Below are positions 1-64,000 of a stretch of 64,000 nucleotides of DNA, piece after piece. The position numbers and the translations under genes were made by a program. The notes below the pieces were generated by a model. The model saw only the letters and a list, made by a program, of their open reading frames with translations, was not told where the DNA came from and did not search any database. How positions within the stretch are numbered: position 1 is the first letter of the stretch; the number at the start of each line of letters is the position of its first letter. The stretch lies in contig NC_091127.1 in the NCBI RefSeq assembly GCF_040183065.1, positions 103,772,834-103,836,833 on the forward strand, given 5' to 3'. Origin of the DNA: Periplaneta americana (lineage: Eukaryota > Arthropoda > Insecta > Blattodea > Blattidae).

Positions 1-404
1 TAGTAGTACAATCAGGGCAAAACTTTAAGATTTTGATTTCAAATTTGCAATTCATTAAACCGAAATACCGGTATGCTCCCCCACATTTTCTAAGTAAATA
101 CAAATGAAAATGAAGTACATGGAAAGAGAGAAAATGAGCCTGTCATGAGGATGGGAGAGAGTTCGAGCCTTATTGGACTATTTCTTTTTCTTGAACAACG
201 TGGAATAATAGAATTTTATTACTGCTCAGTTCGTCACCATCATCATCATTGGCATTACGGCCCTTGTAGTTTAGCCTTAGCCTCCCTACTGCTCAATTCG
301 TATGGGTTATTATTATTCTCAACCTTGAAGTAAAGTTACAAGGGTTAGCGATAGAAAATTCAGTTGCATCTTTTCGACTCTGTTGGATACATACATATAC
401 AGTA

Positions 405-1220
405 TATAAAATGTCAGAAGGAAGTGAAATTGGGAGAGGAGTACGTCGAGAATGCCCTTTATCACCTACCCTGTTCAACATCTACTTGAAGGATTTAGTG
501 AAGAACTGTTTTCAGAATATGGAAGGAGTGATAGTAGATGGAAGATGAATAAAGTGCATAAGATGTGCTGATGATATGACGTTGTCAGCAGAAGAGGAGA
601 TGATACTAAGAAATATGCTACTGGAGCTAAATGACAGCTGTGAGCAGTACGGGATGAAGATAAATGCAAATAAGACCAAGACCATGGTCATAAGAAGAAA
701 AATAAAGAAGGTAAACTGGGGAATTCTAAATGAGGCAGCAGAGCAAGTGGACAGCTTCAAGTACATGAGCTGCTGCCAGGAAGTCAAAAGGAGGATAGTA
801 ATGGCCAAGGAAGCTTTGAATAGAAAAAGGAGCATCTTCTATGAGTCTCTGAAAAAAGAACTAAGTAAGAGACAAGTGAAGTGCTTTGTATAGAGTGTGG
901 CATTGTGTGGGGCAGAAACATGGACGTTACGACGAAGTGAAGAGAAGCGAGTAAAAGCATTTAAAATGTGGCTATGGAGAAGAATGGAACGTGTGAAGTG
1001 GACAGACAGAATAAGAAATGAAGCTGTGTTGGAAAGAGTGGGCGAAGAAAGAATGATACTGAAACTGATCAGGAAAGGAAAAAGGAATCGGTTGGATCAC
1101 TGGCTGAGAAGAAAATTGCCTACTGAAGGATGCAGTAGAAGGAATGGTGAACGGGAGAAGAGTTTGGGGCAGAAGAAGATATCAGATGATGGACGACATT
1201 TAGATATATGGATCATATGA
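405..1220 (+). pseudogene. LINE reverse transcriptase, 5'-truncated and broken
   Basis: One reading frame runs from about 411 to the stop at 1218-1220, interrupted only by TGA at 546 and TAG at 891. It starts in the middle of the reverse transcriptase palm. The block GRGVRRECPLSPTLFNIYL is followed by the catalytic-site region, which reads CADDM where FADDM is expected, then by KINANKTKTMVI. The C-terminal part has the GAETWTLRRSEEKR and W..RMERVKWTDRIRNE blocks typical of the 3' end of insect RTE/CR1-like LINEs. Endonuclease and the first half of RT are absent. Two nonsense codons and the missing 5' part make it a dead copy. The clade is not certain. Confidence 0.85.
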
Positions 1221-1299
1221 GAAGACAAAGAGGAAGGCAGATATAGTGAAGATTGGAGAAAGCTGGGTTTGCAAAGAATGATCTGTCCTTGGGCAAAAC

Positions 1300-1329
1300 A
1301 CTTAATGAATGAATGAATGAATGAATGAA

Positions 1330-1373
<44 letters not shown>
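1300..1373 (+). repeat. (TGAA)n followed by (TA)n at LINE 3' end
   Basis: About eight TGAA copies run into a roughly 38-bp TA tract just downstream of the LINE reading frame. Tetranucleotide tails of this kind are the usual 3' end of this LINE type, so it probably marks the 3' boundary of the insertion. Confidence 0.85.
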
Positions 1374-1379
<6 letters not shown>

Positions 1380-2549
1380 CATGTATTTCTTTTTGTTTCG
1401 GTAAAAGACCGCAGTTCAAGCAGATGAAGCTATTACATATCTGACGAGGACATCGTGATTTTTCTGAAAGGAAAGAGCATGTTCTAGGCTATGAGGAAAC
1501 GCATTGGTGACGACATTATGTAATTGTAAGGAATTTGTACAGATTGTTTTAAAAATGGACTGAAAGTAATCCCAGTGTTAGGGAAAATTTAGCTAAGAAG
1601 AATTATTGGTCGAATTTTACTGTAACTTTTTCGGAAAATGTGTTATATGCATTCATACGTTGGGACTCACCAGTATCTTGCTCTGAAAACTGACACCTGG
1701 TCCAGCAGAGGAACATCCTAGGAAACAGTTTGAGGACTTTAAGAGACGAAAAGTGGAAACATTAATAGCAAGTACGAGAAGACACAAATTAACTTACGTT
1801 GGTCAGAATAATATTAAAATTATGTTTTTGGGAACATTTTTTTCATAACTTTTTTTTATTTTGTTTGAAGAAGACAAAGTATCTCCCAAGTAATGGTTAT
1901 TTTTTTTATCTTTTTTGGGCCAGGTCAAGCCTAATAAGAAGTGATAGGATTTAGACAATAATTATTCCACTTTATTTTGAACAAACTGAAACATCGGTCC
2001 GATGACTCTGTAAAATTACATTTTCTAGTTATTTAGGAAATAAAAATACTGTTATCAGGCTCGAATCCGCTCTTCTCTGCATGACTCGCATATGTCTGAG
2101 CTACTGAGACGAGACGGAAGATTTCACTTCTGTGCAGCATGTCAGTATCCTCACCAAGGTATAAATGTACATAGACAACCCAGATCAAAAGGGAAATAAC
2201 TCCAAATGTGTAGTTATGAGAAACCTGAATTTTAAAGCTTCATATTGCTGTGAAAAACTCAATTGATACATTTTAATTATTTGAAACTTATAGCACAGTT
2301 ATATGGAACATTATTAACAAAATTCTGGACTATATGAACAATCCCCTGATTTCTCACAACAATATAGCCTATTGCTTTAAAATGCTGTTTTCTCAAAACT
2401 TTAAATTTTCAGTTGTTTCCTTTTGAACTGGACTGTTTATATCAATTATACAAGAAATCCATTTTCTTACTATTTTCTTAAGTGCGTTTTAGAACAGTTT
2501 ACGACAGCACTCGAAATTGAACGAAATTCAATAACTCCCTTAGCGATAG
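1374..2549. other. No gene recognised
   Basis: AT-rich sequence without a long or recognisable reading frame. I see no tRNA, repeat array or terminal inverted repeat. The last bases before 2550 are the target side of the palindromic element. Confidence 0.5.
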
Positions 2550-2555
2550 CTTGTG
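2550..2555 (+). repeat. Target-site duplication, left (CTTGTG)
   Basis: A perfect 6-bp match to 12908-12913, lying exactly where the inverted symmetry of the palindrome stops. Confidence 0.75.
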
Positions 2556-2960
2556 AGTAGAATACAAATGACGGGGAGTGACAGGCTAAATGGGCTTTAG
2601 GGCTTGAGGGGAGTGACAGGCTTGAGTGGGCGTGGCCAAAGTATTACGTCATAGTAGGCGTGGCCAAAGTATGGTGTCATGGAGGAGGCGGGGCTTAAAG
2701 TATGACGTCACGGAGGGGGTGGGGGCTTAAATTATGACGTAGGAAAGGGGCGTAACTTAAATTACGTCATAAATGGCAATCTAAGAGTTCAAGGTTAAAG
2801 TGTGACGTCATGCGGGTATGTAATGGCATGACATGTTCATACATGTTTATCTCCTCAATGTGGGGGGCTTAAATTATGACGTAGGAAAGGGGCGTAACGT
2901 CATAAATGGCAATCTAAGAGTTCAAGGTTAAAGTATGACGTGCAGGTATGTAATGGCATG
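2556..2960. promoter_or_regulatory. Subterminal GC-rich block with CRE-like TGACGTCA sites
   Basis: The outer 400 bp of the arm are a patchwork of short direct repeats (ggcgtggccaaagtat, gggcttaaattatgacgtagg, ggcaatctaagagttcaaggttaaag). They carry full palindromic TGACGTCA at 2703-2710 and 2803-2810 (another lies at 3337-3344) and several TGACGT or ACGTCA half sites. The mirror copy is at about 12500-12907; it holds one extra 27-bp copy plus about 19 bp, so the two ends differ in repeat number. TGACGTCA is the CREB/ATF consensus. Clustering near a transposon end could mean transposase or host factor binding; this is inference only. Confidence 0.45.
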
Positions 2961-4214
2961 ACAAGTTCATACATGTTTATCTCCTCAATGTCTGCTATGT
3001 GTGCAAATATTATGCTGAGTAATATCCGGCAATTGTTCTCAGGTGAAAGACACAAGTTCATACATGTTTGAAAACTGCTATGTGTGCAAATATTATGCAA
3101 GGTCACATCCGGCGAGTGTCCAAGAATTAATCTATCACACTTAAACACATACATTCTTTTTCTTAAGATTCTAATGTAATGGTAATTTAATTGATTGGGG
3201 AATGGGTGTTGGAATGTGGGACATAAATGGATAAAAAATTAATCTAGCACACTTGTAAATTAAACAGGATGTGGCTGAAGTTGGAAATGGAGGAGGGGGG
3301 TAATAATTTGAAATACACACGGCATAACTTAAAGTTTGACGTCATTCACAAATGCAGGTTGAGGCGTAACGTAATAATTTGAATTACATATGTTCATACA
3401 AGTTTGTATAGTTGAAATACACAAGTTCATACATGTCTGAGATTTCATCTACACAATGATGTGCAAATATTATGCAATCTCACATCCGGTGATGCAATTG
3501 CTGAGTAATAATAAAAGCTTGTTTTTGAAGCAACGTGTTATATTACACAAATATTGCATGATTCAAATAATATGCAAGCTGTTAAATTCACATCCGGTGA
3601 AGGCGCAAGTGCTGAATAATGGCCAGCTGTCCAATGGATGTCCTGAAACTGGTTGTACTTTAAGCCAATTGTTGAGTAATTGATAAAAAATATTAAGATT
3701 CTAATGTACTGGTAATTGAATTGATAAATATTAATGGGAAATGGAAATTGGAATGTGGGAATTATTGATGGCGTAAATGGTTGTACTTTAAGCCAATTTA
3801 TAAAAAAAAATTAATCTAGCACACTTGTAAATTAAACACATACATTCTTCTCATATTATTATTATTCCAATGTAATACATTTTGAGTGGTTTGTTTAGCG
3901 TATTTAATTTAAGCCATACATTATTACTAACATTAAATTCATCAGAATGTGACATTATTATGATTTAGAGCAGTAATTGTGGCAGATAAATCAACGTAGA
4001 TGTATATGTTGTGTAATGCATAAGTGTGCAAATATTATGCAAGCTTGCTGAATCACTTCCGGCGACGATGCAATTGCTGAGTAATGATAAAAGCATGTTC
4101 TTTAAGCACCTGCAACGTGTCATATTACACAAATATTGCATGATGCAAATAATATGCAAGCTGTTAATTCACATCCGGTGAAGACGCAAGTGCTGAATAA
4201 TGGCCAGCTTATTA

Positions 4215-4263
<49 letters not shown>

Positions 4264-5250
4264 GGTTCCAATTTAATACATTTTGAAGTAACATTTATTG
4301 GATTGATTAATAATTTAATACATTTTGAAGTAACATTTATTGGATTCATTTTAAGCCATACATTATTACCGAAGCAGTTCGTAATATAGTAATTGCTTCT
4401 TCTTCTTCTTCTTCTTCTTCTTCTCATTATTATTATTATTATTATTATTCGTCATAAAGAAGATTAAAGTGCGACGTTATAAATATGTAATTGAAGTTGG
4501 AGTAATTGAAGTTGGAAATGGGGGGGGGGATTTGATAAAATTCTAATGTAATAGTAATTTAATTGATAAATAGTAATGGGTAAGGGAAATTCGCAAGTGT
4601 TAATTGAAATTGGAATGGGGGAATTATTTATGGCGTAAATGGTTGTACTTTAAGCCAATTTATAAAATGTTAATTGAAATTGGAATGGGGGAATTATTTA
4701 TGGCGTAAATGGTTGTACTTTAAGCCAATTTATAAAAAAAATTAATCTAGCACACTTGTAAATTAAACACATACATTCTTCTCATTTTATTATTATTATT
4801 CCAATGTAATACATTTTGAAGTAAAATTGAGTGGTTTGTTTAGCGTATTTAATTTAAGCCATACATTATTACCAACATTAAATTCATCAGAATGTGACAT
4901 TATTATTTCGTAATACAGTAATTGTAGCAGATAAATCAATGTAGATATATATGTTGTGTAATGTTATTACATTTGCATAAGTGTGCAAATATTATGCAAG
5001 CTTGCTGAATCACTTCCGGCGACGATGCAATTGCTGAGTAATGATAAAAATATGTTTTTGAAGCACCTGGAACGTGTTATATTACACAAATATTGCATGA
5101 TGCAAATAATATGCAAGCTGTTAATTGACATCCGGCGATTGTTCTCACAGCGTTTTATGTTACACAGAAATTGTATTGATTACAAGTAAATAATAGCTAT
5201 CTGCTATGTGTGAAAATATTATGCAAGGTTGCTAATTTTATATCCGACGA
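2960..5250. repeat. Irregular array of GCAAATATTATGCAA / CATCCGGYGA modules
   Basis: The left arm holds repeated, partly shuffled modules: tgtgcaaatattatgcaag, then catccggcga or cttccggcga, then tgcaattgctgagtaatgataaaa, then tattacacaaatattgcatgat. Recurrences start near 2998, 3080, 3460, 4025 and 4982. Simple repeats (ATT)n at 4205-4262 and (CTT)n(ATT)n at 4397-4450 sit between them. A 69-bp block at about 4597-4665 is duplicated at 4667-4735 here but single in the right arm. The mirror array is at about 10240-12500. No convincing coding capacity was seen. Confidence 0.7.
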
Positions 5251-5350
5251 TGAAATTGCTGAGTAATGATAAAAAAACATGTCTTTGATTATGTAGCATA
5301 ATAACCACCTATATTAAGGCTATGAAATTGATATGTAGTAGTAAATCAAT

Positions 5351-5671
5351 ATGGATTCCTGCTCGATGCTTACACGTTTGGGGACCGGAGAATACGTGAA
5401 CAAGATTTACAATATTGGAGAGTTAACACCTGGAAAACCATATTTAATAAAAAGCATGGAGAATAAAAGAACTCGATACGGGGCAACAATCCTCGCAATT
5501 CTAGAGGAATTTTCAGTTTTTCTACCACAACGATTTAGCAGTATGTCGGACACATTGTTGAATAAGGTGAATGATGAGTCAGACATTGTTCTACTATACA
5601 AAGGACAGGTGGAGATAGGTAATGGAAAGAAAATGCACAAGTTGGAGTTTCAGAAAAAGAAAGGCGAGTAA
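5351..5671 (+). CDS. 106-aa small protein of palindromic element, left copy
   Basis: An open frame of 106 codons beginning MDSCSMLTRLGTGEYV. The middle section has the pattern GELTPGKPYLIKSMENKRTR, then YGATILAILE and FSVFLPQRFSSM, and the chain ends in a Lys-rich tail. Alternating short beta-like segments with conserved Gly and Lys suggest a small OB-fold-like nucleic-acid-binding protein, but I do not recognise a family with certainty. It is duplicated intact on the opposite strand at 9828-10148, so both arms keep it open. The codon before the stop overlaps a possible splice donor (GAGTAAC), and a possible acceptor (TTTAG) lies at 6011-6016, just before the zinc-ribbon exon. A two-exon gene is therefore possible. 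Confidence 0.6.
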   Translation: MDSCSMLTRLGTGEYVNKIYNIGELTPGKPYLIKSMENKRTRYGATILAILEEFSVFLPQRFSSMSDTLLNKVNDESDIVLLYKGQVEIGNGKKMHKLEFQKKKGE

Positions 5672-6015
5672 CAATTGCTTAATTATATCAGTATAAGTGT
5701 GAATGTGTGAGGAGTTATATGTAATTGTATCATATAGAGCTACAAACATATCGGTTGGAGGTAATATGGCTGGATGATGAGGTGAATTATTTAGAAGTGT
5801 AATGAAAGAAGTATTGCAGTTTGGAATAATTGACATTGAACAAGTTTAGACAGCGGTGGGAGGGGGGCAAGTTGATGAATAATACGCTCGAATTTATACA
5901 ACTATTACACTATCACATATTTTATAAAAGATCTTTGTCAAAAAAAACTTTGGTAGTGTAATAACAGCCATAGCGTTAATAATGTCTCACAATATTTATT
6001 TTTTACTTTAATTTA

Positions 6016-6175
6016 GATGATACTGCATCTCCAGTCTCGGTTTGAGCTGAAGAAGAAATCGCACAATTTAAATGCTCTGAGTGTAAAAAAAAAAGTGACC
6101 ATGATGAAGCGTGGTGAATGTTAAGCTTGATTATGAAGAATGTCCGAATTGTAATAAATGTTCTTTTTGGAAATA
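6016..6175 (+). pseudogene. Zinc-ribbon exon, broken (left arm)
   Basis: After a possible splice acceptor, one frame gives an acidic stretch and CSECKKKSDHDEAW, then a TGA. Shifting frame by one base continues NVKLDYEECPNCNKCSFWK and stops. Together these hold a C-x2-C ... C-x2-C-x2-C arrangement like a zinc ribbon. An in-frame TGA also lies upstream at about 6040. The one-base shift is shared by both arms, so it predates the duplication or has been homogenised. It could be the second exon of the 106-aa gene. A replication-protein-like OB-fold plus zinc ribbon is possible but unproven. Confidence 0.4.
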
Positions 6176-6650
6176 GTTTTGCACTGTAATTTCTTTTATG
6201 TCTTAACCATCCATTTCCATCTCACATAACCAAAGGATTGGGTTCGTTTAGAGTTCCAAATGAGGAATGGGTTATTAACCTATAACATTTTCCTTTCAAA
6301 TATTAGTAATGCTTTTCCAATATTAAGAATTGGTATGTAGGTTTTCAAATATTAATAATCCTTAAGAATTGGTGTATAAGCTGAGATTATTCTAAACATA
6401 TATGTTACAAGAATATGACATAATTCCAGTGGTAGCTTATTGATTTGGGAGCGGTGGATTCATTACATGTTTGTATGATAAAACCTGAGGATGATTGTGA
6501 GAATGTCAATGATTAAACTGAACCTAGTCATTGGGGATGGGGATGTGCTTGGTAAAAGAAAATAGTAACAACATAAAATTATGCGTATATATTTATTCCT
6601 AAAAATAAATACAATGCACTGAGTAAGAAAAAAAAGTAACACATACTTAC

Positions 6651-6878
6651 ATTTTTAAACATATGATATGAGTAAAAGCACTTTATACATAATCCAATAA
6701 GACACTTTGAATATTGTGTTCGAACAACGCTCTTACACCCTTTTTGCACACATCTCCTCCGACTTTTGAATGGGATATATTGTACCAAATGATTTATACC
6801 ATCATATCGAGATTCTCTACTGTTACATGTAATCGGAGAACAAGTTAGTCTCACACCCGCTTTCTTTGTGATAAACAT
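6651..6878 (-). pseudogene. piggyBac-type transposase C-terminal cysteine-rich exon (left)
   Basis: About 75 residues starting MFITKKAGVRL. They contain RYDGINHLVQYIPF, RRRCVQKGCKSVVRTQ, then CSKCLIGLCIKCFYSYH. The order (R-Y-D-G, RRC, CxxC, C-x2-C-F..H) matches the zinc-binding C-terminal domain that follows the DDE domain in piggyBac transposases. The exon ends at a strong splice donor (AAAAT|GTAAGT). Upstream, where the DDE catalytic domain should be, there is only the 39-bp minisatellite. It is thus a remnant or capture, not a complete transposase. TTAA targets are absent at the element ends, so piggyBac did not insert this palindrome in the usual way. Confidence 0.6.
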
Positions 6879-6899
6879 TGCAACTGATACGAAAATGGC

Positions 6900-7795
6900 A
6901 TTCTTGTGACATATACGTTACAACTTGTCGATAATCGTAATCTTGTGACATATACGTTACACCTTGTCGAAAATCGTAATCTTGTGACATATACGTTACA
7001 GCTTGTCGAAAATCGTAATCTTGTGACATATACGTTACACCTTGTCGAAAATCGTAATCTTGTGACATATGTTACAACTTGTCGAAAATCGTAATCTTGT
7101 GACATATACGTTACAACTTGTCGAAAATCGTAATCTTGTGACATATACGTTACAACTTGTCGAAAATCGTAATCTTGTGACATATACGTTACAGTTTGTC
7201 GAAAATCGTAATCTTGTGACATATACGTTACAACTTGTCGAAAATCGTAATCTTGTTGCGACAATGCAACACCATGTCGAAAATCGAAATCTTGTGACAT
7301 ATATGTTACAAGTTGTCGAAAATCGTATTCTTGTTGCGATAATGCAACACCATGTCGAAAATCGTATTCTTGTTGCGATAATGCAACACCATGTAGAAAA
7401 TCGTATTCTTGTTGCGATAGTGCAACACCATGTCGAAAATCGTATTCTTGTTGCGATAATGCAACACCTTGTCGAAAATCGTATTCGTGTGGCGATAATG
7501 CAACACCATGTCGAAAATCGTATTCTTGTTGCGATAATGCAACACCATGTCGAAAATCGTATTCGTGTTGCGATAATGCAACACCATGTCGAAAATCGTA
7601 TTCGTGTTGCGATAATGCAACACCATGTCGAAAATCGTATTCTTGTTGCGATAATGCAACACCCTGTCGAAAATCGTATTCTTGTTGCGATAATGCAACA
7701 TCATGTCGAAAATCGTATTCTTGTTGCGATAATGCAACACCATGTCGAAAATCGTATTCTTGTTGCGATAATGCAACACCATGTCGAGAATGATT
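6900..7795 (+). repeat. 39-bp minisatellite, left half, two unit types
   Basis: About 23 tandem 39-bp units. Type 1 (6905-7254 and one at 7294) contains TTGTGACATATACGTTACAA plus CTTGTCGAAAATCGTAAT. Type 2 (7255-7293 and 7333-7795) contains TTGTTGCGATAATGCAACA plus CCATGTCGAAAATCGTATT. One unit near 7063 is 3 bp short. Because 39 is divisible by three, long reading frames appear on both strands (up to 323 codons, motif MSQDYDFRQVVTY). These are probably repeat artefacts, although the frame is kept throughout. Confidence 0.9.
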
Positions 7796-8615
7796 TTCTA
7801 CAAGTTGTAACGTATATGTCACAAGATTACGACTTTCGACAAGTTGTAACGTATGTCACAAGATTATGATTTTCGACAAGCTGTAATGTATATGTCACAA
7901 GATTACGATTTTCGACAAGTTGTAACGTATATGTCACAAGAATACGATTTTCGACATGGTGTTGCATTATCGCAACAAGAATACGATTTTCGACATGGTG
8001 TTGCATTATCACAACAAGAATACGATTTTCAACAAGTTGTAACATATATGTCACAAGATTACGATTTTCGACAAGTTGTAACGTATATGTCACAAGATTA
8101 CGATTTTCGACAAAGTGTAACGTATATGTCACAAGATTACGATTTTCGACAAGCTGTAACGTATATGTCACAAGATTACGATTTTCGACAAGGTGTAACG
8201 TATATGTCACAAGATTACGATTTTCGACAAGTTGTAACATATGTCACAAGATTACGATTTTCGACAAGATTTAACGTATGTCACAAGATTGCGATCTTCG
8301 ACAAGCTGTAACGTATATGTCACAAGATTACGATTTTCGACAAGTTGTAACGTATATGTCACAAGATTAAGATTTTCGACAAGTTGTAACGTATATGTCA
8401 CAAGATTACGATTTTCGACAAGTTGTAACATATGTCACAAGATTACGATTTTCAACAAGGTGTAACGTATATGTCACAAGATTACGATTTTCGACAAGCT
8501 GTAACGTATATGTCACAAGATTACGATTTTCGACAAGGTGTAACGTATATGTCACAAGATTACGATTTTCGATAAGTTGTAACGTATATGTCACAAGAAT
8601 GCCATTTTCGTATCA
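7796..8615 (-). repeat. 39-bp minisatellite, right half, inverted
   Basis: About 21 units of the same minisatellite in opposite orientation. They are mostly type 1, with two type 2 units at about 7955-8025. The switch of orientation lies within about 10 bp of 7795, so the palindrome has no unique spacer. Composition differs from the left half (13 versus 2 type 2 units), showing independent expansion or contraction after the inversion. Confidence 0.9.
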
Positions 8616-8621
8616 GTTGCA

Positions 8622-8849
8622 ATGTTTATCACAAAGAAAGCGGGTGTGAGACTAACTTGTTCTCCGATTACATGTAACAGTAGAGAATCTCGATATGATG
8701 GTATAAATCATTTGGTACAATATATCCCATTCAAAAGTCGAAGGAGATGTGTGCAAAAAGGGTGTAAGAGCGTTGTTCGAACACAATGTTCAAAGTGTCT
8801 TATTGGATTATGTATAAAGTGCTTTTACTCATATCATATGTTTAAAAAT
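8622..8849 (+). pseudogene. piggyBac-type transposase C-terminal cysteine-rich exon (right)
   Basis: Mirror copy of 6651-6878 with one visible amino-acid change (TQC versus TQY near the second zinc ligand; here the cysteine is present). It has the same GTAAGT donor at 8850. Both copies read outward from the palindrome centre, directly out of the minisatellite. The Tyr in the left copy would remove one zinc ligand, so the right copy looks more intact. Confidence 0.6.
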
Positions 8850-9323
8850 GTAAGTATGTGTTACTTTTTTTTCTTACTCAGTGCATTGTATTTATTTTTA
8901 GGAATAAATATATACGCATAATTTTATGTTGTTACTATTTTCTTTTACCAAGCACATCCCCATCCCCAATGACTAGGTTCAGTTTAATCATTGACATTCT
9001 CACAATCATCCTCAGGTTTTATCATACAAACATGTAATGAATCCTCCGCTCCCAAATCAATAAGCTACCACTGGAATTATGTCATATTCTTGTAACATAT
9101 ATGTTTTGAATAATCTCAGCTTATACACCAATTCTTAAGGATTATTAATATTTGAAAACCTATATACCAATTCTTAATATTGGAAAAGCATTACTAATAT
9201 TTGAAAGGAAAATGTTATAGGTTAATAACCCATTCCTCATTTGGAACTCTAAACGAACCCAATCCTTTGGTTATGTGAGATGGAAATGGATGGTTAAGAC
9301 ATAAAAGAAATTACAGTGCAAAA

Positions 9324-9483
9324 CTATTTCCAAAAAGAACATTTATTACAATTCGGACATTCTTCATAATCAAGCTTAACATTCACCACGCTTCATCATG
9401 GTCACTTTTTTTTTACACTCAGAGCATTTAAATTGTGCGATTTCTTCTTCAGCTCAAACCGAGACTGGAGATGCAGTATCATC
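9324..9483 (-). pseudogene. Zinc-ribbon exon, broken (right arm)
   Basis: Reverse-complement copy of 6016-6175. The same frame break is seen, with one fewer A in a homopolymer run. The same reading applies: two CxxC pairs and a stop after SFWK. Confidence 0.4.
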
Positions 9484-9827
9484 TAAATTAAAGTAAAAAA
9501 TAAATATTGTGAGACATTATTAACGCTATGGCTGTTATTACACTACCAAAGTTTTTTTTGACAAAGATCTTTTATAAAATATGTGATAGTGTAATAGTTG
9601 TATAAATTCGAGCGTATTATTCATCAACTTGCCCCCCTCCCACCGCTGTCTAAACTTGTTCAATGTCAATTATTCCAAACTGCAATACTTCTTTCATTAC
9701 ACTTCTAAATAATTCACCTCATCATCCAGCCATATTACCTCCAACCGATATGTTTGTAGCTCTATATGATACAATTACATATAACTCCTCACACATTCAC
9801 ACTTATACTGATATAATTAAGCAATTG

Positions 9828-10148
9828 TTACTCGCCTTTCTTTTTCTGAAACTCCAACTTGTGCATTTTCTTTCCATTACCTATCTCCACCTGTCCTTTG
9901 TATAGTAGAACAATGTCTGACTCATCATTCACCTTATTCAACAATGTGTCCGACATACTGCTAAATCGTTGTGGTAGAAAAACTGAAAATTCCTCTAGAA
10001 TTGCGAGGATTGTTGCCCCGTATCGAGTTCTTTTATTCTCCATGCTTTTTATTAAATATGGTTTTCCAGGTGTTAACTCTCCAATATTGTAAATCTTGTT
10101 CACGTATTCTCCGGTCCCCAAACGTGTAAGCATCGAGCAGGAATCCAT
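9828..10148 (-). CDS. 106-aa small protein of palindromic element, right copy
   Basis: Mirror image of the 5351-5671 gene, identical in length and deduced protein. Retention of an intact frame in both arms fits very recent formation of the palindrome, continuing gene conversion between arms, or selection; the sequence alone cannot separate these. The product is unknown; see the left copy for the motif description. It is transcribed towards the right arm's interior, that is towards the centre of the palindrome, as is the left copy. Confidence 0.6.
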   Translation of the reverse strand: MDSCSMLTRLGTGEYVNKIYNIGELTPGKPYLIKSMENKRTRYGATILAILEEFSVFLPQRFSSMSDTLLNKVNDESDIVLLYKGQVEIGNGKKMHKLEFQKKKGE

Positions 10149-11150
10149 ATTGATTTACTACTACATATCAATTTCATAGCCTTAATATAGGTGGTTATTA
10201 TGCTACATAATCAAAAACATGTTTTTTATCATTACTCAGCAAGTTCATCGTCGGATATAAAATTAGCAACCTTGCATAATATTTGCACACATAGCAGATA
10301 ACTATTATTTACTTGTAATCAATACAATTTCTGTGTAACATAAAACGCTGTGAGAACAATCGCCGGATGTCAATTAACAGCTTGCATATTATTTGCATCA
10401 TGCAATATTTGTGTAATATAACACGTTCCAGGTGCTTCAAAAACATATTTTTATCATTACTCAGCAATTGCATCGTCGCCGGAAGTGATTCAGCAAGCTT
10501 GCATAATATTTGCACACTTATGCAAATGTAATAACATTACACAACATATATATCTACATTGATTTATCTGCTACAATTACTGTATTACGAAATAATAATG
10601 TCACATTCTGATGAATTTAATGTTGGTAATAATGTATGGCTTAAATTAAATACGCTAAACAAACCACTCAATTTTACTTCAAAATGTATTACATTGGAAT
10701 AATAATAATAAAATGAGAAGAATGTATGTGTTTAATTTACAAGTGTGCTAGATTAATTTTTTTTATAAATTGGCTTAAAGTACAACCATTTACGCCATAA
10801 ATAATTCCCCCATTCCAATTTCAATTAACACTTGCGAATTTCCCTTACCCATTACTATTTATCAATTAAATTACTATTACATTAGAATTTTATCAAATCC
10901 CCCCCCATTTCCAACTTCAATTACTCCAACTTCAATTACATATTTATAACGTCGCACTTTAATCTTCTTTATGACGAATAATAATAATAATAATGAGAAG
11001 AAGAAGAAGAAGAAGAAGCAATTACTATATTACGAACTGCTTCGGTAATAATGTATGGCTTAAAATGAATCCAATAAATGTTACTTCAAAATGTATTAAA
11101 TTATTAATCAATCCAATAAATGTTACTTCAAAATGTATTAAATTGGAACC

Positions 11151-11205
<55 letters not shown>

Positions 11206-12907
11206 TAAGCTGGCCATTATTCAGCACTTGCGTCTTCACCGGATGTGAATTAACAGCTTGCATATTATTTGCATCATGCAATATTTGTGTAATATGACAC
11301 GTTGCAGGTGCTTAAAGAACATGCTTTTATCATTACTCAGCAATTGCATCGTCGCCGGAAGTGATTCAGCAAGCTTGCATAATATTTGCACACTTATGCA
11401 TTACACAACATATACATCTACGTTGATTTATCTGCCACAATTACTGCTCTAAATCATAATAATGTCACATTCTGATGAATTTAATGTTAGTAATAATGTA
11501 TGGCTTAAATTAAATACGCTAAACAAACCACTCAAAATGTATTACATTGGAATAATAATAATATGAGAAGAATGTATGTGTTTAATTTACAAGTGTGCTA
11601 GATTAATTTTTTTTTATAAATTGGCTTAAAGTACAACCATTTACGCCATCAATAATTCCCACATTCCAATTTCCATTTCCCATTAATATTTATCAATTCA
11701 ATTACCAGTACATTAGAATCTTAATATTTTTTATCAATTACTCAACAATTGGCTTAAAGTACAACCAGTTTCAGGACATCCATTGGACAGCTGGCCATTA
11801 TTCAGCACTTGCGCCTTCACCGGATGTGAATTTAACAGCTTGCATATTATTTGAATCATGCAATATTTGTGTAATATAACACGTTGCTTCAAAAACAAGC
11901 TTTTATTATTACTCAGCAATTGCATCACCGGATGTGAGATTGCATAATATTTGCACATCATTGTGTAGATGAAATCTCAGACATGTATGAACTTGTGTAT
12001 TTCAACTATACAAACTTGTATGAACATATGTAATTCAAATTATTACGTTACGCCTCAACCTGCATTTGTGAATGACGTCAAACTTTAAGTTATGCCGTGT
12101 GTATTTCAAATTATTACCCCCCTCCTCCATTTCCAACTTCAGCCACATCCTGTTTAATTTACAAGTGTGCTAGATTAATTTTTTATCCATTTATGTCCCA
12201 CATTCCAACACCCATTCCCCAATCAATTAAATTACCATTACATTAGAATCTTAAGAAAAAGAATGTATGTGTTTAAGTGTGATAGATTAATTCTTGGACA
12301 CTCGCCGGATGTGACCTTGCATAATATTTGCACACATAGCAGTTTTCAAACATGTATGAACTTGTGTCTTTCACCTGAGAACAATTGCCGGATATTACTC
12401 AGCATAATATTTGCACACATAGCAGACATTGAGGAGATAAACATGTATGAACTTGTCATGCCATTACATACCTGCACGTCATACTTTAACCTTGAACTCT
12501 TAGATTGCCATTTATGACGTTACGCCCCTTTCCTACGTCATAATTTAAGCCCCCCACATTGAGGAGATAAACATGTATGAACATGTCATGCCATTACATA
12601 CCCGCATGACGTCACACTTTAACCTTGAACTCTTAGATTGCCATTTATGACGTAATTTAAGTTACGCCCCTTTCCTACGTCATAATTTAAGCCCCCACCC
12701 CCTCCGTGACGTCATACTTTAAGCCCCGCCTCCTCCATGACACCATACTTTGGCCACGCCTACTATGACGTAATACTTTGGCCACGCCCACTATGACGTA
12801 ATACTTTGGCCACGCCCACTCAAGCCTGTCACTCCCCTTAAGCCTGTCACTCCCCTCAAGCCCTAAAGCCCATTTAGCCTGTCACTCCCCGTCATTTGTA
12901 TTCTACT

Positions 12908-12913
12908 CTTGTG
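12908..12913 (+). repeat. Target-site duplication, right (CTTGTG)
   Basis: Partner of 2550-2555. The flanking bases beyond it (tttctatgc) no longer match the reverse complement of the left flank. Confidence 0.75.
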
Positions 12914-13011
12914 TTTCTATGCTCTATGTCTCTGAGCATGCGCAGTTTTTTGTATCTGGAACTTAGACTATACAAAGGCCATTACTTTTTTCTGACAATG
13001 TCATAATGAGT
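12914..13011. other. Short flank between palindrome and LINE end
   Basis: AT-rich flank after the target duplication. No feature seen. Confidence 0.4.
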
Positions 13012-13215
13012 GGATATAGAGTGTTAGTTGGGAGATCGGAGGGAAATACATCTTTGGGGAGGCGAGACTTAGATGGGAGGATAATATTAAAATGGGGTTG
13101 AGAGAGGTGGGATATTGTAATAAAGAGTGGATTAATGTTGCACAGGATAGGGACCGCTGGCGGGCTTATGTGACGGCGGCAATGAACCTGCGAGTTCCTT
13201 AAAAGCAATTTGTAA
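13012..13215 (+). pseudogene. RTE-like LINE 3' end fragment
   Basis: DNA nearly identical to the last 200 bp of the LINEs at 20690-23184 and 30347-31018: the region for RVLVGR.EG..LGR.R.RWEDNI through the terminal AAMNLRVP and stop, followed by ttgtaagcaagt. It is heavily 5'-truncated, with a frame disruption near 13050. It belongs to the family with the W-E-D-N-I C-terminal block. Confidence 0.85.
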
Positions 13216-13350
13216 GCAAGTTATAAGTACATGACAATTTCCTAAAAAAAAAATATTCTTTACTTACTGTTGATAGTTTGATGACGTACATGTTGTCATT
13301 CTTACTTAATACGAGCTTAAGCACTATTTATGCTGTTAATTAGCTACTAA

Positions 13351-14478
13351 CACTGAACAACAAATTTTTACTTTTTTTCTTGCTCCGAAATACAAATAGG
13401 TGAATATTACTAATATATGTGGCCTAAAACTGAATTTAGAATCCAAGTTGCCTCATCACGTATCATTTTCCAGAGAAAATGAATTGAATTTTTAATGAAA
13501 AATCTTCTTTTTTTTTATTTTTCACTGCTACTGGTAAAATTACAACACACTAAGGATTCAGAGTGTCTCATAATACTTGAAAAATGTGTACTGTATACAA
13601 AACTGATATTACATAGTTTAAAACACAACAACATTAAAATATTTCATTCATATAATGAGAAAAATCTCGGAATTTGAACTTACATTTAAAAGAATTTTCT
13701 GGATGACTTCTGTTTATAATTAAACCCGAAACTGTCTTTTACAAGGAACCAAAAATAGTCTGCAAGCATGCTGGATAATGATCTTCCTTTATATTGCCTT
13801 TCCATTTCAGATATTTCTTGATGAAATCTTTCCCTATGTTTCTCACTTACCGTTCCAAGATTAGGAGGAAAGAAACGCAAATGAAAATGTAAAAAGTGTA
13901 TTTTGAGCGACATATGCACTTGACATGGTTTCCACAACAAGTTCTATGTAGTTGTCTCCCCTAGAGTTTCCAAAGAAATTTGAGCAAACATCTTTGAAAG
14001 TGCACCATGCCATTTTTTCTGTAACAGAAAGTTTTTCCTCAGCCATAACTTTGTGAATTTGTGGACCGATGAAAATGCCCTCTTTCAATTTGCCCTCACT
14101 CAGACTGGTAAACATTTCTTTTAAATATAGAAAACCAAACCCTTGTGTGTTCATTGCGAAGACCTCACTTTGAACTGTTATGAAATTAACTTAATAGAAG
14201 GGATCAATATCTGTTTATTTATTAGAAGTACAAAAGAACACGCCAACAACCATAAGAAATCGGAAATAAGTCATGCACTCATAAATTGCATTAGCTTTTG
14301 TTTTGGTTTACAACCCCGAACTCGTGGCATATATTTCCTGAGGGAGCTCTTATCGAAAAGTGAAATCATAGTAAATCTAAAAAACCTTACGTGATACGAA
14401 AAAAAAAAAGGAATTCATTTTCGGATTCAGCGCGCACCAAAACATAAGGGACACATTGTTTTAAGTTGTTGTTCAGTG
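13351..14478 (-). mobile_element. Unclassified DNA element with CACTGAACAACAA inverted ends
   Basis: The 13-bp sequence CACTGAACAACAA at 13351 is repeated inverted at 14466-14478, with TAA on both outer sides (possible 3-bp target duplication). Inside, on the minus strand, is a decayed gene (13686-14154). CACT(G) ends occur in CACTA/Chapaev-type transposons, but those usually duplicate other target lengths, so the class is open. The right terminus was included in the later 290-bp tandem duplication, since the same end motif is seen again near 14760-14775. Confidence 0.6.
13686..14154 (-). pseudogene. TE-associated protein fragment with RFHQ-EI-ME motif
   Basis: Two overlapping minus-strand frames (from 14154 and from 13940) join by a single frameshift near 13930. 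The first reads FGFLYLKEMFTSLSEGKLKEG, with EKMAWCTFKDVCSNFFGN following. The second reads MSLKIHFLHFHLRFFPPN, then GTVSEKHRERFHQEISEME and SMLADYFWFLV. The block with ERFHQ-I-ME-Y-G-ML-DY-W resembles the C-terminal part of a protein found many times in arthropod genomes, but I cannot name its transposon class. It is broken and N-terminally incomplete. Confidence 0.5.
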
Positions 14479-14528
14479 TAATCAGTGTGATAACAACGAT
14501 TTTAATTTAGAATAATATTGCTTTTTAG

Positions 14529-14621
14529 CTCGATCCAGAACATCAGGGACATCGAGCCCGAGCAGCGAATCTGAAATAATGATCAAGGTCACAGAGGCTA
14601 GCTCTTCCACTTCTTCTGAAG
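14529..14621 (+). CDS. Putative cassette exon A (31 codons, phase 1-1)
   Basis: Bounded by acceptor ttgctttttag and donor GAAG|GTACAGTAATTG. Read as phase 1 the 93 bases are fully open: RSRTSGTSSPSSESEIM, then IKVTEASSSTSSE, a Ser/Glu-rich, probably disordered segment. Length is divisible by three, and entry and exit phases are equal, so inclusion or skipping keeps the frame. Exon B (300 bp downstream) shares the ending I-K-x-T-E-x-SSSTSSE. Exons C and D share the flanking intron sequences. The product is not recognised. It may be a member of a repeated-exon array that splices to the large exon at 32442. Confidence 0.6.
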
Positions 14622-14822
14622 GTACAGTAATTGTTTACATCAGTAGCATGTAGTAATTTTTGAAAGTAGGAAGCAGTAGCTAAATACAACCCATATAGAA
14701 GAAATGCATTTTCGGATTCAGGGCACACCAAACCATTGTTTTAAGTCAGAGAAAAATTCTTGTTGTTCAGTGTAATCAGTGTGATAACGACGATTTTAAT
14801 TCAGAATATTATTGCTTTTTAG

Positions 14823-14927
14823 CTGTACCCGGACCATCAGGGATGCAGCCGCGATCGCCGAGCCTGAGCATCAAGTCTAAAGGAGTGATCAAGATCACAG
14901 AGGGTAGCTCATCCACTTCTTCTGAAG
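14823..14927 (+). CDS. Putative cassette exon B (35 codons, phase 1-1)
   Basis: Acceptor attgctttttag and donor GAAG|GTACAGTAATTG. Open in phase 1: VPGPSGMQPRSPSLSIKS, then KGVIKITEGSSSTSSE. It is clearly a tandem copy of exon A with several amino-acid replacements but no stop or frame change, although the surrounding intron sequence also carries indels. That pattern suggests the coding frame has been kept. Confidence 0.6.
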
Positions 14928-15019
14928 GTACAGTAATTGTTTACATGAGTAGTGTGTAGTAAATTTTGAAAGTAGGAAGCAGTAGCTAAATACAACCCAT
15001 ATAAAAGAGATGCTGGATC

Positions 15020-15125
15020 TCTTTGGCGCTTGTTCCTGCGGTCATTTAGCTGACATCACCTTCTTTTCATTCAGACATTAGACAATACTAGCAGTTGATA
15101 AAGCATCGTAAAATAACCCATCAGA
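15020..15125 (+). repeat. SINE 3' tail fragment
   Basis: The sequence gacatcaccttcttttcattcagac ... gttgataaagcatcgtaaaataaccc matches the tail of the SINEs at 28044-28271 and 35107-35359. The tRNA-derived head is missing. Confidence 0.7.
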
Positions 15126-15324
15126 GAAGATTACTAGCACATGGGTTCAAGAACGAAAAAATTGGTCATTATTATTGATTTACTGCATTTGTCAGAAGAC
15201 TTCAATATTCTACTAGTGTATAATATTGACGGCTTCTCATAACACTGTAGGAGGAAGATGACTGTTCGTACAACAAAAATGCACTTACAGTACAGTGTAT
15301 CACATAAGTATATTGGAATTTTAG

Positions 15325-16020
15325 TTAAAGGTTTAGGTACAGGTTACAGCAGTACAATTTTTGGAAATATTCAACATGTTTTTCGTCCATTACTGTATCT
15401 TGTAGAATAATGAAAATTGGTATGTGTAAAACACTGTCTTTCTGCTATATGAAAAAAATATTTTTACGATTTCAAAAGTTACTTATATATTTTTTTCAGA
15501 ATTCATAATGGTGGCAGTTCACTGTGCTGTGATGAAGCGTTTCCTTCATAACTCATAAACTTGTTAACTTTTTCATGTTCTCTCTCTTTTATTTTATTGC
15601 TGAAACTCGTGTTTACGATATCATGCTCTTTGAACTACATTCCTTAATAAATAATTTTTTTTTTCATGTTGTGTTAGAAAATCATTTTTTTAAATGAATT
15701 TATTTTTATCAGATAATCTTTCAAAGCTAGGGAAGTGATCTTGCATCATATTGTACATATGACATGCATAAATACACAAAAAATTTCATCACAGAATGTT
15801 GGATAATTTTGAGTTATGTGAGAAACGCTTCAGTGAACTGAATTTTGAAAAGAAAAATTGTAAATAATTTTTTTAATCGTAAAAATATTTTTTTCATGTA
15901 GCAGAAGGACAATGTTTTACACACACTAATTTTCATTATAGTACAAGATACAGTAATGGAGGAAACAAATGTTGAATATTTCCAAAATTTTACTACTGTA
16001 AGCTGTACCTAACCCCTTAA
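15325..16020. mobile_element. MITE with long inverted repeats and TTAA target
   Basis: TTAA at 15325-15328 and 16017-16020 brackets AGGTTTAGGTACAG ... CTGTACCTAACCCC. The inverted arms extend about 220 bp (15329-15550 and about 15800-16016), covering the shared segments ATTACTGTATCTTGTA and CATGAAAAAAATATTTTTACG in opposite orientation. The central 250 bp are AT-rich and non-coding. A TTAA duplication points to piggyBac or Kolobok-type mobilisation. Confidence 0.8.
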
Positions 16021-16231
16021 TGTGTTTGAAATTTGTTCCAATAAACATAAAAAGCGTTTTTTGAAGACTTCCTCCTATAAATCATTATACTTAAGTAAAC
16101 ATACATACGTGGCCAACATGATTTCAATTTTACCAATAACATCATTATGTTGTAATAATTATTATGGAACAATTTACACACTTCAGAACAATGCTGTCCA
16201 ATTTGGACCACACTTATAATTTCATGTTTCA

Positions 16232-17433
16232 CTTACCGACTCTGAGATGCAGTGAACATCCCTGTTTCACTGTCGAAAGTCAGAACTGGTAGAGCTAGTG
16301 TTTAGTAGACTTTTAGCCTCGTATGTTTTTGAACTTGGGAGGGTTTGAAGACGGTGTTGATTACTCCAGTGGTTTTTATAAATTTAGATATTTTGCTTGC
16401 TATACCTTCATCAGTAATATCAGATAAATTGCAGCCTAAATAGTTAAATGAATTGACACGTTCAATTAATTTATTTGTCTTGATTTTCCTTGGAATTGGC
16501 TCTTGTCCCAAAATTCCATGAATTTTGTTTTCTCTGTAGAGATTTGCATATTGAAATCTGAAGCGATTATTTCTAGATTATAAACGGATTTTTGTAGATC
16601 TGTTTTAGCGATGAGAACCTGATCGTCAGCAAACAGTAATGTATCGAGAAGCGTGTTTCGATTAATTTGAATTCCGGCATGAAGACTTTGCCTCCAAATG
16701 TATAAAATATGGTTCATATTTATATGATAAATAGGAGAGGGGAAAGATCTCACCCCTGTCTCACACCTTGGTTTATTGAAGTCCAGCTAGTAGTTCCGCG
16801 TTCAGTTCTTATGTCAATTTCATTTTGTTGATATAAATTATAAATGGAAAAACTGATTGGATTTGGTACATTATCATGGCATAAAATCTGTAAAAGTTTA
16901 TTTCTGTTAACATTATGGAATGCTTTCAAAAGTCAATAAATGCTAAGTGTGTTTCTATATTAAACTCTCTGTGCTTTTCTATTAAATTCTTCATAGTAAA
17001 ATAGCCATCACAACATGATCTTCCTTTTCGGAATCCATTTTGTTCCTCAGTGATTTTGTCTTCATAAAGGTGTAATAATTTATTTTTGATTATGGTTGTG
17101 TAGATTTTATAACCTGAATTGAGAAGGCTTATGCCTCTGTAACTTCCACATTGTTCTTTTCCCCTTCTTATAGCTGGGTATTATAACAGCCTTTTTCCAA
17201 CTTTCTGGGAGTTTTGATCCTCCCCAAATATTGTTTAAGAAGTATAAAAATCTATAAGTAAATTCTTCCCCAGCGCATTTGAAAAGCTCTATATTTAAAC
17301 CATCTCCAGCTGGAGCTTATTCATTTTTTTAGCGTTTATATACTTTAGTGTGTTCGTCATAAGTAATAGCATCCGTTGTGTTGTTGTTGGAGTTCGTTAA
17401 TATAAGAGGCATATTTTTCTGGAACCATATATA
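16232..17433 (-). pseudogene. LINE reverse transcriptase, decayed (3' half)
   Basis: Minus-strand frames give, in N-to-C order, APAGDGLNIELFKCAGE, LPESWKKAVIIPSYKKG, NQGVRQGWDLSPLLF-type sequence, then LLFADDQVLIAKTDLQKS (the FADD catalytic motif), STEKTKFMEFW and ERVNSFNYLGCNLSD. Several frameshifts and stops separate them. The upstream linker part of the same LINE lies at 23662-23990, so one insertion (17434-23661) splits it. Confidence 0.8.
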
Positions 17434-17879
17434 GAGTGAATCAAAAGTCTGAAACCATACAAATATCTTCCATATGCTTGATTTTCGATTACTATAGTTG
17501 TTACCAGTATTTGTAAAATAAAACGCTCTACCAGTGACACATTCGATTCTAGCCCTCAGCTATATCAAAAGCCGCCATTTTGGATGCAACTTTGAAATTT
17601 TAAATGGAAAGGGGGTCATGTAAGTACTCAAAATCATGTGAAAGTTTCTGAAAAAATCAATGTCACTATCCATTTTGAGATATCTCAAATCATTTTCAAG
17701 TTATTTAAAGATCACTGTCATAATGACACAAACATTAGTTACAGCATCTACAGATATTTTGTAACAATATGGTAAGTGCTAAGGGTGCTTTGGAAAAGGT
17801 ATTTTTATGCAATTCTGGTAATCAACTTTTTCTAGTTTGCTGTTTGATTAACCTGTGGCAGTTTCAATGCATTGTTGTG

Positions 17880-18240
17880 ATTATTTGAAGCTTTCCTATA
17901 ACAAATTTCTTGATTTTCGTGATAGAATTATCGAAAGAGGAAAGAATTGATATCATTCTCCATTCTGGTAGGTAAGCAAAAGAAATGTTGCAGCAGACTG
18001 GATGAACAGTTCCCTGGACATTAGATTGGTCGGTGTGGACCAGTAGAATGGTCAGTCAGGTCTCCAGATGTATAGTCGGAGGCACCGATTTTGGCAGATG
18101 ACCTCAATGACATTTCCAGTAGGCGAGCCAATATTGTTTCTGTAAGTTGCGAGAATGAGATGCGATAACATTCTGAGTCGTTCATATTTTCATAACAGCA
18201 GCTCATATCAATTATCCTTATTATGAAACACACCACGGTA
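17880..18240 (+). pseudogene. Transposase fragment of the long-TIR element, left
   Basis: Adjacent to the left inverted repeat. The DNA encoding LSKEERIDIILHSG, through the region for WTLDWSVWTSRMVSQVSRC, is recognisably the same as the minus-strand copy at 20470-20690. It contains stops and frameshifts. Confidence 0.55.
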
Positions 18241-19600
18241 CAGTCCTACTCAAAGAATACCTTTAATAAATGTAAATGACTTCCGTTCTCAATGATTTTA
18301 CAATACGTCTCCTACATTTTCTAAATTAAATTAATTCTTAATTAAAAGGAAAATTCTACCTTTACCAGATCAATATACAAGATTTGTCCAGTAATAATCT
18401 AGGGATCGTCTACTGGTGGTGCGACAATTCAAGTTAATAAAATTACAATTCTTCTTAATAATCAAAATATAATTTGGTTAAATGGGTAAAATTGCATGCT
18501 GCGGAAGTTAGATTTATATAAGAGTATAATAAATAGGATTGTAATGGATATTACAAGGGCAATAATTTCTTCACACGCACATTGTGAATAGAACAGAGAA
18601 TAAAGCATTTTAAAATATTCGAAATCGTACAAAATATCGGAGAAACCAATTTTCCCTGCACAAATTGCACCAATTGAAAAATATAATTACCATTCACAAT
18701 AAATACTGTATTTTATGGATTCTAAAAAGTTGTTTATTAATCTAGAGGTATTGGCTGATGACTATACTAAATTCTAGCACAACATTCATTCAGAATATGT
18801 AGAAATTACACTTTGGATTTTACTAAATGTATAGGCCTACTATCAAAAGGTGTTACATACCCCCTTAAATACTGTACATGTGTTACCTGTGCGATATCCG
18901 ATGTTTAATTTTTAAAAATATAATTCATAGTACTGAAACTGCCATATTGAATTCGCACAAATTGTATTATTCGTAATTTTCGTCTCGAAAACCCCTAAGA
19001 TATCTAATTTAATTTTTCACCCATTTTTGTCCCACTCCACCACTTTACGGACAAAGTCGGACTAAATAATACCTTATTCGTATTCTGTGATCGCAAAGAT
19101 CCCCAAATATCGACTTTCATCGAGATCGGATGACATGAGATTTCTCACTCCCTTCTGCCTTTTCATCAGTACCTTAGGATATGGTATTTAAAAAATCTAA
19201 GAATGTTTAACCAATATTGTAGAGAGTAACCTTCACTTTAAATTTTACGTCTCTAGTTAAACATAGTTTAGTGAATTTTTAAAATCGTCGACTTCTTTCT
19301 CTCTCCTCTCTGCTCGGAAGTAAAATAAATAAATAAATAAATAAAATTTTAAAAAAAGTTATTTCAAGGGAGTAGCCTACATGAAATTGAATTTTTTTAC
19401 TTTTCTTATACATTTTAGAAACAATTCTGAGAGATGAGATGAATAGTCTAACCCAATTTTATGAGTGAATCTTTGTATTAAATTTAAAGGCTGCACGTCT
19501 GCTGATTAAACAAAATAAATCGGTATAATTATTTTCATCATTACTGCCTCCCATTTTCCATCCCTTAATGTTCGTATTTCGTAAAACTCAGTCTTATCTA
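18241..19600. other. AT-rich filler, no gene recognised
   Basis: No long frame, tRNA or clear repeat. Short (aaat)n occurs near 19327. It probably represents unknown inserted or diverged DNA inside the long-TIR element. Confidence 0.4.
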
Positions 19601-19622
19601 TTGACTAAAGATTAACATATTT

Positions 19623-19625
<3 letters not shown>

Positions 19626-19668
<43 letters not shown>

Positions 19669-20066
19669 CAGATTATATTTCCATTTCGTACAATATTCTG
19701 GTCACGAGACATAATCATATACTTTGTCTTCTCGGGATTTACCACCAAACCTATCGCTTTATTTGCTTCAAGTAAAATTTCCTTCTTTTCCATAATCGTT
19801 TGTGGAGTTTTTCCTAACATATTCACGTCATCCGCATAGACAAAAAGCTGATGTAACCCGTTAAATTCCAAACCCTCTCTGTTATCCTGAACTTTCCTAA
19901 TAGCATATTCTAGAGCGAAGTTAAAAAGTAAAGGTGATAGTGCATCTCCCTGCTTTAGCCCGCAGTGAATTGGAAAAGCATCAGATAGAAACTGGCCTAT
20001 ACGGACACTGCTGTAAGTTTCATTGAGACACATTTTAATTAATCGAACAAGCTTCTTGGGAATACC
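19626..20066 (-). pseudogene. RTE-like LINE internal RT fragment ending in (TA)n
   Basis: It encodes [40 protein letters not shown] and [16 protein letters not shown], including the Y-A-D-D catalytic box. It is about 90% identical to the matching part of the larger LINE at 20690-23184. It is truncated at both ends; the 3' side runs into a TA tract at 19626-19666. Confidence 0.85.
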
Positions 20067-20227
20067 AAAGACACATATAGACTACTGTAATATTTGTTTA
20101 GTTTTTGGAGGTGTCTGTCCAGAGTGCACAAATACTCGGGCGTGCATGTTTACTCTTATGTCCTACCCATTCCACTGCGACAGAGATAACAACCGATCTT
20201 GCAGCGGTGAGAACTCCCTCTCCAGAT

Positions 20228-20690
20228 CGCAATAAGAAAATCCATCTGCCAAAATTCCTGGCGCGACCTATAACACCTCTAGATTTTTTCTTTTGGGGTT
20301 ACATAAAGAACTTGATATATGGAAAGAAAATTGAGAATGTGGAGAGAACATTTTGTAGCACTTTAGCACAATCTTCAATGATACGATTCTTTAAATGTTC
20401 CACATTCTCAATTTTCTCATCATATACCAAGTTCTTTATGTAACCCCAAAAGAAAAAATCAAGGGGTGTTACATCTGGAGACCTGACTGACCATTCTACT
20501 GGCCCACGCCGACCAATCCAATGTCCAGGGAACTGTTCGTCCAGTCTGCTGCAACATTTCTGTGGCTAAACCCACCAGAATGAAGAATGATATCAATTCT
20601 TTCCTCTTTCGATAATGCCATCATGAAAATCAAGAAATTTGTTATAGGAAAGCTCCAAATAATCACAGGCAGAGAAGGCCTGACGGCCTT
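20228..20690. repeat. Inverted transposase fragments forming a hairpin
   Basis: On the plus strand 20270-20340 encodes the block ITPLDFFFWGYIKNLIYGKK, typical of the C-terminal catalytic region of IS630/mariner transposases (the usual form is D-x-x-PLDFF-WG). The same DNA, about 68 bp, returns inverted at 20395-20470 with a spacer near 55 bp. It continues on the minus strand to 20690 as the N-proximal part of the gene (SKEERIDIILHSG). Two transposase pieces are therefore joined head to head. Confidence 0.65.
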
Positions 20691-23184
20691 ATCTCTACCA
20701 AATTACTTACTTACAAATGGCTTTTAAGGAACCCGAAGGTTCATTGCCGCCCTCACATAAGCCCGCCAGCGGTCCCTATCCTGTGCAAGATTAATCCAGT
20801 CTCTATCATCATACCCCACTTCCCTCAAATCCATTTTAATATTATCCTCCCATCTACGTCTCGGCCTCCCTAAAGGTCTTTTTCCCTCCGGTCTCCCAAC
20901 TAACACTCTATATGCATTTCTGGATTCGCCCATAGGTGCTACAAGCCCTGCCCATCTCAAACGTCTGGATTTAATGTTCCTAATTATGTCAGGTGAAGAA
21001 TACAATGCGTGCAGTTCTGTGTTATGTAACTTTCTCCATTCTCCTGTAACTTCATCCCGCTTAGCCCCAAATATTTTCCTTAGCACCTTATTCTCAAACA
21101 CCCTGAACCTATGTTCCTCTCTCAGAGTGAGAGTCCAAGTTTCACAACCATACAGAAGAACCGGTAATATAACTGTTTTATAAATTCTAACTTTCAGATT
21201 TTTCGACAGCAGACTGGATGATAAGAGCTTCTCAACCAAATAATAACATGCATTTCACATATTTATTCTGCGTTTAATTTCCTCCCGAGTGTCAATTATA
21301 TTTGTTACTGTTGCTCCAAGATATTTGAATTTTTCCACCTCTTCGAAGGATAAATCTCCAATTTTTATAGTTCCATTTCGTACAATATTCTGGTCACGAG
21401 ACATAATCATATACTTTGTCTTTTCGGGATTTACTTCCAAACCTATCGCTCTACTTGCTTCAAGTAAAATTTCCGTGTTTTCCCTAATCGTTTGTGTATT
21501 TTCTCCTAACATATTCACGTCATCCGCATAGACAAGAAGCTGATGTAACCCGTTCAATTCCAAACCCTGCCTGTTATCCTGAACTTTCCTAATGGCATAT
21601 TCTAGAGCGAAGTTAAAAAGTAAAGGTGATAGTGCATCTCCCTGCTTTAGCCCGCAATGAATTGGAAAAGCATCAGATAGAAACTGACCTATACGGACTC
21701 TGCTGTATGTTTCACCGAGACACATTTTAATTAATCGAACTAGTTTCTTGGGAATACCAAATTCAATAAGAATATCATATAATACTTCCCTCTTAACCGA
21801 GTCATAAGCCTTTTTGAAATCTATGAATAACTGATGTACTGTACCCTTATACTCCCATTTTTTCTCCATTATCTGTCGAATACAAAAAATCTGATCAATA
21901 GTCGATCTATTACGCCGAAAACCGCACTGATGATCCCCAATAATTTCATCTACGTACGTAGTTAATCTTCTCAAAAGAATATTGGACAAAATTTTGTACG
22001 ACGTCAACAAAAGTGATATTCCTCGAAAGTTACCACAGTTGGTTTTGTCCCCCTTCTTAAAAATAGGTACAATTGTGGACTCCTTCCATTGTTCTGGTAC
22101 AATTTCCTTTTCCCAAATAGCAAGTACAAGTTTATAAATTTCGCTATATAATGCACTCCCACCCTCTTGTATTAATTCTGCTGGAATTTGATCGATACCT
22201 GGAGACTTGTACTTTTTCAGATTTTCTATCGCAATTTCGACTTCTGAAAGCGTGGGTTCGGGTATAAATGGCTCAGCAGTTTGTATTTCAATTTCGTCCC
22301 GATCATTTCTATTTGGCCTATGTACATTTAGTAGTTGCGCAAAATAGTTTTTCCATCTGTTTAGGATTGATGGAGAGTCTGCAAGCAAGTCACCATTCTC
22401 ATCCTTGATCACGTTTACCCTTGGCTGATATCCGTTCTTAAATTCCTTTATACCCTTATATAAATCTCGAATGTTTTTATTCTTACTATTTGTTTCTACC
22501 TCATTCAGTTTTTCCTTCAAGTAACCTCTCTTTTTATTCCTAAGTGTACGACTTGCTTCCCGTCTTTCATTGAAATAATTATCTCTCTTCTCCTCAACTG
22601 GATCCTGTAAGAATTTCAATTTTGCCTGTTTCCTTCTTTCTACTACCATGCAACAATCTTCATCAAACCACGGTTTCTTTTTCTTAGTTTCATAATAACC
22701 TATGCTCTGCTCAGCTGCAATTTTGATACTATCTCTGATATTTTCCCACACGCTATTAACATCTAATTCTTTCTCAACTTCGTCGGAACTTTCTAAAGTG
22801 GCAAACCTATTCGAAATTTCGACCTGATAATTTTGCTTAGCTTCCTCGTCCTTTAATTTCAAAATATTGAATTTAGTAATATTAACTTGTTGCTCTACTC
22901 GCTTGGCTACTGATAATCTTTCTCTTAATTCTCCAATCACCAAATAATGGTCAGAATTACAGTCTGCACCCCTGAAAGTTCGAATATCTACTATACTAGT
23001 ATGTCTCCGTTTATCTATCAAGGTGTGATCTATTTGGTTGTGTGTCAATCCATCTGGAGAAGTCCAAGTATATTTATGTATATCCTTATGGGGGAATGTT
23101 GTACTTTTGACAATTAAATTTTTCGATGTGGCAAAATTGACTAATCTAACTCCATTGTCACTACTAATTGCGTGTAGGCTCTCT
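20690..23184 (-). pseudogene. RTE-like LINE, 5'-truncated, one nonsense codon
   Basis: The long minus-strand frame from 23048 encodes the end of the apurinic-type endonuclease ([14 protein letters not shown], then [16 protein letters not shown]), a Lys-rich linker, then RT. RT motifs seen are [55 protein letters not shown] and [14 protein letters not shown] single TGA at 21255-21257 (Gly in the copy at 30347) separates it from the C-terminal part (20724-21239) with LYGCETWTLTLREEHR and RRRWEDNIKMDLREVGYDD. The frame also continues upstream to about 23184 in the endonuclease. Only a partial endonuclease and one visible stop remain, so the copy is young. Confidence 0.9.
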
Positions 23185-23204
23185 AAATAAATAAATAATA
23201 AATA
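23185..23204. repeat. (AAAT)n at LINE 5' junction
   Basis: A short ctaaataaataaataataaa stretch lies between the truncated LINE and the right inverted repeat. Confidence 0.5.
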
Positions 23205-23661
23205 CTAAACAATGCATTGAAACTGTCACAGGTTAATCAAGCAGTAAAACAGAAAAAGTTAATTACCATAATTGCGTAAAAATACCTTTTCCAAAGCCCC
23301 CTTAGCACTTATGATATTGTTACAAAATATTTGTAGATGGAGTAACTAATGTTTGTGTCATTATGACAGTGATCTTTAAATAACTTGAAAATGATTTGAG
23401 ATATCTCTAAAGCGATTGCGACATTGATTTTTTTAAGAAAATTTCACATGATTTTGTGTACCTACATAACTCCCTTTCCATTTAAAATTTCTAAGTTGCA
23501 TCCAAAATAGCGGTTTTTGAGATAGCTGAGGGCTAGAATGGAATGTGTCACTGGTAGAGCATTTGGTCTTACAAATACTGGTAACACCTATAGTATTGGA
23601 AAATCAAGCATATGGAAGATATTTGTATGGTTCCAGACTTTTGATTCATCCTGTGATTAAG

Positions 23662-23990
23662 AAGAGATTCATTTGGGATAGGATTTGTAACAACATTTTC
23701 TTTTATCTCCGAGTTTATTTTCTTTAAAATTTTTAAAGTTTTTGGTTTTGGTAATGATACATCTTTTCTAATCTTGAAACAAAATCATTCCATTTATCTC
23801 TTTGTCGCTCCCTTTTTTCCCCGTTTTGCAATTGTCCACTTTCTTTTATATTCTATTTCATCTTCAAGTTTTTTCATTGTAAAAATCAGAGATATGCTTC
23901 CCGTTTATCATTTATCACCTTTTTGATATCTTCATCCCATTTAATATACCTCTTTTTCTCTTCTGTTTAGAATTTTTAGGCCATTTTATG
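23662..23990 (-). pseudogene. LINE linker region, displaced 5' part of the same LINE
   Basis: The minus strand gives KRYIKWDEDIKKVINDKREAYL and RERQRDKWNDFVSRLEK, a pattern typical of the segment between endonuclease and RT in insect LINEs. It has the same orientation as 16232-17433 and sits directly beyond the inverted repeat at 23205-23661, so it is the other side of the interrupted LINE. Confidence 0.6.
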
Positions 23991-24079
23991 GCATAGGCCT
24001 ACGAGTAGCTTCTAGCCACATAACTTATCCTTTTCAGTTGAAAATTTGAGAACTGTAACATACAACACTCACTTACAGC

Positions 24080-24340
24080 ACTCTGATAATTGCTGGTACA
24101 CACAAGCACACAACATTTAGGAGCCTTCTGTAACTAAAAGAATATGAATAAATTAATTTCATTTTTTTAATAAAAGTCTAAACTTCCTTTATTTCAGTTC
24201 CTTGAATTTATTTTTCTTTGAGGTTATACCTATATTAGAGGTAACCGTTACTACGTGCTTCATCTTTTGATTCCTTTTCAGACTTTACTTTTATGATTCA
24301 GTTATTGTTAACAGCTTGGTGACGTACATGTTGTCATACT
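24080..24340 (+). other. Conserved intron block upstream of cassette exon C
   Basis: Segments such as catttaggagcc, gaggttatacctatat and tatgattcagttattgttaacag, then gtgacgtacatgttgtcat, recur upstream of exon D (about 29370-29930). The last part also recurs upstream of exon A (13265-13300). It marks duplicated intronic DNA that travels with each exon. Confidence 0.6.
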
Positions 24341-24341
24341 A

Positions 24342-24570
24342 CAGTCCATCCGAGTGGTTATGTCACTCGGTCGTCAAAAGGGGGAAATCACATGAAAGTT
24401 ACTTACTTAAGGAAGCCCTTTTCCTCAAAGTATTTTAAACAGTTATATAATACTACGTAGACTTTCAATTCCGTACAGCAAATATTTGCAGAGAAGAGCC
24501 TAACAGCCACTAGCCATTATAGAGAGGAGTGGGACAACCCGGGATGCGACATAACCATTCAGCCGGACAG
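24342..24570. mobile_element. 229-bp MITE with CAGTCCATCCGAGTGG ends
   Basis: The left end CAGTCCATCCGAGTGGTTAT and the right end, inverted CTGTCCGGCTGAATGGTTAT, show imperfect inverted repeats of about 25 bp. There is no coding capacity. It interrupts the intron block that is continuous in the other cassettes. The target duplication is unclear. Confidence 0.55.
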
Positions 24571-24651
24571 TACCTACGAGTGTTTATCCTTTTCATAGAT
24601 AGCAATCACTGTGTTACAAAGATTTCAACTCAGAAATACACTGCCTTTTAG

Positions 24652-24780
24652 CAGAAGATGAAATACGTGCAGACGAGCTGACAAGGATGATGATGTTGAT
24701 AGAAGGTGATACTTCGAGTAGCGGCAGTGACACCCCATCCGTCGAAAGGGTGATGCTGATAGTGCGAAAGCTTAATGAAG
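24652..24780 (+). CDS. Putative cassette exon C (43 codons, phase 1-1)
   Basis: Acceptor ctgccttttag, donor GAAG|GTACAGTAACTGTTTAC. Open in phase 1: EDEIRADELTRMMMLIEG, then DTSSSGSDTPSVERVMLI and VRKLNEG. It is more divergent from A/B in protein, but the acidic/Ser composition, the phase and the donor context are the same, and the intron 3' end (tcaactcagaaatacactgc) aligns with those of A, B and D. Length is a multiple of three. Confidence 0.6.
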
Positions 24781-24830
24781 GTACAGTAACTGTTTACATT
24801 TTTAAGTAGTTGTGCTTTCAGGGTATGCAC

Positions 24831-25638
24831 AAGTTCAAGACATTTGAATGTTTACTGGTGCAAGCATGCCTCGGTAATTAGAAAATAAGAGATTACAAAG
24901 GTTTGGGCACCTTAAAAAAATGGAAAGAGAGAGACTGCCAAAGAGAATATTAAATTTAAAAGTGAAAGGAAGACGACCATTAATTTAACATTTTAACACG
25001 AAATTCTTTAGCTTTTTAATAAGACAGTAAACATAATCAAATCATAGTATTAAATCGTTTCTTATCACAGTGTGCAGTCAGTCAAAACAGGAATACAATA
25101 TCGAACTCAAAATTTAAAGCTCTGAGAAAACTGCATTTTTAAGCGGGGGCTAAAAGGGTTTGAACCCACTCTGAACTTTTTGAAAAAAAAATTACATACA
25201 GTATTTAGATTTGAATATTTTTTTAGCCACAATTTTTTTTCTATTTCTAATTTTTCACTGTCTGAGTAACAAAATCTACATCAGTACAAGGCATAGTCTT
25301 CCTACCCCTTCTTCAATATAATCCCTGTCCTAGGTGCTGCGACACATACGAGTTATAACAATGCTATCTTTTTATACAGGGAGACCTACTGCCTCCTACC
25401 AACGCTGTAATAAACTGAAGCTGACACAATATGAAACTGAAAAGGTTGTTTTGACAGTTCTATAGTGCAGATGTTAAATATTGTGCACTGTCGATTTTAT
25501 TATACTCAATTTAAGAGTGATATTCACCAGTTTGTTGGCGTTATGACATAATTGTGAAACATTCGTTTAACGTTTTGTGCATTTGATAGTTCATATTTTT
25601 AATGTAAACTTCACATTATCGTTCTGGGTTCTTTGATC
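24831..25638. other. AT-rich region, no gene recognised
   Basis: No convincing reading frame or repeat. It ends at the target duplication of the P-like element. Confidence 0.4.
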
Positions 25639-26127
25639 GTCTAAGCAGGACGAATAGAAGAAATAGTGTACGCACTTCTATGCTTTCCCTTTGTCGGTGG
25701 CAGAGCTGACAACGAGTGGCGCTTTGATCACTAAGCTCCATCTGTTGTCTGAAGTCAGATACCTCGAAAATATATTTCTCGCGCGTTTAATGATGAAAGT
25801 TGCTAGATGTCTTCAATTTGTTGTGCTTTGAATTAACCAGTGACAAAAGAATATTGTGGGTGGTTTAAAAATTAATTACAAAAATTCCGTACTGTTTTGT
25901 TCTGGGTTATAGATAGGAATACAGTGGACATAGTGTAACAAGACATTTCTTTTCATCTCCCAAAGAAAAAGATGAGTTTGGAAAGTGGGCCAGAGCGGAA
26001 AGATAGGCAGCTTTCAGTAGATAACCAATAAGACTGTTTTAATAAAAAAAGTCAAAAGACAGAAATACCGCAAGTGCGTTGAAAATTACAACCAAGAGTT
26101 GTACCTCACATTTTCCCTAATTTACCG

Positions 26128-27770
26128 AAATGATTAAATAAGTATATGAAAATAAACGTTGCAGAGTGGTAATAATCGATGAGGTCAAATTCAGAGAAGA
26201 AATTCGATTTAATAATTATTCCCTTAAAGTGGATGTATTTGTTGATTTCGGAGATCTCACATCTGATGTCCAAGAGAAACAATTAGCAAATCATGCATTA
26301 GTATTTATGCAAGATTGGATTCAACCAATTGCTATTTACGCTAGCAGAAACGCTACTCCAGGTGATATTCTCGCTAAAATTCTTATACAAGTTATACTAC
26401 AATTAGAAGCAGTTGGGACGAGAGTAGTCGGTTTCACTTGTGATGGCAGTCAAACAAATAGAAAGGCCTGGACGAAAAAAAGAAAGATACGGGCATTCTC
26501 AGATTTTGTGCACATACTGAAATGCATAAGTAATTATTTCCATGATAAAATCGAACTCTCTTGCAAGGAGAAAAATATCAATTTTAGTTTTTATAGGAGA
26601 CTTTTTAAGGAAAACGTATTTGCATGTGCGAATGTGTAGGGTTTGTCCCAAGTTGACAACAGCTCATTTAGATCTCTCGTCCTTTAAGAGCAAGGATGCC
26701 ACCAGACTCGCGTTCCAACTCTTCACCAACAGTGTCGCCAAAGACCTCAAATTTTATCGAGAACTAGGGTCATCGGGTTTCGAAGGCAGTGAGGGCACTG
26801 AAGAATTTACAAGGCATTTAAACTGTATTGCCGCCGCATTAAATTCACACATTTCTGCTAAGGTTCTTTATAAAGACCCTTCTGATCACTAATTCCTTAC
26901 TGATTTTCTTCAGTGTCTCACAATTACAACCAACACATTTGCGTCTGCTACAACAATGTTTAGTAGTAACCTTGCAGAGTACCTTAGAAATGAGCGAATG
27001 GCTCTAGAGCAAATGATACAAATATATCCTATCAGGAAACTCGCCCAAGACCGCTTGGAACATCACTTCGGAATTTTGTCTTCAGTCAGATCAGATGACC
27101 ATCCTTTGACGATAGATTTCCTCCATATCCATTTACTACGAAGCAGATCCTTCTTAACATTGCTGGAAACTCTGAAACGAAAAGTGATGATGAACTACTA
27201 CTCACATCGTTTGTGAACCAAATTCAAACATTAGCGCAAAATGTGGAATTACTCAACAAGACAATTAAGAAGTCTGTAGAAACTTGTATACAAAAAAAAA
27301 AAATGTTATTCATGAAAAAATACATGGTCAATACTGGGAAAGTGCTGTGCGCGAGTTGGTGAATACCATTCCTGCTGGTGTTGATTGACAGATGTTTAGT
27401 GTATTATGTGGCCGGTTATGTCGTAAATCATTCCTTTAAGTTTATTGCGTGTACCCTCTGTGCCCTTCGACAGGAATGTAATAAGTCTAAATATTGTACA
27501 GCTCTCACTCAAATCAAAGACCACGGATCAGGTAGGAACGTCAGTATTTTAACTCATTCCTCCCAAGCTGTGTATGACTTACTTATTCAAACAGAATTGA
27601 AAATAACAGAAAAGATTAGCTCAACAAATGCAATGTGGGATGACATCTATCTTGACGCTCTTTCGATCCAGTCTTGGGAAGCAGGTTGTTGCAGAGAACA
27701 CATCATCGATATTATTCTTAAATTAGTCTACCACTATTTAAAGTGCCGATTCTTCTTCAGGACAAAGTAA
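26128..27770 (+). pseudogene. P-element-like transposase, frameshifted
   Basis: Pieces in three frames give, in order, VIIDEVKFREEIRF (first catalytic Asp region), YASRNATPGDILAKILIQVI, TRVVGFTCDGSQTNRKAW (second Asp region), FSDFVHILKCISNYFHDK, FKSKDATRLAFQLFTNSVAK, LAQDRLEHHFGILSSVRSDD (catalytic Glu region, with H-P-L-T-DF) and LVYYVAGYVVNHSFKFIACT. This order matches P/THAP9-type transposases. At least three frame breaks (near 26560, 26900 and 27240-27370) and stops inactivate it. No THAP domain was seen. Confidence 0.8.
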
Positions 27771-28043
27771 ATCCGAAGATTTTTACAAGCTCGTAAATCC
27801 GTCAAGTCATCTCGCAAACTCTCAAAGGTAGCAGGCAACTAATCATGGTGACTAATTTAATTCATTTATAGGCACATAAAATATCATTCAACTCTTTATT
27901 TACTAGCATTTCGTAGGTTTTTCTGTCCCTGAATTCGCAACTTGTTACGAAAAGATTATTTAAATATTGAACTTATAATTGCTTTCACAACATTTCAGAT
28001 CCCATTGTATTTTCTGTTACGAACGTTCATAATAGTAATACCT

Positions 28044-28271
28044 GTCCACACCTGTGGAGTAACGGTCAGCGCGTCTGGCCGCGAAACCAGGTGGCCCGGG
28101 TTCGAATCCCGGATGGAGCAAGTTACCTGGTTGAGGTTTTTTTCCGGGGTTTTCCCTCAACCCAATATGAGCAAATGCTCAATGACTCATTTCACCAGCA
28201 TTATCACCTTCATTTCATTCAGACGCTAAATAACCTAGATGTTGATACAGCGTCGTAAAATAACCCAATAA
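28044..28271 (+). mobile_element. tRNA-derived SINE, complete, with 13-bp target duplication
   Basis: AATAGTAATACCT at 28031-28043 and 28272-28284 brackets it. The head has an A-box-like gtggagtaacggtcagcgcg and a B-box GGTTCGAATCCC. The body has gaggtttttttccggggttttccctcaacc and the tail ends gcgtcgtaaaataaccca. A tRNA-Arg-like anticodon loop is possible but not certain. Confidence 0.85.
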
Positions 28272-28665
28272 AATAGTAATACCTCACAGAAGACTATTAA
28301 TTATGAATAAGAGACTATAAAGGTATTTCTTAAGTTACGAATAGCCGGGTTAACTGAAAGAAATTTGCTTTTAAAAAGGACTACAATCAGCGTAACAAGT
28401 ATTGTGAATTCCTTCCGAGTCCGCGCTTAGCAGTAACAGCAGTGTAAACTCACAGAGTGCGTACACTATTTCTTCTATTCGTCCTGGTCTAAGCAACCGC
28501 AAAGCTCACTTTTACATATTTTTTAAAATCAGAAAGTCGCGTATTTATTCTCGCGAGGATAGTGAAAATTTCACATTTTCAAATGTTTCTTTGCAGCGTG
28601 ATGATGTTATCGCTAACGTTCTTCCTGGAATTACTTTCACATCCTTATGTCAAAAGTCAATTGCT

Positions 28666-28669
28666 GCTG

Positions 28670-28748
<79 letters not shown>
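28666..28748 (+). repeat. (AAT)n microsatellite
   Basis: About 26 AAT units with one AGT interruption. It is the tail of the minus-strand SINE that follows; apparent poly-Asn or poly-Tyr frames here are not genes. Confidence 0.9.
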
Positions 28749-28749
<1 letters not shown>

Positions 28750-29090
28750 CTGTGGCGCCATAGCCCTTCAAGGCTTCAGACCAGCAGTCAGCTGTTGGCC
28801 TCACGTTCAGATGCAGAAGCAGAGGTGGACGATCATCCAACTAGAATGGAGGTTGCATGTGGTTAGCGCGATGATCCCCTGAGCTGTTATAGCTTGCTTT
28901 CGCAACCAGATTTCGCTCATTTTCGTAGCTCCCCAAGTGCATGACAATGCTAGGTGGGCACTGGTCCCATACACTGTCCAAAATTTCATGAGAAAATTTG
29001 TTCCCCCATGAGGACTGGAACTAGCGCGCATCCATAATGCGAGTCCTAAGTAGAATGCCTTAGACCTCGGTGCCACAGCGCGGGACTCAT
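28749..29090 (-). mobile_element. tRNA-derived SINE with (ATT)n tail
   Basis: On the minus strand it begins with a tRNA-like gtcccgcgctgtggcaccga and a degenerate B-box (ctagttccagtcc). The body (gcgagtcctaagtag, ccatactgtcc) is shared with the copy at 55640-55985, and it ends at the AAT tract. The family is recognised only by comparison inside this window. Confidence 0.75.
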
Positions 29091-29404
29091 TTTCTGTTTT
29101 AGATGTCCTATAATAGCTCAGGTACTGTGGGTTTGTGTAGTTTACCTATACAGAATAACAATCTCAATATTTTTCCAAACACTTTTTTATCCGTCCCTGT
29201 AATAGATTCACCTATTGAAAACTAGCAGAACTATTTCATAGTTTCTCAGTTTATTATATATTTAATTCTGATCTATTCCACTGTTAGGAAGTTCGCTCAC
29301 TCTTACATGATCAGAAAATTGTAGGCCAGATGCCTTTGAACGCCAGTTTATACACAGGCACTCTACATTTAGAAGCTGTGAATAAAAGAAGAAGGATAAA
29401 TCAA

Positions 29405-29815
29405 TTTCATTTCTTAAATAAAATTCAATGCCTTGCCATAAAACAGCTCACTATTCTTCTTCTTTCACAGTATATCAGCAATTCGTTTTTGGAATTCCCT
29501 ACCCAGCTCTCTCAGGAACTGTCGAACGATTTACATTTGAATTTGTTATTTTTGTAATTTGTAATAATGGTTCACTTACCGCTTGCATATTCATTCAATG
29601 TAACTTCTAGCCTTATATTATTTTGTAATTATTATTTAGTATGTTTGCATTACTTTACTCAACTTTTGCTTGTATGACTATGTAAATTTTTTATTAGTGT
29701 TCTATAAATGTTAGTCTGTAAAACTGCATCAGATTCTTTTTTTTTCCGGCTAAGTGGAAGAGAAGGTCTGATGGCCTTAACTTCGCCAGAAAAAATAAAT
29801 ATTATTATTTTTTTT
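29405..29815 (+). pseudogene. LINE 3' end with UTR tail
   Basis: A short C-terminal frame (LLLSQYISNSFLEFPTQLSQ) is followed by a T-rich UTR and ggaagagaaggtctgatggccttaacttcgcc with (aaat)n. The same gaaggYctgaYggcctta signature ends the LINE 3' region near 20680. 5'-truncated. Confidence 0.5.
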
Positions 29816-29829
29816 TTTCTTTAAGGCTA

Positions 29830-30013
29830 TATGTGTGTTAAAAGTAACTTTACTACGCACTTCAGCTTTTGATTCTTTTCGAACTTCACTTTTATGATTT
29901 ACTTATTATTAATAGTTTGATGATGTACATATTGTCTACTTACTTAATATGCAACCTATTTATTCTAACAGTTTATTACGACGATTTGAACTCAGAATTA
30001 TATTGCATTTTAG
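29830..30013 (+). other. Conserved intron block upstream of cassette exon D
   Basis: It contains aggctatatgtgtgttaaaagtaac, tatgatttacttattattaatag, gatgatgtacatattgtc and tacgacgatttgaactcagaattatattgc, each alignable with the blocks before exons A, B and C. It is uninterrupted by transposons here. Confidence 0.6.
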
Positions 30014-30100
30014 ATGGACAAGGAGAGAGCGACTCCCACACCAGCGAATACAGAACACCAAGCCTCATCACATTGTGGAGTCGCTACTGTCCTGCTGAAG
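30014..30100 (+). CDS. Putative cassette exon D (29 codons, phase 1-1)
   Basis: Acceptor ttgcattttag, donor GAAG|GTACAGTAATTGTTTAC. Open in phase 1: GQGESDSHTSEYRTPSL, then ITLWSRYCPAEG. The same phase, acidic/Ser start and identical donor context as A-C support common origin. The protein core has diverged. 87 bases, divisible by three. Confidence 0.6.
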
Positions 30101-30346
30101 GTACAGTAATTGTTTACATCCTGAAGTGATGGTCGAAGGAATGAATATGTGATACAATTAAATAATAAAATAGGAAAATAAAATAATTAGATACTTAGAG
30201 TACTGACATTCTACTGAAGATATCATTATCTTCTGTACCAAAGCATGCAGGATAATTTTCTCTTTATCCTTAGACTCCTTGCATATATGAGGAAGTTCCC
30301 ACCATCGAGTGCAGTTCAGAGAAATATTTTACGTGTTGACAAACAA

Positions 30347-31018
30347 ATGGAAATATAAAAATTGGAAATTTATCCTTTGAAGAGGTGGAAAAATTCAAAT
30401 ATCTGGGAGCAACAGTAACAAATATAAATGATACTCGGGAGGAAATTAAACACAGAATAAATATGGGAAATGCCTGTTATTATTCGGTTGAGAAGCTTTT
30501 ATCATCCAGTCTGCTGTCAAAAAATCTGAAAGTTAGAATTTATAAAACAGTTATATTACTGGTTGTTCTTTATGGTTGTGAAACTTGGATTCTCACTTTG
30601 AGAGAGGAACATAGGTTAAGGGTGTTTGAGAATAAGGTGCTTAGGAAAATATTTGGGGCTAAAAGGGATGAAGTTACAGGAGAATGGAGGAAGTTACACA
30701 ATGCACAACTGTACCCATTGTATTCTTCACCTGACATAATTAGGAACATTAAATCCAGACGTTTGAGATGGGCAGGACATGTGGCATGTATGGGCGAATC
30801 CAGAAATGCATATAGAGTGTTAGTTGGGAGGCCGGAGGGAAAAAGACCTTTGGGAAGGCCAAGACGTAGATGGGAGGATAATATTCAAATGGATTTGAGG
30901 GAGGTGGGATATGATGACAGAGACTGGACTGATCTTGCTCGGGATAGGGACCTATGGCAGGCTTATATGAGGGCGGCAATGAACTTTTGGGTTCCTTAAA
31001 AGCCAGTAAGTAAGTAAT
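30347..31018 (+). pseudogene. RTE-like LINE 3' fragment, open, with target duplication
   Basis: TTGACAAACAA (30336-30346) and TTGACGAACAA (31019-31029) flank it. It holds the C-terminal part of the RT protein as one open frame of 204 codons from 30385: [36 protein letters not shown] and RRWEDNIQMDLREVGYDD, ending in a stop at 30999. The family is the same as 20690-23184. The endonuclease and RT catalytic core are missing, so it is not functional. Confidence 0.9.
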
Positions 31019-31029
31019 TTGACGAACAA

Positions 31030-31110
31030 TTCAGAATATTATTGTTTTTACAAAATATGCTAATTTGGGGCTTTATTCCACAAAATCCTGAAAATATGGT
31101 ACACTACATG
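31030..31110 (+). pseudogene. Degenerate fifth cassette copy (E)
   Basis: Directly after the LINE, ttcagaatattattgtttttac matches the intron end of exon B (ttcagaatattattgctttttag) but the AG acceptor is lost. The other half of the intron end (ttttacgtgttgac) is upstream of the LINE at 30328-30340. No open exon or GTACAGTAA donor follows. Confidence 0.45.
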
Positions 31111-31689
31111 ATAAATAATGTATTATATACACGAACACCTGAAATATGCAAAAATATAGGGGAAAGTAGCTATCAATGGACCACCTACCGATTTCTTATT
31201 TTATCTAACAAAGACAGTGCCTTAAAATTCTGTTCATAGGCTTGAACAATTACATTACTAATAAGGAATGATAAAATAAAGTTTCAGGGCTACATCCTAC
31301 TTATATCTGTTTAAAGATTGGTTCATTTAATATTCAGCTATTGGTTCAATGAAGGCGACAGGGTCCTATGAATGGACCACCATGTTCCCATGAATGGACC
31401 AAAAGAAAAATTTAAAAAATATCTCAAAATAATGTCAACAAAGAAAAAGTCATAATAATAAAGAAACATAGATTCGATTAATGGACGTTGAACTTACTTT
31501 CAATCCAATTATAATCGTATTTTGAAACTGAAAATATGAAAAACACAGTCCTTGTCATTTCAATATTTTAAAATTTTAGGCTATTTCAAATTAGCTAATA
31601 AATTAGTTAAAAATGTTAGTACACAACTTTAAGTTACAACATAATGATGTGATTGTACATACAAAATTATTTTCTGAAGTCTGAGATTA

Positions 31690-31990
31690 TTCATATACCG
31701 TAAATAAAACAGTCTTCCTTTTCAAGACATACATGCCACACGAAGAATTTCTTTTGACCCCGCCTAACATTTGTACAAGCTTCATTTACCATTTCCTGCA
31801 AGACATACACTGAATTACATTTTCCTCGAAGGTTTTTTCACACATGAAACAAAACCAGGTGTCTTGATTTTGATTACTTCCTGAAGGGAATTGATTTCCA
31901 TCCTTTTTAAAATGTAGTCCATTCATGGGAACTCCAGTTGGTCCATCCATAGTGACTTCGCCATTTTCTAATCACACTTCAAGAGTTCTG
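31690..31990 (-). pseudogene. Zinc-finger tail of pogo/jerky-like transposase, fragment
   Basis: The minus strand reads DTWFCFMCEKTFEENVIQCM, then SCRKW, a stop, MKLVQ and VKRNSSCGMYV. The order C-x2-C ... C-x2-C-x-x-W resembles the PHD-like tail found on many insect pogo-type DDE transposases. One stop is visible where H is expected. Repeated tcccatgaatggacca motifs at 31370-31410 and inverted near 31925 may be related element ends. Confidence 0.4.
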
Positions 31991-32441
31991 AAGAGGTTAT
32001 ACAAAATGTATGAATATACAACTAAAAGGAAGCAGAAAGAATACTGCTTCCAACTACATATGTAATTTCATAACTAAATGTCATTAAGCTAATCTACTCT
32101 GTATGTAAAGTTACTTTAAAATTACAGCAGAAATAACAAAAACATATCTGAGCTTCATGTTCAGCCCACGTGTTTGGTGACATTTAACGCATACACAGGC
32201 AATATGACCAAGAATATGGCAGCAGTCCGTTGAAAGCAGCGGTTCATCGATCGCTACTCTCCTCTATACAATTAATTTTGAGTATTCGTCATTACAGTCC
32301 TTCAAAACATGTATAAAATGGACGGCAAAAATATGCAGTTGCATACAAATCCTGGCCCTATTAATAAGTTGTGCCATTCACTGAAAGCTAGTGAATGCAA
32401 TTACACATGCTTAACGATCAAGTTTATTTTGTTTCTTGCAG

Positions 32442-33757
32442 AGTTCATCATCCCAGATATACAAAATGGAATGCCAGAATCACCACCGATGCCAGGTCCT
32501 GTGCCAGCTGCTGTGCTAGATCCTGTGCCACCTGCTGTGCGAGATCCTGTGCCACCTGCCGTGCCAGATTCAGTACTAGTTGCCTTGCCAGCTGATATGC
32601 CAGATATTATTCCATCTGCCATTCCAGATACAGTGCCAGTTGCCGTGCCAGTACCTGTACTAGATCCTGTGCCAGCTTCCGTGCCAGATACTGTGCCAGA
32701 ATCCGTGCCATCTTCTGAGCCAGCAGCCGTGACAGATTCTGTGCCATCTGCCGTGCCAGATCTTGTGCCAGCTGTCGTGCCAGATACTGTGCCAGCAGCC
32801 GTGCCATCTTCTGTGCCAGATGCAGAGCCAGCAGCCGTGACAGATTCTGTGCCAGCTGCCGTGCCAGATACTGTGCCAGCTGCCGTGCCATCTTCTATTC
32901 CAGCAGCGGTGCCAGATGCAGAGCCAGCAGCCGTGCCAGATCCTGTGCCAGCAGCCATGCCATCGTCCATGCCAGCAGCCGTGCCATATCCTGTACCATC
33001 TGCCGTGCCCGATCCTGTGCCAGCTGCCGTGCCAGAACCTGTGCCAGCTTCCGTGCTAGATACTGTGCCAGCAGCCGTGCCAGATGCAGAACCAGCAGCT
33101 GTGACAGATTCTGTGCCAGCAGCCGTGCCAGATCCTGTGACGGCTGCTGTGCCAGATACTGTGCCAGCTGCCGTGACAGATACTGTGCCAGCAGCCGTGC
33201 CATCTTCTGTGCCAGCAGCCGTGCCAGATGCAAAGCCAGCAGCCGTGACAGATTCTGTACCATCTGCTGTGCCAGATCCTGTGCCAGCTGCCGTGACAGA
33301 TATTGTGCCAGCAGCCGTGTCATATCCTGTACTATCTGCCGTGCCAGATCCTGTGCCAGCTGCCGTGCCAGAACCTGTGCCAGCAGCCGTGCCATCTTCT
33401 GTGCCAGATGCAGAACCAGCAGCCAAGACAGATTATGTGCCATCTGCCGTGCCAGATCCTGTGCCAGCTGCAGTACCAGATACTGTGCCAGCTGCCATGA
33501 CAGATGCTGTGCCAGCAGTCATGCCATTGTCCGTGCCAGATCCTGTGCCAGCTGCTGTGCCAGATGCCGAGCCAGATCGTGTGCCAGCTGCCGTGGCAGG
33601 TCCTGTGCCAACAGCCGTGCCAGCTCCCATGCTAGCCCTATCTGTATCAGCAGAAGAAGGAGAAGAAGATAAGGACAGAAGTATGAAGAGTGGGTGCTGG
33701 GCGTGTTTCAGTTATGTATATCGTGGGCTTCGTCGTCTTTTTAGGCGCAAGTCATAA
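32442..33757 (+). CDS. Large last exon: Val-Pro-Ala repeat protein (438 codons)
   Basis: A good acceptor (ttattttgtttcttgcag) precedes an exon that enters in phase 1, the same phase in which the upstream cassette exons leave. It begins FIIPDIQNGMPESPPMPG. About 45 repeats of a four-residue V-P-x-A/D motif follow (24-bp DNA period, VPAAVPDP). The non-repetitive end is SVSAEEGEEDKDRSMKSG, then CWACFSYVYRGLRRLFRRK. The tail combines two Cys, aromatics and a polybasic cluster, which could anchor the protein to a membrane; that is inference. The frame is open for 1.3 kb despite the repeats. The antisense long frames are by-products. The family is not recognised. Confidence 0.6.
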
Positions 33758-33896
33758 ATTTTATGTCTAAGAGCTATTTTCAGATAGATCACCCTCGGTG
33801 TTTTCCTGTGTTTCCCTCCCCACTTGTCCATAGTTAAGCAATTCGGTTACGCTAGTAGTAAATTATGTAGGCCTACACTCCTTAATGTTACCAACC

Positions 33897-33902
33897 ATTA
33901 AA
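33897..33902 (+). terminator. Possible polyadenylation signal ATTAAA
   Basis: The first polyA-signal-like hexamer after the stop at 33757, 140 bp downstream, in AT-rich sequence. Confidence 0.35.
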
Positions 33903-34640
33903 ACTTTAATTTTGTTTGGCGTCTTTTTCTTTATGTGCTAAAAATATATCTGAATGTCAGGCTCCGTCCCTTGGTTTCACTCCTATGTTTCTATAACATG
34001 ATCTCTAAAATTGACTCTTAAAATGCATTCTTTATTTTAATATTTTGAAAGCGAATACCAAACAGTGTCCTAGTACTTTACTTTTTCCAAAATTTCTGCT
34101 CCAAATTTTTTTTTAGTAATCTCGAATTTAACTTTTTGCAGCAATGATATTTCTACATATAAAAAAAAATGAAAAAGACCATCAAATAGTAGAAATTGAA
34201 ATTATACAACCCTTAGAAATAAGACTTACATGAATCGGAAATAATCTATGCAGGTCATTGACATCTTGTGCATGCCGTGTATATGGGTGGGGGAAAGTGT
34301 GTATCAGTTATAAAGAAATCCTGTTCCATAAGTGAATTAAAGTATTAAATATTTGGACCAGTCTAACTGATTCTGTTAGAATATCAATTCTATTCTGAAG
34401 GGAGACGAAAATGAGAATCATTGCTCTACAGTGGAAATTAAAAAATATGTATTAATTATTAAACACAGAGTTGGTGAGTAGCTGTGTAAGTTTTTTCGAA
34501 AATCACAGCACACTTAAACTTTAAGATAACATAGGTAAATGTATTATTTTAATAAATATTATTTCATTTTTATTTTGGGAAATTGAAAAGGGTGAACTAT
34601 CTGAGTATGGCTCCTAAGACGTTTCATTGTAAAAACCAGT
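33903..34640. other. AT-rich, no gene recognised
   Basis: No long frame or repeat identified. Confidence 0.4.
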
Positions 34641-34699
34641 AGAAAGCAGCAACAGTAGCAGTAGCAGTAGCAGTGGTATCAGTAGCAGTAGCATTGATT

Positions 34700-34757
<58 letters not shown>

Positions 34758-34802
34758 CAGTGGTAGTAGTGGTAGTAGTAGCAGCAGGGTAGTAGTAGTA
34801 GT
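34641..34802 (+). repeat. (AGT)n/(AGC)n compound trinucleotide repeat
   Basis: About 50 units of agt, agc and ggt. A complementary poly-Leu frame on the other strand is an artefact. Confidence 0.9.
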
Positions 34803-35106
34803 CTTCCTTTGCCTTCCCTGTATCCTATGCAATTTGCAATACTTCTTTACATTACTTTTATTTAGAAACACTCTCGGCTACAATCTAACTAGTCCTCCTC
34901 TACTATCATTGTTACCTTCCATTACTATTGTCCCTAATTTTCTGTTTATCTTCAATCATTTTATATTCAATAATTATCCATATTCCACTTTCTCATCAAC
35001 ATTACAATAATACATTATTTGCCCTATTTTTCACTGGCCTTTTCTCAGAACTTCACTCTTGCATTCATTCAATGTTCCAATATTCGAATATTTGTAGTAC
35101 TTCCTT

Positions 35107-35359
35107 TTTTTTTATTGGGTTATTTTACGACGCTGTATCAACATCTAGGTTATTTAGCGTCTGAATGATATGAAGGTGATAATGCCGGTGAAATGAGTCC
35201 GGGGTCCAACACCGAAAGTTACCCAGCATTTGCTCGTATTGGGTTGAGGGAAAACCCCGGAAAAAACCTCAACCAGGTAACTTGCCCCAACCGGGATTCG
35301 AACCCGGGCCACCTGGTTTCGCAGCCAGACGCGCTGACCGTTACTCCACAGGTGTGGAC
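35107..35359 (-). mobile_element. tRNA-derived SINE with target duplication
   Basis: TAGTACTTCC at 35095-35104 and 35360-35369 flanks it. Same family as 28044-28271, in opposite orientation: the minus strand gives ccacacctgtggagtaacgg, then B-box GGTTCGAATCCC, then the gacgctaaataacc tail. Confidence 0.85.
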
Positions 35360-35369
35360 TAGTACTTCC

Positions 35370-36264
35370 TTACTACCACTTCTTCAATTCACTTATCACT
35401 CTTTCTCTTTAATTGGTATAGCTTTTATGGTTCACTCTTTTCTCTATTGCACTTCCCAGATTCTTCCTTTCTCTAGTACATGAAACACTGAATATTCTTT
35501 ACTTACGATTTCTAACTTACTTTAACTCTCTTTAGTACTTTCCTTTTTACTTGTTTATTCTATTCCATAAAACTTAATTATTTATTCCTCCATCTTTATC
35601 TCAGTTCCACTTTAGTCACACATAACAGTCCAATCCCCACTTTTTTGTTTAGATTAGTCGCTCAAATTACACAACTGAAATTTACAGTAGAGGAAAGGAT
35701 TTTCATGGAAGACTTATCTGAAAAATAAGATTTTCGGAAAGATAAAAAAAAATGTCCTAATATTACGTTATTGTCCAACCATCGGATCTGTGCATCTTCA
35801 GTGCTGTCATCGAACTTGGAAAAGTTAACACCTCTACTCACTCCATTCCACCAGCTTTCCTCACACCACGTCAAACTGCAGACTACGAACAATGCCGAAT
35901 AGGAATGTTGTCAAACTTCCATCAAACAGTGTCATATCTCTTGAATATTTCTTATTAATAATGTGAGGTTAATTATTACTTATTCATAATTTAATTTAAG
36001 TAGGTCTAATGACGCTGACTGACTTCTACGATTATTTTGAGATAATTATATGATCACAGTGGATATTTGTTGGTTAAATGGAAATTACGTAATGGGGATC
36101 TATTTATTTTTAAAAGAGAAATGTTTTCGTCATAAATACTTCTCCTTCACCTCATTATCTTATTTTGTTACGTTTGGAACGTGATCTTGAAGTCCTGATA
36201 AAATTGTAGGAATGAATGAACACATAGTCACGTACCCTCTTTCTTTCTCATCCGGACTAGGGAC
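35370..36264. other. No gene recognised
   Basis: AT-rich, with only short frames. A 76-codon minus-strand frame at 35662-35892 has no recognisable motif. Confidence 0.4.
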
Positions 36265-36265
36265 C

Positions 36266-36480
36266 GGCAATGGCGAAGTTACTACATGCTACGATCTTAT
36301 ATTTCTTCAATGTCGGAACTTCCTTCTGCATGGTATAAAATTCTTGTATCTTTCTTCTTAAAATACATCGGTTTATATCATCTACAAGAATTAAAGGCTC
36401 CCTTGATCTATTCTTCCTTGGTGATTTTAGCTTTTCATCTCCTGCACAGACTCCCTCTCTCCTGATTTTCTTTATTAGGC
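36266..36480 (-). pseudogene. DNA-transposon transposase N-terminal fragment
   Basis: The minus strand reads KSPRKNRSREPLILVDDINR, then CILRRKIQEFYTMQKEVPTL, then a stop after FAIAGP. The pattern (LDD-D...I-R..I..FY...K.VPT) resembles the helix-turn-helix region of IS630/mariner-type transposases common in insects. No catalytic part follows. Confidence 0.35.
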
Positions 36481-36489
36481 CTCTGACCT

Positions 36490-37176
36490 GCCTATATAAA
36501 TTACATAAAAATGTTGTACTATATCAGTATTAATTAAGTAATATGTAATCAATTGAAATAAAATAAGCCTCACCTGTGATCGCAGCTGCTCTTTTCGTTG
36601 TCTGATTTATAGGAAACAGATATTGACCTGTTTGTTCCTCTTCATCGAAAAATGCTATTACTTACTTAATAATATTTTTTTCATCACTCCGTACTACATT
36701 ATTCATGTTGAGTTGACAACAATGGACAGCAAGTGCAAATAAACTGTCCCACAAGGAGGCTCAAAATTGTGAGTAGTGGGGAAGAGTAAGGGAGAGAGAT
36801 GGAAAAGAGAGAGATAGGAATGCAGGGAGAGAAATGAATTACTGAGGCTGAGAAAGAATTAGGGTTCAGTTCGCATATCTTACAGGGGCACAGATCCGAT
36901 GGTCCGTCAATACACATAGTAACAAATAATAAATACCTTCGAAATTTGTGACACCAAGGCAAAACACAATTTAGGCTCTTTTCTAAATTCGCACTATCTG
37001 TACCGATGTATTGAGAGCCAACTATATTAGTTGTACAATTTTGTCTCACTGTATCAAATAGGATTTTCAAAATAAAAGAAAGTAACTGTATTAGGTATAG
37101 TAATACTGTCGAAAGCATAGTTTGTACAGTTTATTTTTACAATATGATAATAAATAAAAATCAATGGAACAGTTGT
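36490..37176. other. No gene recognised
   Basis: AT-rich. A 139-codon minus-strand frame at 36699-37118 has no recognisable motif and is probably chance. Confidence 0.4.
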
Positions 37177-37513
37177 ATGATCACTAGACTTCGAATTTTT
37201 AGGCACTAAAAATTGCAGTTTTAGGCGCCTAAAATAAGCTCAAAATTTGTAAAATTAGGCTCTATTTTAATGAAAATAGGCATTTTAGGCATATCAAGGT
37301 ATCATACTTATTTCTTTCACTGAAATTTTTAGTTATACACTAAAATACGCACAAAAAGGTATGTTTAAACATTAAAAAAGAATACTATATTATATTTATA
37401 AACAGAACTGCACAAATTAAATATATTGAAACTAATGAAATAATGATTATTGATATCAAGATTACTCATTTTAAGTTATTGAAATTCAGTTCCATGCTCA
37501 GACTTTATTATAA

Positions 37514-39236
37514 TTATCTGCACAGTACACCACCAGAATTTTTTTCTAAATTCTCCACAGTTAACCTTTGCCTTTTGTCACTGAGAATCATTTTGAAAGC
37601 AGAAAAACTTCTTTCAACCGAAACTGATGTGAGAGGCGCAAATTTTAAATTAGGTACAATAGAAACATCAATACTTACTGGAACATTTACACTTTCCCGC
37701 GATATCACTCTTGATACTTTTTCCAACAATGAAAATCCTACATTCTTATTTAATACGTTGTCCCACTTATTTTTATAACTTTTTTCCCAGTTTCGCCCAA
37801 AGCAGAATGTATGTTCACTTGAGCTTCCTTTACTATTGCTATTTGGCTACAAAGAGATTGTTTTTCACGTTCTAATTGTTCAATGCTTGCAGGTATGAAA
37901 GAAAAGTTTGATGTTATGTAGGCAATATCGTTTTTCACTCGTGAGTCATTCAGACAATCTTTCACTGCTTTCACACACGCTGCACTATCAGTTTCAGGTA
38001 ATTTATCAATAACTGTGACCACTTCTTTAAAATACTTAGAATAATACACCACTGACTGAATCCAGATTCCCCATCGTGTAACAACCGGCTGAGGTGGGAG
38101 TGGGATATCTGGAAAGTTCTCTCTGACTATTGAAATCCTGGATGGGGCTTTACAAAAACATTTTTTGTGTTAGAAATAAACGAATTGACAAGAGGAAATT
38201 CATTCCGGATTGTTTCAGAAACCCTGTGAAGGCCATGTGCTAGACAGGTTACATGCGTGAGGTTAGGATAAAATGTTTTAAGAAGTGGAGCTGCAGCAAC
38301 CATGTATGAAGCAGCATCAGTACAAAACAACAGAACTTTAGAATCGTCTATATTACTTGAGTATAAAGACTGTAGGCCTTTATTTACAAAATAAGCAATG
38401 GCTTGGCTATTCACTTTCGAAAGTTCCTTAACACATACGAGGTGTGGAATCGAAGGTCCATCAGGACTAAGTTTTCCTACTACCATATTTGCTATATACC
38501 TATTCATAGGATTTGAGGTTTCATCCACAGAGACCCATATGTAAGAATCACCTATATCCTCCCGAATGGAAGCTAAAGTTTCATTGTATATTCTGTCTAA
38601 GTAATTTTTTCTTAGGGTCGACTCAGATGGGATATTTTGTTTGCAGTATTTTTGTAAAAACTGTCTTAAAACCGGATTTTCAATTGCATTCCAGGGAATG
38701 TTAGCAGCAACAAACGCTCTGGTTAAATCAGCATAGAAATTGCTGCTGAGATTGGATGAAGTAGGCTGTGTTAGTAAAGTTTGTTGCAGTTGATTTTTTT
38801 GCTGAGCTTTAGCCTTATGAGCCGCTCCTTGCACATGCTGCTTTAGGTGGCACTTCTTTTCTTGCAAAATCTAAAAATGTAAAGTAAACTGAATTAAAAT
38901 AAAATCCTAATTGTTGTATTACCGTATTTCTATCACAAACTTAGTGGGTTCGAACAATCAAAATTTTAATGACCTGCAAATACTTTAACTATCGGAATTT
39001 AAAAGGTTAAAGTGTAGTGGTCTTAAAAAGAATTATACCTCAGGATAGCTCAGTCAATGTATAAATATTATAGGCCTACTCATTAAAATTAATAGAATTT
39101 ATATATTTCAACTATTGTTACATACCTGCTTGCTACAAATCTTGCAGAATATTATTTTTCCATCATAAGTGAATTCTGAATATTCTGTTAGCCATTGCCG
39201 GATCAATGTAGATTTTGCACTTATATTTTTCAGCAT
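37514..39236 (-). pseudogene. hAT transposase with split BED-like finger
   Basis: Exon 1 (39126-39236) starts MLKNISAKSTLIRQWLTEY and ends IIFCKICSKQ at a GTATG donor. Exon 2 starts at 38870 with ILQEKKCHLKQHVQGAAHKA, so the Cys pair and His pair of one zinc finger lie on different exons. Then come the RNase-H-like core (YIWVSVDETSNPMNRYIANM; LLFCTDAASYMVAAAPLLK; LTHVTCLAHGLHRVSE) and the C-terminal dimerisation motif (SVSVERSFSAFKMILSDKR, then QRLTVENLEK). Frameshifts near 38148 and near 37780 inactivate it. This architecture is that of the hAT transposases related to human CGGBP1. Length would be normal, about 550 residues. Confidence 0.85.
38871..39125 (-). other. Intron in hAT transposase
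   Basis: 255 bp with GTATGT donor and TTTTTAG acceptor on the minus strand. Joining keeps the frame (SKQ-ILQ). Confidence 0.65.
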
Positions 39237-40171
39237 TATCGCGTTAAACTTCACAGGAAAACGTCCTACCGCTCAAAACTTCTCAACACAAATAAGGTGA
39301 GGGAAAGAGCAACTGTTAACGAGCATTCAAATGAACCGTTGCTATTGAGATTCAATTGGGCAAAAATACAAAGTTCCACTTATTGTTGCATTTCCTGGTA
39401 GTGTTAACACTAGGAGGGCCATTCTTTTAAATATTTTGTAACGGTTTACCCTACTAATTCGCAGTTTTACGACTTTTCATAAATATTTCAAAAACACTCT
39501 TTCTCCAAAAATTGTGATTTTATGACACTCTGAACGGCAGTACAGCTAATCGGTTTCAGACCGAAAACAGTCATTTTTATAGTATAGTATATCTCTGAAT
39601 CGGTAGCAGCACATGTTTTGATTTTTGCCTGCTTCAAAACTAAGGTTGGTTCTTTGTCGGCATTTATGCCTCCAAACATGTTAAATTCGGTGAAATCTAT
39701 TGCGAGTGTCGTGAGATTCAAAACATTTTGTTTCCTTTATCAATGGTTTCATGGCCGGTGTGAAGCAAACTTTCCACTTTTTAAATGCCTTAAATTTCGC
39801 AGTGAATGCACGTATAAATTATAAAAAGTAAGAGTAAAATGCGAAACTTTACAGTGAGTTAGGCATTTTTAGGCGAATATTAACAAATTAGGCTCTAATA
39901 ACCGTTTTAGGGCATTTTAGGGCACTATAAAACTCTTTGAATACCTTTCAATTTCCATGAAACAAATATTAATAATTATTTTTACTTTTCTCCTAAAGAA
40001 ACAAAATAGGCATTTGCCCTAGAATCCGATGTCTGATGATCACATTCATAAAAATCATTAAAAATTTAAAATACAGACAGGTTTCGGTGTTTATGCTACC
40101 TCATCTTGTGTGGGAACTGCAATGATATGATAATAAATTGTTAATTATGATTAAAACTGATTACATTAAAG

Positions 40172-40202
40172 CTCACACCTGTGGAGTAACGGTTAGCGCG
40201 TC
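40172..40202 (+). repeat. SINE head fragment fused to Penelope-like 3' end
   Basis: cacacctgtggagtaacggttagcgcgtct is the A-box end of the SINE family at 28044-28271, cut off after 30 bp and joined directly to gtttgagtaggttttctg of the next element. Confidence 0.65.
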
Positions 40203-40960
40203 TGTTTGAGTAGGTTTTCTGTAAATACTATACTGTAAATTATTATCTTTTCTTTCTATTGTTATGTTCAAAAAATTTATTTTATTATCTATTTCATCTT
40301 CTTTCGTGAATTGAATATCAGAATGTAGGGTGCTTATATTCTCTAATAATTGTTGTGAGGTAGTGTTCTGATATATTAATAAAGTATCATCAATGTAACG
40401 AACCCACTTGACTATTTTTGTTGATTAAACTATATGAATTTCTTTTTTAAATTGTTTACAAAAATCTCAGTTAAGATGCCAGATAGTGGTGAACCCATTG
40501 GAAGACCTTTGTTTTGTTTGTAGTATTTATTATTGAAAGAGAAATAATTTTGACTGGTACAGATACGTAGTAATTTTATTACTTCTTCAATTTCCGTTCT
40601 GTTTATATTGTGTGTCCTTAGATTTGATTTTATGATTTGTATCGTGTCATTTGCTGGGATGTTGGTGTACATATTAGTAATATCGAAAGATGCAATTTTG
40701 CAGTTTTCGTTTATGAATAATTCTTGTTACCTATGTTTCTATAAAGATACTTGTGTTTTTTATAACGTGAAATTTAAAACTTTTCTTTAAATAGGTTTGT
40801 AAAAATTTTGCAATATGGTATGTGGGAGCTGTACGAAAGTTTATGAGTCTAATTGGAATATTTCTTTTGTGTATTTTAGGTAAGGCTTTCAATTTAGGAC
40901 CTGAAGGATTCATTTGATTTAATTTACGTTTTTCTTTACTAGTGATGGTAAATTAAATTG
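40203..40960 (-). pseudogene. Penelope-like element reverse transcriptase remnant
   Basis: The minus strand gives, in order, PSGPKLKALPKIHKRNIPIR, then MYTNIPANDTIQIIKSNLR, YYKQNKGLPMGSPLSGILTE, a broken WVRYIDDTLLIY-type catalytic block (with a stop near 40430) and IYRKPT at the end. The MYTNIP, GLPMGSPLSG and YIDD motifs are diagnostic for Penelope-like elements. N-terminal and GIY-YIG parts are absent here; frameshifts are present. Confidence 0.8.
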
Positions 40961-41489
40961 TTTTAACCGTCCTCTTACCAACGGGGGTAACAAGATTGTC
41001 CTACTGATGACTTTTCTATATTATTTTAATTTTTCTCCACATTTATTTTTCAAATTTCACGTATTTGTCCCTTATATGCCTACTAACATTTTAAAATAAG
41101 GATAACAGAAATAATTAATGTGCTTTAAGAAGTAATCGGCATTATTCATGTGCGTTGATCTGGTTACTCCCCCCCCCCCCTTGGTAGTCTGTGTCATGAA
41201 AATTTCAGGATATGAAATTCAATTCGAAGCCTAATTTACTATATCTCTAGTTCCAAATTATTGTACCCTATTTCATGTTATTCATATTTTATTCTTATTT
41301 TCATGAGTATCTTTACGTTTCGTTTCAATTTTTTTAATTTTTTTTCTGTGTGTTATGGTTATTATAAAAGTGATTTTGTTGGAAATAATAAATAATTAAT
41401 AGAAACATTTTTCAAGATGTTCATTGCATAGGTGGTGTTCGAATATTTGAATTTCAATAACAAAAAAAGAACTAAAATTTATATTCTTA
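40961..41489. other. AT-rich, no gene recognised
   Basis: Only a short C homopolymer at about 41167-41180. Confidence 0.4.
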
Positions 41490-44400
41490 GATTGATAATT
41501 TATTTATTTATTTGTTTGTTTGTTTATTTCTTAATTTGTTTGTTTGTTTATTTATTTGTCTATTTATTTATTTATTTGTTTATTTATTTCTTTATTTACT
41601 TATTTGTTTATTTATTTATTTCTTTACTTGTTTTTTTACTTGTTTTTCTTATTTATTTATCAGCTTATTTATTTACCTATTTACTTATTTATTTATTTGT
41701 TTGTTTATTTATTTGCTTATTTATTTGTTTATTTCTTTTTATTTGTTTATTTTTTATTTGATTACTTAATTACTTATTAACTTATTTGTTTGTTTATTTG
41801 TTTGTTTATTTATTTCTTTGTTTACTTGTTTGTTTGTTTATTTCTTTTTTATTTGTTTACGTATTTACTTGCTTACTTATTTACGTGTTTATTTACTTAC
41901 TTGTTTATTTGTTTATTTATTTACTTATTTGTTTGTTTATTTATTTGTTTATATTTTTATTTATTTCTTTTTTATTCGTTTATTTGTTTGTTTATTTATT
42001 TGCTTATTTGTTTGTTTGCTTATTTCTTTTTTATTTGTTTATTAATATTTTATTTGTTTACTTTTTTACTAGTTTACTTATTTAATTCATTATTTATTTA
42101 CTTCTTTATTTATTTATTTAATTACATATTTGTTTATTTGTTTGTATATTTATTTTTATTTGTTTACTCATTTATTTGTTTACTTATTTATTTATTTGTT
42201 TGTTTATTCATTTTTTATTTGTTTATTTCTTTTTATTTGTTTACTTATTTACTTGATTACTTATATATCTGTTTATTTACTTACGTGTTTATTTATTTAT
42301 TTGTTTATTTATTTTTTTATTAATTTGTTTGTTTCTTTATGTGTTTATATCTATTTTATTGGTTTATTTTTTTTTTTTGTTTATTTATTTGTTTGTTTAT
42401 TTATTTATTTACGTATTTACCTATTTACTTATTTATTTATTCATTTGTTTATTTATTTGTCTGTTTATTTATTTGTGTGCTTATTTTTTGTTTATGTGTT
42501 TATTTGATTGTTTATTTGTTTACTTACTTACTTGTTTAGTTATTTACTTATTTATTTATTAGTTTGTTTGTTTATTTCTTTTTTATTTCTTTATTTATTT
42601 TTTATTTGATATTTAATTACTTGTTTATTTATTTACTTGTTTACTTATTTATTTGCTTGTTTGTTTCTTTATTTGTTTATTTCCTTTTTTGTTTACTTAC
42701 TTATTTGTTTACTTGTTTAATTATTTATTGTTCATTTGTTTATTTGTATGTTTGTTTGTTTATTTCTTTTTTATTTTTTTTCCCTTTTATTTGTTTACTT
42801 ATTTATTTACTTGTTTATTTACATATTTATTCGTTTGTTTGTTTCTTTATTTGTTTGTATATTTATTTCTTTTTCATTTGTTTATTTCTTTTTTATTTGT
42901 TTATTTATTAATCTATTTACTCATTTACTTATTTGTTTCTTTGTTTGTTTATTTGTGTGTTTATTTATTTGATTGTTTATTTATTTGTTTATTTGCTTGT
43001 TTGTTTATTTCTATTTTATTTGTTAACTTATTTATTTGTTTATATATTTATTTGTTTAAATATTTATTTATTTGTCTACTGATTTATTTATTTATTTATG
43101 TATTTATTTATTTATTTATTTATGTGATTTATTTATTTGTTTATTTATTCGTTTATTAATTTGTTTATTTCTTTCCTTATTTATTTCTTTATTTATTTAT
43201 TTAAATATTTACTTATTTATTTATTTGTTTGTTTGTTTCTTTTTTATTTGTTTATTTCTTTCTTATTTGTTTATTTATTTACTTATTTATTGGTTATTTG
43301 TTTGTTTATTTATTTGTTTGTTTGTTTATTTCTTTTTCATTTGTTAACTTATTTACTTGCTTAAAATTTACGTGTTTATTTCCTTGTTTATTTATTTATT
43401 TTTTTACTTATTTGTTTGTTCGTTTATTTGTTTGTTTTATATTTTTATTTGTTTGTTTGTTTATTTATTTATTTCTTTTTTGTTTGTTTATTTCTTTGTT
43501 ATTTTTTCTTATTTATTTATTTATATCTTTACCTATTTACCTATTTATTTATTTGATTATTTGTTTGTTTGTTTATTTATTTGTTTGTTTATTTCTTTTT
43601 CATTTGTTTATTTCTTTTTTATTTGTTTACGTATTTACTTACTTATTTACGTGTTTATTTATTTATTGTTTATTTATTTATTTGTTTGCTTATTTATTTG
43701 TTTGTTTGTTGATTTATCTCTTTTTTATGTGTTTATTTATTTTTTATTTGTTTACTTATTTATTTGTTCACTTATTTACTTATTTATTATTTATTTGTTT
43801 GTTCGCTTATTTGTTTATTTATTTATTTGTTTATTTATTTATTTGCTTATTTGTTTGTTTGCTTATATCTTTTTTTATTTTTTTTATTCGTTTACTTTTT
43901 TACTTATTTATCTCTTTACTTGTTTACTTATTTTATTCGTTATTTATTTACTTCTTTATTTATTTATATATTTGTTTATTTGTTTGTATATTTTTTGTTT
44001 ACTCATTTATTTATTTACTTATTTATTGCTTTATTTATTTATATGATTTTATTTATTTGTTTGTTTATTTATTTTTTATTTATTTCCTTTTTATTTGTTT
44101 ACTTATTTACTTGTTTACTTTTTTATCTGTTTATTTACTTACTTGTTTATTTATTTATTTGTTTATTTGTTTATTTATTTTTTATTAATTTGTTTCTTTA
44201 TATGTTTATTTCTATTTGTTTTGTTTATTTCTTTTTTTTCTTTATTTGTTTGTTTGTTTATTTATTTATTTACGTATTTACCTATTTACTTACTTATTTA
44301 TTTATTCATTTGTTTATGTATTTGTTTGTTTGTTTATTTCTTTTTTATTTGTTTATTTCTTTTTTATTTGTTTATTTCTTTTTTATTTGTTTACTTATTT

Positions 44401-45237
44401 ACTTATTAATTATTTATTTATCTATTTATTTATTTGTTTGTTTATTTCTTTTTATTTGATACTTATTTACTTGTTTATTTATTTACTTGTTTATTTATTT
44501 ATTTGCTTGTTTGTTTGTTTATTTGTTCATTTCCGTTTTATTTGTTTACTTATTCATTTGTTCACTTATTTATTTCCTTACTTATTTACTTTTTGTTTAT
44601 TTGTTTGTTTGTTTATTTATTTCCTTTTTATTTGTTTACTTTTTACGTGTTTACTTATTTACTTGTTTATTATTTATTTGTTTGTCTCGTTATTTGTTTA
44701 TTGCTTCCTTTATTTATTTCTTTTATACTTGTTTATTTCTTTTTTGTTTATTTATTTAGCTATTTACTTATTTACTTTTTATCTATTAAGTTATTTGTTT
44801 ATTTATATGTTTGTTTATTTATGTGTTTCTTAATTTATTTGTTTACTTATTTATTTCTTTACATATTTACTTACTTATTTATTTATTTGTTTGTTAATTT
44901 TTTGTTTTTTTGTTTGTTTATTTGTTTGTTTGTTTATTTCTTTTTTATTTGTTTATTTTTTTACTTGTTTTCTTATTTACGTGTTTACTTATTTACTTGT
45001 TTACTTATTTATTTGTTTACTTATTTGTTTCTTTCTTTCTTTATTTGTATGTTTACTTATTTCTTTTTGATTTGTTTATTTCTTTTTTATTTGTTTAATT
45101 ATTTACCTATTTACTTATTTACTTGTTTGTTTATTTATTTATTTGTTTATGTGTTTGTTTGTTTATTTATTTTCCATTTGTTTATTTCTTTGTCATTTGT
45201 TTACTTATTTACTTATTTCCTTTGTTTATTTATTTAC

Positions 45238-45280
<43 letters not shown>

Positions 45281-45345
45281 TTTGTGTTTGTTTCTTTATT
45301 TGTTTATTTCTTTTTTATTTCTTTACTTATTTATTTGTTTACAAG
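41490..45345 (+). repeat. 3.85-kb (TTTA/TTTG) tetranucleotide array
   Basis: Practically uninterrupted TTTA, TTTG, TTTC and ACTT tetramers. Because 4 and 3 are coprime the three frames read the same Phe/Tyr/Leu/Ile/Cys/Val-rich pattern, giving apparent membrane-like frames up to 319 codons with no real protein features. There is no unique sequence longer than a few tens of bases inside. It is unusually long for a simple repeat. Confidence 0.95.
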
Positions 45346-45492
45346 TCGAAGAGTGTGAACATTAATTTAAAGTGACAAACAATGAATAATTCAGTGCACT
45401 TGCCCATATGGTAGGGAGGTTGGGTTGGGCAGGGCGGAACTCGACATGCAGCTACCTCCACGCGGTGAGTTCTGGGTTGTTTCATTTCATAC

Positions 45493-46749
45493 CAGTGGCG
45501 GACGATGGGAGGCCAAGACGTGATTGATGAGAGTTTGCATTACATGTATTAAAAATATAAGGCCTGTGACGTACCTCATTACCATGCGCAGAATTTATAG
45601 GTTTTAAGAAACTAAAATTAGGTTTTCCGATCTATGATTTAGGATTTCTTTATGATTTAAAATTTTATGTTTAGGAATTTATAGTATTTTACGAAAAAAA
45701 AATAAATAAAAATAAACAACAAACTGTTAATATATTACAACAAGTTGGTAAAGATTGCCTCTCTTTAGGACATTATAAGTCCTAACCTACGAATTAGATC
45801 TTTTTAGGTCATATTAAATTTAGGAATGTTACTTGTTACTACATAAAACGAATAAGAAAAGCAATATTTCAGAGTAACGAGATAGCAACAAAATTGATTG
45901 GAACCTAAGAATCTGGGGCTATTACATAGCCTAATTTTACTGCAAATTCACTGGACGATCCTCTTTCTTTGCAAGCCGATCAATTAGGTCACATACTGAG
46001 CAACTGCTACTAGAAGAAGCTAGAGACAAATCTGCATTTGTTTCTAAACACTCGATATATTTAATATACTGTATAAATAAATATATCCCGTAACACAAAA
46101 GAAGAAAAAACAGGAACACCCGCAAACAAGAGAAAAATCTACCAATATAAAGAAAAAAACCTTTTACGCAGGGAGAGAAAACTAACAACACATGACTCAA
46201 TTTTCTAAAACCAAGAAGAGAGAAAGAGAAAGAGCTTCCCAATACAGCCGAAACTAGCTGTGACTATAAGCAGTACAGCAGTACAGTTATCAGTGGTGGG
46301 TAGGACATCTCCAAATTCGGCTCCCCTCGTGTGTTCTAGTTAAGTTTAAACACTTCGCTAACCAGCTATCTTATTGAACTGCTGTTGTCATGGTTACTGG
46401 GGAGCAGAGTGATGTAGCTGTCTCCTCTCTCCCGCTCTCGCATAGACACTGCAGGCTGCTAGATGTCGACTGTACAGGTTACAGCGCTATCTGTTATTTT
46501 TCGGTACAAATTATTTGTACTATCTACAGGATAGCGAGTGGGCATCACCAACTAGATGTGGTCGACTTTATGTAACTTACATCTTAATTGTAGTGAATAG
46601 TAAAATTAATATAAAAGGAAAAATGTTTGTCATTTGCTATAACTTGTCTGTAATCTTAATTCAGTTGGAATTAATACTGTTATATTGTGTTCTGGTAAAA
46701 TATTAGAGGAAGCGTGGCCTCCCTTGCCTCCCCTGAAAATCTGCCGCTG
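45493..46749 (-). mobile_element. Non-autonomous hAT element, 1257 bp
   Basis: The ends CAGTGGCGGACGATGGGAGG and, inverted, CAGCGGCAGATTTTCAGGGG form the typical ZMYM1-type hAT terminus. The flanks tttcatac (45485-45492) and gttcaaac (46750-46757) match in 6 of 8 bases, an aged duplication. No transposase core is present; see the short frame at 45937-46242. Confidence 0.75.
45937..46242 (-). CDS. Hypothetical 101-aa frame in hAT element
   Basis: Starts MGSSFSFSLLGFRKLSHVL, has a long hydrophobic middle (FLFFLLLCYGIYLFIQYI) and ends SSSSCSVCDLIDRLAKKEDR. There is one likely membrane segment and an acidic/Ser tail. I do not recognise it. It could be the 5' exon of a hAT-borne gene or a chance frame. 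Confidence 0.25.
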   Translation of the reverse strand: MGSSFSFSLLGFRKLSHVLLVFSPCVKGFFLYIGRFFSCLRVFLFFLLLCYGIYLFIQYIKYIECLETNADLSLASSSSSCSVCDLIDRLAKKEDRPVNLQ

Positions 46750-46757
46750 GTTCAAAC

Positions 46758-47150
46758 AGAATGAAACAAGCAAAAAGCTGCATCTCAACTGTGAATGGTT
46801 GCACAAAAATATAAACAGGATAGAAAGTGCTCAGTAACAGTAACTTCACACACTAAATCCTTAGGATGAAAGGAATATAATCTTCCTTCGTCACTTTATC
46901 TTTTTATACTATATTTTGTCTTCATTAATTATTTTCTTTGTTTATAATGTGTGATATGACAAGATAATCCTTAGTGAAAGAAGAGCAGTTTAGATTTATT
47001 TTCTCTGTGTCTCTAGTTTTACTAAGTAGTTAATACGTTTAACTTCATTAACCTCTAAACCAGCAGTCGTACACGTTTTTTGGTTTTATTTTAGTCTATT
47101 GTATTCTCTTGACATTGCTTCTCTCCAAACAGATGCTCCATACATTAATA
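46758..47150. other. No gene recognised
   Basis: AT-rich unique sequence. Confidence 0.4.
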
Positions 47151-47222
47151 GAGGGGGGGGGGGAGTGGGTGTGTGTGTGTGCGTGCGTGCACGTGCATGT
47201 GCGCCTGTGCGTTTTTTTTTTT
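47151..47222 (+). repeat. G-run and (GT)n/(GC)n low-complexity tract
   Basis: A G run is followed by gtgtgtgtgtgcgtgcgtgcacgtg and a T run. Confidence 0.9.
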
Positions 47223-47287
47223 CAATGTACATTATACTGTACGTTATACATTCTTGAAAATATGGTTCCATATTGTTGTAAGGGAAA

Positions 47288-47402
47288 AAGGAACTGGTCA
47301 CCCTACCCCATTATCTCCTGGCCTAGTTGCCTCATAAGTGGTGCCTTCTTGGTATCACTTGTGAGGTTCAGACCTGTCTTTGGACAGTTGACTAAACAAC
47401 AA
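47288..47402 (+). repeat. Dispersed repeat, copy 1
   Basis: The block ctggcctagttgcctcataagtggtgccttc ... gtatcactt is found inverted at 54412-54512 with about 90% identity. Class unknown; perhaps a LINE or SINE 3' part. Confidence 0.65.
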
Positions 47403-47649
47403 CAGTTGTTATAAAAATATAGTGTGTAGGCCTAAAGTTCATATAAAACATTTAATTTATGCCTAAAGTTCGTATAAAATATTTCATTTTTTAAATTCCT
47501 TGAACTAAAAACTTACAAAAATTGGTTATGTTAATTTATTTCATATAAAAAACAAGCTTATACATAATTATAGTAAGTAGGTAGCTACCATACTAGGCCT
47601 ATGTATAAATAAATTGGTGGTGTATATATTTTCACATTAGGTAAACGGT

Positions 47650-48000
47650 AACTAAATTTCTGATCTTCTTCTTAATTCAGCTATCCACTTTTCAGCGGTT
47701 GCTTCTAATTCCTGTCCGCCATAAGGATCTATCATTCCACTGGCCATCTTCTAAGTCGAATTTAATCATAACTTTTCACACTACCACACCAACTTAAAGG
47801 AGTACTTCCTCTTTCCCTTCTTCCTGTAGGGGACCAATGAATTATCTGTCTGGGCTATCTCTCCTCCTTTTCCATTCTTTGTACATGTCTGTACCACTCA
47901 ATCTTGTTTACTACAGTTTCTTCTGCTTCCATCTCTGCTCTAATAAAATCATTTCTAACATGTTGTAACCGAGATACTCTCATACTAAATTTCTGATATG
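47650..48000 (-). pseudogene. LINE 3'-end fragment
   Basis: The minus strand gives RNDFIRAEMEAEETVVNKIE, then WYRHVQRMEKEER and QIIHWSPTGRR. This is the W..H..RM ... W.P.GRR block near the C-terminus of insect LINE RT proteins. Several frameshifts and stops. Confidence 0.65.
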
Positions 48001-48176
48001 AATGTAAAATTGTTTTAATTAATAACATTAATTACCTTACCCAAGGTATCATTTAGCAATTTTAAAATATGGGCCTTTTTTTTAAATCTATGTTTGTTGT
48101 TCTATTGATACAAATATTTATACATTTTGAATATTTTTGTAATAATATTTTCAAGAATTTAAGTTAGATAAATTTA

Positions 48177-48413
48177 TGCAAATCTAGTCTTTCAGGTGAA
48201 GCTCCCTGTAAAGCAGATTTGAATAATTTCAAGGGAAAAATTGTTCCGGAGCCGGGACCTCTGGTCCACACAACTCGTGTGGATATAAAGGGAAAAGTTG
48301 AGACGGTGTCGGGTGGAGTTCCCGGGTAGCTCAGTTGGCAGAGCGCTGGTACGTTCAACCAGAGGTCCCGGGATCGATACCCGGCCCCGGAACAATTTTT
48401 CCCTTGAAATTAT
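48177..48413 (+). mobile_element. Retroposed tRNA-like snap-back element
   Basis: A 13-bp duplication TTAGATAAATTTA (48164-48176 and 48414-48426) flanks it. It holds a tRNA-like unit at 48320-48391 (D-arm GCTCAGTTGGCAGAGC, anticodon stem CTGGT/ACCAG, T-stem CCGGG/CCCGG). The tRNA 3' part plus trailer (48358-48413) is repeated inverted at 48222-48265: aataatttcaagggaaaaat, then tgttccgg. A small hairpin (TCCACAC aactc GTGTGGA) sits between. RNA from it would fold back almost fully. Confidence 0.75.
48320..48391 (+). pseudogene. tRNA-like sequence, degenerate
   Basis: A cloverleaf can be drawn with one acceptor mismatch. The loop reads ACGTTCA (C instead of U at position 33) and the T-loop ATCGATA is not canonical, so it is not a functional tRNA gene. 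It is the head of the retroposed element. Confidence 0.6.
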
Positions 48414-48717
48414 TTAGATAAATTTAGTTTGAGTTAGCACAAAAAAATGAGGTAATATCAGCCCACTGGATAACTGATCCAATTTCTCCAGTTACCATAA
48501 ATGCTACAGTAGGTCTACTCTACTACAAAAACAACAGGCAACATGATCAACTATGTACTCAGTGTTACGCAGTTATATCTAATGTTTCAAAACATACAAC
48601 ACCTTAGGCAAAAATTTTTAACAAAGCAAAACTTGATTATTTTTGCAGTAATAGAACAATAAAGAAAGTAACTTAGGAGGAGATTGATGTGTTGTAACAT
48701 ATGATGACATCAAATAT

Positions 48718-48992
48718 GCTACTGGCGCAGCTCAGTAGGCTAAGGCGCCTGCCTGCTGATTCAAAGTTGCGCTCGGGTGCGGGTTTGATTCCCGCTTGGG
48801 CTTATTACCTGGTTGGGTTTTTTCCGAAGTTTTCCTCAACTGTAAGACGAATGTCAGGTATTCTATGGCAAATCCTCGGCCTCATTTCGCCAAATACCAT
48901 TTCACTATCACCAATCTCATCGATACTAAATAACCTAGTAGTTTATACAGCCTTAAATAACCAATTAAAAAAAAAAGTGAAAAAAAAAAAAA
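48718..48992 (+). mobile_element. tRNA-derived SINE with 12-bp target duplication
   Basis: GACATCAAATAT at 48706-48717 and 48993-49004. The head ctggcgcagctcagtaggctaaggcgcctg and the B-box-like gggtttgattcccg are followed by a body with ggttgggttttttccgaagttttcctcaac. The tail ends in A-rich sequence. It is related in its body to the 28044-28271 SINE but has a different tRNA head. Confidence 0.85.
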
Positions 48993-49004
48993 GACATCAA
49001 ATAT

Positions 49005-50370
49005 CCTGGGGAAGTTACAAAAGCTTGTGGTGGCGAAGGATTCAAAGTGCCTGTGATGTTCAAAGAAGGGAAGTATTACAAATGGCAGAAAAAGTGGACA
49101 TATTGGTGTATTCATCACGTGACATTACACAGGAGATATCATTCCACATATGGTTGTAAACAACCGTGAATATTTTAAATCTTAAAGTGTATTTTAGTGT
49201 AATCAAGTGTTTTTGTATAAGAACTGTAGGCACAGTGTCTTTCACAAGAAGTGATGCATTATAGTGCATTTAAAACAATTAGTAATCAACGTGACAGAAA
49301 TGTTTGTGTGTCACTACATATTTGCAATATTTTATTTGTTAATGGCACTGTTATTTTTTTGTTTGTGATTTAACAGTTATGTGTACTACACAAGTGTCTT
49401 AATAGTTTGGAAAATAACTGAATGCTTTTATATCATTTGACACAATAATATGAACATTTTCATTTTGGTAATAAATTAAGTAGCAAGAAAATGTTCGTGT
49501 GTCACACCATATAAAATTTCATATTTTTTACAGTATTAATTTTTCCTTTTCATTAAGAATTTGTGTTTATATTTAGCAATGTCTTTTTCATGAACTACTA
49601 AGTATTTAATTAAATATCCTGCGAAGATCACGTCAGTTACTTCGAAAGTGTTACTATGGAATGACCCTACTACATATTTGACGTTAGAATCTAATATAAA
49701 CCAAAGTTCCGTGATGAAAATTCTTAAAAATGCCAAGCAACATTCATATAAAATTCAACTTTTGCAGGAACTTTCAGAGGATGATCCTGACAGAAGAATG
49801 CTTAATTATAGCAGGTAATACTGTAAGAAAATAAATAGTTTCTATTTCAGATCTGCCTTTCAATACATCCATATAATAAATAAAATTCTATCTCAAGAGA
49901 TTTGTATGAAAACTAGTGCAAAATAAAAGGACATTTCTAATCTGTGTGATATTGTAGGTTGGCGAGCAAAGTATATCATTCAAATGGAAAGATATAGAGA
50001 AATGTCTATTATTGGATAAGTCCTGAACTGGCAATAATCTCACAATGAGAAAATGTTGGTAAAAGTCAGGAAACATTTAATTAATGAAAAATGTGTCTTA
50101 TTATTGAAAAAGTTTTCCTTCCAGAAGCACAACTGTTTTACCCAGCTGTAATTAGAAAAATGGTTGAGCGATACCTTCAGTGTATGAAGAAACTAAATCT
50201 TTCACAACATTTCGCCTACGTTTTTTGCTCGAGTTGAAATTCAGCTGCTAATAGAGCAATTGACATGTACATGGTTTGACAAGAAGAGAATGTGGAATAA
50301 TTACGCCATGTTTTTCATATCATTTCATTAAAATGAAAATGTTTATAAAGTCGGGTGTACACTTTCAATC
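49005..50370. other. No gene recognised
   Basis: AT-rich, only short frames without motifs. Confidence 0.4.
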
Positions 50371-50802
50371 AGGAAAAGAGTGGAATAATTCTTCTCAGGT
50401 TCTCAGCCAAATGAGTTGGATAGTTGTTTCCAAGCTTTCAATGACTAGCTCTGCTATCTTCTTCAGGGAGTGAAGTGTCGTGGAACCATTTCTAGCTGTG
50501 TATAAGCTGTCAGTAGGGCTTCCCTCTGTGGGCCAATCAGGACCTAGTTTTAAGGCCCTACCTCAGTCAAGATTGGCAGGCTGCTAAGAAAACATCTATC
50601 CATAAGCCGCCAACAGAGGGTCGTCAGCACAGAGCACCCTGGGGCTAGCATCTCTTACCCGCGGACAACGCAGTGGACCGTGGTGCACTCGTAGCTGCTA
50701 GCGGGTATGCTCTCTACCTCTTCCTGCTGCACGACAGTGCACACGGGACAGCACCACTTACCCATCACACATTTCAGTGAGTGCTGACGACCACTGATTT
50801 AG

Positions 50803-51093
50803 AACTTGCTGAGACCAGTTAAAGACGACCTTGGTCTTATGACACCTGGTGTCTACAAAATACCTTGTGTGTGTGTGGGAAGATTGGGCAGATGGGATGC
50901 ACCATTATGGAATGTAGCAAGGTACATCAATGCAGCATAAGATTATACTACCCTGATAAGTCGGCAGTAGTACAAAACAGACTGGAAATGGGCCACAAGA
51001 TAGATTTTGATGCCACCACTGTCTTGGACAAGACATCGGGGTTATTGGGACCTGATCATCAAGGAAACCATCGAAATCCAGCTATTTTTTATA
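50803..51093 (+). pseudogene. GIY-YIG endonuclease end of Penelope-like element
   Basis: It reads VKDDLGLMTPGVYKIPC, then after a frame change in the GT run (50866-50876) CGKIGQMGCTIMECSKVHQC, then IRLYYPDKSAVVQNRLEMGH and KIDFDATTVLDKTSG. Penelope GIY-YIG domains have GVYKIPC-CG--YIG, H...IR...KSAVAEH and GH-I-F--T-VLD-. The YIG tyrosine is lost. The frame goes on after the hAT insertion (54013-54090) with FNRDGG-like sequence (QFQQRWGP) and AWKPA-like (METCHQH) in decayed form. Confidence 0.75.
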
Positions 51094-51135
51094 GATGGCA
51101 ACAGTGGCGGCTCGTGACTTTTTAAACGTATGTGC

Positions 51136-51168
51136 TACAACAACTACAACAACAACAACAACAACAAC

Positions 51169-51211
<43 letters not shown>

Positions 51212-51212
51212 G
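51136..51212 (+). repeat. (ACA)n(AAT)n microsatellite in hAT element
   Basis: About 9 ACA and 16 AAT units just inside the left hAT end. Confidence 0.9.
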
Positions 51213-51220
51213 CACTCACC

Positions 51221-53330
51221 CTAATGACGAAAATTGAAGTCCATTCTCCTTTCCTTCCTGTTGGCGAATTTCTCTATCACCTTAGTATTAAATCCTTCCA
51301 TTTGTAGCACTAGACGTTTTTCTATAGAAAGCATTGCAAGAGCTGTCAAGCGGTCTTGACTCATGGAATTCCTCAAAAATGTTTAAATTCTTTTCAGGGT
51401 GGAAAAGCATCGCTCTGGCTCAGATGTTGTCACTAGGATTTTTAAAAGCTTGGTCAACTCACAGAATGCGTCTTGTGTTAAATTTTGCTTTATAATAAGT
51501 CGCAACTGAGAAACAGCACCTGCTATATTTCTGAAGTCTGGTCGGGAATATAAAATACTTAGTTCTGTTGTAAGTCTCTTTTTGTCAAGTAAGGAATAAG
51601 TATGCAACACTTCATCAAGGTGATTGTCTCGGAATGTCTTTGAGAATTCAGCAAAATTTTCACAACGCAGAAGTTTTTCACAGTTTAAGTGATCCAAGGA
51701 CTGAAAACGAGTGCGAGCCTCTTCTATGACTCAATCGCATATTTCCTTCGCGTCACTAATCATGCAAGAGTTTTTCCGGCGTTTGGCAGGTATCTGCGTT
51801 GTTGCCTCATTGTCACCATCATCCAGAGATTGCCTGATATTGTTCACTGCCTGAATAAATGTTGTCACATTACTTTTCACTTGAACCACATCGACATTTC
51901 TGGCTTGTAACTGGCTGTATAGAATGTCCACGTGCGGCATAACTTTGTGGAAAAATGAAAGCATGTATAGAAATTCAGGATCTTCTAAATTAAGCCTAAG
52001 CCCCCGAGCTCCTTGAATGCTTGATTTTGCAGAAAGAGATTGCTCTAATTCCGAGAAACACTCAACAAGTGCATCTTTGTGTTCATAAATTACATTGACG
52101 CTTCTAGATTTAAAATTTCATCGGGTTGGTGATCCACTGGGAATCCTCCTGGAAACAATTGCTTCCAGAGCAGCAATTCGTTGAGGAGACCTAGAAAAAT
52201 ATGCTGGAAATGCCGAAATTGTACTGAAAAATATCCTAGCAGTTCGATTTTGTGACGCAGCACGTTCCATTACCAAATTTAATTGGTGCGCGTAACAATG
52301 AATGTAATGAGCGTTAGGACAGTGTTGCTTTATTTTAGCTTGAACACCGCCTGTCTCCCTGCTCATAACAGCTGCCCCGTCGTATGTCTGTGCAATCAAT
52401 TTACTTTTATTGCCCTTTAAAATACGACCCACCTCCTCCAAAATACATTCTGCAATGGCGTCAGCATTTTGTCCTTGAGGATTGAAAAATCCCCAGAATC
52501 GTTCTTTTGGGCATCCATCAATTTCATATCTGAATACTAGAACCAATTGTGTACGTTCCGAAACGTCTGTTGCCTCATCTAACATTATTGACAAATAATC
52601 TGTATTGTCAATTTCCGCTGCAATTGCTTCACGGCAGACTTCGAGCATACAGTCTAACAGCTCATTTTGAATAGTTTTCGAAGTTCCTTTGAAAACATTA
52701 TTTGACTCCATATGTTCTTTTACGCCATTGTCAATGCTGTTGATAAGGTCTACGAGTCCTAAAAAAAACACCAGGATTATCTGATTCGTTAGATTCATCA
52801 TGTCCTCTGAGGGCGAGCTCAAAGGCACCGCAGAACTTTACACAATCAATTATTCTGGAAAGAATGTGTCTATTTTTTTCTACCTGTTGGTTGTGTTTTA
52901 TAATATTATCCTGGTAGGCTCTGCTTAATGTTGTGGCAATATTAACTGTGCCAAGCAAGGAGAGATCTAACACATTGTTGATATGTTTCTTATTTGCACC
53001 ATGGACTTTAATTAAATAATTAAGATGGTCAAGATCTTTGATACCTGTCTTGCTAAATGCATCACTGTTTCCAAAAAGAAGACAAGGAAAGCAGAAGAGT
53101 GAATTTCTAATATTACAACCACAAATCCAGTTACATGCATCATAAACTTTCCTATTGAACCGTCTTGTGTATTCCCGACTTCCGGCTCCTTTCGCTTTTT
53201 GTGTTAGGTTTAAGTCGGGGACCGGTCTACCTAACTGTTTAATTTGTATTTTATCTTCTAGAGATTTAGAAGAAAATAATGTTTTTAACAAATTGTCAAC
53301 TGAATTCATGTCAATGTCCAACACTGGCAC
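51221..53330 (-). pseudogene. ZMYM1/TTF-finger hAT transposase, one frameshift and three stops
   Basis: Starts MPVLDIDMNSVDNLL. A TTF-type zinc finger follows (REYTRRFNRKVYDACNWICG, then FCFPCLLFG). After an extra T in a run at 52762-52769 the frame shifts into the DUF4371/RNase-H part: YLSIMLDEATDVSERTQLVL (first Asp), AQTYDGAAVMSRETGGVQAK and AHYIHCYAHQLNLVMERAAS. Stops at 52118 (Trp to TGA), 51731 and 51383 lie in one continuous frame. The C-terminal dimerisation region reads EPERCFSTLKRI, stop, TFLRNSMSQDRLTALAMLS. Total length would be near 700 codons, as usual for this family. Only four lesions indicate a recent copy. Confidence 0.9.
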
Positions 53331-54411
53331 TCACCTCGGAGATGTAAGAACACAACACTTAACAACACAAAATAATACACCATGCAAACAACCACTCACT
53401 TCAGCCACGGATTTGAAAAACACGACTGCGTGCAGCCTTCCCGGTGCCGATCACGTGTTAGTTATCCCCAACCCTCTTGTTCAAACAGTAGACAATCCCC
53501 AATTGAATACAGCTAAAATGCATATATTTACAAAGGTAAACATGTATGTTTAATTTTATTAACTATAAGAATTGAAAACGACTAAAAACCAAATTTCTAA
53601 TAGAAAAAAGAAATGTTTGTAATTAAATACATTATTTTAATAACTGAAGTTTTAGGTACTAAATACATAAGTTGGCTATTCTGTCTGGCTACTCTTCCGT
53701 GAGCACAAGTGGGAGAGCAGTTTCATGAGGTTTTCGGTGCTTGCGGGGAAGTGAAAAGGATACTGGAGCATGCGCATTCCTCCTTTTCGACATCTTTCCT
53801 TGCTTAGCACATCTCGCACTACAGTGAATGATGAAACGTGACAAGACGGAAGATTCAAATGCTTTAACAATAGAGAACGGAAACATACGATAACTATTGC
53901 AATTAAAATTAATATTTTTGAGGTTTCTAAAATAAAAAATCTTTTTCTGTTTTATATTTATTATGTGCTGTAGCACATGAGCACATAAGGACCGGCCGCC
54001 CCTGGATGGCAATAATTTCAACAGAGATGGGGGCCTATAGCTGAGTACAGCATGGAAACCTGCCATCAACACGCTTCAACCAACCAGAACAAGGCAGTCG
54101 GTCGGGACTAGGATCTAGCTCCTGATTGTCCAACACGCTTCGACCAACTAGGACACAGCAGGTGATCGGGATTAGGAACTAGCTCCTGATTGGCTCGCAG
54201 TGGGAAGCAAGCCCTGCTAACAGCATGACGCTCATACCAGCTAGACATGGTCCCACAACACTAAAATCCCTGAAGAAGATGGCAGAGCTAGTCCTCAAAA
54301 GCTTGGAAGCAAGTATCCAACTCATCTGGCTGAGAACCCGAAAAGAATTATTCCATATCAAATGCTGGGGAAATCCTACAGGAAACGAGTGTTTTGTTTT
54401 TAATTAACTGT

Positions 54412-54512
54412 CCAGAGACATCTGAACATCATAAGTGATACCACGAAGGCACCACTTATGAGGCAACTAGGCCAGGAGATGGGGTAGGGTGGCCAGTTTC
54501 TTTCCCACTCCA
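54412..54512 (-). repeat. Dispersed repeat, copy 2
   Basis: Inverted counterpart of 47288-47402, sharing ggcaccacttatgaggcaac and actgtccagagac. Confidence 0.65.
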
Positions 54513-55228
54513 TTGCATACATCGAGCGAGAAAATCTCAAAACACGATCTAAAGAAATTTCCCTAGAATCAAGCCTAGGTTCCCTGTACTATTGCGTAAG
54601 ATTTTTTCCTTAATATAGGAACATTTCCTTTGCGTTGGTGACACTGCTTGCAGCAGAGACAGCTGATAGAAAATACTGCGTTGTGATTGGTTCAGAAGGC
54701 TACCGTACAGCATAGACTTACTAAATAACCGCTAGACCGCTCACTGGCGCTAGTGTTATGCTCCCAAATTGAACAGCCGACGGGCGGCCATTTGCTTGGT
54801 TGAGATGAATAAGTACAGGTTTAGTTCGTATGCTATTTTTAATTGCAGCAATGCACACAGATGTAAAGATAAAGAAGGAAGGAATGTTACATTTCACTGA
54901 TTAGTTAATATTTAATTTCTACAATATTTTTGGCCCGTATTATGTTACAGAAGACAAACTATTGTACTTATACGGCTGTTTGTGCTTCAGATTTCCTCTG
55001 AGCAAAGATTCCCTTAACCGAAAATGGATAGGTGCAATCCGCAGAGAGAATTTCTACCCTACAATGAATCATTCAGTGTTTCAACTCATTTCGAAGATAG
55101 TTGTTACCTCTCAAATTACGTTATTACCGTATACATTGTTATTGTCCTTCATCCACTCCATATCCTTCCCTTTCTTCAAACAGCTGTTGTTTCAGTGCAT
55201 ACATGAATAATAAAATTATTCGCCGAAT
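54513..55228. other. No gene recognised
   Basis: No motif-bearing frame. The short frames at 54962-55210 look like chance. Confidence 0.4.
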
Positions 55229-55235
55229 TCGAAGA

Positions 55236-55238
55236 TAC

Positions 55239-55290
<52 letters not shown>
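55236..55290 (+). repeat. (AAT)n microsatellite
   Basis: About 18 AAT units, at the tail side of the SINE that follows. Confidence 0.9.
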
Positions 55291-55292
<2 letters not shown>

Positions 55293-55583
55293 GGTAAAGG
55301 TATCCCCGTAACATGCCATGAAGGCACTTGGGGGGCATGGAGGTAGAGCCCCATGCTTTCCATGACCTCGGCACTAGAATGAGGTGGTGTGGTCGGCACC
55401 ACGCTCTGACCGCCTTTTACCCCCGGGAAAGACCCGGTACTCAATTTTATAGGAGGCTGAGTGAACCTCGGGGCCGTTCTGAAAGTTTGGCAACGAGAAA
55501 AAATCCTGTCACCACCTGGGATCGAACCCCGGACCTTCCAGTCCGTAGCCAGCTGCTCTACCAACTAAGCTACCCGGCCGCCC

Positions 55584-55584
<1 letters not shown>
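55291..55584 (-). mobile_element. tRNA-derived SINE
   Basis: On the minus strand the head is gggcggccgggtagcttagttggtagagcag, with B-box GGTTCGATCCC. The body carries ggcggtcagagcgtggtgccgacc, and the tail reaches the AAT repeat. (AAT)n is also present on the head side. Confidence 0.8.
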
Positions 55585-55636
<52 letters not shown>

Positions 55637-55640
55637 TAAT
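55585..55640 (+). repeat. (AAT)n microsatellite
   Basis: About 17 units between two SINEs. Confidence 0.9.
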
Positions 55641-55985
55641 CCGTGGCGCTACAGTCCGTGAAGGCCCCAGACCGACCAGCCGGCTGCTGGGGCCTTACGC
55701 CCACACGCCGAAGCAGAGGTGTACGATCATCCAACCAAAATAGAGGTATCGTGAGGTTAGCACGATGATCCCCCAGCCTTTACAGCTGGCTTTCGCAACC
55801 GGATTTTGCTACCTATCGTAGCTCCCCTAGTGCATCACGATTCTGGATGGGCACCGGTCCCATACACTGGCCGAAATTTCATGATAAAATTTCTTCCCCA
55901 TGAGGACTCGAACCAGCGCGCATTCCGTAATGCGAGTCCTAGGCAGTATGCTTTAGACCACCACGCCAAGGCGCGGGACGGTAGA
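55641..55985 (-). mobile_element. tRNA-derived SINE with (ATT)n tail
   Basis: Same family as 28749-29090. The minus strand starts cgcgccttggcgtggtggtc, has ctggttcgagtcctc as B-box, and ends at the (AAT)n tract. About 80% similar to the other copy. Confidence 0.8.
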
Positions 55986-56280
55986 AATAGATCCTGTTTA
56001 AAAATATATATATAAACAAATTTCAGAGCCTAAAAGCTGAAACATGTTCATTAATACTGCATGTACTAACCACTCATTAAGTAATGGCATAACACATTTC
56101 AAATTCATCCCCCAGAACAAGTATTAGGCCATATAGCCTGTTAGAGGAAGGAATTTTCACACCATCGTTCCTTTGGACAACTCAACAGAAACTGTATAAA
56201 CTACAAAAAGTTAATTTTTTTATATCCCTGATTGAAAGTAACTCTTCTCTTAGTTACGGATTAATGAAACAGTTTTTTAT

Positions 56281-56309
56281 ACTACTGCTACTGCTGCTCC
56301 TGCTACTTG

Positions 56310-56395
<86 letters not shown>

Positions 56396-56408
56396 TAATA
56401 ATAATAAT
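56281..56408 (+). repeat. (CTA)n(AAT)n compound microsatellite
   Basis: About 20 CTA/TAC units, then about 15 AAT units. Confidence 0.9.
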
Positions 56409-56980
56409 GCTTTTTGATTTTATACAACAGTTTAACCTACAGATTAAATTAAAAAGTAGACATTATTAACCTTGGTTATGAATATTCACATTCGGAGTTC
56501 CTATGAAAATGATGCAAGTCTGACAGCCTGGTTGAATCCCGATAAAGCGGATCGAGATTGATAAAAATCCCGATTTGAGGGATAATAGCCTAGAACGCAA
56601 TTTAAACAAGTTAGTCTGCATTTCCTATTATCCGATATTTTTATTTATATATTGACTCAGATGGTTACATTGTAAACATAGAGGTAACCCGCGGAAATTT
56701 AGTAAGTCTGTGAGGTAACCCAGCTGATTGCCGTAAGGTGACTCTACTCGCAAGATAATAGTTCCCCTAATTCTACCACATTGTTGATTAATCCGTTTCG
56801 GTACCAAAGAGTTTGTAATATATAACTAGAGACACCAACGGTGCTAGTTTCGCGTACAAAATTGAACCGCTGTTCGGCCGCCATTAAAGGGAGTTCATGC
56901 TTCGCCGGGAGTGCAAGCAGTTCATGCTTATTGAGGAGTACGAATAAATATAAGTACATTTGAAGGGAAATAATAAGAAA

Positions 56981-57052
56981 ATGGTGAAATACTGCGCCGC
57001 AAATAATTGTTCGAACATAGCCACTATTGTAGGATGCCCAGGAAAGCATCTC

Positions 57053-57055
<3 letters not shown>
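56981..57055 (+). pseudogene. THAP domain start, truncated
   Basis: Reads MVKYCAANNCSN, then IATIVGCPGKHLA. The C-A-A-x-x-C beginning is the classical start of a THAP zinc finger (C2CH). The frame is cut after 25 residues by a 50-bp A run; the CH half and the P-A box are missing. Confidence 0.55.
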
Positions 57056-57109
<54 letters not shown>

Positions 57110-57275
57110 TACAACATTGTAAAAATTTTAGAAAATTACTAAATTGTAAAACTATAAAACTTTGTAAAAATTGTAATTGTAATATTGTAAAATGTTGACA
57201 TGTTCCACATCTTAAAGCTTCATTGCTCATGTAAGATCTATGGAATAAAATAAATGAATGAATGAATGAATGAGC
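57056..57275 (+). repeat. Poly-A run and LINE 3' tail ending (TGAA)n
   Basis: About 50 A, then (TTGTAAAA)-like sequence, then catcttaaagcttcattgctcatgtaagatctatgg, AATAAA-like sequence and four or five TGAA. It resembles a retroposon 3' UTR that interrupts the THAP fragment. Confidence 0.6.
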
Positions 57276-57291
57276 ATGCATATCTTAATAT

Positions 57292-57522
57292 TTGGAAGAA
57301 TGTTCCAAATGCAGTTCCTCCTTTGAATGTGTTTACAGAATGTCGGAATATTTCTTGGATAAAAGTTTTTCCAGAAACACATTAATCAGGTTTATAAGAC
57401 TGGTTTCAACAATGTATGTAAGGGTTAGGTGCCATCACATTACAGTGAATTATAATAGCAGAGTGAATAAGAAAATCCGCAGACTATATCTGTCTAAAAC
57501 TGTTTTGTTTCATAATAAATGA
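57292..57522 (+). pseudogene. P-type transposase C-terminal fragment (tentative)
   Basis: A 76-codon frame: MEECSKCSSSFECVYRMSEY, then IRFIRLVSTMYVRVRCHHIT. The C-x-x-C start and the R-V-R-block before a Lys-rich end are comparable with the last residues of P-like transposases (RTRTFIRIKEIN in the 60.4-kb element). Weak but supported by context. Confidence 0.35.
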
Positions 57523-57619
57523 ATTAATCATGTAATTTCCGTTTTGTACAGTATGTAGCCTACTTCTAATTTTTGGTTATATTAAATGCAAAGAAATTAG
57601 TGAAAATATAGCTGATGGC

Positions 57620-58045
57620 CTAGCTAGGCCTATTATTACCACTGCTACTAGGTCTATTATGACCACTACTAGGCCTACTATTACCACTACTACTAGGTCT
57701 ATTATTGCCACTAGCACTGACTAGGTCTCACTACTACTAGGCCTACTAATACCACCAAAACTAGGCCTACTATTACCACTACTACTAGGCCTATTATTAC
57801 CACTACTACTAGGCCTATTATTACCACTACTACTAGGCCTACTACTACCACTAATACTAGGCCTACAATTACCACTACTACTAGGCCTATTATTACCACT
57901 ACTACTAGGTCTATTATTACCACTACTACTAGGCCTACTACTACCACTAATATTAGGCCTACAATTACCACTACTACTAGGCATATTATTACCACTACTA
58001 CTAGGTCTATTATTACCACTACTACTAGGCCTACTATTACCGCTA
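57620..58045 (+). repeat. 24-bp minisatellite (ACTAGGCCTATTATTACC)
   Basis: About 17 units of ctactactaggcctattattacca with T/C and A/C variants. Higher-order pairing of units is visible (attaccactactactaggcc alternates with accactaatactaggcc). The 127-138-codon minus-strand frames (VVVVIIGL repeats) are artefacts of the 24-bp period. Confidence 0.9.
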
Positions 58046-58700
58046 CTAATTGTATTAAAAAGTCTGTACTGACCTCTAACTTGGTGGTCATCAATTACAC
58101 AATGAATAGATTGTTTTGTGATAAAATTTATTCCCATATTTTAAATCAGTTTCCAGAATTTTTATGATCTCATGTTTCACCACTAAATATTTTCTAAGCA
58201 CCATATATCTTCCTCTTCCTTGCATGAAAGGACTGAAATATAGATCATATAGATATTTATTACAGTAAATATCCATTATTATGTCTTTAAAACAATACTG
58301 TACTAGTAATACTGAAAATTAATGTTGACATTGCCATTATTCAATATTTCGCATACTTATCCCGAGTGTATATGGTGATTTAATTTATTTTTTAGAATAT
58401 CGCCATTATAATACTTTGATAAATATAGCGCTCCTCTGCCATTCACGTTTATTTCATCACGACTCATCCTTTGTAAAAGATGTTTAAAACAGTGTCTATC
58501 ACCAGGCTACATCAATGTATTGTGGTACTGTTTTAGAATTTCGCGCCGCAAACACTCCCTTTAATGGCGGATGCTAGCCGGTTCAATTTGTGACATTTTT
58601 CTTGCCTGCCACTCACGGGTATGTGTCTCTAGAAAGTATTACAAACTCTTTGTTCGGTACCTAGTTGCTGTTCTCGCAAGTAATCAACATTGTGTATTTT

Positions 58701-59264
58701 AGGTGCGTTGAGTGCCAAAAAAAAAAAAAACGTTTTGATATTGTATTTTACACTAATAACAGACACATACAATTGCTGCGTTTTGTAGTGCAGTGAAATA
58801 TGTTTAAACATGGACTCATCGTCGATGTACTGTTGCAGTACTGGTTCCGAAAAAGAAAAGTTGCAAAGTTAATTTAGTAGCGAATGGTTAAAACATATTC
58901 ATGGTTAATAAAAGAAAAAAACGATTAGCCTGTAGTATTCACTGTAGCCTACTGTCTGTCTTTCGTATTTTAGTATTTCTCGGGGAGGCGAATATTACAT
59001 TAAAAGCACGCGAATACTATTTTGCAGAAAACTATAAATCTCGTTGATAAAGTGATGATAAATATAATGTCTTAAGTTAGCTTCTGATATTCCGATTTCC
59101 CTCGCAGAAAACCTAGCAACTCTGCTGACAGGAGACACACGTTATTAAGATATATCGCAAAGGAAGTATTGTTCCTTTAAACAAAAACATTTAGCTTTCG
59201 GATACGCAATACAACACGTATTCAAATAGCGGTTTCGAAATCCCGCGCGTTTTCTAACAAACAA
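58701..59264. other. No gene recognised
   Basis: AT-rich unique sequence. Confidence 0.4.
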
Positions 59265-59510
59265 ATGGCGGCTTTCTGCTGCTTCAATTTGGGAACATAT
59301 TTCTCAGTTCTCCGCTACAGCGTGGTAGGGGCTCTCCGTACAGCATTCTTCAACTTTTTCAAAGAAAGGGTTGCCAACGCAAATAACACTGTCAGGTCAC
59401 ATATTAACTGCTCAGGAGTCCAAGGTTACAACGGCTGGGTAATAGTTACCAATCCTGAAGTGGATAACTCCCGAACTACCCTCATTGATACACGTAATAA
59501 GGGTAAATAA
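59265..59510 (+). CDS. Hypothetical 81-codon frame, possible first exon
   Basis: Starts MAAFCCFNLGTYFSVLRYS and continues VVGALRTAFFNFFKERVA; it ends shortly after a possible splice donor (AAGG|GTAAAT). The upstream sequence is comparatively GC-rich (cccgcgcgttttc). No family recognised. It could be a 5' exon of an unseen host gene or a chance frame. Confidence 0.25.
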   Translation: MAAFCCFNLGTYFSVLRYSVVGALRTAFFNFFKERVANANNTVRSHINCSGVQGYNGWVIVTNPEVDNSRTTLIDTRNKGK

Positions 59511-60368
59511 CATAGGCGTTTAAATCTAGTAATCCTGAATAAGACTTCTCAACATAATTTTAAAACAAATAATGGTAAGTAGTAGGTATACACTTTACAG
59601 TCATAATAGCCTACATGTTCCTCATTTAAAGAAATAATGATACTGCCAGTTCAGACTTTCATGAACAACATGAATTGAAATAATTAGCGACTTTGAGACC
59701 AAAGACGTGTTGAGACTATCCTTGGTGAATCAGCGAAGTTCTGTGATTTCGGAAGTGCCAGTGTCCAGTACTGACGTCATAAAACAAAAAACCACCAGTC
59801 TTTGCCCAGTTCTTGAAAATCCTGGACAGATTCGTATTTGCAAGGCATAACAAAAGCCTAATGTAACCTAACCTGTCACAGATTCGTATATGCGAGTGTA
59901 GACTAGCGTGAAACTTTTGTAATGTCACCAAAGTTATATTGATATGACTGAGGGGAGAGTTCTAAACACTTGAAAATTTATAAGCGGAATGTCAGTATTA
60001 ACTCGTTGGTCAGTATGAACGAAACTATGCACAAGAGGAGTAGAATAGAAGAGAGGGGCTCAAAAGGCGGATTAAGTGTAATCTGTCAAGAATGAATGAA
60101 TGAAGCTTCTTTTTACCAGCAGTAGAGCGCCACATGCACAAAAATGGCGGGACTTTCAAACGACTTCCTGCACAGGAAATAGCGGGAATTTCAAAATACT
60201 TGTTTGCACATCCCCGTTACATTCATATTAACATGAATGTTTGAAATGTAACCATCCCTATTACAATCCTTTTTTTTTATTATCTTTAGCCATAAACTTT
60301 TTTTTTGCAATTACAATACCATCAGTGTTTTCAGAACTCCTCTTGCTATGCACTAGTCATGGCGGAAA
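59511..60368. other. No gene recognised
   Basis: Unique AT-rich DNA before the P-like element. A short TGAA run occurs near 60093. Confidence 0.4.
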
Positions 60369-60639
60369 CATAGTAAAGGTGTGGGACTGCGCATGCTGTT
60401 GCAATAGCGGCCGGGGCGTGTGACGTCATCTTTACTGCAGAAAGCGATCGCAGCTCATTGCGTTGAGTACCTTTTCTTTAATAAACCTAACTAGACATTA
60501 ATTACAATACATAATTTGAACTGATTGTTGCCAATGTTATTCATATCCTTTTCATTGTGCGTTTAAGTTCATGTACTCTTTAAAAGAGTTATGAATAAAA
60601 TTTAAAAAACATATAAAAAATTAACAGTACTAGCTTAAA

Positions 60640-60706
60640 AGTCGCTCCCTCAAAATCTGCCGTCCTAGGCAGCTGCTTAGTCTGCCGAGGCCTAAATACG
60701 CCCCTG
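60640..60706 (+). repeat. hAT 3'-terminus fragment
   Basis: ctgccgtcctaggcagctgc ... ggcctaaatacgcccctg ends like the ZMYM1-type hAT termini seen elsewhere in the window. The other end is not visible. Confidence 0.4.
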
Positions 60707-60781
60707 ATTGCATGTAGGCTACTGTACCTATTAACTTTCTTTCACTTCAGCGCAACAGGAGCATCCAGCACTAATGTAACA

Positions 60782-62972
60782 ATGGAAAATCGCGGAGCCA
60801 CTGAGTCTACTGTCACAGAGGAAGCCAAATACTAAGAATTAGAAGAGAAGAATTACTCTCTAGAAACGAGGATTAAGGAATTGACAGCTGCCAACAGGAA
60901 ACATGAAGAAGACAAAAGAAAATTACATGAGGATTTAATTTCATTGAAAAACATTAGACAAACAGAAGTTAAATCTAAAGTGGCTGAAATTTTGAAACCA
61001 TTTTTCACTATTGGGCAAATTGATGCTCTTTTGAATAAAAAACGTAGGGTGAAATGGTCTGTAGAAGATTACGGTACTGCAATAACACTTCGAAACCTAA
61101 GTCCAAAAACATACCGATACTTAAGAACAAAATTAAATTACCCGTTACCTGATTTGTCAACTCTGAGAAAATGGGCAGTAAAACAATTATCGCTTGAGGA
61201 AGGTGTACTTCATGATGTCTTAAAATTAATGAAGGCGAGAGCTACAAATATGTCGGAGTTAGATCGTGTAACAGTATTAGCATTTGATGAAATGTATTTA
61301 AATGAGGAAGTTTCTTTTGACAGTAGGGAAGAACAAATAATTGGACCTCATAAGGCAGTGCAGGTTGTTTTTGCACGTGGTTTGCTTGCAAGGTGGAAGC
61401 AGCCTGTATACTATAAATATGATCAGACAATGACAAAAGAAATCCTAACAGACATAATTTGCCAGTTAGAAGGCAGTGGTTTTCAAGTTGTGGCCACAGT
61501 TAGCGATTTAGGTGGAAGTAACAGAAAATTGTGGCGTGATTTGAAAATTTCTACCAAACTAAATTGCAGTTTTCCTAATCCAAATGATTCAACTCGAGAA
61601 ATATTTGTTTTTTCAGACGCTCCACATTTATTGAAATTACACAGGAATCACTTTCTAGATCATGGTTTCAACTTGAACGGATTGAACATTTCATCAGAAC
61701 CAATTCATGAACTTTTACGTGCATCATCGTCCTCTGATACCAAATTAGCTTACAAGTTAACTCCGTTACACTTAAGTGTCCGTGGTACCCAAAGACAAAA
61801 AGTTAGTTTGGCAGCACAATTATTTTCCAACAGAGTTGCAAAGGCTTTGAAATGGTGTGGTGAAAACGAGCTGTTGAGATCAAATGAATGGAAAGAAACT
61901 TCAAAGGCAATAAAATTAACTAATGATTGGTTTGATTTATTTAATACTGTTTCTAAATTCGGTACCCACCGTGGACTGCATAGTTACGGAATAAACCTTC
62001 AAGATCAGAATATTATACTCTCAGAAATGAATGACTTCATGACCACAGTTAAAGTAGGAGAAGCAAACAGGAAATTACCGTATCAGGAGGGGATTCTAAT
62101 AAATAATAAATCATTAACATTGTTGTATGCGGCAATGAGGTACAAGTACAAAATTGAATACATCATCACAAGAAAACTTAACCAAGATCTGGTAGAAAAC
62201 TTTTTTTCGGAAATTAGAAGCATGGGTAGAACAAACGATCATCCCTCTGCTTTAGATTTTAAACATAGACTGAAGTGGTACATAGTAGGTCGAAATCCAT
62301 TATCTCAGTTTTGTGAGAACAAAAACACCTCCAATTTGCTTTCGGAAGAAGAGGCATTAATAGTGGGTCCTAGTACAAGCCAATCAGAAATCAATGATAA
62401 TCTGCAGAAAGAACTATGTGCAACGGCAGAATTTCTTAAAGGCATTCTGAAACCGGTTAAATTTACCAACGATCGAGATCCTGAAGAAAATATAGGCCTC
62501 CCAGAAAAAAATATATGAAATCTCTGCAAGACAGCGGATATCCCAGGAAGGATTAAAATATATTGCAGGATATGCAGCATCAAAACATATGGAGCAATAC
62601 CCGAATCTTGGAATTCCCACAAAATTGTCAACTTCTGCTAATCAAAAAGACTGGATTACTACAGTGCCCCATGGAAACTTAATTCTCCCTTCTAAGGATC
62701 TGCAATTGGTTGCCATGCTTATTGACAGTATATTCTCAGATGTGCACGGAGATTCTGTTTCTCATGAGAAATTTATAATAAAAAAGACTGTAAGTTTGGT
62801 TAATTCTGCCAAGAAAAACGAAGCAGAAATCAGTTCTCCTCTTCCGCCAGAAGTAATTACGACATTGGTTAGAACAAGAACATTTATTAGAATTAAAGAA
62901 ATTAATAAAATAATAAAAATATCTGGAATTTCAAAGAGAAATGTTATAAAGAAAATGAAAAAGATTGCATAA
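60782..62972 (+). pseudogene. P-element-type transposase, nearly intact
   Basis: A frame beginning at ATG 60782 (after acceptor ttcacttcag at 60741-60750) has one TAA at 60833 and is then open to 62518. A one-base loss in an A run at 62505-62511 shifts it to the frame ending at 62972. From the Met at 60881: coiled coil (residues 1-35), helix-turn-helix-like YGTAITLRNLSPKTYRYLR, first catalytic Asp in VTVLAFDEMYL (D136), second in VVATVSDLGGSNRKLW (D209), FVFSDAPHLLKLHRNHF, and the Glu block LNQDLVENFFSEIRSMGR (E439). The shifted end has KYIAGYAASKHMEQYPN and RTRTFIRIKEINKII. This is the order of P/THAP9 transposases. No THAP finger is found upstream in the element. About 700 codons in total, two lesions. 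Confidence 0.85.
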
Positions 62973-63050
62973 GAATAAGTATTTACTTAACGGAGTGGGA
63001 TTTATAATGGTGAAATTATATTATGTCGTGTGTGGAATAATAAGGTAAAT

Positions 63051-63251
63051 CAGTGGCGTATACTGGTTAAAGGGTTTGGGCTACCGCTGACCCTATTATT
63101 ACACAAAATATATCTAACAATTACTTTAATTTAAATTACTATGGTAAAACTAATAATACAAAATTACATTATGTTATATTATAAACTTTTTCTTTTGTAA
63201 TTTCCTTGGGCTACCGCCGGTAGCCCCGGTAGCCCGCAAAATACGCCCCTG
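63051..63251. mobile_element. 201-bp hAT MITE with perfect 8-bp duplication
   Basis: CAGTGGCGTA ... TACGCCCCTG flanked by AGGTAAAT (63043-63050 and 63252-63259). Inner inverted tracts gggctaccgctg / ccgccggtagccc. Inserted inside the P-like element, so it is younger. Confidence 0.95.
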
Positions 63252-63259
63252 AGGTAAAT

Positions 63260-63925
63260 AATGTAGTAGACTATATTATGTCTCCAATAGCCTGAATATA
63301 TAAAAAATATTTGTTTACTATAATGACAAATTATTCCAAGAAATTCATATACATATGTTAATGAAGGTTCAAAAGTATTTGAATTCATGTACAAAATAAT
63401 GTATGTTATAAATAACTGTATAGATCTAAGTATGTATATATTTATTACACATTGTATTGTAATTATTATAAAACCACGTATATATTATAGAAGGCAATAT
63501 TATTAATGACACACTTCCATATCACATTGTTTCTTGAAACTTGAGTTTAATATGTAATAGATCATAATTTTATTACGTTATCATTTCAAGGTAGTTCCTG
63601 TTGTACTTGAATTCATGTGTAATATAATTTGTGTGATATATGGGCCTAATTTTGTGCATATTTGTAGCATAATGTATTATAATTATTATAAAAGTACGTT
63701 TATATTACAGAAGGCAATTATTAACGTTGCACTACCATATTACATTATTTCTTGACTCTTGAATTTAATTTATTGTTCACTATTTTATAATGTTATCACT
63801 TCAAGGTAGACCCTATTATAGCCTATACTGTATACACAAACCATGAGTTTTATTTATTCATTTAAATCTATGGACGCAGATCTAACCATCAACAATCTAT
63901 TATGTTGACTGTGTCATTCGAGTGC
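63260..63925. other. AT-rich 3' region of P-like element
   Basis: Two related direct blocks are present (aattattataaaaccacgtatatatt near 63461 and aattattataaaagtacgtttatatt near 63679), about 218 bp apart, showing a partial tandem duplication. No coding potential. Confidence 0.5.
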
Positions 63926-64000
63926 GGCCTGCAGTAAAGGTGACGTCATGCGCAGACTGAACGAAAACAAGCACAGCTTGTCCCACACCTCTACTATATT

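Follow-up and report, generated by a model that had tools for sequence, protein, structure and literature searches.

Exons of the window gene

The window, namely the whole stretch of 64,000 nucleotides of Periplaneta americana DNA analysed here, carries on its forward strand four short cassette exons and a large last exon. The cassettes are E1 (14529..14621, 93 nt), E2 (14823..14927, 105 nt), E3 (24652..24780, 129 nt) and E4 (30014..30100, 87 nt), all of them in phase 1 at both ends and free of stops in the phase-1 frame, as an earlier note on this DNA had claimed. Each is preceded by an acceptor context of about 40 nt that is conserved in all four (14489..14528 for E1, with a branch-point-like stretch and TTTTAG; 14783..14822 for E2; 24612..24651 for E3; 29974..30013 for E4) and followed by a conserved donor block (14622..14640, GTACAGTAATTGTTTACAT, for E1; 14928..14946 for E2; 24781..24799 for E3; 30101..30119 for E4). 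The donor context GAAG/GTACAGTAAYTGTTTACAT is identical at all four exons. These shared splice contexts had been noticed before, and so had the phase-1 entry of the large exon at 32442, which is confirmed here with an open frame of 437 codons. This last exon (32442..33757, stop TAA) contains a Val-Pro-Ala repeat array (about 32490-33627), then an acidic stretch and a Cys/basic tail, CWACFSYVYRGLRRLFRRKS; its presumed 3' untranslated start (33758..33857) differs between paralogs at the intron rate.

In a weight-matrix scan of 144 kb, exactly four acceptor-donor pairs were found, which are E1 to E4; the shuffled sequence gave one weak match, to the acceptor only, and the reverse strand one to the donor only, likewise weak. 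The fifth degenerate copy proposed near 31030 is merely a 22-nt acceptor-like match (31028-31049), with neither a donor nor an exon. E1 and E2 with their flanks form a tandem duplication, 80% identical, in which E2 is the duplicate of the E1 unit. Homologues of E1 occur at two loci on C8 (L084 and L087), and E3 with its flanks is found at seven other loci, on C8, C17 and C14. The basis for E4 includes locus L102, and on C17 E4 is absent from locus L159.

The nearest upstream first exon of the window gene is out of phase by a frame slip, and an in-phase but more diverged first exon lies 7 kb further upstream. With this slip the window copy may or may not be active. No annotated protein matched residues 1-160 of the window model among 1852 candidates of 316-1006 aa, and the spliced E1/E2 junction word had no match in the genome. 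The out-of-phase first exon and the lack of an annotated protein in this size range would both fit a window copy that is a decaying pseudogene in an otherwise active family. In E3, with C14 as outgroup, the branch to the window carries 1 silent and 4 replacement changes and the branch to C17 carries 7 and 1 (5 left unassigned), which points in the same direction. On the other hand, all four cassettes and the 437-codon last exon are still open and an in-phase first exon does exist. We regard decay of the window copy as a serious possibility, though somewhat short of probable.

A family of cassette exons with a LINE-like first exon

Exons of this kind are not confined to the window. The genome-wide search for the donor context, which the earlier note had proposed, gave 279 exact copies of the donor word against none for the reversed control, and 769 against 40 when up to two mismatches were allowed. 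We read 78 donor-word places, 58 of which have the acceptor context and represent 52 distinct exons; the other 20 were left out for other acceptor types or too little sequence. The length is divisible by three in 51 of the 52 distinct exons, and 47 of these 51 are open in phase 1, while shuffles predict 7.5. When exons were selected by the acceptor instead (40 of 55 places), a donor was present in 28 and not in 12, and symmetric exons made up 16 of the 28, the remaining 12 being asymmetric and of three sequence types. Cassettes are 45-207 nt long across the two samples, and one to four of them occur per protein or locus read. The acceptor context is kept even among 18 exons whose mutual similarity ratio is below 0.6, in agreement with the earlier observation that what the exons encode varies more than the splice sites.

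Annotated P. americana proteins contain a first exon, one or more cassettes and a last exon in this order, with other cassettes of the family and in several cases as named isoforms. For example, residues 1-56 and 55-128 of P0002, whose structure model has a mean pLDDT of 54, are encoded one after the other on C14, at a distance of about 2.5 kb. The order of first exon, cassettes and last exon is not universal, since in the C2 array the stop of the last exon is followed about 1.1 kb downstream by a cassette. First exon, cassette and tail form a single intronless open frame in arrays on C3 (43.2-43.6 and 46.0-46.2 Mb) and C14. The last exons carry variable repeats, with open frames of up to 3,217 codons, before the Cys/basic tail, and none of the 150 scored tail matches among 560 candidates has an internal stop. 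Protein matches to the window query appear to be due to an added RHDTT-type cassette, not to the window's own exons.

Thus, E1 to E4 belong to a large uncharacterised gene family of P. americana, on which we found nothing in the open-licence PMC text searched for the cockroach. Genes of the family appear to combine a first exon of transposon origin with frame-neutral cassettes and a repeat-rich last exon. The proposal of an undescribed gene with interchangeable exons therefore stands as to the frame-neutral cassettes and is extended by annotated proteins of the same structure, but an expandable and interchangeable set is so far hypothetical: in the paralogs that were compared, E3 sits between the same flanks and neighbours, and a cassette number that varies within a gene is likewise a conjecture.

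The first-exon word has 401 exact copies in the genome. It lies within 60 kb of 43 of the 52 donor places entered for C1-C3, on the same strand in all 43; the count takes in 52 of the 55 listed donor places (three lie beyond the end of the first-exon listing) and 51 of the 100 listed first-exon places (49 lie in two C3 arrays left out). On sequence grounds the first exon is similar to the beginning of a LINE reading frame. In P0025, a first-exon-like KNSGRKLAPQSDVRVG precedes an Exo_endo_phos domain (domain search, E 6.7e-14), and in P0023 and P0024 a similar start runs by eye into endonuclease-like sequence, the domain scoring below the cut-off in P0024 (E 0.02) and giving no match in P0023. 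The N-terminal segment is thus common to the first exon and an endonuclease-bearing LINE protein, by domain for P0025 and by eye for P0023 and P0024, and the first exon would be spliced just before the endonuclease of the LINE-like frame. LINE sequence does follow in certain annotated models, for example P0017 and P0022. No Pfam domain was found in the five family proteins scanned (P0002, P0010, P0014, P0016 and P0020), nor did any of them combine endonuclease and reverse transcriptase.

The earlier note would have been refuted by a dispersed unit in many copies whose exons are mostly broken elsewhere. Half of this applies: the unit is indeed high-copy and dispersed, but the donor-word exons are mostly intact. 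With copies on many chromosomes and a LINE-like first exon, the units might still be a transposable element or its parts with a chance open segment, so that the exons are used by no gene. Near-identical copies of 2.6-3 kb on C1 and C2 are consistent with this. We placed 1-kb probes around three RQEENDK copies for element edges: two of them, at C1:184.1M and C3:53.6M, agree at 5 kb on the upstream and 10 kb on the downstream side, which exceeds most elements, while the third, at C1:82.8M, gave a match only to the probe 2 kb upstream and to a single shifted probe downstream. At the two outer distances of 5 and 10 kb its probes are unlike those of the other two, and homology may end there. However, frames are preserved while lengths change by threes, cassettes occur in annotated proteins, and first exon and cassette are co-oriented in every tested case, which makes an element without any gene very unlikely. 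The units may instead have spread by large DNA duplications.

The conserved donor block extends over about 20 nt, with variation rising sharply 3' of it and with +4 as the most variable base within it (24 distinct acceptor-selected exons). In duplex prediction with the U1 end, pairing scores -8.4 with a bulge and -5.6 without; the cassette donor GTA(C)AGTAA (GTACAGTAA) would pair well with U1 only if a base near +4 bulges, and it may therefore be a weak, regulated donor favouring alternative inclusion. The block could also be kept because it is translated, an unused donor being read in the frame GTV(I/T)VYI... to an early stop as an alternative C-terminus. The C-terminus of P0006, GTVTVYILK, reads like such a read-through, and this frame meets a stop within 12 codons at 55 of 84 donor places. 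Yet the other two frames do so at 84 and 27 of 84, so that early stops are not special. Moreover, changes in the block show no preference for the third codon position (there are 7 at position 1, 12 at position 2 and 5 at position 3), and beyond the 20-nt block, still short of the stop codon, conservation is lost. Conservation through translation thus seems highly improbable.

Divergence of coding exons between paralogs

The full order of the window, first exon, E1, E2, E3, E4 and last exon, recurs at C8:158.74-158.76 Mb. Between the two, 13.6% of sites differ in E1-E4 and 3.3% in introns, with 1-5% in untranslated and intron flanks. Silent sites of the cassettes differ at 30%, about nine times the introns of the duplicated segment. 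Silent divergence exceeds replacement divergence in the cassettes (pN/pS 0.32); the whole last exon gives 0.88-1.07 with many gaps. The step falls at the exon edge, where intron sequence no more than 25 nt away is as similar as that more than 1 kb away. In this one gene group, the coding parts of the window gene diverge from the duplicate far more than the surrounding non-coding DNA. Pooled within clusters, pN/pS is 1.14 for RHDTT, 0.68 for E1/E2 and 1.09 for GHED, the two smallest clusters being left out; among 1166 pairs, no exon acceleration was found in the RQEENDK and RPEGFY subfamilies or in the asymmetric types.

Several simple causes were considered. For the window/C8 pair we reject positive selection alone, as the rise at silent sites exceeds that at replacement sites. 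Decay of CpG alone is rejected since CpG transitions are too few: they account for 38 of the 196 differences in exons and for 16 of the 166 in flanks, in 20 hand-picked pairs of the 1166, several of which share a gene. An exon-wide acceleration at the RNA level is weakened by the 3' side, which keeps the intron rate after the stop. Steady acceleration meets counter-evidence in the two C8 first exons, which differ less in coding sequence (3 of 157 sites) than on the 5' side (6 of 198), and in the pN/pS of the whole last exon.

Introns homogenised by gene conversion, with diversifying selection keeping the coding variants apart, would be in line with the rise of both silent and replacement sites in the window/C8 pair. 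Such intron homogenisation with diversifying selection on coding variants has been argued for HLA class I. The available part of PMC12674619 neither supports nor denies that argument. Gene conversion would be expected to leave graded edges, though, and the step here is sharp; we consider this explanation rather unlikely. It is also conceivable, but doubtful, that in at least one branch the coding sequence was overwritten by a process that keeps to the coding boundaries and leaves the protein mostly intact. As one candidate, spliced mRNA of an older paralog, once reverse-transcribed, would have been the template from which exons were copied, which is conceivable because of the LINE-like first exon and the intronless arrays. 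Another candidate is mutation directed at coding DNA, with purifying selection afterwards.

Proposed gene model and related systems

We consider it quite probable that the main part of one gene of the family lies in the window, a gene with a LINE-derived first exon, symmetric cassettes and a repeat last exon. Its transcription would begin outside the window, on the upstream side, in a first exon from a LINE 5' end. This exon would open with the start codon, stop shortly ahead of the endonuclease and carry the donor ...CAG/GTAAG. It would join the symmetric cassettes in phase 1, which may be kept, skipped or multiplied without a break of the frame, and these would then join the last exon with its variable repeats and conserved Cys/basic tail. 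The product would probably be intracellular and largely disordered, its cassettes being helical and its tail basic and amphipathic, and it may be produced in the germline, because intronless copies exist.

Parts of this organization are known elsewhere. The micro-exon genes of schistosomes are reported to have symmetric removable exons of at most 36 bp and to encode lineage-restricted variable proteins with transposon involvement (PMC8293314). The cockroach family appears to have such proteins and transposon involvement too, and it has symmetric exons in 51 of 52 donor-selected but only 16 of 28 acceptor-selected cases; its cassettes are longer (45-207 nt), and its first exon is LINE-like, with no signal-peptide-like stretch seen by eye. 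The bicycle genes of aphids are reported to evolve fast and to have about 17 exons per gene on average, with internal exons nearly all starting at codon position 2 (PMC9168663). Salivary-gland expression is another of their features. The likeness is structural: this too is a fast-evolving insect family, and 47 of 51 distinct donor-selected exons of divisible-by-three length are open in the same phase. One to four cassettes contrast with about 17 exons. In snake venom toxin genes (ASSET), introns are reported to be similar, differences to be concentrated in exons and replacement changes to exceed silent ones commonly (PMC2711939). Exons that differ between similar introns are shared by the window/C8 pair, but its cassettes show the opposite excess, of silent changes. 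Finally, LINEs with an Exo_endo_phos endonuclease have an N-terminal segment resembling the cockroach first exon, whereas the cassettes and last exon are, as far as seen, not LINE sequence.

In this family a LINE end appears to serve as the first exon, of which the P. americana genome contains hundreds of copies. If a LINE end did take on this part, the family would clearly exemplify how modular genes arise anew. The conserved donor block of 20 nt may be a natural test of bulged U1 pairing. Moreover, the divergence confined to exons, silent sites included, beside nearly identical introns makes the long-standing question of the cause of fast exon evolution directly testable among selection, intron homogenisation and RNA-templated copying.

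Cassette exons of the window and their splice signals

The four short exons that the earlier note had read as phase-1 cassettes (E1-E4; window 14529-14621, 14823-14927, 24652-24780 and 30014-30100; 93, 105, 129 and 87 nt) have an open phase-1 frame, a common donor and a conserved acceptor context, and the last exon, from 32442, is indeed entered in phase 1 with an open frame of 437 codons. A weight matrix run over the 144 kb surrounding the exons detected exactly four acceptor-donor pairs, namely E1-E4; the proposed fifth copy near 31030 turned out to be an acceptor fragment without exon or donor. The window was placed at G000:C11:103772834-103836833 in a genome of 3.23 Gb.

Among 24 distinct exons chosen by the acceptor only, the 20-nt donor block GGTACAGTAAYTGTTTACAT is conserved and variation climbs sharply beyond it; inside the block, the +4 base varies most (6 of 24 exons), and the block's changes show no bias to third codon positions. 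Pairing of U1 with the cassette donor is predicted at -8.4 with one bulged base versus -5.6 unbulged, and according to a review (PMC9311317), bulge registers are associated with increased selection of alternative 5' splice sites.

The window also carries a LINE frame of 649 open codons with the reverse transcriptase domain PF00078 (21255-23204, minus strand) and, between E4 and the last exon, a plus-strand frame resembling a LINE 3' end and having no Pfam match (30340-30999). A P-element-like transposase with 560 codons open (PF21787, PF21788, PF12017, PF21789) lies at 60836-62518 on the plus strand, and transposase-like remnants with DUF659 and DUF4371 lie at 38127-38870 and 52118-52837, both on the minus strand. 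At 41498-45341, an ATTT-type simple repeat of 3.8 kb is extremely AT-skewed, and its long open frames arise by composition. Two Rfam tRNA matches (48320-48392, plus; 35283-35355, minus) may represent tRNA genes or else short repeats derived from tRNAs. At 2625-12792 there is a very large near-perfect palindrome with main arms of about 5 kb each, 98-100% complementary, and 39-bp tandem repeats surround its centre (6926-8610).

A family across the genome

The donor context singled out in the earlier note recurs genome-wide: the genome contains 279 perfect matches to the donor word (control word, 0), and 769 when up to two mismatches are allowed, versus 40 in the control. Exact copies of the acceptor, last-exon acceptor and first-exon words number 55, 53 and 401, with 0 for each control. 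The acceptor context was present at 58 of the 78 donor-word places read, which hold 52 distinct exons; the length is divisible by three in 51 of the 52, and 47 of those 51 are open versus 7.5 expected. When places were chosen by the acceptor only (40 fetched out of 55), a donor was found at 28, and 16 of these exons are symmetric, 14 of them open, so the symmetry signal is weaker here than in the donor-selected sample. The remaining 12 of the 28 places are three sequence types at four places each, and one asymmetric type (EEETTGPMM...KLEVHL, stop) is the end of the annotated protein P0001. At the loci L107 and L123, the cassette start is fused to the last-exon tail.

The annotated proteins P0002, P0010, P0016 and P0020 have the order of first exon, cassette(s) and last exon, with cassette types other than those of the window. 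P0020, encoded on C2, has a Pro-rich last exon resembling that of the window; it appears to be a family member named for its low-complexity repeat, and its label, 'tetra-peptide repeat homeobox protein 1-like', is probably misleading. P0002 and P0003 are identical up to and including the cassette and different afterwards, as splice forms would be, and the C-terminus of P0006 reads like read-through of a cassette donor. In an array at C2:59.30-59.42 Mb (L009-L020), a cassette is located some 1.1 kb past the stop of the last exon, which implies either a different gene order or the existence of alternative last exons.

The first-exon word was found within 60 kb of 43 of the 52 donor places entered from C1-C3, on the same strand in 43 of 43. 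The first exon is similar to the N-terminal part of a LINE frame: in P0025, KNSGRKLAPQSDVRVG stands ahead of an Exo_endo_phos domain (E 6.7e-14), and P0023 and P0024 start similarly and continue into sequence that is endonuclease-like by eye, with no significant domain match. In the copies read, the first-exon donor lies directly 5' of an endonuclease-like stretch that extends into the intron. The endonuclease word has 73 copies genome-wide and, at three C3 places, is 236 bp away from the first-exon word.

With a 38-aa query for the last-exon tail, 150 of 560 candidates were scored as matches (E 3e-19 to 2); the weakest may be chance, because E reaches 2. No stop falls inside any of the 150 matches, whose open frames range from 54 to 3,217 codons. 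The final 793 codons of the 3,217-codon frame were read and end in the family tail; the repeats of this frame and of a C4 copy are unlike those of the window. No Pfam domains were found in the five family members scanned, and the structure predicted for P0002, with helices at 85-127 and 140-165, is of low confidence (mean pLDDT 54).

Divergence of exons and introns

Beyond the window, E3 and its flanks recur at seven loci, of which C17 has two, C8 four and C14 one. The gene at C8:158.74-158.76 Mb follows the window in its order of parts (endonuclease word, first exon, E1-E4, last exon), its E3 being located inside a 4-kb stretch predicted from the window spacing. Comparison of these two genes shows differences at 55 of the 405 sites of E1-E4 and at 148 of 4430 intron sites (Fisher 4.7e-16), the intron difference being 3.5% within 25 nt of an exon and 3.3% beyond 1 kb. 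Both silent (27 of 89 sites) and replacement differences (29 of 304) in E1-E4 exceed intron divergence. The unique coding ends of the last exon differ by 13-15%, the intron by 5% and the sequence following the stop codon by 4-5%, with silent (0.16-0.18) and replacement (0.12-0.14) values close to each other. For the first exon, where the window copy used is out of phase, the values are 11.5% (coding), 4.5% (5' side) and 1.0% (intron); the first exons of the two C8 copies are without coding excess (coding 3/157 vs 5' side 6/198).

Counts are small for E3 between the window and C17 (silent 12.5 of 26.5 sites, replacement 5.5 of 99.5, flank 9 of 300). They are equally small with C14 as outgroup, which puts 7 silent and 1 replacement changes on the C17 branch and 1 and 4 on the window branch, 5 being unassigned to a branch; the flanks have 3 and 5 changes of 289, respectively. 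The RQEENDK and RPEGFY cassette subfamilies are without acceleration, and the other pairs, hand-picked, have a silent divergence of 0.082, about twice the flank value of 0.039. The coding excess is not common to all subfamilies.

Arrays and the spread of copies

Family members that lack introns and have very long open frames form tandem arrays at C3:43.2-43.6, C3:46.0-46.2, C14:54.96-55.14 and C14:66.28-66.44 Mb. They match gaplessly through first exon and cassette, and about 60-70 nt past the cassette the last-exon tail is matched weakly (53-55% identity, E ~3e-6). The simplest reading of these sequences would be a retrocopy of a spliced mRNA that was amplified afterwards. However, the array frame extends far past the tail, which argues against a simple retrocopy; the frames, tandemly repeated, are commonly open for 1,200-1,800 codons, some being far shorter.

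Copies of RQEENDK on C1 and C2 agree to about 99% over stretches of 2.6-3 kb. Probes from the C1:184.1M and C3:53.6M copies match at 5 kb upstream and 10 kb downstream, and therefore suggest spread by large duplications, at least for this pair; at a third copy, C1:82.8M, the probe matches nearer in only.

Upstream of the window, the first exon at about 3 kb is out of phase and another, at about 10 kb, is in phase. The window gene may be a decaying copy, to which we give roughly an even chance, and the claim of a cassette-exon family is independent of whether this copy decays.
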